Positions 1-39,334 of a stretch of DNA of 39,334 nucleotides are shown here, piece after piece. Under the pieces are notes generated by a model that saw only the letters and a list, made by a program, of their open reading frames with translations, had not been told where the DNA came from and searched no databases. The stretch spans positions 1 through 39,334 of the IMG/VR virus record IMGVR_UViG_3300004369_000574, one strand, 5' to 3'. Made by a program: the position numbers and the translations under genes. The stretch is from a virus. Position 1 is the stretch's first letter, and the number at the start of each line of letters is the position of its first letter.

Positions 1-1167
1 TCCTTTTAGTGCGCCGGGAACACCAAATATAATAAACGGGTGCTTGTGCAATAAAGGCTTAAACGATTTTTCTGTAAGTGTACATTCGTTTGCTGTAAAA
101 TTAGTTTCAGTAACAATACTTACTAACGTTTGTTTGTAGTATTCAGAAGTATAACCGAAATCCTCACACATCTTATTAATATCTGTTTCTCCGTCAATGT
201 CTAAAGGCAAACGATTATTAAATTTAATTCCGGTTAAGGCAGTAAACTGATAGTTTGGATCATGTGATCCATATGGCATTATATATTCGCTGTTATTATC
301 TTGCAAAAAATTGGTTACTTTGCTCATAAAAGTTACTGTGTTTCTCTCATCGTCTATCTTGTTAAAACTAACCAATGATCGATCTACTAAATTTAAATGT
401 TCTAGTAATAATCCTAGATAAATTCTATGCTGTCTAAATCTACGATTCCAAGATAAGAACAGTTTTGGAGGAATCACTTCTGTATCGTATTCAGGTTCTA
501 CTGCAGGTTTACCATCGTGGTCTCCATAATGAAGATAGGAGTTAAATATTTCTCTGGAAGAAGCATAGGGAATAACTGTCATTCTATGGTATTTGTCTTT
601 AGGTACGTTTCGTTTTTCTGCCCATTGATCATACAATTGTTGTGCGTTTACAGCGCCGGTTAAATAAATAATTTTGTACATGGGCAAAAAGTATTGTCCA
701 TGAAAATAAGAATACATTGCATCTAATTCTGAGTCTGCCATAAATGCTTCAACAGAATGATCTAATAGTATATACCCATTACCAATTCTTGTCAAGTGTA
801 TTAAAAAGTTTGGCATATGTGAAAATTCTAATATACCTGAATTTTGTATAAAGTAAGATTCAAAAGGTACTCGCCATGCTAATGCAAAAGGATATAAAAA
901 CGGCCGCTTATCATCGTCCGTAATATATTGTGCTGGCACAACTTCATATTTGTCTTTTGCTTTGCGAAATATTTTATTTTCAAGGTCATCTGTCCAAAAA
1001 TTTCTGGACTCCATGTGTCCACATGCACCTTCTGCAACAGATGTCATAGTTAATATATTAGGTAACTCTGTATTCCAAATAGGAGCTTTAGGACCATGCC
1101 ATGAATACACAACTTTTACTTTGTCATCAGAACTATCTGATATGACTGATCGGAATTTTTCGTTCAT
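1..1167 (-). CDS. Uncharacterised protein with C-terminal TEKSFKP motif, cut by window edge
   Basis: The reading frame opens at an ATG at 1167 and stays open to base 1, giving 389 residues with the C-terminus missing. It starts 35 bases inside the end of the upstream radical SAM gene, so the two are probably translationally coupled. There is no signal peptide or membrane segment. Two stretches look family-specific: LFLSWNRRFRQHRIYLG (about residues 229-245) and, at the very end, LTEKSFKPLLHKHPFIIFG followed by VPGALKG. From memory, this pair occurs in uncharacterised proteins of marine phages and of bacterial surface-sugar clusters, where the TEK-F-KP segment resembles the C-terminal part of some glycosyltransferases. 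That comparison is unverified. The neighbourhood (three glycosyltransferase-like genes, five radical SAM genes) fits an enzyme acting on a surface molecule. The coding call is firm; the function is a weak inference. Confidence 0.85.
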   Translation of the reverse strand, partial: MNEKFRSVISDSSDDKVKVVYSWHGPKAPIWNTELPNILTMTSVAEGACGHMESRNFWTDDLENKIFRKAKDKYEVVPAQYITDDDKRPFLYPFALAWRVPFESYFIQNSGILEFSHMPNFLIHLTRIGNGYILLDHSVEAFMADSELDAMYSYFHGQYFLPMYKIIYLTGAVNAQQLYDQWAEKRNVPKDKYHRMTVIPYASSREIFNSYLHYGDHDGKPAVEPEYDTEVIPPKLFLSWNRRFRQHRIYLGLLLEHLNLVDRSLVSFNKIDDERNTVTFMSKVTNFLQDNNSEYIMPYGSHDPNYQFTALTGIKFNNRLPLDIDGETDINKMCEDFGYTSEYYKQTLVSIVTETNFTANECTLTEKSFKPLLHKHPFIIFGVPGALKG

Positions 1168-2146
1168 TTTTTATTTTCTCACCTGTCCAAAATTTTGGAA
1201 TAATAATATCTGTGCCACACATGCACATCTCTTTGTAGCACGTAACTTGTTTGGGTCCAACGTTCTTTATATCTTCAAGTATGTGGCCAACGTCTCCGCC
1301 AACACCACAACTTGCTAAACTCATTTGTCCTACTGGATTGATAAAAATGCAATCACCGACGTTACACTTCCATCCACTAAAAAAGTTTTGACTATTTACT
1401 ATGATATCATTTGCATTACAAACCTGTTCTGTGCCGTCAGCATAACGATTATAAGAAACTGTCATTTCAGTACGTTTGTTTGGCTTTGGTACTGACTGAT
1501 GTGATTCTATGTTGTGTTTTTCAATAAATTTTACTTTTTCAGAGTCTTGGTATTGCCATGGTCCAGTAACATGATTTAATTCGTCATAAAGAGGAGTCCA
1601 TTCTAAAAAATAATTAGGCATAATTGATTTTAGGTAATTACCAAATTCAACACACTCCCAAAATCTTTCTTCATGTAATAGTATTTTTGTACTTAGGTAG
1701 TTTACATTTTCACACAACCATAAAGAGTTTTCTTCATAACGCTCTTTATTAGCATGTTCTACGTGAAAACTTGCTACGATATCATCAAACAAATATGCAT
1801 GTTTCTTCCACCATGCGAGCGGTCTACTTAAATTAGTATTAACTGCTAATGTTGCTTGTGGAAGATTTTCATACAAGTATTCGCAAATAGGAATAAAATT
1901 TCGCCAGGCTGTTGGCTCTCCGCCAGAGAAAAAGAACTTGAAGTTTTTGTATCCTGCTTTTTGATAACGGTTAACTATTGTAGACAAGTTTTTTAAGTAA
2001 ATGTCTAAGTTACCATTATTAGGATTTTCACCTGCCCAGTTTCCTGGGTTACAATAACTACAACTAAAGTTGCAGAAATTGTTTACTTGCCATGTTATTG
2101 CTAAGTATGGCTCAGGTGCAAATACTTCTCTTAACTCGCGGCCCAC
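1133..2146 (-). CDS. Radical SAM enzyme with SPASM-like C-terminal cysteine cluster
   Basis: 337 residues. A canonical radical SAM [4Fe-4S] motif CNFSCSYC has cysteines at 25, 29 and 32, and the SAM-contacting SGGEP motif is at 74-78. The C-terminal third has seven cysteines at about 243, 261, 266, 280, 303, 308 and 310, ending CYKEMCMCGTDI. This layout matches a SPASM-type auxiliary iron-sulphur domain, as found in enzymes that modify peptides or proteins (anaerobic sulfatase maturases, RiPP maturases). Unlike the other four radical SAM proteins here, it has no N-terminal twitch extension. The start is a GTG at 2146, 16 bases inside the end of the preceding gene, with a GGAAG Shine-Dalgarno-like sequence just upstream; no better start is visible before the first cysteine. 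Cytoplasmic. The substrate cannot be told from sequence. Membership of the superfamily is certain; SPASM is likely. Confidence 0.95.
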   Translation of the reverse strand: MGRELREVFAPEPYLAITWQVNNFCNFSCSYCNPGNWAGENPNNGNLDIYLKNLSTIVNRYQKAGYKNFKFFFSGGEPTAWRNFIPICEYLYENLPQATLAVNTNLSRPLAWWKKHAYLFDDIVASFHVEHANKERYEENSLWLCENVNYLSTKILLHEERFWECVEFGNYLKSIMPNYFLEWTPLYDELNHVTGPWQYQDSEKVKFIEKHNIESHQSVPKPNKRTEMTVSYNRYADGTEQVCNANDIIVNSQNFFSGWKCNVGDCIFINPVGQMSLASCGVGGDVGHILEDIKNVGPKQVTCYKEMCMCGTDIIIPKFWTGEKIKNERKIPISHIR

Positions 2147-3411
2147 TCGTATACTTCCTTAATTTCTGGTACCAAGTCTTCAAATTTTTCGTCTCTAAAT
2201 TCGTCTAACATGTCGTTGAATTCTTTGAATTCTAAAATACCACCTTTGTTTTCATCACCAACTGTTAAGTTATAGATGATCATTTTAAAGCCATTGTATA
2301 TATCTACGTTATCTTTGTGACGTTCTTGGTATACACGATAAAGTTCTGCTAGTCTACGTTTAACGTGTGACGGCAAAATCATTACATTAGCATACCAAGG
2401 GTTTGTTGCTAAGTTGAAACGAGGTGCTGAGTGTTTTACATCAATAAAATCGTTATCAACCATATAATCCCAGAAGTCAGGAAAGTCAAAGATGTTCCAA
2501 ATGGATATCGTGGGAGTAATTTGAAACTGAGCATGTGGCACTTGCTCTTTTACCTCTTTGATATTCCTGACGATTTTTTCCCAATCTGTTCCGGATCTGA
2601 TACACTCTGCCACTTTTCCGTGTGCATCTAAACTAGCCCAGATTTTTAGTTGGGGAAACTTTTTCCAATACCCAATCAAGTCAACATTCTTTTTATAACT
2701 TAATGTTGAAAAGTTTGTAGTATAGGTTAATTCTACTTGATCTGTGAGTCCATTATCGACCCAGTAATCTAAACATTCATAATGTTCAGGTGTGATAATA
2801 ATTTCGCCACCTGCAAAATAAACTTCTGTGACATCACTTAAGTAAGGTTTTAATTTAGTTAAAAATCTTTGGTCATCATTGTTGTTAATAACAATTTTGC
2901 CGTTGTTTGCTGGGAAGTATTCATTAAACACTTCTTCACCTTTTTGCTCCATAAACTCTTGTGACCACAGTGAAGAACATGAGGGTCCGCATGATCTACA
3001 TTTCATGTTACACATATTAGAAAATCTAATATCCATATACTTCATTTCAAATTCTTTTAAAGAGCCATCATCGTTAGTAGTATTTGCGATGTAGTCTACG
3101 TAGTCGAGGCCTCTGCGTTTGTTGTGAGACTGACGCATAGTCCACTCCCCCATCAATTCTAAGTCGTAGCAACGCTTACAGGCGTCTACAGGCTCATCTT
3201 TCATCATAGCACTGCGTAACTCATTGTATTTTTCAGAGTTCATCATCTGAATAATAGATTCGTCTTCTCTTATTTCTCCCATTGGAAGATCCGAGTCTGC
3301 TACACAGCAAGGCAAGACTCGTTTATCTGGCCAAGCATGAAAATGCACCCAGGGCAAAACACAAAAGTGTTTCCCGTTTTCTACTAAATTTTTAACTACA
3401 ATTTTTTCCAT
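2131..3411 (-). CDS. Twitch-domain radical SAM protein, copy 4
   Basis: 426 residues. The N-terminal half-SPASM (twitch) region carries C17 in FCVLPWVHFHAW, C35-C36, and the pair C78/C81 (CKRC). The radical SAM core follows with CNMKCRSC (C134, C138, C141) inside the family-typical MDIRFSNMCNMKC. This is the N-terminal-twitch radical SAM type found in many marine phage genomes. The SAM-binding motif reads FAGGEIII at about 199-206, with Ile204 where the other copies have Pro of GGEP; it may still bind SAM, but the change is unique within this cluster. The ATG overlaps the stop of the beta-barrel gene as TAATGG, indicating reinitiation. The substrate is unknown. It is clearly paralogous to the genes at 4063-5307 and 5307-6605, but more diverged from them than they are from each other. 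Confidence 0.95.
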   Translation of the reverse strand: MEKIVVKNLVENGKHFCVLPWVHFHAWPDKRVLPCCVADSDLPMGEIREDESIIQMMNSEKYNELRSAMMKDEPVDACKRCYDLELMGEWTMRQSHNKRRGLDYVDYIANTTNDDGSLKEFEMKYMDIRFSNMCNMKCRSCGPSCSSLWSQEFMEQKGEEVFNEYFPANNGKIVINNNDDQRFLTKLKPYLSDVTEVYFAGGEIIITPEHYECLDYWVDNGLTDQVELTYTTNFSTLSYKKNVDLIGYWKKFPQLKIWASLDAHGKVAECIRSGTDWEKIVRNIKEVKEQVPHAQFQITPTISIWNIFDFPDFWDYMVDNDFIDVKHSAPRFNLATNPWYANVMILPSHVKRRLAELYRVYQERHKDNVDIYNGFKMIIYNLTVGDENKGGILEFKEFNDMLDEFRDEKFEDLVPEIKEVYEWAAS

Positions 3412-4070
3412 TAGAATCTTACTCCGAAATTTATGTTTAACACGTTGTTTTCAATTGGGTCTTTAGTGTATATGTTTGATATTCCAATTGTAAAGTTTTC
3501 TTTAATAACATAATCAAAACTAGTTTCATTTCTATAGTATTGATCACTCTTATCACCCTCTTCATATAAAAACTTGTTGATGAATCTTATGTTTGTTGTA
3601 ATGTTATAGTAAAACCAAAAACTGTTTCTGAGCATCACTTCTTTAAACTCGTTAGTTTCTAGTCGAGCAAACGAAAGTTCATTACTTGCTTTAAATTTTT
3701 CTGTACGTAACAACTTATATCCCCATCCAAAACCTATACTATACCTATCTTGCACAGGTCTTGTTTGATCATAATCATATACAAGTTGACCTAGTACATA
3801 ATGTTTGGGCATAGACTTAAACGTATAATTTGCTTTAGCGTGTGTGTTAAATTTTTGCAGTTTTTTTTCGTCCGAATCTTTATTCACATAATCTAATTCA
3901 AACACACGTTGCCATTGATCCTTTTCATTATTATAATCAATAGAGGCAGTTACAGTTCGGTCATCACTGTTTATGAATACTCCGCCAAGTTTGGCTTCTG
4001 CTTGTGCATTTGCATTAATGGACGCTATAGAAAACAAAAATGCAAATATTATGTAAAAAATCTTATTCAT
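3411..4070 (-). CDS. Outer-membrane beta-barrel protein, DUF481-like
   Basis: 219 residues. It begins with a clear Sec signal peptide: MNK, a hydrophobic core (IFYIIFAFLFSIASI), then NANAQA with probable cleavage after about residue 22. The mature part consists of alternating beta strands with charged turns and ends in phenylalanine (INFGVRF), the C-terminal signature recognised by the BAM machinery in Gram-negative outer-membrane proteins. Strand content and length fit the DUF481/YdiY family of small barrels; that family name is from pattern recognition, not a search. The ATG overlaps the stop of the preceding radical SAM gene by 8 bases (ATGAATAA), and its own stop overlaps the next start, so it is an integral cistron of the operon. 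A phage gene for an exported host-envelope barrel could alter receptors, block superinfection, aid nutrient uptake or serve as a modification target; the sequence does not decide. Confidence 0.88.
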   Translation of the reverse strand: MNKIFYIIFAFLFSIASINANAQAEAKLGGVFINSDDRTVTASIDYNNEKDQWQRVFELDYVNKDSDEKKLQKFNTHAKANYTFKSMPKHYVLGQLVYDYDQTRPVQDRYSIGFGWGYKLLRTEKFKASNELSFARLETNEFKEVMLRNSFWFYYNITTNIRFINKFLYEEGDKSDQYYRNETSFDYVIKENFTIGISNIYTKDPIENNVLNINFGVRF

Positions 4071-5307
4071 TTAAGTCCCTTAATTTGTTTAACTCTGGAA
4101 ACACTTTCCAAAAGTCTTCGTCTCTTATTCTATCTATTGATTTTGTGTGCATAAGCATAGTGTCTTTAACATCTTTCCATGTGTCACTTTCTGCCGCAAA
4201 GTTTACAGCATCAATAACTAGTCTTGGTATACATGTTTTGTCATCTTTATTTACATCTGCCCAACGCAATGCTTTTTCTGCGGCTTCTACTTTTAATTCT
4301 TTTGGTAGACTTTTAGCACTGTAATAATCCGGATGTACCGCAAGATACAAACTGTGATACCAGTCTTCTGTTCTAACTATGTTTTTGTCTTTTAAGTACT
4401 GATAAAATTCACCAATCATTGGGTAGTTAAACAAAGAAAACACTGTGTTCATTTGAAATGACACATAATCTAAATCTCTAAAGGTTAGTAAGTTGCTTTC
4501 TACTTTGCCCCAATCTGTTCCTTTACGTAACCACTCAGCACGTTCCCCAAAGTGATCAATAGAACAACTGAGTTCTATTTTATCAAAGTGTTTCCACAAC
4601 TCTAGGATATCATGTTTCTTATATTTTATATTACTTGCGTTAGTGTTGTAACGCAAAATGGGTTTTTTGCCTCGTCTAATAAATTCTTCTAGCATCACAT
4701 AGTGTTCTTCGGTGATCAGTGGCTCGCCACCAGCAAAATAACATAACTCTATGTTGTCAATCTGTTCGATAACTTCTTCTAATACTGTGCCTGTACCATC
4801 GTCAGCATGAATTATAATCGGGTGCTTGTCATCAAAGTTTTCACGCATTTCTTGCGCCCATTGAGAACTAAACTCTGCACCGCATGTTCTGCATTTAAAG
4901 TTGCAGATGTTAGAGAATCTAATGTCAAAGTAGTGCATCCTAAAATCATGTACGTGCCCGTCGTCTTCAGTGTTAGGAACTAATTCATCAAAGTGCTTAC
5001 CAAAGTGTTCTTTAGAATAATTTCTAAAACTATGCGGGCCTGCTTCTTCGTGTTTATAGCAAAATTTACAAATGTCGTTTTTACGTTCATTAAGCATATC
5101 CAAACGTAACTCTTTCATTTTATCAGAATTAAATGCTTCTTTTAAACTAATTTCTTTAGTGTTTCCAAACGGCGTAGTATAATCATTTGAACAGCAAGGA
5201 TAGATATCACCTTTGGGTGTCACGTTTAAGTGTAGCCAAGGAAACATACAAAATGTTTTGCTTTCGTTTAATAAAAAGTCTTTATCGATTGCGGGTATTC
5301 TTTCCAT
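4063..5307 (-). CDS. Twitch-domain radical SAM protein, copy 3
   Basis: 414 residues. The N-terminal twitch region has C20 (TFCMFPWLHLNVTPKG), C38-C39 and C80/C83 (CKFC). The core motif CNFKCRTC has C135, C139 and C142 within YFDIRFSNICNFKC, and the SAM motif CYFAGGEP ends near residue 196. Downstream, the conserved LRYNTNASN and SIDHFGERAEWLRKGTDW blocks match the other copies. The C-terminal 100 residues lack a second cysteine cluster, so the auxiliary cluster, if any, is supplied by the N-terminal twitch. It starts by a TAATGG stop-start overlap with the upstream paralogue. Its closest relative in the window is the gene at 5307-6605; the shared blocks and the near-identical junction sequences in front of each show that they arose by tandem duplication. 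The substrate is unknown. Confidence 0.96.
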   Translation of the reverse strand: MERIPAIDKDFLLNESKTFCMFPWLHLNVTPKGDIYPCCSNDYTTPFGNTKEISLKEAFNSDKMKELRLDMLNERKNDICKFCYKHEEAGPHSFRNYSKEHFGKHFDELVPNTEDDGHVHDFRMHYFDIRFSNICNFKCRTCGAEFSSQWAQEMRENFDDKHPIIIHADDGTGTVLEEVIEQIDNIELCYFAGGEPLITEEHYVMLEEFIRRGKKPILRYNTNASNIKYKKHDILELWKHFDKIELSCSIDHFGERAEWLRKGTDWGKVESNLLTFRDLDYVSFQMNTVFSLFNYPMIGEFYQYLKDKNIVRTEDWYHSLYLAVHPDYYSAKSLPKELKVEAAEKALRWADVNKDDKTCIPRLVIDAVNFAAESDTWKDVKDTMLMHTKSIDRIRDEDFWKVFPELNKLRDLNE

Positions 5308-5321
5308 TATGGTCTCATTGA
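5304..5321 (-). repeat. Gene-junction repeat, copy B (stop-start between radical SAM copies 2 and 3)
   Basis: This 18-base junction matches 6602-6619 at 16 of 18 positions. Both encode the final Met-Arg of the upstream protein, its TAA stop and the overlapping ATG plus G of the next gene. The match lies outside the strongly conserved protein blocks and supports tandem duplication. Confidence 0.75.
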
Positions 5322-6605
5322 TGCTGGTATTTTATATAACATCGCAAGTTCAGGAAACGTTTCGGTAAAGTCTTCTTCTCTGATTGTGTCAATACGATGC
5401 AATTCTTCTTTAAACAATTGCTTTTGTTCGTCCCAAGTATTTTTAGATGTTACCCAACCAATGGCTTGTTCTATTTGTAGTATTTGTTCTTCTCTGAATT
5501 TCAAATCTTTCATGTATTGGATTGTCAATTCAAGTTGTTGTACTACTTGTGCTTTGTAATCTTCTGGTAAGATATGTACTGCTACATGTTCAGGACTACT
5601 CATATTATATAATGTCCATACAGGACTTTTTGGAGTGTAATAATGATTATCAATCATGTACTTGTAAAAATGTGATATAGTTAATGAATTAAATACACTC
5701 AATACAGTGTTAACTTGAAACACTACGTTTTTTGCTTTAATTAATTTCTTTAGGTTGGCTTCAACTTCGCTCCATTTTGTTCCATGTCTAACATATTCTG
5801 CTTTTGGACCATAATGATCTATTGATGCATAGATTTGTATCGGCTTTTCAAAATGTTGCCATAATTTAAATATGTCACGCTTCTTATATTTCAAGTTAGA
5901 AATATTAGTATTGTACCTAAGTTCGATATCAGTTTTCTTAACTCTAATCATTTCATCTAGCATTAGATACATTTCATCAGTAATTAATGGTTCACCACCT
6001 GCAAAGTATGCAATCTCCATGTCAGGTACACACTCTAATACTTCTTTTACAAAGTCTTTTCTGTTACCCTTAGGTAACTTTTCTGCATATAATGGGAAAC
6101 CACATTGTTCTTTGCTTTTTAAATCTTCTTGTTCCCATAGTGTAGAGAAAGCAGGACCACACGTTCTACATTTAAAATTGCAGATATTAGAAAATCTAAT
6201 ATCAAAGTATTTCATTTTAAAGTTTTTAATAGCGCCTGTTTTAAGATCAGTATTATCTAACACATCGACAAAATCCTTTTTCCAAACTTTATTCGATTGA
6301 GTTCTAAAACTAGGAACTCCTTGTTCATCGTGTTTGTGACAGTTAGCACACTCAGGATTTTTTGTGCCTTTGAGCATATCCAATCTTAACTGTTTCATCT
6401 TGTCTGAATTAACAATTTCTGCTAAACTATCCCTATTAGAATTACCAACGCCCACATTATCAGAACATGATTTACCGATACAGCATGGCGCAGCCTGACC
6501 TGTTGGAGTCGTGTGTATAGATACCCAAGGTATCATACAAAATGTTTCACTTTCATCAAGTAAAAGTCTGTATAAAAATTGTTCTGCTTTGTTTTTAGTA
6601 GCCAT
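5307..6605 (-). CDS. Twitch-domain radical SAM protein, copy 2
   Basis: 432 residues from the preferred ATG at 6605. A longer frame from a GTG at 6644 is possible, but the ATG at 6605 overlaps the upstream stop as TAATGG, exactly like the next gene, and the first family motif begins only about 20 residues later. The twitch region has C23 (TFCMIPWVSIHTTPTG), C41-C42 and C86/C89 (CANC), plus an extra C47. The core motif CNFKCRTC has C142, C146 and C149 within YFDIRFSNICNFKC, followed by AYFAGGEP, LRYNTNISNLKYKK and a SIDHYGPKAEYVRHGTKW block that corresponds position by position to the same block in the next gene. The C-terminus ends ASMRP, matching NPMRQ at the end of the upstream gene. Cytoplasmic; substrate unknown. 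Confidence 0.95.
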   Translation of the reverse strand: MATKNKAEQFLYRLLLDESETFCMIPWVSIHTTPTGQAAPCCIGKSCSDNVGVGNSNRDSLAEIVNSDKMKQLRLDMLKGTKNPECANCHKHDEQGVPSFRTQSNKVWKKDFVDVLDNTDLKTGAIKNFKMKYFDIRFSNICNFKCRTCGPAFSTLWEQEDLKSKEQCGFPLYAEKLPKGNRKDFVKEVLECVPDMEIAYFAGGEPLITDEMYLMLDEMIRVKKTDIELRYNTNISNLKYKKRDIFKLWQHFEKPIQIYASIDHYGPKAEYVRHGTKWSEVEANLKKLIKAKNVVFQVNTVLSVFNSLTISHFYKYMIDNHYYTPKSPVWTLYNMSSPEHVAVHILPEDYKAQVVQQLELTIQYMKDLKFREEQILQIEQAIGWVTSKNTWDEQKQLFKEELHRIDTIREEDFTETFPELAMLYKIPASMRP

Positions 6606-6619
6606 TATTGTCTCATTGG
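6602..6619 (-). repeat. Gene-junction repeat, copy A (stop-start between radical SAM copies 1 and 2)
   Basis: Minus strand reads CCAATGAGACAATAATGG; the copy at 5304-5321 reads TCAATGAGACCATAATGG. This is the partner of copy B and also supports placing the start of copy 2 at 6605, since both genes then begin in the same TAATGG context. Confidence 0.75.
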
Positions 6620-8011
6620 ATTTGTTAAATTGACTTGTTGGCACAATCTATAAAAATCTAGCATCTCAGGATAAACAGTTAACAAATCTGTATCTCTACG
6701 ATCATCTAATTCGTTAAACCAATTATAAAAATCTCGTCTACCTTCAATTAATCTTTCTTCTGTATAATGTGTTTCTGCCATATAGTCAACTACACGTTTG
6801 AATTTTTCATACTCAATCGTAGTAAATGCATCTGGTCTAGTGTCATCTATATTGTCTTTGATAAACTGTAAGGACTCATGCATGTAAGGCATGTATTCTT
6901 CTTTAGGTAAAATATTCATATCGTATTGCAGTGGTTCTTTTAGATATGGTGTATCAAATCTGACTCTATGCTTGTCTTCTGTTTTCCATTCGTACCAACC
7001 ATATTGCTTACGCCATTCCAAAAACTTTTCTAACAGTTGTTTGAATGATGTTACTGCTAAAATGTTAAATGTAACCATAAAAGTAATAGGAGAATCAGTA
7101 CGTGTAAGGTACGTATGAAAATTCTTTTCCCACAACTCTAAATCTAATCCAGTTCTGATATATTCTGCACGTTCACCCCAACAATCTAAACTTGTAAACA
7201 GTTTAAAACTTTCTAGTTTTTTGTCATCGCACAAATTTTTTACTGAATCTGATAGACGTTCTACTAACGCAGTCTTTGTGCCTAAATTAGAATTGATATT
7301 TAACTCTAACCATGGCATCGGATCTTCATCAATCTGTTTTAACAAGCGCCATGTAGATACGTGCATTGTAGGTTCGCCGCCTGTCACTCGTAAAATGTTT
7401 AATGTCTTACGCATTTCAGGCCACCATTCCCAGAACGCATCGACATATGGATTTTCTTCTTCACGTTCAAACAGTGTCATCCAATCAATATCATTTCTGT
7501 GATTTTTTACTGATTCTACGGGACCAAATTGTTTAATTTCACTGTGGTAACTTGATGAGTATTTAGGATGACAATAACCGCACTTAAAATTACATTCATT
7601 ACCAAAGTTAATTTCAATATATTCTGGATTAATGTTTTGTTCGTAACTTCCCTTCGCACATTGCTCAAATCTTTCTTCAGTAAAAATAGAACCGTTTCTA
7701 ATATGTCTGTCAGAAATATAATCTTTTCCTAATGCTTCTACGTTCCAGCAGTATTGACATCCTTCAGGCTTTTCGCCTTCTAGCATTTGTTTACGTTCCA
7801 TTTTCTTTTCCCAAGTGTTGTGTAATGCACTTGGGTTTTCTTTTAATTCATGCATTGGAATCTTGTGCGGCCTAGGGTGATAACAAGAGTGTGTTTCACC
7901 TGTTTGCAAATACATTGTTACGTGATGCCACTTAGCCAGACAGAAGGTAGGAGACGATTCGTTTTCTACTCTGATTTGGATTGTTTTAATTCTGTCTGTT
8001 TCTACTGACAT
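6605..8011 (-). CDS. Twitch-domain radical SAM protein, copy 1 (divergent)
   Basis: 468 residues, the longest and most diverged of the four twitch-type proteins. Candidate twitch cysteines are C24 (TFCLAKWHHVTMYLQTG), C43 (HSCYHPRPH) and C85/C88 (CQYC). The paired CC of the other copies is replaced by a single Cys followed by Tyr-His, which may change how the auxiliary cluster is ligated. The core motif CNFKCGYC has C140, C144 and C147 inside EINFGNECNFKC, and the SAM motif is RVTGGEPTMH. The block SLDCWGERAEYIRTGLDL corresponds to the SIDHFG-ERAEWLRKG block of the paralogues. The start codon overlaps the stop of the glycosyltransferase-like gene (TAATG), which couples the sugar-enzyme part of the operon to the radical SAM part. 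The substrate is unknown. Confidence 0.95.
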   Translation of the reverse strand: MSVETDRIKTIQIRVENESSPTFCLAKWHHVTMYLQTGETHSCYHPRPHKIPMHELKENPSALHNTWEKKMERKQMLEGEKPEGCQYCWNVEALGKDYISDRHIRNGSIFTEERFEQCAKGSYEQNINPEYIEINFGNECNFKCGYCHPKYSSSYHSEIKQFGPVESVKNHRNDIDWMTLFEREEENPYVDAFWEWWPEMRKTLNILRVTGGEPTMHVSTWRLLKQIDEDPMPWLELNINSNLGTKTALVERLSDSVKNLCDDKKLESFKLFTSLDCWGERAEYIRTGLDLELWEKNFHTYLTRTDSPITFMVTFNILAVTSFKQLLEKFLEWRKQYGWYEWKTEDKHRVRFDTPYLKEPLQYDMNILPKEEYMPYMHESLQFIKDNIDDTRPDAFTTIEYEKFKRVVDYMAETHYTEERLIEGRRDFYNWFNELDDRRDTDLLTVYPEMLDFYRLCQQVNLTNPMRQ

Positions 8012-8961
8012 TACCAGCCCTCTATTTCTCTAATAACTTCCATTTCTGTTACTAGCGGTCCTTTGTTATATCTGTCTGCTTTATAGTGTCTTTTAAAGAA
8101 CGAACTTTGTTCTGGTGTAAGAATACACATAGGTAGACCTAATTTATTATTTAATGCTTCACCTAATATCTCTGCTTCGACATAAGGATCTTTATTTTTG
8201 TGTTCTTCCCACATTGCAGGATAATTTTCAAACCACATAACGTTAAGGTGATCCCATTCAGTAAGCATAGTCATGTGTGTTCCTAGTCTTGCGCCATAGA
8301 TAGCCCAAATACCATTGTCAACATCATCACCTACATTTTGCCAAATAGTTAAGTTATCTAAGTTACGTGTAGCAACTCGTTGTTTAAATTCATCTACGGT
8401 TGCTCTAGCGCCCTTGTCGAGCACCATTTTTACACCCTCACGGAATCCTGCTCGCCATGCTTGAAAGGGTGTGTAGTTGGGATATGTTGTTGAGTAGCAA
8501 TCGTACATAGCCCAGTATAAACTATCTGCACTATCCATACAAAAATCTACTTGCGTATGTGTGCTACCATCGGTGTGTTCATGTGTAGTCATTTGGTCTA
8601 CGTATGTTTTTGTCCATGAACTCATACCACCATTACCATAACGTAGACCATTAATATTGTTAATTGCTTTCCATCTAAACTGTGCTAATTTATATCTAGG
8701 ATCTTTATCTGTAAAATCTAACTGAATATTAAAAAATTCTTCGTCAGGCATATTGTCACCATCAATAAGAATAAATCTTTCCGTTTCACTGGCCTCACCT
8801 GCGGCTTTGTGAGCCGCATCAGAACCAAGAACACCGTCAACACGTTTTGCCCAAGGCACCATGTTTTTAATTTGTAACCAAAATTCTTCTTTCTGTGGTT
8901 CATCATAACTAAGATAGATACAATCTAAATCTGCTACGTCAATAATGTTATCATAACTCAT
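8011..8961 (-). CDS. Glycosyltransferase-like protein with DGDN motif
   Basis: 316 residues. The N-terminal half looks like a GT-A nucleotide-sugar fold: a first strand (DLDCIYLSYDEP), the stretch WAKRVDGVLGSDAAHKAA, then RFILIDGDNMPDEEFF with Asp67-Gly-Asp69, a DXD-type metal site as in family-2-like glycosyltransferases. The later part is rich in aromatics and has no transmembrane segment, so the protein is probably cytosolic. Proteins with this opening are, as I recall, common and mostly unnamed in T4-like marine phages. The start overlaps the end of the preceding gene by 11 bases, and the stop overlaps the start of the first radical SAM gene. A likely role is sugar transfer to a phage or host surface component, by inference only; a catalytically inactive fold cannot be excluded. 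Confidence 0.85.
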   Translation of the reverse strand: MSYDNIIDVADLDCIYLSYDEPQKEEFWLQIKNMVPWAKRVDGVLGSDAAHKAAGEASETERFILIDGDNMPDEEFFNIQLDFTDKDPRYKLAQFRWKAINNINGLRYGNGGMSSWTKTYVDQMTTHEHTDGSTHTQVDFCMDSADSLYWAMYDCYSTTYPNYTPFQAWRAGFREGVKMVLDKGARATVDEFKQRVATRNLDNLTIWQNVGDDVDNGIWAIYGARLGTHMTMLTEWDHLNVMWFENYPAMWEEHKNKDPYVEAEILGEALNNKLGLPMCILTPEQSSFFKRHYKADRYNKGPLVTEMEVIREIEGW

Positions 8962-9325
8962 ATGTTTCTAACTTCCAATATTGTGTTTTAACCTTTGTCT
9001 TTTCACTTGCTATTATACTTATGTCTTCAAAGCAAGTCAATTGATGCCCGTCATTATGTTTGATGTATTTCTGTGATACTGTGCCCGATCTAACTTTTGA
9101 TATTTTACCATCCACCACTTTTACATCAGGTCTGGCTTCAGCATACTCAAGTTGGCTGATGACAATGTAGTTTCCCTGTTCTTCTTTAGAACAAGTATAG
9201 AAATCTACACTGCCATCTTCTTTATAATACAATCTAAATTCAGGTGGTTCAATCTTGGGTGCTTCCCAAAAAACAATGTACTCCTCGTTCTCAGTCGGTC
9301 TGGTATTTTCTTGTTCATTGCTCAT
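8951..9325 (-). CDS. Small hypothetical protein, acidic N-terminus
   Basis: 124 residues. I chose the ATG at 9325 because a perfect AGGAGG Shine-Dalgarno sequence lies 6 bases upstream. A TTG at 9352 would add nine residues and place that Shine-Dalgarno inside the gene. The opening is short, polar and disordered-looking (MSNEQENTRPTENEEY), followed by a compact region with PEFRLYYKEDGSVDFYTC, NYIVISQLEYAEARPDV and KVVDGKISKV, suggesting a small beta-rich fold. Two cysteines, no signal peptide, no membrane segment. It overlaps the end of the upstream glycosyltransferase-like gene by 11 bases and the start of the next one by 11. I do not recognise a characterised family; I recall similar short proteins near tail genes of marine T4-like phages. 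Its strong ribosome-binding site suggests a higher expression level than its neighbours. Confidence 0.82.
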   Translation of the reverse strand: MSNEQENTRPTENEEYIVFWEAPKIEPPEFRLYYKEDGSVDFYTCSKEEQGNYIVISQLEYAEARPDVKVVDGKISKVRSGTVSQKYIKHNDGHQLTCFEDISIIASEKTKVKTQYWKLETYEL

Positions 9326-10103
9326 TGAAGGCCTCCTGAATATCATCAGCAAAAGACTTGATATGATAATGGAAAGGGTACTGTTGAGGTACCGTATTCA
9401 CTCTAAGAGTATGGGGTAATATCTCATAGACTAAAGTACAAGTCCAATCCTCTGATGGCATTGTATTAATAAACTGCTTCATGTGTATCATAGACATTTC
9501 TTTGAATTGCGGTAGTGTCGTTTGTTCTACTCCAATAACGTGTGATGCAATCGCATAAACAAAATCTGTTGTTGCAGGTTCATTTGGATTACATATAAAG
9601 TTAGTTTTAATGTTTTCCCAATCTTCAAAGATGTGTCTAACCGTAGCAAAAAATTCTTCTGCTAATTTTGATTTTTTAAAATACGTAATAGCATTGTACG
9701 TATCAGGTAATTGGTTGTCTGTAACAAAACTTCTGTATGCTTTAATAGTTGAAACATCCTGATGATAATTTCTGATAGTAGTGGAAACAACAACGTCTCT
9801 ATGTTGTAGAATATCCCACCAGTAATCTATCGATGTAGGTATGTATAAGTCTGCTTCTAATTTAATTGTATATTCATATGGGCTTGCTTCGTATACTTGC
9901 CAGTCATTAAAATATCCTTTTAGGTCGCCGTAAGGTAGTTCTATGACGTTATCCCATACAGTAGATGTTGTTTCGTTGTTACTGATCAAAGATACTTTTG
10001 CATCAGGCATGCAACGAACTAAACTTTCAGCACATAACTCTGCCATACGTACATAGTTGACTTGGTCAGTGTTTTGTGCTATAATTACAAATCCCTTATT
10101 CAT
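9315..10103 (-). CDS. Glycosyltransferase-like protein, paralogue B
   Basis: 262 residues with a GT-A-like layout: an N-terminal strand GFVIIAQNTDQVNYVRMA, a second strand-loop AKVSLISNNE, and YEASPYEYTIKLEADLYIP with Glu83-Ala-Asp85 in the place of a DXD site. It is clearly related to the preceding gene: NTD-x3-YV-x-MA near the start and A/DxSPY-x-x-TI-x-L before the acid motif match in order and spacing. Its metal motif is EAD rather than DVD, so it may differ in metal or donor use, or be inactive. The start overlaps the previous stop by four bases (ATGA). No signal peptide or membrane anchor. Sugar transfer is inferred from the fold-like pattern and the neighbours; donor and acceptor are unknown. 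Confidence 0.85.
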   Translation of the reverse strand: MNKGFVIIAQNTDQVNYVRMAELCAESLVRCMPDAKVSLISNNETTSTVWDNVIELPYGDLKGYFNDWQVYEASPYEYTIKLEADLYIPTSIDYWWDILQHRDVVVSTTIRNYHQDVSTIKAYRSFVTDNQLPDTYNAITYFKKSKLAEEFFATVRHIFEDWENIKTNFICNPNEPATTDFVYAIASHVIGVEQTTLPQFKEMSMIHMKQFINTMPSEDWTCTLVYEILPHTLRVNTVPQQYPFHYHIKSFADDIQEAFNEQ

Positions 10104-10972
10104 TTGTTCTCCATTATATTAACATAATGTTCTTTGTTAATAACATGAAAATCCATGTCTTTTAATTTAATATATTCTTTTCTGATTTTGCCACGCTTCC
10201 AGTTATCGTAGATAACAGTAAATTCAGTATTATACAATAGTGTGCCGGGAGGAGCATCTGGTATTTGCTGATCAATAAAATCAGCATGTACGCCTGTATT
10301 TTTTCCAACGTGTACTAAGTTCCATGGTATAAAATCAGTTGGATCATCTAAATGTCCGTTTACTATTTTAACTGCTAGTGTAAGTGCATAATCGTTTCTG
10401 TATGTGCCAGCAACAAAACTATGTAGATTAGCATAGTGTTTGTAATTTTCTTGCACCATACGCAATGTGTCAAATATCTGCTTTGCTCGTTCAGACTTTT
10501 TAAACATGACAACTGTTGCCCACAAACTATTAAAACTATATGAACTAAGCATTTCTTGTCCTGCTTCTTCGTTCATAAGAAATTGTGTTCTGTTGTGGCA
10601 ACAAAACGTATCAGACAAATCAAATGTTTTTAATAGTTTATCAGAATTGACTACGTAATCTACATCTAATAGAATAGTTTCATCGTAAGGACTCAAGTCA
10701 TATGCCTGATATCTACCTTTATTTTTCCAAACTTCGTGGTCTTTGATATTGCTATCATCTGCTTCTACAAGAATAACTTGATCAAAATACTGTTCTAGTT
10801 TTGAATCAATCTTGTCAGTAATTATTGAGGTAGGTAAATCTAAAAAGTGTTGTACACGGTTTGCACAATACACGGCCATGGAAACATAATCCCACTTATC
10901 CGTGTTAAATGCAAATACTAAAACACCTCGATTTAGCGTTTTGTTTCTAGTTCTTGCCATTCTTTGCACCAT
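10100..10972 (-). CDS. Glycosyltransferase-like protein, paralogue A
   Basis: 290 residues, with an Arg/Lys-rich first 15 residues and then GVLVFAFNTDKWDYVSMA, an apparent nucleotide-binding first strand. The block YDLSPYDETILLDVDYVVN carries Asp103-Val-Asp105, a DXD motif of the kind that binds the metal-nucleotide-sugar in GT-A glycosyltransferases (GT8-like arrangement). The later MFKKSERAKQIFDTL and IPWNLVHVGKN segments also suit such enzymes. It is paralogous to the next gene. The ATG at 10972 lies 40 bases inside the upstream gene; a second ATG at 10960 (residue 5) is equally plausible, since neither has a strong Shine-Dalgarno. Cytosolic by sequence. Its likely partners are the other sugar-enzyme and radical SAM genes of the same operon. 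Confidence 0.86.
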   Translation of the reverse strand: MVQRMARTRNKTLNRGVLVFAFNTDKWDYVSMAVYCANRVQHFLDLPTSIITDKIDSKLEQYFDQVILVEADDSNIKDHEVWKNKGRYQAYDLSPYDETILLDVDYVVNSDKLLKTFDLSDTFCCHNRTQFLMNEEAGQEMLSSYSFNSLWATVVMFKKSERAKQIFDTLRMVQENYKHYANLHSFVAGTYRNDYALTLAVKIVNGHLDDPTDFIPWNLVHVGKNTGVHADFIDQQIPDAPPGTLLYNTEFTVIYDNWKRGKIRKEYIKLKDMDFHVINKEHYVNIMENK

Positions 10973-11238
10973 TCTGACATTACAGTTTCATATGTGTTAG
11001 TAAGAGTAGATAGAAGGTCTTGACGATGTACTTCAACTGGGTTATCAAACGTGTCGATAAGTACGACCTTCTCTGAGGTGAAAGAATTTAGAAATCCTAT
11101 TGTTTCTGTATCGGCTTTCCAAAGTCCGCCTTGTTCAGCAACCAATAGTTTTGCTTGAAACTTTTCTTTTAAGTATGCTTTGGCTGAGTTGTGTGCAAAT
11201 CTTGCTTTGCTCTTAGAAATTAATTTTTCAGTATCCAT
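10933..11238 (-). CDS. Small conserved-type protein, first gene of the accessory operon
   Basis: 101 residues, highly charged and Lys-rich at the N-terminus (EKLISKSKARFAHNSAKAYLKEKFQAKLL), then GGLWKADTETIGFL and KVVLIDTFDNPVEVHRQDLL, ending in a predicted helix rich in Trp and Glu. It looks like a small alpha/beta cytosolic protein. From memory, similar proteins of about 100 residues occur beside tail and sugar-enzyme genes in T4-like marine phages; no function is known to me. It heads the overlapping gene string that runs to the window edge, and its ATG and AGAGAG ribosome-binding region lie in the 3' arm of a long hairpin (11238-11293). Its translation may therefore depend on where the transcript begins. 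Confidence 0.85.
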   Translation of the reverse strand: MDTEKLISKSKARFAHNSAKAYLKEKFQAKLLVAEQGGLWKADTETIGFLNSFTSEKVVLIDTFDNPVEVHRQDLLSTLTNTYETVMSEWCKEWQELETKR

Positions 11239-11293
11239 AGTCTCTCTTTAATCTATTACTCCCTAGAGTATTTAGAAGGATTTAGAGAGACTA
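11238..11293 (-). promoter_or_regulatory. Nested hairpin covering the ribosome-binding site at 11238
   Basis: On the plus strand TAGTCTCTCT at 11238-11247 is a perfect 10-base inverted repeat of AGAGAGACTA at 11284-11293. AATC at 11250-11253 pairs with GATT at 11279-11282, and TACTC at 11257-11261 pairs with GAGTA at 11266-11270 around a CCTA loop. In the minus-strand RNA, the 3' arm contains the AGAGAG Shine-Dalgarno-like sequence and the A of the start codon, so a transcript reading through from the structural genes would hide the start. No T-run follows the stem, which argues against an intrinsic terminator. The repeat is seen directly; the regulatory role is inferred from T4 genes e and soc, where read-through RNA is silenced the same way. 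Confidence 0.7.
11269..11276 (-). promoter_or_regulatory. Late-promoter-like octamer TCTAAATA inside the hairpin
   Basis: The minus strand reads TCTAAATA, one base from the T4 late promoter TATAAATA and from the NATAAATA form at other junctions in this window. Initiation about six bases downstream (near 11263) would omit the 5' arm of the hairpin and free the ribosome-binding site of the gene at 11238. It is the only late-like element I see ahead of the eleven-gene accessory string. The mismatch at the second base makes promoter function uncertain. Confidence 0.4.
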
Positions 11294-11305
11294 AAAAATT
11301 TTAAT

Positions 11306-12259
11306 TTATGATCCGGTTACAATACCTGCTATTGCTGGTGTTCCCCATGAAGCACTTAAGTTAGTAGTTTCGGGTTTAACCAATGTACATGTTACCGCAG
11401 TACCAGAAGCCGCTACTAGATTATCGGGAATCTCATCCATGATAGTATAAACAGTGATTACTGAACCTGTGTCACCGTTAGATCCTTGAGTACCGTTAGA
11501 TTTTACAATAAATCTAATGAAAGAACTTAAGTATGATCCTGGGCCTGTAGATGCAGTCTGTGTAAAGACTGTTGCGTTTGAAGTTGTTAATGCAAAATAA
11601 CCCTTGTTAGCATCAATAGTAGGTGAGTTACCGCCACCACCGACTTTAGTGATACCAGAATATGTGCCACCTGCAATAGAAACTGTGCCGGAACTGGGTG
11701 AACTCATTGCAACTGTACCCACGTTTGAACATAAGTCAGACCATAACAAGTTAATTCCTGAACCAGTAGGGTGTGAACATGTCATTTTGATCTGACCGCC
11801 TGCGTTAAAAAAGTAACGTGCGGCATCGCCAGATGCAAAAGTAATAGTGTGAGTAAAAGTTAATGCGGTTTGCCAAGTAGAACCACGTGTTGCTGTGTTA
11901 GCCGTTGTAGAACCCTGAGATGCGGCATTTCTTCTGTTAGTATAAATTGTAGTTAAGTTACTAGGAATTGCAGACAAGTAAGTTACAGTGCCACCTGATG
12001 TTGGTGCAGTAACAGAAGTAATTGATGAACCTTGATGAGAAGCGGCGGCTGATGTGTTGGTTACTAGTGCATTCCACTGTCCTGTCGCTACTACAGTGTC
12101 ACCACCTGTTACTTGTGTAACAGCAGTTTGTCCGTAACCAGCAGTTGTTCCACCTGTTGCCCAAACAGTATTTAATTTGTTGGCATCTGTTGTTGGATTT
12201 CCACCAACTAATGTGTTGAAGTCTGATGCTTCAATTAATCCAAATTGTGCGTAACTCAT
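11306..12259 (-). CDS. Tail-fibre-like protein, Gly/Ser/Thr-rich
   Basis: 317 residues opening with MSYAQFGLIEASDFNTLVGG, an N-terminal pattern I associate with phage tail or fibre proteins. The rest is unusually rich in Thr, Ser, Gly, Ala and Asn, with very few charged residues, as in beta-structured trimeric fibres. It includes the NRRNAASQGSTTANTATRG region, a stretch around SHPTGSGINLLWSDL, and GGGGNSPTIDANKGYFAL. There is no signal peptide, as expected for a virion component. It follows the other fibre-like gene after a 14-base gap with a GGGAA ribosome-binding sequence. It is the last structural gene before the hairpin junction. A virion structural role is likely; the exact place in the tail is unknown. 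Confidence 0.85.
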   Translation of the reverse strand: MSYAQFGLIEASDFNTLVGGNPTTDANKLNTVWATGGTTAGYGQTAVTQVTGGDTVVATGQWNALVTNTSAAASHQGSSITSVTAPTSGGTVTYLSAIPSNLTTIYTNRRNAASQGSTTANTATRGSTWQTALTFTHTITFASGDAARYFFNAGGQIKMTCSHPTGSGINLLWSDLCSNVGTVAMSSPSSGTVSIAGGTYSGITKVGGGGNSPTIDANKGYFALTTSNATVFTQTASTGPGSYLSSFIRFIVKSNGTQGSNGDTGSVITVYTIMDEIPDNLVAASGTAVTCTLVKPETTNLSASWGTPAIAGIVTGS

Positions 12260-12273
12260 CTTTTAGGTTCCCG

Positions 12274-13497
12274 TTATTTAATTGTTACTATGGCTTCTAC
12301 AACGCCAAAGTCTTCAGTGTATTTATCTTCTAAAGCACGGCCTATAACGTTGAAAGCAGTTGCTTCACCTTCAGATGCGGCTCTTGCGTAACCTTCACCT
12401 GCAGATACTAAACGTTGTCCTTTGCGTACTTGCCCCTTTGTTTTAACACGCACACGACCAGTCATTGCAATAGCAGGGTGAGTTGCATCACTTCCTGCAC
12501 CGTTGTTCATTAAGAACGCCATATTGTCTGAGACTACGCCGAATACGTCTTCACTTAATTCATATTTAACCGCAGTAATTTCTGCTGGTCCACCTAACTC
12601 TACAACTGTGCCTGGTTCATATGCTTGATCTGATTCAAAACGTTCCGCTAAGTCAGCGTATGTTGCTGTTAAACGTGAGCCTGTTGTTAATGTAAAGTTA
12701 CCTGTGATAGTGCCCGCTGTTGTATTGGCACCTGTTGTAATTGCTGTTGTTTGTAGTTGTGATGCTAAAATGTTACCGTTGTATGTTGGTAAATATGATG
12801 CTACGTTTGAGTTACTATATGTACCTGCAAATGAGATAGGATCTCCGTTTGCATACATGTATTTGTCTGTTCTAATACCATACAAGTTTGCGCCTGCTGA
12901 GTTACTAATGTGGATACCGCCTGTTTCAAGTAACAATGCACTTGAGTTAGTGCCAGTGTTACCTGTTACTGTCCAAATACCTTCGATTGTGCCAGGAGTG
13001 GTAGCAGAACCTGTAGTAATAGCAGTAGTAGTTAACGTGCCAATGCTTGCAGTGGTAATGTCTGCGTTAGCAATTGTAGCATTAGCAGAAATTGTAAGAT
13101 AACCGGCAGTGAAAGCGTTTGCAGAAACAGTATTAGTTGCTGTGAAATTATTAGATGTTGCGTTACCTGTAATGTTTACGGAGCCAAAAGTTGTATTACC
13201 ACCTGAACTTGTTGCTGTTAGAGATAACCAAGCAAGAGCATTAGTTTCACCGTCTGTGGGACATACCTTTACAGTCGAGTCGCCAGTGTCATACCAAAGT
13301 TGACCTCTTAGAGGGTTTGCAGGAGGAGTAGAATCTGCAAAATTCTCTGTCACATGTACAAAGTTAGTGTCTAATGCAGAGCCATATCCTGCATAGTTCC
13401 TACCGGGTAGCCCTAGCGAGGTACTCGTTGTATTGATAGTACCGTCGGCGATGGTCGTTAAGACTGTCCCATCACTTTTTACAATTGTATATGCCAT
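12274..13497 (-). CDS. Tail fibre protein with C-terminal YADLAE domain
   Basis: 407 residues. The N-terminus (MAYTIVKSDGTVLTTIADG, then GLPGRNYAGYG and PLRGQLWYDT) is a familiar opening of T4-like cyanophage fibre proteins and probably attaches to the tail. The middle (about residues 95-275) is a low-complexity beta-rich shaft dominated by Thr, Ala, Asn, Ile and Gly. From about residue 280 a charged globular domain begins with TYADLAERFESD and continues with PGTVVELGG, DVFGVVSDN, MTGRVRVKTKGQVRKGQRLVSA and IGRALED. This domain is common at phage fibre ends and resembles the Peptidase_G2-like self-cleaving or knob domains; that likeness is from memory. The gene has its own NATAAATA-type late promoter 24 bases upstream and a GGAG ribosome-binding site. 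Confidence 0.9.
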   Translation of the reverse strand: MAYTIVKSDGTVLTTIADGTINTTSTSLGLPGRNYAGYGSALDTNFVHVTENFADSTPPANPLRGQLWYDTGDSTVKVCPTDGETNALAWLSLTATSSGGNTTFGSVNITGNATSNNFTATNTVSANAFTAGYLTISANATIANADITTASIGTLTTTAITTGSATTPGTIEGIWTVTGNTGTNSSALLLETGGIHISNSAGANLYGIRTDKYMYANGDPISFAGTYSNSNVASYLPTYNGNILASQLQTTAITTGANTTAGTITGNFTLTTGSRLTATYADLAERFESDQAYEPGTVVELGGPAEITAVKYELSEDVFGVVSDNMAFLMNNGAGSDATHPAIAMTGRVRVKTKGQVRKGQRLVSAGEGYARAASEGEATAFNVIGRALEDKYTEDFGVVEAIVTIK

Positions 13498-13520
13498 TTT
13501 CTAATTCACTCCGTTAATAT

Positions 13521-13528
13521 TATTTATC
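13521..13528 (-). promoter_or_regulatory. Late promoter octamer GATAAATA ahead of tail fibre gene
   Basis: The minus strand reads GATAAATA, matching the NATAAATA late promoter of T4-like cyanophages. It sits in the 31-base gap directly after the stop of the 206-residue gene. Initiation about six bases downstream would give a leader of roughly 17 bases that still contains a GGAG ribosome-binding site before the ATG at 13497. Confidence 0.65.
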
Positions 13529-14149
13529 TTAAATGGTAACTAAATTAGTTAGAGATTGTATCCTAACTGTGTAATCTATCTGTATTTGTCTGTTTAGTGA
13601 CTTTTGTACAGGGTGGAAGATGACATGTGTTAACAATCTAGTAATTACATTGCCGTTTGAGTCTGTTCCATAGTTTGCAAGCAATCCTAATTCGTCAAAA
13701 ATGAAGTTAGAGTCAGTTTGCGTACTATTGTCAAAAGCCGCTTGTCCTGCAGGTTCACCATAATCTAGCAAACACTGTACCAATATATCTGTGTACACAC
13801 GTCCTGTAGTGTGAAACACAGTCATTTTATTTCTTATAGGGTCTAAGTTAAACACAGAAGTATCATCAACAATCTTTGCATATGTTTGATTATACAAAGC
13901 CGCATTTTGCCCGGTTGTATTAGGAGGCAAGTACGTAATAACACCTGTCTCGTCAACTGAGGCTCCGCCGTTACCAAAAGCCATTTGATAAATTTCACCA
14001 TAACCTCTTGAAGATAGTGTGTCTGCAATGGCTTCAGACATGTTTTCGTAATTAATTGCGTTATGCTTATCTACTAATATTTCACCTGTGTTGGGGTCAG
14101 TGATCTTTAAAAAACCTTCTAATTTTAGTATGTTTTGATCTGCTGACAT
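13529..14149 (-). CDS. Probable virion structural protein (KITDPNTGE family)
   Basis: 206 residues, beginning with LKLEGFLKITDPNTGEILVDKHNAIN, then EAIADTLSSRGYGEIYQMAFGNGG and NQTYAKIVDD. The composition is beta-rich, with no signal peptide, membrane segment or coiled coil. Proteins opening with KITDPNTGE and HNAI occur, as I recall, in tail or baseplate modules of T4-like marine phages without an assigned role. The ATG overlaps the stop of the 54-residue gene in front (TAATG), with a GAGGGG Shine-Dalgarno 8 bases upstream. Position between the giant tail protein and the fibre genes supports a tail or fibre-attachment function. The opening motif is shared with the 54-residue protein upstream, which suggests a partial duplication. 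Confidence 0.85.
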   Translation of the reverse strand: MSADQNILKLEGFLKITDPNTGEILVDKHNAINYENMSEAIADTLSSRGYGEIYQMAFGNGGASVDETGVITYLPPNTTGQNAALYNQTYAKIVDDTSVFNLDPIRNKMTVFHTTGRVYTDILVQCLLDYGEPAGQAAFDNSTQTDSNFIFDELGLLANYGTDSNGNVITRLLTHVIFHPVQKSLNRQIQIDYTVRIQSLTNLVTI

Positions 14150-14313
14150 TAATTATCCCCTCGTACATGTACCAACACTTCTTCAGTGTTTGGATCTGTA
14201 ATCTTAATACTTGAAGAAAAGTAAACCCCTCCATATTCATTAGGTTTTTTAATGTCCTGTGAATTTTGGTTGTCTTTTTCTGATTTAGTTTCTTTCATTT
14301 CTTTATTTATCAT
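14149..14313 (-). CDS. 54-residue mini-protein sharing the KITDPNT motif
   Basis: This short frame starts with an ATG placed immediately after the TAA of the giant gene (14316-14314) and ends in a TAATG overlap with the next start. The first 25 residues are highly polar and Lys/Glu-rich (MINKEMKETKSEKDNQ). The end reads IKITDPNTEEVLVHVRGDN, which aligns with LKITDPNTGEILVDKHNAIN at the start of the 206-residue protein. It could be a shortened duplicate of that protein's N-terminal segment, a small coupling peptide that carries ribosomes across the junction, or a decayed copy. Its tight fit on both sides favours real translation. No function is known. Confidence 0.65.
   Translation of the reverse strand: MINKEMKETKSEKDNQNSQDIKKPNEYGGVYFSSSIKITDPNTEEVLVHVRGDN
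14304..14311 (-). promoter_or_regulatory. Late promoter octamer GATAAATA at the giant gene's end
   Basis: The minus strand reads GATAAATA, overlapping the first codons (ATG-ATA-AAT) of the 54-residue gene. A transcript from here would begin inside that small gene and serve the 206-residue gene at 14149 with a leader of roughly 150 bases. It is an exact NATAAATA match located at a gene boundary, so a real promoter is plausible even though it lies within a short coding frame. Confidence 0.5.
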
Positions 14314-17300
14314 TTACGTAATATCCGTATGTAGAAACTGTGCAGGGTCAGTTTCACTAATTTGTAATGGATCTCCTTCTACAGTATTAAAATTGTAAGA
14401 GTTCCATGTTTGATCATAATCTTCTTCTGGCATTAAATTGCTACTTAATAAACTAAACACTTCTGTATAGACTGGTATATAGTTTATTTGAGGTGTTCCG
14501 TTTGCTCCTCTCTGTAATCCTGTTACAGAATTAGTTTCAAAATCAACACTGTCGAACTTAATTTGTTCACCTGCGATATACAACGTATTACCAACAAGAG
14601 TCGTAATTTTCAAACTATCACCTGCATTAATATTTGCATTGCCTGTAATTTTTAGAACAGGACTCATCGATTCAACAACTACTTCAAAACTGTTTTGGTC
14701 TAAAGTTACACCCAGTGTAGTATTTACAACCGTAACACCAGTCAATAAGTTTTTGTCTGCATAAAGACCGATACTATAGATATTATCTACCGGGGTAGGC
14801 GCAATTTCATTTTGTATTAATGTATCTGTAACTCTGCTAAGATCGTAAACATAAACACTTGTACTTAAATCGTATATAGGCTGTGTTAACCAAGTACGTG
14901 ATTGTGTATTAGCACGATAAATTGATTGCTCACCTACATAATTTACTGAATTTAAATAAATTTCTTCGTTTGGCGTTGAGTGAGGAATCATTGAAGTTAC
15001 AATAACTAGATCACCGGGTTCGATTTCTGTAAGAATGCTAATTTCATTGTCTTCTCTCATTCTTAGTTTGCTTGCAGGTACACGCAGTCCGTTCACTGTT
15101 ACCCAAAGTCTTTCAACATTATTTTGTTCCCACTGAGTTACGTTCATTAATCCAGTGTCTGCACTCAATGCAACTTCAACTGTAGCATCACGTGTTAGAC
15201 CAATTGTGAAGTTAGTATTGTTAATAATTTGCTTGACATAATATGTTACACCTTGTTCGATGCCACCTAATAAAGTTGCGCCTGCTTCTTGACCTTGTTG
15301 AGTAAAGATAATAGGATTATTAACTACTAAATCAGCAGTAGACTCTACTGTAATCCAGTTAGTATTAGGCGTAGATGTTGCTGTAGCAGTTGTCGTAAGA
15401 ATAAAGAACGTTCCTTGTCTCCAAGTATAGCCGTTTTCGACCCATGTAGTAATACCAGTTACTGGATAGTTAGTACCAGTAACTGAAGCAGTCCAAGGTT
15501 CATCGTAAATATCAAATCTGTACTGGTCGATAACTTTAACATAATAGTTGTTACCGTTTAGTTCTTCTGCTCCAACACAGCCATCAATTGATGCTAATTG
15601 ATTATCTCCATAAGCATGTGGATATGCTGTTGTAATACGTGTAGTGTCGTTTCCGCCAGAAGTTGCAGGCATGTTTCCGCTAGCCGTGCTTGTTAAATTA
15701 ATTTGGGCGCCTGTTTGATCTTTTAATGTTGCTTCAGTTAAACTGATAACACTTTCAATAAAGTAAACTGTACCTGCTTCTAATCCACCAAAAGGTATTC
15801 CCTGCAAAATTAAAGTCTGATCTGGAATAAAGCCGGTTGTGCTTTGGAACGTAACGACATTAGTAGTTACGTTTGTACCTAATGCTCTTGTTCTTGCTAG
15901 TGGCTCGTTAATATCAGTTTCAATGTTTGCAATAGGTGCAACAGTAATAGCATTTGAAGTACCTACCATTGTACCTGTGTCTGTTGTTACTGTTACTGGG
16001 GTGCCACCTGGTGTTGTAGAAATTGTAAAGGTTGTTGAGTCTAAAATTTCTAATATATAATATGTAAAGCCTTCACTAATTCCACCTATAGTAGGAGCAA
16101 TAAACACAATTGGTTCGTCTACAATTAGTGCAGAAGTATCTGCACAAGTTAAGTAGTTTAATAATTCATCATATGCAACTACAGTAGGTGTATCTTGGTC
16201 ATAAGTTTCAATATTAGGAGTATCTTCGTCAAATGTACCTTCTTGGTGTGTAGTTGATGTCACTGCAACAGTTGTAAAGACACCGCCTGATAAACCTGCT
16301 ATACCATACTGTGATGTTAGATACTGTCTATCTGTACTGTTATATGTTAGTACAGAAATCTTTGCTCCGTTTGCTGGTGGAGACAAGAACAAAATAGTAT
16401 TTGACCCTGGATTAATTTCGTATGCTGACGCTGTTTGACGTAAACCGTTGATTTCTACTATTGCATTATATGGATTTTCATCTCCATTAAAGTTTGGTAA
16501 TTCAAACGATGCTTGTGAGCCATTACCAACAAACTCAGCAATTTCTGGTAGGGTGTAACCATATTGAGTTCCACCTGTTTCACCAAAGAACGAGTAAACA
16601 AAGTAATCATCTTCGTTGTTGTATGAGCCAGGAGCCGCTAAAATAAGTTTTGCTTGTATACCGTTAGGTTGTATTCCAATTGCATAATCATTTGTAACAT
16701 ATGTTGAAATACCTGATGCGTTAGACAATGTAACTACTGGGCCGCCTAATGTTTCAGAAATAGTAAATTCATTACCGTCTACGATAGACTTGATATAGTA
16801 GTATTGGTTAGGAGTAATATCACTACCAAACATATCTGCGGCAAAGATAATCCTAGAACCTACAATCAAGCCAGCAGTTGTACCAGTTGTGATAGCATTG
16901 TTACTTGCTTTTGTTCTACTAATAGTATTTGTTTTACCCAAGACTAATCGTTGACCGTTGTGATTCACAACTGGATCTGTCCAAACAGTGCCTGTGCCTG
17001 TTTGAATATTACAAATCATTGATCCAGTAGCATCTGTTAGCGATTTAACTGGTCCCGCTAAACCTGTCGATGTGCTGTAAGTTTCAGATACAGTAATAGA
17101 ATTAGTAGCAGTAGAAATTGACTTCACATAGTATGTTGTTTCGTCAGCAATGCCACCAAACACAACACCTTGGAATGTGATTGGATCGTTCTGAACAAAA
17201 TCACTTACGTCTACGAAAGTAATTGTATCACCAGTTGAACTGGTTTCAATTGCTTCTACTTCAATAGAGTGTGACCCAGTTCTGATTAAACCTGAACCTT

Positions 17301-20300
17301 GGAATCGAGGTGCACTGTAATTAGCGTTTAAGTAAATATCATCAAATCCAGTTTCTTCAACTTCTCTGATTACATCAGTATCACTAGAACCTTTAACTAA
17401 CTGATTACCATTACCAACTTCATAAACATCAATGCGTAATCCAGTTAGAGGGAAGAAAGGTAGAGGATTATCTAACGTAATTGTCTTGTTAATCCAATCT
17501 ACTGTATACTCAGATGTTGCTAATCCAGTACCTAATCCTGTTGTATGATCGATTGTTTGTAGGTTAATTTGTGCAGGATATTGTGCATAGTTTTCAAAAC
17601 TGTATTCTGTTTGAAATTCTGTTTCTGGGTATACTTCACGTGTAACAACATTAAAACCAGTATGTGAGTACTGGGTAACGTCCCAGTTTGTTCCTGGACG
17701 TGTAGTTACTGTCATAGTTAAATTGTCTTTGACTAATCCAGGTACTAATTCTTCTGGACCATAGCCATATGGGAAGTCTGCACCCTTGACATCGTAGATA
17801 GGTTCTGCTATAGTAAAGAATGATGAATCTGTCCAAGTTATACCGTCATCATCAGACTCAATAATTATATTGTTATCGCCGACTACTACCCACATATTAT
17901 CATCAGCATTATATTCAATGCCTCTTAGATCATATGTAGTATTGGACGTTTGTTGTGTCCAAGAGTACATGTCAGTAGATGTTTGAATTTGACCATTTGC
18001 ACCCACTGCCATCCACATACTATTAGCATACTTGATGTCATATAATGTATTGCTTAGGGTAGGATCTAAATGATACATTCTTGTTTGTTCAGGTATTGAA
18101 TCATCTAGTAATGTGACTAAAGAAGTCAATCCTGAATCGGTGTAAAACTGTATTTGTGTTGCTGAAAGAACATCTATATAATAAGCATCACCTGCTGTTA
18201 ATCCACCAAATGATTCAGTAACCGATACTCTTGCACCTGTTGCAAATCCAATAGTTGCATTTACGTTTAGAATATCTAGTGGTTCGTTAATAGACACACA
18301 ACTAGTTTCACGTAATCCAATCCAGCTACCACCGTTGTCTGACTGATATATAATACCGTCTTCACCAACTGCTAATATATAAAAGCCATTAGAATCTACT
18401 CCATTCAAACCTAATGGAGTAAATGAAGGGCCGTCTTGCCAGAATTGGCCTTCAGTATCAAAAGAGTATGCAATAATATTAGTGTCTACTAGTTGTGCTT
18501 CTGGTCCTGTGTAATCCCAACGCAAGCCTTTGCCCACTGCTACAAAACCTGTGTAACCAGATGCTACACCATAAGAAACACCGTTTAGTGACACTTGGAA
18601 AATAGAATCGTATGTTTTTCTTTCTGTCCATATATAAGTATCAGAACTTTGTACAATGCTTTGTCCTGCGCCAATAAAGAATCCAGCACCATAACCTACA
18701 CTGTTAAGTGGTATTGCGGCAATTGACAATGATGTTGAGTCATATGGATTAGTATCGTAGGGCAATTTACCATATGGCGTAAACCAACCGTTTGTTGTCC
18801 ATGTGATGCCGTCATTACTTCTAAACACTGGTGTAGCAGTATTTGTTGAAGTCATAACGTACAAACCGTTACCACGTGTCAAATCTGTTAATCCAACAGG
18901 AACATTTGATACTTTATTAACACCCCATGAACTTCCTGATTTAGAACGCAATACTCCTGAATAGTTTTCTAAATTAGATGCACCTAAGTAAGTAGTGCCG
19001 TCCCAAAGAACTGATCTAATTTCTACGCCTGTTGGATAGAAAGGCTGATCTTTTAATATAGTATCAACTTCAAATTGATCTTCAGGTGCAAATGCATTAC
19101 CTAAATAAACTGAGTTTGGATATGTGATGCCTTCAAATAATTGAGTTAAATCTGTACCTGGCATATTAATATCTGGAGCGTAGAAACCCTCTACTCTGTC
19201 TAATGCATTTAGTAACCTATCTCCAGATCCGATTTCTTCCCACTTACCAATTACAAATTCTGTATCATTGTTAGAGATAACACAACGATAAACTCTATTG
19301 AGATATTTTACAATAGACTGATTAAAGTAGAATGGCTCAGGTAAGAATGCATAACTGCCTGCTTTAGAAAGTGTTAAGTCAGTTAATGCAATTGTTGTAA
19401 CTACGTTTACTGGAGTGCCGTTTGGTGTGTCTGATACTTGTACCTCATTGGTTACTGTATCGATATCAGTAATGTAATAGGTAGTTGACGTTTCTACATC
19501 AATCGTATTAGTTGGCACTGTTCCCATAAATACAACTGCATCGTTATCACTAAAACCAGATACATCGTCTAATGTAATCTTGTCTGATCCTGATGTACAG
19601 CCTGTTACATTCGCAGTTGTAAATCCTTTAAAGGGGAAACCAATTCCGCTAACAGGAACTGTCATTAATGGATCGCTATAAACTTCAACTTGCGTTGCGT
19701 TTAAAATCTTAAAGTAATAATTTTTTACTATATCATTAGGATCGCCTTCAATAATTAAACTTGTAATTGCGCCATTAGTGTCAATAGTATTAACTATTAA
19801 CGTAACGTCATTGGCTGGTGAAGTGCCTCCTACTTCGTCTCCGGAAATCGTAATTTTGTTAGTAAGTGCATAACCTGATCCTGCAGTGCTTATAACAGCC
19901 CTGTAGCCACCTAAAATAAATCCTATGTCAAACTCTGCGATAGCCTGCGGTTTTTGAGTTAATGTCATAGCAATAGCAGTATCAGTTAAGGTAACTGGTG
20001 CGCCGCCTGGTGTTGCAGATACTCTGATATATGGACTACCGACACCTGCCATTGGTCCGTTGTCTGCTCTGAGTATAAATGTTGTTCCACCTGCTACTTC
20101 TGTCAGTGTAAAATGAGTTGCATCTACAATGGCCTTTACATAGTATTCTGTTCCAATAACGATACCACCTAAACCAACACCTGAGAATATTATTGGCATA
20201 CCAATCCACAATGATGAAGTATCTACACATGTAATTTGATTTGTAGAAGATGATGTACTTGAACAATCAACTTCGATAAAGGTAGAATCGTCTTCAGGAT

Positions 20301-23300
20301 CAGAAAATTCAGTTACATAGTAAACAGTGCCCGATGTGATTCCGCCCTGTGTTGCATCGAATACGACAGGCATATTAATATAAAAGTTATATGTGCCTTT
20401 GTCTTGCATACTTAATGCAATTCTGTCATTAGTATCTTCTGCGACATCACCTGCAATGGTTGCGTATGCAGTTCTTTGGATAGTGTCAGTTAATACACCA
20501 GAATCAATATCTGTGTAATAAGAAGATGTATCATACATTGTAAACAACTGACCATCAATTTGGCCAGGGGCAACAGGAAGTGACACATTCATTGTCATTG
20601 CGCCTGTTGCAGTAGTCAATTGTAATACATCTTTTTGATTTGTTAATAAAGCAGAACCGGTTGAAACTGTGGTCAACACCAATGGAGTTCTGTTAACTTG
20701 TGTTGCAATTTTTAATTCTGTGCTTGACACAATTTCATTAACATAGTATAAAGCACCTGATTCTATACCGCCGTAACTTGTCAATGGATTACCTGATGCA
20801 TCGACCATTGTGTTAAAGATAATTGGATCATTAACACTGAATCCTGTAGTGTTTTGTACTGTGATGATATCTGTAGTTGCTGTCGTGCCTTCGACTGTAG
20901 TTTTTACTGGATTAGGATCAGCAGATATCGTAATATTTTCATTATCGACAACTGTTGTTACATAGTAAACATCATCTTCAATGATGCCCCCAAACACATT
21001 TCCTGTAAAGAATAAAGGAATACCAATATAGAATCTATCTGTTCCACCTGTGCCTATAGCACTTTGAGGAATAGTAATGGTATTAATATCTTTTGTAGTA
21101 GCGGTTGCAGTTAGCAGTCCAGGATAATTTAATGTTAATACTGCGGTGTCTAAAACTTCACCAACAATACAAGACATACCGGCAGAGCCTGCTGTTCCAT
21201 CAGTTAGTGGTAATGTACTGCCGCCTTCAGTTTCAGAAATTGTAAAGTCTGTAATGTTAATAATACTGTCTACATAATATACTTGATCTGCTATAATGCC
21301 GCCTATTGTTGCACCTGTAAATTTAATTGGCATACCAACATAAAAACCAATAGTAGAACCTGATGAGTTTAATTCTCCGTTGTTCTCATCGTATGGATCT
21401 AGTCTAACTGCATTATTTGCATCTTCTGTAAGTTCTACTTTACGCACAAATGATGACCAAGTAACTTGATGATTATTTTCTGCGTTTGCTACTTCAAAGA
21501 CTACTCCCTGAGCAGATGCTAATAAACTATCAATTGGTGGTTGTGTAGATTGTAAATCAATTGATGATGACGCAACGTTTTCACTATTAAAATAACTACC
21601 GGCGAAGAAAGATCCATAGAACGTACCTTCTTCCCAATCTGAAATTTGAGAGTTATACGTTGTTCTATCAAATCTAACTGTTGTATTATTTTCTCTGATC
21701 GGGTATGCACTTGATATTGCTGTTGCTCTTGCACCTAAATTTAATGCAAAATTACCGTCAGTTGACCCAGCAGTAAACTCTATTCTGTTTGTTTCTTTAA
21801 CTGCATCTCTATAACTTGAGTATAATGCTACAATAGTTGTAGGTACTATTTCTAAAACATTTATGTAATACCATTGTCCGTCGACTAGTCTATCAATAGT
21901 GCCGCCGTCTGGATCTGCAACATATTTTATAATGTCACCTGTTTGTAAATTAGGTGCAAACAATCTGATTGTATGCAAACTAGAGTTTACATCTTCTAAT
22001 GTAAAGAATAGTTGTTGAGACGGGTCAATTCTAATTTCTGGTAATACAGCATACCCTGATCCGGGATTTACAACTTTCACACTAATAACATCATCCACGC
22101 TCATTACTGCTTCTAACTGAGCCTCTTCTCTAGGTTCAGGGTAGATAGATGTATCAATGTATGCTGTAACTTTAGGTGGTTCTGTGTAGCCTGAGCCGCC
22201 GTCTAATACAACAATAGGGGGCAAATTAATAAAGATTTTGGCGCCCGGTATGTGTGCAACTGGAGTTGTGTCGTTAATACCCCTAGACAATCCACCTAAT
22301 AAATTTAATGCCCTATCAACATAAGCATAGCCAATTTGTTCTTCGTCAATTGTAATAACGCCATTAATTGGGAAACCCTGTGCGTTATCGACAATTAAGA
22401 ATGTTGAACCTAATGTGATATATGCACCAAGTGATGTAATCTCATAGTCAGTTTGACCTGTCAATGACACTCCGTAGTTGTTAAACCAGTTAGTGTATTG
22501 TGGTAAAGACCATATTGGATTAGTATACAAGAACTGTGAATCCGAATCTGCTCCTTGATATACTAATTCAGGTGTTATGTATTGTCCTGTACTTGAATTG
22601 TATTGTGCAGGCAAATCAAAGTCGGTAACTTCTCCTTGATAAACATCAGTACCGGTGTACTTGAATAAAAAGTCTTTAATAACAACGTGATAAGGTTTGA
22701 CTTCGTTTAAGTATCCTGCTAAAAATTCTTGGTTGTCTGATTGGAAGTTTTCTATAGGTTTTAGTTCCCTTATCGTGTGCGTTACGTCAACCAAAGAAGT
22801 TTTGTTGAGCCATGGCAGATAATTCTGTGACTCATCTGTTTCACTATTGATGTATTCAAACAAAATAATTAGTGATTTGTTTCTGTGTTCTACAAGTTCA
22901 TCAATATAAATTTGTTCATTTAATGCTCTAACAATCCAACGTGTTTCTTCACTTGGATATTCGTCAAAAGATGCAGTGTCAAAGAAATTGTCACCGAATC
23001 CTGTTTTACCTGCGGCGTAATCCCACAAGTAAGTCTTAAATTTTATTGTGCCGTTTTCTAAACCGATGCGTGTCCAAACACCTGTACCGTCATAACGATA
23101 CATTTCCCACTTACCTTCACCGTTTTCATCAACAGTAACAATAGTATTTCGTGCCACATTTAATTTTGCAAGATCGGCATAAATTGCTACAGTTTGTGTA
23201 GACTTGGTATTGTTATTATATTGAACTTCTGTTGACGGGGTAGGCAACCACCAGTTAATGTATTCCCAATAATCAGTAGTATTATAGTATTCTCCTGTTT

Positions 23301-26300
23301 GGAACAAGAACGATGCTTCTCGTCTAGTTTCAGCAATAGGATACTGTGCAAGAATAATGTTTGCGTATTCTAAGTAGTTTTTAAGTGCAAAGAATCTGTT
23401 AAAAAAGAAACTTTGTCTTGGTCTTGCCAACACACCTGACTGCACTGCTTTTGGTAAGTATGGATTAGGAACAACTCCACCTACCTCATCGACTCCTGAC
23501 ATAGAATCTAACATTCTGTCATATAGACCTTCGGGTCTATTAGTTGCAGTTTCGGGACCAAACTTGGGCAGACCCGGCAAGAAGTCATCAGCAGAGTTTG
23601 TTCTAATTAAATTAAACTCTTGGTGCGGTTGATCGTCACTTAATCCAGTTGCAAAACCAACATGTAATACTGAATCGTTTGCATTAAGAAACGGCTGTGC
23701 GTTGTACAATGCAAACGTGTTAGGTAACAACGGTGCAAAGAAAGGTATGCCTGTATTTTTAGGATTAATAATATAATCTTGTAACGTTCTGTCACTTAAT
23801 GTTTTGCCAATCTGTTGATTAATAATATTGCTGTTACGCACCCAATAATAGTACATTGGTGTGACAACACCTGATGCATTTAATTTTGATTCTATAACAT
23901 ATTGAGTAATATCTTTAGGTGTTCCTCTTCCTGTGTAACCGTTTGGTGGAACATTGCTTTCAATCCAGGTACAAACATAAACGTCAGATCCAGGAAAAAC
24001 TCTACCCCAATATCTACTGTTATAAGTTACATCATTTTGATGATAGTTCATCCAGCGTACTTTAGATGTGTCGAACCACATTTGGCCAACTTGATTAACA
24101 CCCCAAGTCATACCAGAACTTCTTACTCTGCCGCCGTCAGAATTATATGTTGCAGGATCTATATTGCTAACATAATCTAAGTTTTGTCTAATAGCACCCA
24201 ATAATTTATTTTGCATTGGATCTGGATAATCAAAATTGACTAGTGTATTATTTGTTTCTGCACTATATAACTGAACGTTTTGAATTTTTTCAATGTCAAC
24301 GATAGGAGCAGATTCTCTGTAAATTCCCCAGTCTTTAAGACCAGTGCTATTTCTATAGACATTAATCTGTCCTGATATGTCTGTGTAAGAATAATTAGGT
24401 GTTCCGATAACTACTTGATTATCGTTAAAGTCTAATGCTGTTCCATAATATGGCTGATATCCATAGTTTTCGTCAAGTGAGTTACAATGTTGTGCATACA
24501 CAAACTGTCCTGGATCTGCTAAACTACCATTATAATTGGCAAGATAATCAAACATATATACGGCGCCAGCGTTTGGATAATCATCTACGAATCTTGTTGC
24601 ATTATTATCAAACACTGTGTCGTTATGTAAATTTTCATCATCAACAAAATCAAACGTTGTACCTAAATATCTTGTGCTTGCAGGCGCAGAAATAACTACA
24701 GAGTCACGGTCATTAAATTTAATTGTGCTTCCAAACAGTGTTCTGGATTTACCATGGGGAGGTAAAATTGTTTGCGTTTCTGTATATAAACTAATACCTA
24801 ATTCTGCAAACAACTCATCATCAGTTTGTTGTAGTTTTAGTTTTTCATTGATTACACTTAAGCCAGGTGATATTGTTGACAATATTAATTTATTATCACT
24901 AGCCGATGCTGTAATGTTTGTAATTCCGTTGTTGTTAATTTGTGTTGCAACTTGCTGTGCGTTACTGCCTCCTGCCAATGGTATGCGATAGCCGTTAATT
25001 AATAATACCCGACTTGTTGTTAAAGAACATTCTTCGGTGCCTAGTACTGAACCATATTTTGCTCCGGCGTCAGTGTATCTATGTACTGCGCCATCGATTG
25101 TTTCTTCACCGTTTTCAACAATTTCTCCAGGAGCACCAAATAATATTTCGTTTGCTGAATTCGTTATAGCAGTGTCGTAACCAAACTGTATACCAACTCT
25201 GTTTGTGTTAGGAGCGTCAACTGTTTGTGCCCACTGAAACTCGTTGCTTTCCACTGTAAGTATGTCGCCCGCTCTTAATATAGAGTAATATCTAAGATTA
25301 GTTCCTAGAACAGCATAATTATTGTCATTTACTATAGTGCCATTTACTTTTGCTGTAATTGCTTCTGACTGCACGTATGCAGTAAACGTTACGCTAGGCG
25401 TATCTGTGAGCGTCACAGGGGTCGTTGTAGAACGAGTTGTCTTTAACGATATTGTATTACCAACTATATCTTCAATGTAATAAACTGTTGATGAAGATAT
25501 CCCTGAATCTCCGAAATCGGCGCCATCAAATACAACAGGATCATTGACGTTCATGCCAGTAGTTGACGCTAGTGTAATATAATTTGATGCAACCACTGTT
25601 GCTGAACTACTTGTTACAGTAGGTGTAAATGCAATTGGGAACTGTTGGTACTGATCTTCTCCATTAGTGTATTGTGATTCTATATTTTGAATCAACCGCT
25701 GATAGATATAACCATTACCAAAGTTAGTTAAATTACTTGTTCCTGTTTTGTAAGGTGCTCCTACTGCAAGAGTGTCACCGTTGTAGTCTGTAGAAACAGA
25801 GAAACCAAAGTTATCACCTGCTACTGCTCCCTGCGTTGCACCATCAATTATAATTGGTGTAGTGTTGTAAGTTACTTGATTCGCAATACCTGTACCTGAA
25901 CCAACTCCAGTAGCAATAAACGTAATACCTGTTTTTCCTTCAACAGCACCGATCGATTCCCAATCAGTGTCACCTACTTCAGTAATTTCATATGTTTGTC
26001 CTACAACAAAGAAGCCTGCTTCAAAAGGAATTCTTTGTTTGCGGTAGATATAAACTTTATTATCTGATGGATAACCTGCAAAAATCCAATTTTTATCTTT
26101 TGATATAACAACGTCTGTACCTACACCACTTGGCACAGAAATAGCAGGTTGATATTCTACAATATCATCTGTTAGAATTGTATTGTTTAACGTGTAAATG
26201 TGTAAGTTAGGTGTACCTGTTGGCTCTGAAACAATATACATATTGTCTGATGCTGATAAACTTGTACCAAAAGATATACCACCTGTTAACAGACTACCTG

Positions 26301-29300
26301 TGTCTTCATCAAAGTTGTTTGTTGTTTCATTGTAACCATAACGATAAACTTTTCCAACGTCAGCATCGCCGATTAAGTATCCCATTCTTGGGCCGTACGC
26401 AACAGCACTACCAAATGAGATGCCGTCTGCTCTATCTAGTTCGTTTAGTTGTGTATAGTTAATAGACTTTCTATAAACTGCCCAGTCTCCGTTTTCACCT
26501 TCGTCTACCCAAACTGTATTTTTAGTAAATTCTGCTTCAAGTAAATCTGTATCTGGAATATTAGATGGTTTTGCTACACGCTGACTAATAAATGTAAGGC
26601 CCAATCCAGAATTAGTAACCTGTACAGGTTGTGCGTCTCTTAATGTAAGATTAATATTGATTGTGAAAGCATCTACTATAGCGATGGCTACATAATAACC
26701 GTCAATCTCAGGGCTAACATTTATAAAACAAATTGTGTCAAGTTTCTTAAGATTGTGTCTATCTTCAAATCTAATCTGTGTTATTTTTTCTCCTAAGAAT
26801 TGTGCGCCTGTAACTCTGGAAACAGGTTTCCACGTAAACACTCTCCACTTTTCTTTGAAATTTGCTATCCAGGCATAATCTCTAACATAAAAGGCCCTAA
26901 TAGGTACACCAAGATCCTTTGAGTTTCTTGCCCTTCTTAGTCCAGCATAAGTGTATGATGCCATTCGTACATCATCATAGTTCACATAACCTGCAGTTGG
27001 ATATAAACTATCTGCATAACTACTATTTGTTGTTAACAAGACATTAGGGTCGGTAATAGGTCTTGCATAATTATACAAATTATGAATAGAAACTTCTTGC
27101 ATGGCGCCTGGTGTAGGTGTTCCGTTTGTTATGCTAACAATACCGGGATTTCCTGTTAACTTAGATTGATTAACTTTAAAGTCAACAAAGTTGCTATTTA
27201 AGGTACCACCAAACTGTCCAGATAGAATAGCCCAGTTTTCATAAACATCATAGTCTATACCACCCTGTGGTAAAGTTGCACCTTTGAATGCAGAAACAGC
27301 ATTAGGTGTTCCTTTGTTTTTAATTAAGTTTTTGTAAACGTTAACTTGTGTAATGTCAGTCAAATCTACAAGAGCAAGATAATCTCTTGGTCTATAACCA
27401 ATCAATGAAAACGATAACTGATCTGCATCTTGTTCTAAGTTTGCTGTATTAGTGTTGTAATACAGTGTTTGCTCATATGAACGTGTTGATGAATTCGGCA
27501 ACAAACCTTTTTGTATTTCATTATAATCTGTAACAAGCCATTCTGTTTCTTGGAACTTAGATGCTGGCTGAATTGTTTTTAATGCCGTCCAGTATTTGTT
27601 TTTGTAAGTAACAATCATTCCTTTGGCATACTTTTTGCCAACAGCCCAGGGTTCAATGTTGTCCTGATTTAAAATAAATCCAGAAGCAAACATTGTTCCG
27701 TTCCATTCTGCGGTTTTAACTCCACGCATATAGATACGATTTTGCCTTAAGCCAGTAATTAAATTATAAATGACATCGTTAAAGACGGTTACGTTATCAA
27801 AAACAATACCGTGTTCAAAGTTACTTAAGTTAACTTGTAGGTAAGACATAGCATCACCTGAATTTAATGTTTTAACATTAAACTCAGTATCTAAACGTGT
27901 AATTGCCAAATCACTTGTTTTTATAGGGTATAAATTTTGGTTTAATATAAAGTTATTCTGTGTAACTGTTAATGGCTGAACAATCTGACTTTCTCTATTA
28001 ATTTTTAAATTTTGAGCCGCAGGGTTCAAAGTAATAATTGACCCGTTTTCCCAGCCTGTTTGTGACCAATATAAAAACTCTTTAGTAATAAAGTCCCAGT
28101 TAATTTCAACACCGGAGTCGATTTCATCAAACACCATGCCTTTGCGTCTTAAATAACTTGAATAACCTGCTAAGAAAGTTGCAACTTCTTGTGGCGTGTA
28201 GAATATTGTGCCGTATGGGACTAGAGTTTCTTGTGTTGCACTTGTAGTAAATTCATTAGGTATTTTTACAGTAATTTCATCTACTGTAATTTGTCTATTA
28301 TTTCCATTGTTAACTGGTTTATCAATTACAAAAAATGCTTGGCTTTGTGAATTGCCGTATACTCTCCAACCGTCGTTTGTAATTTGTAAAACAACAGCGG
28401 AATATTTGATTGTATCTTCTGGTTGATTATCGTGTAGCAACACAGCATAACTTTCATCTGGAATTAACAAGGATGCGTTATTAGAGTTAGGTGTGCCTTT
28501 TTCTACAAAGAATTTTAATAGTGTTTTATCACTATAGCCAGCAAGACGATAAATCAATCTAACATCTAAGTTATTGAATAGATCAGTAAGTGATGTAGTT
28601 GCATCTACACCTCTTACTTTTTCATAATCAACAATCCAGTTTAAGTAACTTGTTTTTGGTGTCCCAGAACCATATACTTGAATATCATTAATAATTAAAT
28701 GAGTTCTGTTGTCTACAAGATATTGTTTAAATTCTGTATTATATTTGTAATTGTCTAAATCAACTGCTAAATTAAACAATTGAGCAGGTTTAGTCAATGC
28801 AAAAAGTTTTATTAAATCAAAAGGCCAAGTAGAACTTCTACGATAAGATAATTCTGCTGATGCAACGTCACCCACTTTCCAATCTCGTCTAAATGTATTA
28901 GAATTGTATTGTCCAATAATTGCGTCCATGGGAGAACGTAGGTTGCCTTGTGCGTCTACTGGTATGATTTTACTTAAACCAGGACGAGCAACCTTTTCAT
29001 CAGTAATTGGGTCACCGTTGTTCCAAATATAACCTGCTTCTAAGTCTGCCCATAAAATATCATTGTTGCTTGTATATGGTGCAGGTCCGTAACGATCTGT
29101 CCACCAATCAGGCATATTAGCAAAACCTAACATTTCCCATGGTGCAGTATTTGGCTGGAATGAATCATAGAAGTATTTGTATAATCCTCTCCAATAGCCT
29201 TGATACACAGGAGTGTTTGTTAGTTTATTACCTGCGGCTGTATAGTTATAACTAAACTGATTTGTAGAAGAATATCCTTGTTGTGTTTTATAATTAATTC

Positions 29301-32300
29301 TGTTTGATCCTGCCCAGTTTAAAAACATAGGTGAATACATTTTTAAGAAGTCTTCGTTAGAATATGTACCTTCTCTAAAGAAGCCAGGCATAATTTCGTA
29401 TTCGTTAATAGGAACTTCGCTAGAAAGTTTAATGTTGTTATAAATTCTTTGTTCAAATTCAAGCATCAACTGATCTCTAAAATCAGTTAAGCCATATTCT
29501 TCGCTGTAGTCTCCATAGAGGGTTGTATACGAACCATCGTGTCCTTGAATAACATAAACGGGTGTTGAATAGTTTGTTGCTAATATTACTTGTGGTATAA
29601 ACTTAGGATACAATCCCAACTTAGTTGGAGTGTTTGGAACATATGAACCATATGTTTGATTGTATTCTTTGATCGTAATTACATCATTTGGCTGTAACAA
29701 TACAGTTACATTTAATGATGGAGAAGTTGTAGAAACTGTATAGTCTCTGTCTTTAATTAGTTGTGTAGTTACCTGAGTACCTTGAACCGTTCTGGTAAGA
29801 TATACCAATACACCGCTATAGTTTGCAGTTTCAAAATTATAAATTTTTGTTAAAGGATAAACTGATTCTTGTAAAGCATTAGCAAACGTATAGTTGTTTG
29901 ATTGATATGGTGCTTGAGAGGGCATCATATCACTCCAGAAGAAAGGCTCAATTTCTGATTTAGCAGATGTTACTGCGTCTAATGTTTGATCCAGTATGTA
30001 GGATGCAGAAAATCGCTGTTCCCAATCAATGTCTGATGCAGTCTTAACTAAAAGTTGTTTGTATTGTACATATGACTCACTATTAAATTGCAACGCATCA
30101 AAAATATTATGCTCTGATTTGCGTGAGAACGTTCCTGGTAACACAAGTGAGGCAGAGTTTTGAATAATCTTAGTACCATATGATACAAGATTTCCTAAAT
30201 CTCTATAATTATTAGATCCAAAAATTGCACCTTGAATGCTTGGTGCATTTACAAAGATGTTTTGGTATTGTGATCTTATGTCACCGATATTAACTGTGGT
30301 TAAATCTCCATTAAATGGATTGTTATTCAAGTTAATAGGTATGCCATAATATGCAGTGTCACTAACTTGATCACTTAATAGTAAAATTTGAATAGGTGTA
30401 TCGTCAACAGGTGCTGTGTTTAAGGTGACAACCGTAGTCTTATCTGTACTAGTAACAACATAATCTGTTGGCAACACAAAGACGTTGTTTATATAAACTT
30501 GTATTCTAGGCCATTTAGCAGTATTGTCTGGATCTTCAGGTAAAACAGCAATATCACAAGTGAACTGGGCCGTGGTCCCTTTTGTATATTCTAGTTCAAA
30601 TATTTGATATTGAACTGAGGGGGCAACTGCTGTTTGCCAACCCAATTCTCTTGTAAAGTCTGCATTGGTTGTGTAGTCGTACACGTAACCAGTATTAACT
30701 TTTTGTTCTATCGGCTCGGTGCCTGTTACATAAGAAAAACTTTGACTGTTCAGTGCTACGTCAAAACTAATATCACCCACATTGTCTATATTAGAATAAC
30801 TAAGAGGGAAACCTAATACAGTGTCGTTTGCGCCTGTACCAATTCCATATGCAAATAATTTATTGCCTATAAATGATGTACCTTGATAATAGTCAGCATC
30901 ACCGAATGAAATACCGTTGTTATCAAATACATCAAACAACGGTGCTTGGTTAACAGTTAGTTTTTGTTGTGCTTCTGACCAGTACTGACCATCAAACCAA
31001 AAAGTTGAACCCTGATAGTTGTATCCTCTTAGTGATACGGTTTGATCATTTTCTTCAACTGGACTATCTTCTGATTCAGTCAATGTTATAACTGTTGGTC
31101 CACCAGTAGATAATTTTGAAAATCCTACTATCCAAATTTTATTTCTAACGCTAATGTTAGTATCGGCAGCAAAAACAATTCTTGCTCCCGAGAATAATGC
31201 ATATTGATCTACTGTGGTGTCACTACCTACAATAGATGAATTTATTGTTTCTGCAAAAGTTGTTGGACTAGCCCAAGAAACTTCTAATATAGTATTGCTA
31301 CCAACTATATCAATACTGTCGATTTGTGTATTTGTTGGTAAAACATTTGTTGAGTCTGTGATATACATTCCAACTTGAAATGCAGTATATACATTTGACG
31401 TTGGTACAGTAATCGTAGTTGTAGTATTAGAAGTCACTGCACTAATTGTAGCAGTATAATCCGTGTACGTTTCAACATCTGGATAGTAAGACTGTTGATT
31501 TGCTACTTTTGTAAATGCATTTGTTGTTCTTGTATCAATAAAATCGACTGGGTTTTTAGAAGCCGCTCCTGAATTAAAAAGTTTTAAGTTTGGATAAAAC
31601 TCAATGATAGGACGTTTTGCTTTATTTGTACCTGTTGCGTAGGTTGTAATAATAGTTGGGTCTTCGTTATATTGTGCTGTAGCATTAATAACTTCAATGT
31701 GAAACCATCTGTTTGATCTAGACCAAGCATTATTATTAATAGAGTTTCTAGCAATAGTAATGTAATCAGGATCGACAGGTATAAAAAGTTCTGTATCAAA
31801 ATTACCAATCGAATATGGAAGAGTATCGTATGGAATATAATTGGCGCCAGTAAAATCTTCTGGACACAATAATTTATCAACAGGAACAAGTTCAATACTT
31901 GTACCTACTCCCTCTACATAATATTCCCCATTCAAATAACTAGAAGGAACTACATCTCCGTCAAACTGTACTTTTAATCCGTTAGTAAATACTACTCCGT
32001 TTGTTGATGTAAATGTTTGTTGTCCTAAAATGTCTTCGTTGACGTTTAGTGTGTTTGTTAAATTGCTTTCAATTAATCTAATAACACCAACTTTATTTGG
32101 ATTAACTCCATCCTGATAATACAATGTATCTAGTAACGCTGACAAGTATGGAATTTGTAAAATAATACCGTCTGCACTTCTATAAAAATCTAAACCAATA
32201 TATTCTGTACCGTATATTACAGTAATTTTTTCTTCTGTAGGAATAACGCCTGACGGTATTAATCTAATTGTTGGGTCTGTAGGATCTCCTACATATGTAA

Positions 32301-33582
32301 TAGTATAAAAGTTTTCTGATACTGCCGAGTAAAAACCTTCTTCAAACAATCCTTCATTTACATTTGCTACCATTTCGCCTGTGCCAGCAAGTAGTGGTAA
32401 CGTAATGCCACCTAAAGTTTCACTAATAGTAAATGTAGTTGAAGATATAATATCTTTTACATAATAAATTTTGTCTACACTTAATCCACCTAACAACGGT
32501 AGACCATCTGGCTGAGTAAAAGTAACTGTTTGGTTTTCAATTAAGCCTGAAGTATCGCCTGATGCTAATACTAGTTGTGACGTTGTTGTTTGATCAATTG
32601 ATAGTGTCACTGGTGCTACAATTTCAGGAGACACTAAGTTTACATCATAGTTTGCACCGTTCTCATCAAAAAATGCCTGTACATAACCTATTTCATCTGG
32701 ATCTTCTGTATCATAAAACATCACTGTTAAACCGTCTAGTGATGTTACTCCATCAATGCCCCCAATCTCAGATAACAATTTTCCGTTTATGTTTTCAAAC
32801 AGTTCCTTTGTTGCAACATCGACTGTGTTGTTACCTGGGAAAACAAATTGATCTTGTGCCGAACGACTAGGTACAGTAAATGTTACGTAGCCTTGATTAG
32901 CACCGTTATTAGATACGCCTAATATATCTCTTGTATATTGATTGCCATCGTATCCAGTTACTCCGGGTACACCTTGAATCCAAAAACCTGTTTCTTGGTT
33001 AACTGCAAATCTGTATGTTCCGCCACGTAGTAATGTAATTGTAGGGTTAAGAGATCCTGATGCCGCGCCTGATGGTCGAATATTATATACTTGAGGTAAA
33101 TCTGATACAATGTAATCGGTTTCTGCAAACACTGTAGCACTTGCCACAGTAACAACAGGAGGACCTTCTGGTATCCAATAGTATTCATTGAAATTAATTA
33201 ATTTATCTAAATTAGTAAACGAATCCCATGAATAAAATTCACTTTGAAATAATTTAGAATTATCAAGTGTTACTGAGCCTTTTAATTTTAACGCATCAAT
33301 GATTCCAGGATATGTTACAAAGTCTTGTGCGACAGATTGATTATTTCTTAAAAAAGCAACGCCCGGGGCTAATTGATAATCTGTTCTTGTTTTTGTAGGC
33401 TCTGTTACATAGAAATCTTTTGCATTGACACCGTAACCAAATTTGCTACCCACATAACCTTGCAGTGTTTCATTTTTTGGTGGGTTAACTAATTGGTCAA
33501 GGGTTGCACCCAAAAACTCTGCGTTTGAGGGAGTTTTGAATATTTCTGGTAGAAACTCAAGTGTTCTAATTCTATGACTCAT
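14314..33582 (-). CDS. Giant virion tail/baseplate protein, 6,422 residues
   Basis: An uninterrupted frame of 19.3 kb from ATG 33582, with an AAAGGT ribosome-binding sequence, directly behind the gp6-like gene. The opening (RIRTLEFLPEIFKTPSNAEF, LGATLDQLVNPP, GYGVNAKDFYV, DYQLAPGVAF) is one I recognise from very large structural proteins of T4-like cyanophages at the same map position. Later parts include an FG-GAP-type beta-propeller (about residues 2390-3080), GGSGYTEPP/NPGSGYAVLP beta repeats (about 3793-3855, one more near 4565), an FPINGVITIDEEQIGY segment (near 3770), a BNR/Asp-box-like propeller (about 4850-5272), and 14 copies of a roughly 70-residue repeat centred on GGI-x-x-GxxYYV. 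No signal peptide; Thr/Asn/Gly-rich, few cysteines. Probably a baseplate-anchored giant fibre or adhesin, perhaps filling the place of T4 gp7 and neighbours by gene order. Assembly role is inference. Confidence 0.95.
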   Translation of the reverse strand: MSHRIRTLEFLPEIFKTPSNAEFLGATLDQLVNPPKNETLQGYVGSKFGYGVNAKDFYVTEPTKTRTDYQLAPGVAFLRNNQSVAQDFVTYPGIIDALKLKGSVTLDNSKLFQSEFYSWDSFTNLDKLINFNEYYWIPEGPPVVTVASATVFAETDYIVSDLPQVYNIRPSGAASGSLNPTITLLRGGTYRFAVNQETGFWIQGVPGVTGYDGNQYTRDILGVSNNGANQGYVTFTVPSRSAQDQFVFPGNNTVDVATKELFENINGKLLSEIGGIDGVTSLDGLTVMFYDTEDPDEIGYVQAFFDENGANYDVNLVSPEIVAPVTLSIDQTTTSQLVLASGDTSGLIENQTVTFTQPDGLPLLGGLSVDKIYYVKDIISSTTFTISETLGGITLPLLAGTGEMVANVNEGLFEEGFYSAVSENFYTITYVGDPTDPTIRLIPSGVIPTEEKITVIYGTEYIGLDFYRSADGIILQIPYLSALLDTLYYQDGVNPNKVGVIRLIESNLTNTLNVNEDILGQQTFTSTNGVVFTNGLKVQFDGDVVPSSYLNGEYYVEGVGTSIELVPVDKLLCPEDFTGANYIPYDTLPYSIGNFDTELFIPVDPDYITIARNSINNNAWSRSNRWFHIEVINATAQYNEDPTIITTYATGTNKAKRPIIEFYPNLKLFNSGAASKNPVDFIDTRTTNAFTKVANQQSYYPDVETYTDYTATISAVTSNTTTTITVPTSNVYTAFQVGMYITDSTNVLPTNTQIDSIDIVGSNTILEVSWASPTTFAETINSSIVGSDTTVDQYALFSGARIVFAADTNISVRNKIWIVGFSKLSTGGPTVITLTESEDSPVEENDQTVSLRGYNYQGSTFWFDGQYWSEAQQKLTVNQAPLFDVFDNNGISFGDADYYQGTSFIGNKLFAYGIGTGANDTVLGFPLSYSNIDNVGDISFDVALNSQSFSYVTGTEPIEQKVNTGYVYDYTTNADFTRELGWQTAVAPSVQYQIFELEYTKGTTAQFTCDIAVLPEDPDNTAKWPRIQVYINNVFVLPTDYVVTSTDKTTVVTLNTAPVDDTPIQILLLSDQVSDTAYYGIPINLNNNPFNGDLTTVNIGDIRSQYQNIFVNAPSIQGAIFGSNNYRDLGNLVSYGTKIIQNSASLVLPGTFSRKSEHNIFDALQFNSESYVQYKQLLVKTASDIDWEQRFSASYILDQTLDAVTSAKSEIEPFFWSDMMPSQAPYQSNNYTFANALQESVYPLTKIYNFETANYSGVLVYLTRTVQGTQVTTQLIKDRDYTVSTTSPSLNVTVLLQPNDVITIKEYNQTYGSYVPNTPTKLGLYPKFIPQVILATNYSTPVYVIQGHDGSYTTLYGDYSEEYGLTDFRDQLMLEFEQRIYNNIKLSSEVPINEYEIMPGFFREGTYSNEDFLKMYSPMFLNWAGSNRINYKTQQGYSSTNQFSYNYTAAGNKLTNTPVYQGYWRGLYKYFYDSFQPNTAPWEMLGFANMPDWWTDRYGPAPYTSNNDILWADLEAGYIWNNGDPITDEKVARPGLSKIIPVDAQGNLRSPMDAIIGQYNSNTFRRDWKVGDVASAELSYRRSSTWPFDLIKLFALTKPAQLFNLAVDLDNYKYNTEFKQYLVDNRTHLIINDIQVYGSGTPKTSYLNWIVDYEKVRGVDATTSLTDLFNNLDVRLIYRLAGYSDKTLLKFFVEKGTPNSNNASLLIPDESYAVLLHDNQPEDTIKYSAVVLQITNDGWRVYGNSQSQAFFVIDKPVNNGNNRQITVDEITVKIPNEFTTSATQETLVPYGTIFYTPQEVATFLAGYSSYLRRKGMVFDEIDSGVEINWDFITKEFLYWSQTGWENGSIITLNPAAQNLKINRESQIVQPLTVTQNNFILNQNLYPIKTSDLAITRLDTEFNVKTLNSGDAMSYLQVNLSNFEHGIVFDNVTVFNDVIYNLITGLRQNRIYMRGVKTAEWNGTMFASGFILNQDNIEPWAVGKKYAKGMIVTYKNKYWTALKTIQPASKFQETEWLVTDYNEIQKGLLPNSSTRSYEQTLYYNTNTANLEQDADQLSFSLIGYRPRDYLALVDLTDITQVNVYKNLIKNKGTPNAVSAFKGATLPQGGIDYDVYENWAILSGQFGGTLNSNFVDFKVNQSKLTGNPGIVSITNGTPTPGAMQEVSIHNLYNYARPITDPNVLLTTNSSYADSLYPTAGYVNYDDVRMASYTYAGLRRARNSKDLGVPIRAFYVRDYAWIANFKEKWRVFTWKPVSRVTGAQFLGEKITQIRFEDRHNLKKLDTICFINVSPEIDGYYVAIAIVDAFTININLTLRDAQPVQVTNSGLGLTFISQRVAKPSNIPDTDLLEAEFTKNTVWVDEGENGDWAVYRKSINYTQLNELDRADGISFGSAVAYGPRMGYLIGDADVGKVYRYGYNETTNNFDEDTGSLLTGGISFGTSLSASDNMYIVSEPTGTPNLHIYTLNNTILTDDIVEYQPAISVPSGVGTDVVISKDKNWIFAGYPSDNKVYIYRKQRIPFEAGFFVVGQTYEITEVGDTDWESIGAVEGKTGITFIATGVGSGTGIANQVTYNTTPIIIDGATQGAVAGDNFGFSVSTDYNGDTLAVGAPYKTGTSNLTNFGNGYIYQRLIQNIESQYTNGEDQYQQFPIAFTPTVTSSSATVVASNYITLASTTGMNVNDPVVFDGADFGDSGISSSTVYYIEDIVGNTISLKTTRSTTTPVTLTDTPSVTFTAYVQSEAITAKVNGTIVNDNNYAVLGTNLRYYSILRAGDILTVESNEFQWAQTVDAPNTNRVGIQFGYDTAITNSANEILFGAPGEIVENGEETIDGAVHRYTDAGAKYGSVLGTEECSLTTSRVLLINGYRIPLAGGSNAQQVATQINNNGITNITASASDNKLILSTISPGLSVINEKLKLQQTDDELFAELGISLYTETQTILPPHGKSRTLFGSTIKFNDRDSVVISAPASTRYLGTTFDFVDDENLHNDTVFDNNATRFVDDYPNAGAVYMFDYLANYNGSLADPGQFVYAQHCNSLDENYGYQPYYGTALDFNDNQVVIGTPNYSYTDISGQINVYRNSTGLKDWGIYRESAPIVDIEKIQNVQLYSAETNNTLVNFDYPDPMQNKLLGAIRQNLDYVSNIDPATYNSDGGRVRSSGMTWGVNQVGQMWFDTSKVRWMNYHQNDVTYNSRYWGRVFPGSDVYVCTWIESNVPPNGYTGRGTPKDITQYVIESKLNASGVVTPMYYYWVRNSNIINQQIGKTLSDRTLQDYIINPKNTGIPFFAPLLPNTFALYNAQPFLNANDSVLHVGFATGLSDDQPHQEFNLIRTNSADDFLPGLPKFGPETATNRPEGLYDRMLDSMSGVDEVGGVVPNPYLPKAVQSGVLARPRQSFFFNRFFALKNYLEYANIILAQYPIAETRREASFLFQTGEYYNTTDYWEYINWWLPTPSTEVQYNNNTKSTQTVAIYADLAKLNVARNTIVTVDENGEGKWEMYRYDGTGVWTRIGLENGTIKFKTYLWDYAAGKTGFGDNFFDTASFDEYPSEETRWIVRALNEQIYIDELVEHRNKSLIILFEYINSETDESQNYLPWLNKTSLVDVTHTIRELKPIENFQSDNQEFLAGYLNEVKPYHVVIKDFLFKYTGTDVYQGEVTDFDLPAQYNSSTGQYITPELVYQGADSDSQFLYTNPIWSLPQYTNWFNNYGVSLTGQTDYEITSLGAYITLGSTFLIVDNAQGFPINGVITIDEEQIGYAYVDRALNLLGGLSRGINDTTPVAHIPGAKIFINLPPIVVLDGGSGYTEPPKVTAYIDTSIYPEPREEAQLEAVMSVDDVISVKVVNPGSGYAVLPEIRIDPSQQLFFTLEDVNSSLHTIRLFAPNLQTGDIIKYVADPDGGTIDRLVDGQWYYINVLEIVPTTIVALYSSYRDAVKETNRIEFTAGSTDGNFALNLGARATAISSAYPIRENNTTVRFDRTTYNSQISDWEEGTFYGSFFAGSYFNSENVASSSIDLQSTQPPIDSLLASAQGVVFEVANAENNHQVTWSSFVRKVELTEDANNAVRLDPYDENNGELNSSGSTIGFYVGMPIKFTGATIGGIIADQVYYVDSIINITDFTISETEGGSTLPLTDGTAGSAGMSCIVGEVLDTAVLTLNYPGLLTATATTKDINTITIPQSAIGTGGTDRFYIGIPLFFTGNVFGGIIEDDVYYVTTVVDNENITISADPNPVKTTVEGTTATTDIITVQNTTGFSVNDPIIFNTMVDASGNPLTSYGGIESGALYYVNEIVSSTELKIATQVNRTPLVLTTVSTGSALLTNQKDVLQLTTATGAMTMNVSLPVAPGQIDGQLFTMYDTSSYYTDIDSGVLTDTIQRTAYATIAGDVAEDTNDRIALSMQDKGTYNFYINMPVVFDATQGGITSGTVYYVTEFSDPEDDSTFIEVDCSSTSSSTNQITCVDTSSLWIGMPIIFSGVGLGGIVIGTEYYVKAIVDATHFTLTEVAGGTTFILRADNGPMAGVGSPYIRVSATPGGAPVTLTDTAIAMTLTQKPQAIAEFDIGFILGGYRAVISTAGSGYALTNKITISGDEVGGTSPANDVTLIVNTIDTNGAITSLIIEGDPNDIVKNYYFKILNATQVEVYSDPLMTVPVSGIGFPFKGFTTANVTGCTSGSDKITLDDVSGFSDNDAVVFMGTVPTNTIDVETSTTYYITDIDTVTNEVQVSDTPNGTPVNVVTTIALTDLTLSKAGSYAFLPEPFYFNQSIVKYLNRVYRCVISNNDTEFVIGKWEEIGSGDRLLNALDRVEGFYAPDINMPGTDLTQLFEGITYPNSVYLGNAFAPEDQFEVDTILKDQPFYPTGVEIRSVLWDGTTYLGASNLENYSGVLRSKSGSSWGVNKVSNVPVGLTDLTRGNGLYVMTSTNTATPVFRSNDGITWTTNGWFTPYGKLPYDTNPYDSTSLSIAAIPLNSVGYGAGFFIGAGQSIVQSSDTYIWTERKTYDSIFQVSLNGVSYGVASGYTGFVAVGKGLRWDYTGPEAQLVDTNIIAYSFDTEGQFWQDGPSFTPLGLNGVDSNGFYILAVGEDGIIYQSDNGGSWIGLRETSCVSINEPLDILNVNATIGFATGARVSVTESFGGLTAGDAYYIDVLSATQIQFYTDSGLTSLVTLLDDSIPEQTRMYHLDPTLSNTLYDIKYANSMWMAVGANGQIQTSTDMYSWTQQTSNTTYDLRGIEYNADDNMWVVVGDNNIIIESDDDGITWTDSSFFTIAEPIYDVKGADFPYGYGPEELVPGLVKDNLTMTVTTRPGTNWDVTQYSHTGFNVVTREVYPETEFQTEYSFENYAQYPAQINLQTIDHTTGLGTGLATSEYTVDWINKTITLDNPLPFFPLTGLRIDVYEVGNGNQLVKGSSDTDVIREVEETGFDDIYLNANYSAPRFQGSGLIRTGSHSIEVEAIETSSTGDTITFVDVSDFVQNDPITFQGVVFGGIADETTYYVKSISTATNSITVSETYSTSTGLAGPVKSLTDATGSMICNIQTGTGTVWTDPVVNHNGQRLVLGKTNTISRTKASNNAITTGTTAGLIVGSRIIFAADMFGSDITPNQYYYIKSIVDGNEFTISETLGGPVVTLSNASGISTYVTNDYAIGIQPNGIQAKLILAAPGSYNNEDDYFVYSFFGETGGTQYGYTLPEIAEFVGNGSQASFELPNFNGDENPYNAIVEINGLRQTASAYEINPGSNTILFLSPPANGAKISVLTYNSTDRQYLTSQYGIAGLSGGVFTTVAVTSTTHQEGTFDEDTPNIETYDQDTPTVVAYDELLNYLTCADTSALIVDEPIVFIAPTIGGISEGFTYYILEILDSTTFTISTTPGGTPVTVTTDTGTMVGTSNAITVAPIANIETDINEPLARTRALGTNVTTNVVTFQSTTGFIPDQTLILQGIPFGGLEAGTVYFIESVISLTEATLKDQTGAQINLTSTASGNMPATSGGNDTTRITTAYPHAYGDNQLASIDGCVGAEELNGNNYYVKVIDQYRFDIYDEPWTASVTGTNYPVTGITTWVENGYTWRQGTFFILTTTATATSTPNTNWITVESTADLVVNNPIIFTQQGQEAGATLLGGIEQGVTYYVKQIINNTNFTIGLTRDATVEVALSADTGLMNVTQWEQNNVERLWVTVNGLRVPASKLRMREDNEISILTEIEPGDLVIVTSMIPHSTPNEEIYLNSVNYVGEQSIYRANTQSRTWLTQPIYDLSTSVYVYDLSRVTDTLIQNEIAPTPVDNIYSIGLYADKNLLTGVTVVNTTLGVTLDQNSFEVVVESMSPVLKITGNANINAGDSLKITTLVGNTLYIAGEQIKFDSVDFETNSVTGLQRGANGTPQINYIPVYTEVFSLLSSNLMPEEDYDQTWNSYNFNTVEGDPLQISETDPAQFLHTDIT
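15140..21430 (-). repeat. Twelve tandem-type GGI/YYV protein repeats in the giant gene
   Basis: The protein shows a recurring unit of about 65-85 residues: a start such as ITVxSTxGLxVNDPIIF, then GGIxxGxxYYVKxI, then FTISxTxGGxxVxLTxxTGxM. The YYV-type centres fall near 21275, 20960, 20740, 20320, 20135, 19475, 18175, 17125, 16795, 16055, 15765 and 15235. Two further copies lie apart, near 32465 and 25485, making 14 in all. Copies at 20320 and 20135 abut; others are separated by propeller or linker sequence. DNA identity between copies is low, so they are old. They look like small beta domains strung along a fibre. Confidence 0.8.
17770..19030 (-). other. BNR/Asp-box-like beta-propeller segment of the giant protein
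   Basis: Residues about 4850-5272 contain repeated S-x-D-x-G-x-x-W-type boxes: RSNDGITWTTN, QSSDTYIWTER, QSDNGGSWIGL, TSTDMYSWTQQ and ESDDDGITWTD. Each is preceded by a hydrophobic strand such as YVMTSTN, GFFIGAGQS, FYILAVGEDG, MWMAVGANG or MWVVVGDNN. Asp-box repeats of this kind form propellers in sialidases and many carbohydrate-binding or surface proteins. One GGI/YYV repeat (near 18175) is inserted between blades. A role in binding host surface sugars is possible, by inference. Confidence 0.75.
24340..26420 (-). other. FG-GAP/integrin-type beta-propeller segment of the giant protein
   Basis: Residues about 2390-3080 repeat a blade pattern of FG-S, two hydrophobic strands, then GAP or similar and a YxY/YIY strand: ISFGSAVAYGPRMGYLIGD, ISFGTSLSASDNMYIVSEP, NFGFSVSTDYNGDTLAVGAP, IQFGYDTAITNSANEILFGAP, LFGSTIKFNDRDSVVISAP and YYGTALDFNDNQVVIGTP. 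This is the order seen in FG-GAP propellers of integrin alpha chains and microbial adhesins. I count six or seven blades by eye, with one GGI/YYV repeat inserted near 25485. Confidence 0.75.
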
Positions 33583-33592
33583 TTACATACCT

Positions 33593-36500
33593 TTAAGACT
33601 TTAGTGTTTCTGGCGTTAAGGCTGCCACAACAACAATGTCATTAGTAGTTGCCGCATTAGCAAATATTTCGTACGGTTTGCATTTGATTTCATACAAGTC
33701 CCCAAATTGTGATTCTGGATCGTTTGGAACTAACACTACTGAACTTAAATACTCACCTAATTCTTCATGTAAATATGCACTCAATTCAGAGAAAAAGAAC
33801 GTGTCTCCAAAATTCCAATAATTAATATCAAAATATGAGTCCATAGCCGTTAACACTGCACTTCTGATCTCACTATTACTTGCATTGGTGTTTGTTGCTT
33901 TTACTACTTTTATAGTTGCTTGTAAAGAAGGATCTGCCTTAGCACCAAACAAAGGTTTAAACGTGACACTATTTAATATCACTGAATCTGATAACATTTT
34001 ATAATCTTGTATCTGTGGATATTCTGCACTCAATTGACTAAGAGTTGGCTCTGTTGGTTTTTTAACAGTATTCGTAGTGTCTTTGATCCAATTTTGGTAG
34101 TCTGTGTAATAAGCATTAGTTACCAAATACATATCAATAATATTAGTAGTAGCAGGATCAATGCGTGTTGTGTTATTTGCATTGTGTCGATATTGGAACG
34201 ATAAGCCTTGTCTTCCTGGCTTAACTGAATAGTCTGTTTGTTCTACTAACACATAAAAAGGTGTTACTACAGTAGGATCTTGTACTGTTTGATAGAATTT
34301 ATTTTCTGTATACGCATAGAATAATTCTCCTTCAGGGTATTCATATTTTACAACTTCGATTTGACTCTTTGTTGCAAAATTATAAACAATGTCTGAACTA
34401 GGAACAATAATTTCTCTTGTCAAATTGACAGGGTCAGTTATGGTTCTAAAGAATACATACACACCTATATTAGCACCGTTATTAACATAACCTGTGATGT
34501 CGTTAAAGAAATCAGGATCTAAAATTAACTGCCGATTGTTTACATCTGTTGCCGCAACTTCAACTTGGAAATCATTTACATAACCGTCGCTTTCAACAGT
34601 TTGTCCTAAAATATTAACTTTAGTGTCTGCACCTAATGCATTGGTGGAACCAAATTGTGGATTAATACCTAATACACTAATAAAATCCTGTATAATTTTT
34701 CCAGTAAACGGATCGTATACCAGTTCATTTGGACTAAACGTAAAACGAATGTCGTCTGCACTACCAAAATAATAGGTAAGTGACTTGTATGTTACAGTGT
34801 ATCTGTTATTACCTAAACTTGTAAACTTGACAAAATAGTTTGGATCAGTAAATGTACTAATCGACCAGCGTTCTTGGTTTATTAATTTAGAATTATTGAA
34901 TACTAAAGTAAAATCTTGTTGTAATTCTATTTTTAAAATACATTCTTGTATAATCTGAGGTGATAACGAATTGTCAAATACTGGAATAATTTGTGACAGT
35001 ATTACGCCGTCAGGTACATAACCATTTAATGTAACTGGGCCTTGTCCGTTTGCGAATGTTCCTTGACCGTTGTTATTACCATCGTCAACAATGTTTAATA
35101 CAGTTGACCAAATATATGTAGAGTCGCCGGGTCCTGGCACTCCTACTTTTAATCTATTTTCGCTAGTAAAATAATACCCAGTTGGTGCAGTGAATTTTAA
35201 TATTGAACCAGCAGTAACATATTTTGCATTTGTTGTTGTAAATGTGCCTAGGGGCGCCGGATTTTCTACTTCTCCGGTAAGTGAATATAAGTAACCGGTT
35301 TCATGTGTAGAATCAACCGAACTTACTTTCCAATATAATGCAGGATCACCTGTGCCTGGATATGCGTATCTAGGGTAATTTTGAATATAATATTGTGTCG
35401 CTCTATTCAGTGCTAAAACAGAGGCTAAATCGTCTGTAAAAAACTGAATGATGTCACTTGTGTTTTGTACTTGTAATGTGAGGAATCCGTCAGTATCAGA
35501 TTGATATAGTGCTCCGTCAGCGCCAAAAGAATTTGTACTAGAATATTTTCCTGTTGGATCTAATAAATCTAAATTTTTAGAAACACCAATAGAACTTCTG
35601 TTTACTGCTTTAGATTTAATAATAGAATTATACAGCGTATAAGGGAAGTTAGTGTAATCTTCTCCGTTTACCATTCTATTTTGAGTATAGTATCTTGTTG
35701 GGGCACGTTGCTTAATAGAATCTAAAGACTCTCTAGCCTGTGCATTAGACACTGTAAGAGGTAACGTCAATGAAACAGTTAATGTTTCTCGTCTACCTTT
35801 TCTGCTAATGTATGTCATTGTAACCGAAATACCGTTCATTTCAGAAGGATCAATTTGATATGTCATTGCATTACTTGATCTTACATATGCTCTAAAATTA
35901 CCAACAGGTATTTTTGAAAATACACCATCGCCAAATACATAAGTTACTTGGTCATTAGTACGTGAATTTACAGAAAATATATTTTTGTTTGATGATTCTG
36001 TTTGCAAGTATGCATCCGAATAAACATTATCAACTTGTTTCCACAACGTCCTAGTAGTGTCCGAGTTTAATTGATATAACCAAGTATCAGTTTGATTGAT
36101 GCCAGGAATATCAATGTCTTGTGTTTCGTTTGCTATAGCCTGCTGAAATGTAAAATCGTTAGTTTGCAAAGTGCCTTGTTTAAAATAAAACATAAAGCCT
36201 GTGTTTGGACTTCCATATCCTAAACCATCGTTTCTTAGTAAAACGTTAAACATACCATTAGGGCTAGGTGGTATTTCGTATACATAATCTTCGTTTATTG
36301 ATGTTGCACTTACTAATTCAAAGTTCATTGATTGTGCATCGACCACTGACGTAAAGGGCACGATTGGCAAACTTCCTTCAGGAATACGCATTGTATATTC
36401 TGATGTTTGTACACCCATTATGTCTGATGAATTACCGGGTTTGCCTATTTTTTGTGAATCAATTAAAGTAGCATTTAAAATAGTATTAAATTGATCTACC

Positions 36501-36955
36501 CACTGAGTGTTTGACGGATCATTCCAAACAACAGTTTTGTTGCTTAGACTTGCTCCATTCATGTCAGATACGTTTTCTGTTGTTCTAAGTGCAGTGATTT
36601 TCATATAACCAGATGCACATGTATTTCTTTTTGGAGTATAACTAACTAGGTCTGCAAGTTTAATAACTGAATCTCTGCGTTCAGCAGTATCAATAAAGTT
36701 TTCTCTGGTATTAAGATCATTTCTGAATGCAAGACCTTGCCCCATAAAAGCCATAACATCAAGCAAAGCAATAAACTCTGATGATTCAATATAATCATTA
36801 TACGTCTCTGGATAGTATAGACGTAGGTAATCTATAAAACTTTTTCTGAGGGTTTCGTAGTCATAACTTCTGAAATCTGCTTCTCTAAACGTCTGATAGA
36901 TTGCTTTCCAGTCGTTAACTCCGAATAATCCTGATTGCCTTGAACTTGTAGCCAT
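33593..36955 (-). CDS. 6: Baseplate wedge protein gp6-like, long form
   Basis: 1,120 residues. The N-terminus (FRSYDYETLRKSFIDYLRLY, then SSEFIALLDVMAFMGQGLAFRND and RRDSVIKLADLVSYTPKR) is characteristic of T4-like gp6, the wedge component that forms the inner ring around the baseplate hub. The C-terminal end (SEIRSAVLTAMDSYFDINYWNFGDTF, then FSELSAYLHEELGEYLSSVVLVP) also matches gp6 and the related P2 J proteins. T4 gp6 is 660 residues, so this one carries roughly 460 extra residues, mostly between about 250 and 850; long forms are usual in marine T4-like phages. It follows gp25 and precedes the giant protein by 10 bases, with its own late promoter. Identification is strong from the two ends and gene order. 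Confidence 0.93.
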   Translation of the reverse strand: MATSSRQSGLFGVNDWKAIYQTFREADFRSYDYETLRKSFIDYLRLYYPETYNDYIESSEFIALLDVMAFMGQGLAFRNDLNTRENFIDTAERRDSVIKLADLVSYTPKRNTCASGYMKITALRTTENVSDMNGASLSNKTVVWNDPSNTQWVDQFNTILNATLIDSQKIGKPGNSSDIMGVQTSEYTMRIPEGSLPIVPFTSVVDAQSMNFELVSATSINEDYVYEIPPSPNGMFNVLLRNDGLGYGSPNTGFMFYFKQGTLQTNDFTFQQAIANETQDIDIPGINQTDTWLYQLNSDTTRTLWKQVDNVYSDAYLQTESSNKNIFSVNSRTNDQVTYVFGDGVFSKIPVGNFRAYVRSSNAMTYQIDPSEMNGISVTMTYISRKGRRETLTVSLTLPLTVSNAQARESLDSIKQRAPTRYYTQNRMVNGEDYTNFPYTLYNSIIKSKAVNRSSIGVSKNLDLLDPTGKYSSTNSFGADGALYQSDTDGFLTLQVQNTSDIIQFFTDDLASVLALNRATQYYIQNYPRYAYPGTGDPALYWKVSSVDSTHETGYLYSLTGEVENPAPLGTFTTTNAKYVTAGSILKFTAPTGYYFTSENRLKVGVPGPGDSTYIWSTVLNIVDDGNNNGQGTFANGQGPVTLNGYVPDGVILSQIIPVFDNSLSPQIIQECILKIELQQDFTLVFNNSKLINQERWSISTFTDPNYFVKFTSLGNNRYTVTYKSLTYYFGSADDIRFTFSPNELVYDPFTGKIIQDFISVLGINPQFGSTNALGADTKVNILGQTVESDGYVNDFQVEVAATDVNNRQLILDPDFFNDITGYVNNGANIGVYVFFRTITDPVNLTREIIVPSSDIVYNFATKSQIEVVKYEYPEGELFYAYTENKFYQTVQDPTVVTPFYVLVEQTDYSVKPGRQGLSFQYRHNANNTTRIDPATTNIIDMYLVTNAYYTDYQNWIKDTTNTVKKPTEPTLSQLSAEYPQIQDYKMLSDSVILNSVTFKPLFGAKADPSLQATIKVVKATNTNASNSEIRSAVLTAMDSYFDINYWNFGDTFFFSELSAYLHEELGEYLSSVVLVPNDPESQFGDLYEIKCKPYEIFANAATTNDIVVVAALTPETLKS

Positions 36956-36976
36956 AGTTATTCTCTTGTATTAATA

Positions 36977-36984
36977 TATTTATC
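36977..36984 (-). promoter_or_regulatory. Late promoter octamer GATAAATA ahead of gene 6
   Basis: An exact NATAAATA match on the minus strand lies in the 53-base gap between gp25 and gp6. Initiation about six bases downstream would give a leader of about 16 bases before the ATG at 36955. It would drive gp6 and the giant gene. Confidence 0.65.
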
Positions 36985-36991
36985 ATTATGG

Positions 36992-37006
36992 AAAAACCGA
37001 GTTTTT
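36992..37006 (-). terminator. Weak terminator-like hairpin after gene 25
   Basis: Directly behind the gp25 stop, the minus strand has AAAAAC-TCG-GTTTTT, a six-base stem whose 3' arm is itself the T-run. It has only one GC pair, so any termination would be leaky. The late promoter octamer follows 8 bases later, an arrangement that would partly separate gp25 from gp6 transcription. Confidence 0.3.
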
Positions 37007-37008
37007 TA

Positions 37009-37467
37009 TTAGACAGTGTACGCAGTGTTTGAGCCTTGGTCAAAGAACACCGCTAAATCATTGGCAGTAACGAAGGGATCAACGGACAACTGCATTGCTA
37101 ATAAGATGCCATTTTCTTTGGTATATACACTAACTGTGTTTACATAAAGACGAGGATCTAATGATGCTACTCTACGAACTTCGTTTTGTATTGCATTAAC
37201 AACATCAATAGTATTAGGTTCAAATACAAAGTCCCAAAGAGTTGTGCCGTAGTTAGGTTTTCCTACTTTTTCGCCCTTACGTATATTCAATGCATTAACA
37301 AAATCTTGTATAATTAAACTTGCATCGGTAAGACGAAACTTTTTTCCAAATACTATGCCACCTTGAGGAATTATTCCGTCGCCTACTGTATTATAACGAG
37401 TAGTGGTTGTGGAATAAGTTCTAGTCTTATTTGCGTTTTTTGTAGAAAATCCTATGTATTTTGCCAT
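37009..37467 (-). CDS. 25: Baseplate wedge protein gp25-like
   Basis: 152 residues, slightly longer than T4 gp25 (132). After a Thr-rich 40-residue lead it shows the GPW/gp25 family pattern: SLIIQDFVNALNIRKGEKVGKPNYGTTLWDFVFEP, then IQNEVRRVASLDPRLYVNTV. It ends with the alternating strand region LLAMQLSVDPF. gp25 is the sheath-initiating baseplate wedge protein, conserved across contractile injection systems. It lies just behind the Ala-rich gene (17-base gap) and ahead of gp6. A TAACGGGA ribosome-binding-like sequence is rather far from the ATG (about 16 bases). Identification is strong. Confidence 0.93.
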   Translation of the reverse strand: MAKYIGFSTKNANKTRTYSTTTTRYNTVGDGIIPQGGIVFGKKFRLTDASLIIQDFVNALNIRKGEKVGKPNYGTTLWDFVFEPNTIDVVNAIQNEVRRVASLDPRLYVNTVSVYTKENGILLAMQLSVDPFVTANDLAVFFDQGSNTAYTV

Positions 37468-37472
37468 GATAC

Positions 37473-37480
37473 TATTTATT
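37473..37480 (-). promoter_or_regulatory. Late promoter octamer AATAAATA ahead of gene 25
   Basis: An exact NATAAATA match on the minus strand, in the 17-base gap. It ends only 6 bases before the ATG at 37467, so a transcript starting here would be nearly leaderless. It may be a promoter mainly for gp6 and later genes, or a chance match in an AT-rich gap. Confidence 0.4.
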
Positions 37481-37484
37481 CCCG

Positions 37485-39334
37485 TTATGCACTGTCAAAG
37501 TTGTCTCTTGAATCATTTTGATCGAGGTCTCCACCACCACCGCCATCATCGCTTTCATCTTCTGTTGCATCTCCGTCATTTGTTTGATTTTCATCTTCAC
37601 CAACAACAGCATCTACTGTGTTTTCGTCTACATTTGCTCCATCTCCATCTGCAGGAGGTGACCAACTAAATTCATCTAAATAAGGATTACTTGAACTAGT
37701 CGGACCTTGCATCCACACAAATTGAGTTCCATTAAATATCCAATATCCCGATGCGGTTAAATTATCTTTGTCATCAAATGGGTCATCAAAGTTACGTACT
37801 GCCACGGAGTTGTAGCCATCTTCTACAGTTAAACTTGAGCCAAGCACCTGGCTGTCGCCGTAAAACACACCATCAATTGTTGGTCCATGAAGCCAAAGCG
37901 CATACATCTGCCTGTTTTTTCCATAATACCAGACGCCAGTTGTCCTATTTAAATTAGCAACTATCCCTTTTCCAGAGAAATCGTTCGGTGTAACAATATT
38001 TTGCGTTTCAAAACCACTTGAATATCGAGACGTACTATTTGCATAACTAGAATGAACGCTGTCGTAATTTCTTGGGTCAAATGCATTAAACTGTGAGTCA
38101 AACCAATAATTATATAATGCTACGTTGTTAGCCACCGCCTCTTGTTGATCTATTGTGTCAGCCGCACTTGAAGTATTATTGCCATATACTTGGTTTGTAT
38201 CGTTTATTGCCGCATTCTTCACTTGATCTTGTGCTTGTTTAATCTTAGCGATTGCAGGATCAGTTACCGGAGTTCCTGTACTTGGAGCAGTAGGTGCAGC
38301 CTCTTCAGCCGCTTCATATGCTGTAACCGCTGTTGTGTATGCAGTATATGCATTGTCGTATGCCGCTTTAGCGGCTATAACAGCCGCGGCGTCTGACCCA
38401 TCTGCTAATGCAACAGAGTATGCTGACTGTGCTGTTGCTAAAGCCTGTTGTGCTGTTAACACTGTGTTTCGTGCAGTCAATAATGCTTGATTTGATCTTT
38501 CTAAACCAATTGCTTTCTGTATGTCTCCGGTGTCTATAAAACCTAATAAATTAGGTCTAGGTACTAAATTAGGACCTATTGTGTTATTAATAAGACTTGT
38601 AAGCCCGGCTCTGTTAAATGTATTGATACCGATACTTGGTAATTTAGCAGAATCACCCGAGGCTGATGTTAATGATCTGAGTGCTCCTTTAACAGTTGCG
38701 GCAAATTCTCCTACCGGAGATTGGGATCCAACACTAGAAACAAAGGAACTTGTTAGTCCTCCCTGTGTGCCAATATTGGCTAACATTCCACCTAATGAAC
38801 TAGGAGCGACTGCACCTACATCTGTTCCGCTAAATGCCGGGACTGCTAATTTTTGTGTAAATTTATCAATTAGGCTGGAATTTACGGCGCCGGCAACTTG
38901 GCTGCTTAATCCTTGTACCATTGGATTTAGATTTTCTGTTAATTTAGCGCCTGCAGAGTTTACCGTTAATCCTGCTATAGAACTACCACCCGGCATATTT
39001 GCTAAACCTGTTGCTACTGAAGATGCTAAGCCAGGGGTCAATCCTCGCTGAACTTGGTTGGCAGCATCCATTAACACAACACTATTACGAGTCAAATTAC
39101 TAGGACTTAATCCTGATACAGCCGCTCTGCCGGCTCCTGCTAACTGAGATAAATTTTGCGGTGTATTTGCTTGCATAGGTTTAAATGTTTTTGTAATTGT
39201 TTTAAATGCCGATGCAACAGGTCCTATTCTTGTATCTAAAGAATTACCAAAAAATTCTGTTGTGTTAGGTGCAGTGGGTTCAAATAACCCGGCGCCAGTA
39301 ATAGCGGCCAATGAAGATGCTATGCCACCAGACG
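37485..39334 (-). CDS. Ala-rich virion-type protein with acidic tail, 5' end outside window
   Basis: The frame is open to the window edge: codons upstream of the TTG at 39311 continue as SGGIASS, so the true start is probably beyond 39334. About 615 residues are visible. The first 250 are Ala/Gly/Ser/Leu-rich helices and turns without charge. A strongly helical Ala-rich segment follows (LTAQQALATAQSAYSVAL, then AAVIAAKAAYDNAYTAYTTA), probably a coiled coil. A more globular region contains VWYYGKNRQMYALWLHGP and GYWIFNGTQFVWMQGP. The last 60 residues are very acidic with a GGGGG run. No catalytic motif is evident. Position immediately before gp25 points to a tail or baseplate component; a gp5- or hub-associated protein is one possibility. 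I do not recognise the family. Confidence 0.85.
   Translation of the reverse strand, partial: SGGIASSLAAITGAGLFEPTAPNTTEFFGNSLDTRIGPVASAFKTITKTFKPMQANTPQNLSQLAGAGRAAVSGLSPSNLTRNSVVLMDAANQVQRGLTPGLASSVATGLANMPGGSSIAGLTVNSAGAKLTENLNPMVQGLSSQVAGAVNSSLIDKFTQKLAVPAFSGTDVGAVAPSSLGGMLANIGTQGGLTSSFVSSVGSQSPVGEFAATVKGALRSLTSASGDSAKLPSIGINTFNRAGLTSLINNTIGPNLVPRPNLLGFIDTGDIQKAIGLERSNQALLTARNTVLTAQQALATAQSAYSVALADGSDAAAVIAAKAAYDNAYTAYTTAVTAYEAAEEAAPTAPSTGTPVTDPAIAKIKQAQDQVKNAAINDTNQVYGNNTSSAADTIDQQEAVANNVALYNYWFDSQFNAFDPRNYDSVHSSYANSTSRYSSGFETQNIVTPNDFSGKGIVANLNRTTGVWYYGKNRQMYALWLHGPTIDGVFYGDSQVLGSSLTVEDGYNSVAVRNFDDPFDDKDNLTASGYWIFNGTQFVWMQGPTSSSNPYLDEFSWSPPADGDGANVDENTVDAVVGEDENQTNDGDATEDESDDGGGGGDLDQNDSRDNFDSA

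Follow-up and report, generated by a model that had tools for sequence, protein, structure and literature searches.

What would a T4-like phage do with five radical SAM enzymes encoded nearly side by side, and on which substrate could they act? The question is raised by a viral DNA of 39,334 nucleotides (positions 1 to 39,334 of IMG/VR record IMGVR_UViG_3300004369_000574; hereafter, the window). Across environmental phages, genes for radical SAM proteins of the N-terminal-twitch kind are common and occur in many copies, with 18–21 family matches in some records, and we know of no substrate for this family. Since the operon sits among sugar-transfer genes and, in relatives, nucleotide-sugar genes, its most likely product is an unusual sugar coat, made or remodelled on the virion or on the host, with peptide modification as the less likely role. 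We give a probability of about 60% to a late-expressed glycan pathway that has the five genes at its core and in which sugars would be altered by radical chemistry.

The radical SAM array

A preliminary description of this DNA had claimed five radical SAM genes, and all five open reading frames are present between positions 1133 and 8011:

1133..2146, minus strand: rS1, radical SAM protein with a C-terminal twitch-like cluster (Pfam Radical_SAM, 31.4 bits)
2131..3411, minus strand: tw2, N-terminal twitch radical SAM protein (N_Twi_rSAM, 350 bits; Pfam SPASM)
3411..4070, minus strand: DUF481 outer-membrane beta-barrel protein with an apparent signal peptide (PF04338, E 1.7e-13)
4063..5307, minus strand: tw3, N-terminal twitch radical SAM protein (N_Twi_rSAM, 358 bits; Pfam SPASM and Radical_SAM; fold)
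5307..6644, minus strand: tw4, N-terminal twitch radical SAM protein (N_Twi_rSAM, 361 bits; Pfam SPASM and Radical_SAM)
6605..8011, minus strand: tw5, N-terminal twitch radical SAM protein (N_Twi_rSAM, 310 bits)

The profile searches proposed in that description bear out the four N-terminal twitch domains. With 349.6 (tw2), 358 (tw3), 361.3 (tw4), and 310.4 bits (tw5) against a cut-off of 170, these proteins are full-length members of the N_Twi_rSAM family (NCBIfam NF033640), the matches spanning nearly the whole model (E 1.9e-92 to 6.9e-108). In three of them (tw2, tw3, and tw4), the N-terminal domain is also hit by Pfam SPASM, and Pfam Radical_SAM matches rS1, tw3, and tw4. The fifth protein, rS1 (337 aa), passes the latter model (31.4 bits, cut-off 29.5) and scores 30.8 bits with N_Twi_rSAM, below the cut-off of 170. 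Its C-terminal cluster is real but twitch-like, with five invariant cysteines and no match to Pfam SPASM (PF13186), instead of the full seven-cysteine SPASM arrangement. Near-contiguity also holds in part: the genes overlap or abut, but the DUF481 gene splits the array. Confined to the nearest relatives, this gene is an insertion, not a core part.

The core CxxxCxxC cysteines are invariant in all five families, which places them in the radical SAM superfamily, and the cluster cysteines of every paralogue are essentially invariant (38–71 homologues per paralogue). These comprise N-terminal FC, C(C), and CxxC motifs plus the core in the tw proteins (in tw5, C24, C43, C85, and C88 with C140, C144, and C147, kept in 68/68 homologues), and C261, C280, C303, C308, and C310 in rS1, whose mean column identity is 61% (22 homologues). 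Cysteines outside the clusters are conserved in tw3 (C248, 58/61), tw5 (C457, 68/68), and rS1 (C145, 70/71), while the alignment of tw4 homologues contains no such residue. Cys248 of tw3 was considered as an epimerase hydrogen donor and set aside, as it cannot be matched to Cys249 of NeoN.

For tw3, the protein chosen for fold comparison, a confident AlphaFold2 model (pLDDT 92) agrees with the TIM barrels of solved radical SAM enzymes, a fold whose absence would have spoken against the initial assignment. The closest solved structures include protein or peptide modifiers (anSME, SuiB, and CteB) together with nucleotide enzymes (viperin, BlsE, and MoaA); this mixture means that the fold alone cannot decide the substrate.

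Conservation across phage lineages

Using rS1 as the query, 66 phage lineages were collected. Twitch enzymes are present in all 62 lineages with enough upstream sequence, usually as three to five genes in a fixed order; tw4 is the variable member (0–2 copies), and in one lineage (L083) tw2 and rS1 are fused into a single open reading frame. Had the genes come and gone among relatives with no shared context, the idea of a common pathway would have lost its ground. Instead, order and content are kept in dozens of lineages. The five-gene set is not a chance cluster, and the phage-encoded modification pathway suggested at the outset gains support.

In a tentative, midpoint-rooted tree, the clades of tw3 and tw4 hold phage sequences only, whereas tw5 and tw2 belong to large groups also containing cellular sequences; recent tandem duplication was thus rejected as the sole origin of the tw genes, with the same reserve on the rooting. 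Some cellular family members lie between two GT2 genes (L209, from Candidatus Jettenia ecosi) or adjoin a carbamoyltransferase gene (L224), and many Bacteroidota copies are solitary, with no sugar neighbours as read from sequence. A sugar role was not derived from cellular neighbours alone, the context being mixed and most Bacteroidota copies having non-sugar neighbours.

A late-type unit with sugar-transfer genes

The array belongs to one compact, same-strand unit with a late-promoter motif at its head, in which g8, g10, and g11 accompany the four N-terminal-twitch and the one C-terminal-twitch radical SAM genes:

11269..11275, minus strand: CTAAATA, T4-type late promoter motif (by conservation), head of the unit from g12 to g01
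10933..11238, minus strand: g12, 101 aa, first gene of the unit, conserved in relatives
10100..10972, minus strand: g11, GT-A-like glycosyltransferase candidate (invariant DxD)
9315..10103, minus strand: g10, GT8-like glycosyltransferase (family profile against glycogenin)
8951..9352, minus strand: g9, 133 aa, weakly conserved
8011..8961, minus strand: g8, predicted GT-A-like sugar-nucleotide-binding protein (AlphaFold2 and Foldseek)
1..1167, minus strand: g01, conserved gene downstream of rS1, truncated at the window edge

These genes support the link to glycosyltransferase-like genes noticed earlier. The g10 family profile matches glycogenin (GT8; best E 1.8e-5). The g8 model (pLDDT 88) has as best Foldseek matches nearly all GT-A glycosyltransferases or sugar nucleotidylyltransferases, at low TM-scores, and g8 is tightly linked to the array, lying upstream of it in 60/62 lineages. 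In g11, D103 and D105 are invariant in the family alignment; no Pfam or PDB profile matches, so it is a glycosyltransferase candidate by motif only. The conserved g01, whose homologue lies downstream of rS1 in 58/59 lineages, is possibly a glycosyltransferase, with no match in Pfam or PDB. Assigning g01 and g11 to named glycosyltransferase families was abandoned for want of a database match, and g12 has none in Pfam or PHROGs.

The CTAAATA motif, a late-promoter form known from phage Aeh1 (PMC1524935), lies at most 60 nt upstream of g12 in 41/42 distinct relatives. In the relatives scored, it is absent before g11, g10, g9, g8, tw5, tw4, tw3, tw2, rS1, and g01. This suggests that g12 to g01 form a late-expressed unit, as judged from the motif rather than from a mapped start site. 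A TAAATA found before tw2 in 33/55 relatives was dismissed as an internal promoter, being coding sequence of the tw3 C-terminus. The tail-region setting in a T4-like phage also stands: baseplate wedge homologues lie at 33593–36955 (phrog_10646, E 1.4e-263) and 37009–37467, with phrog_43/261 matched at E about 4e-8.

Nucleotide-sugar genes in relatives

As the window ends inside g01, the presence of nucleotide-sugar genes is inferred from relatives reaching past its left edge. Their same-strand continuation holds a GDP-mannose-3,5-epimerase (GME) homologue and a nucleotide-sugar dehydrogenase, together with a DegT aminotransferase, SGNH proteins, and B12-radical-SAM enzymes. The gene following g01 has GDP-mannose-3,5-epimerase 2c59 as its best PDB match (319 residues, E 8e-92), and the catalytic Cys and Lys of that enzyme appear kept in the alignment. 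In the 59 lineages whose downstream sequence reaches 5 kb or more, a GME-like, nucleotide-sugar-dehydrogenase, or DegT gene is found in 49, a B12-radical-SAM gene in 49, and an SGNH gene in 50. Nucleotide-sugar genes reach 8.3 per 100 kb at the cluster versus 0.3 far away on the same eight contigs, an enrichment of about 28-fold.

The only isolate relatives found, Vibrio phages K566 and K567, have a smaller set of radical SAM and GT8 genes. In K566, two radical SAM genes enclose a Glyco_transf_8 member above the cut-off, with a second GT8 gene nearby. A PagP gene also lies nearby in K566.

A sugar-modifying twitch radical SAM activity is proposed here from gene context; host-recognition regions of such phages gather sugar genes anyway, so adjacency is no proof of a shared pathway.

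Peptide, protein, or nucleotide substrates

The preliminary description leaned towards peptide or protein substrates. The target of the radical SAM enzymes could indeed be a protein or peptide of the virion or the host, altered in a RiPP- or anSME-like manner, with the sugar genes as mere neighbours in a host-recognition region of variable content: most characterised SPASM/twitch enzymes work on peptides or proteins, anSME, CteB, and SuiB are among the top Foldseek matches, and the genes come after tail structural genes. However, a RiPP precursor gene is expected next to its maturase, and a scan of the junctions for small open reading frames and gaps gave only occasional, non-conserved inserts. 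Gaps are below 60 bp at 70/78, 209/234, and 83/87 junctions in relatives; since the genes overlap or abut, a conserved precursor gene could not fit between them, although one at a distance would escape such a scan. Searching the five proteins with Pfam also returned no PqqD-like or other RRE family, and the sugar context is strong and specific. A peptide or protein substrate is, thus, considered unlikely.

Nucleotides as the substrate, in the manner of viperin or QueE and serving counter-defence or DNA modification, are far less probable still. Weak similarity to the viperin profile (rS1 34 bits, tw3 27 bits) and a QueE-like PHROG match of tw5 (E 0.006) hint at it, but the best viperin score is 34.1 bits against a cut-off of 180 (NF038283), viperin and QueE are without auxiliary twitch domains, and the unit showed no genes for nucleotide modification. 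With scores so far under the cut-off, neither role was retained.

A proposed glycan pathway

In the favoured glycan pathway, nucleotide sugars would be made or altered, and sugars would then be moved onto an acceptor. The radical SAM enzymes may next perform successive hydrogen-atom abstractions on sugar carbons, leading to dehydrogenation or epimerisation, by analogy with HygY, NeoN, and BtrN, which act on aminoglycosides and aminocyclitols. Acylation or methylation would be carried out by the SGNH and B12 enzymes.

As for the acceptor, we lean slightly towards glycosylation of the virion (tail fibre) over host-envelope remodelling, because the unit is late-type and follows tail genes. The same radical chemistry could serve a glycan assembled in infected cells on their envelope (O-antigen or core), blocking superinfection or altering receptors. 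Such a role was suggested for glycosyltransferases of pelagimyophage host-recognition clusters (PMC7029224), and would suit both the DUF481 outer-membrane protein in the array and the PagP gene nearby in K566. Nevertheless, the late-type motif fits virion proteins better, and no flippase or lipid-carrier transferase is among the genes identified. This envelope version is a tentative variant of the best explanation, its probability overlapping with that of the glycan pathway as a whole.

A broader proposal is also doubtful: that a complete series of steps, from epimerisation of a GDP-sugar through glycosyl transfer and four to six successive radical reactions on sugar carbons to cobalamin-dependent C-methylation, would decorate virions of this phage group with sugars outside known pathways, the whole N-terminal-twitch family being glycan-modifying.

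Since a fixed operon with a late-type promoter ties the twitch family to genes for nucleotide sugars and glycosyltransferases, this family now has a concrete, testable role. If the glycan pathway is true, phages make glycans by radical chemistry, which would bear on host binding, hiding from receptors, and defence escape, and they would constitute a new source of sugar-modifying enzymes.

Comparison with known systems

The name of the N_Twi_rSAM model gives no substrate; here, its members occur in fixed-order arrays with rS1 and sugar genes. HygY and NeoN (epimerases) and BtrN (dehydrogenase) are radical SAM enzymes whose targets are carbons of sugars or cyclitols, and HygY is described as a twitch enzyme. 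The BtrN twitch domain aligns with the N-terminal domain of the tw profile (E 1e-4), but it is C-terminal in these enzymes and N-terminal in tw2–tw5, which are likened to them by context, not by enzyme homology.

Radical SAM cassettes in such phages have already been reported. Those of pelagimyophages lie in the host-recognition cluster, a hypervariable tail region with GT8 genes (PMC7029224), and the placement after the giant virion protein agrees with this, the likeness being one of position only. Setting and cassettes are alike, whereas the portion of that article used for comparison gives neither the composition and order of the genes nor the nucleotide-sugar extension, the late promoter, or a function. 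The T4-like environmental genome TARA_ERS488813_N000010 likewise gathers many radical SAM genes in one phage, 12 in number, read there as Fe-S metabolism (PMC5332604). A plasmid block of Brachyspira hyodysenteriae also places radical SAM among glycosyltransferase and epimerase genes (one glycosyltransferase and two epimerases; PMC4267127), but with a single radical SAM gene and on a bacterial plasmid, the comparison being by description and not by sequence. Finally, GDP-mannose-3,5-epimerase 2c59 is a plant enzyme, whereas its homologue in these relatives, outside the window, is phage-encoded.

Radical SAM genes and their setting

The window is an entire virus record of 39,334 bases, itself a fragment, in which the following features are found:

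1133-8011, minus strand, five radical SAM open reading frames (ORF calling and family profiles)
3411-4070, minus strand, DUF481 outer-membrane gene, splitting the radical SAM array
14314-33582, minus strand, giant virion-protein ORF of 6,422 aa, in the tail region

The five radical SAM genes reported in the preliminary description are present: four (tw2, tw3, tw4, and tw5, with an N-terminal twitch domain) exceed the N_Twi_rSAM profile cut-off by 140-190 bits, and the fifth, rS1, is above the cut-off for Pfam Radical_SAM only. Because the cluster cysteines show essentially no variation in alignments of 38-71 homologues per paralogue, all five look like working enzymes. The structure predicted for tw3 (pLDDT 92) agrees with radical SAM barrels of known structure. 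The tail-region setting also proved real, with baseplate wedge homologues and the giant ORF upstream of the array; when the two ends of this ORF were compared with PHROGs, the N-terminal part alone matched.

The phage-encoded DUF481 barrel, with an apparent signal peptide and no match in PHROGs, lies within the array in the nearest relatives only (~45% identity), and possibly serves in receptor masking or superinfection exclusion.

Conservation across phages

With rS1 as the sole query, 80 phage loci were found; merging at 95% rS1 identity, with further loci from a later search included, gave 66 lineages. Their shared gene order is g11, g10, g9, g8, tw5, tw4 (0-2 copies), tw3, tw2, and rS1, usually followed by g01. 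Twitch enzymes precede rS1 in all 62 lineages with enough upstream sequence (three genes in 21, four in 33, five in seven, and a single one in one), together with the glycosyltransferase-like genes g8 (60 lineages), g10 (45), and g11 (44). In L083, tw2 and rS1 are fused in a single ORF of 749 aa.

N_Twi arrays without rS1 occur in a wider phage group, 42/44 having g8-, g10-, g11-, or g01-family glycosyltransferase-like neighbours, as scored with profiles derived from this very cluster. Up to 18-21 N_Twi_rSAM matches occur in single phage records of 156-347 kb (L090, L147, and L148; G013, G015, and G016). The only isolated phages with a tw4 relative are Vibrio phages K566 and K567 (24% identity). 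A contig binned as Rhodobacteraceae (L179, NZVE01000006.1) contains the phage cluster, with tw3 84% identical, and is probably a misbinned phage contig.

Promoter and transcription unit

CTAAATA, the late-promoter form of the T4-like phage Aeh1 (PMC1524935), stands 22-36 nt upstream of g12, the first gene of the unit, in 41/42 distinct relatives, and in front of no scored gene that follows g12; the simplest inference is a single late transcription unit running from g12 into the radical SAM array and beyond. ATAAATA precedes the structural gene g14 in 25/34, mostly 27-32 nt from the start, and is likewise a late-promoter form of T4-like phages, described as NATAAATA in cyanomyoviruses (PMC2984593). 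The classical T4 late promoter TATAAATA is absent from the whole window (0 versus 6.3 expected), where the CTAAATA and ATAAATA forms seem to replace it.

In four distant relatives (L016, L145, L148, and L169), a terminator-like hairpin upstream of g12 is followed by TATAAT-like boxes, whose position only a few nt before the start codon suggests a leaderless g12 message.

Sugar genes around the array

Within the window, g10 has a match to the GT8 enzyme glycogenin (E 1.8e-5), and g11, without a database match, has an invariant DxD in its alignment. The confidently predicted g8 fold (pLDDT 88) retrieves, with low TM-scores, nearly exclusively GT-A glycosyltransferases and sugar nucleotidylyltransferases as best structural matches, the first being a glycosyltransferase that takes part in PBCV-1 major capsid protein glycosylation. 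A g8-like domain is also found within 670-810 aa proteins upstream of tw5 (L082, L093, and L078); those of L082 and L093 gave no match in Pfam. In K566, the radical SAM genes are separated by a hypothetical gene that belongs to Glyco_transf_8, with another GT8 close by.

The window ends inside g01, which gave no match in Pfam or PDB. Past this gene, the same-strand unit of the relatives encodes a homologue of GDP-mannose-3,5-epimerase (PDB 2c59, E 8e-92), a nucleotide-sugar dehydrogenase, an aminotransferase of the DegT family, and two radical SAM proteins of the B12-binding type (Pfam, NCBIfam, PDB). Where 5 kb or more of downstream sequence is available (59 lineages), 58 have a g01 homologue, 49 an epimerase-like, dehydrogenase, or DegT gene, 49 a B12-radical-SAM gene, and 50 an SGNH gene, a label read from the sequence (the database match being only DUF6071, for one such protein). 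As a control on eight contigs, 14 nucleotide-sugar genes were counted in 168 kb at the clusters against one in 320 kb of far regions, using standard Pfam families whose profiles were seeded from cluster loci, with some bias to the near set.

Peptide or sugar substrates

RiPP-type systems are expected to carry a precursor gene. Most junctions are shorter than 60 bp (g8-tw 70/78, tw-tw 209/234, tw-rS1 83/87), and the longer ones hold unrelated, non-conserved inserts and no conserved precursor. The peptide or protein modification towards which the preliminary description leaned thereby loses weight; it is only lowered, since larger virion proteins could serve as substrates and fold searches return protein modifiers. 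Radical SAM enzymes acting on sugars or cyclitols (BtrN, NeoN, and HygY) are known (PMC10991966 and references therein). We infer, with a probability of about 0.6, that sugars are the substrates of the phage enzymes, in a late-expressed glycan pathway whose product would, by a slight preference, be destined for the virion over the envelope.

Known and new elements

The N_Twi_rSAM family itself is known. Earlier work also described 12 radical SAM genes in one T4-like genome (PMC5332604), and such genes as cassettes in the host-recognition clusters of pelagimyophages (PMC7029224). Three elements appear new against the literature searched: the operon resolved as a fixed set, its tie to a pathway of nucleotide sugars that includes cobalamin radical SAM enzymes, and a promoter of late type.

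Cellular homologues

Eight N_Twi radical SAM genes lie within ~12 kb of a Bacteriovoracaceae MAG (L186:6055-18051), and several occur in other Bdellovibrionota. Cellular rS1 homologues (377-379 bits) adjoin N_Twi genes in one Bdellovibrionales and one Deltaproteobacteria MAG (L192:9977-14688 and L193), with a sugar-1-phosphate nucleotidylyltransferase-like gene nearby in L193.
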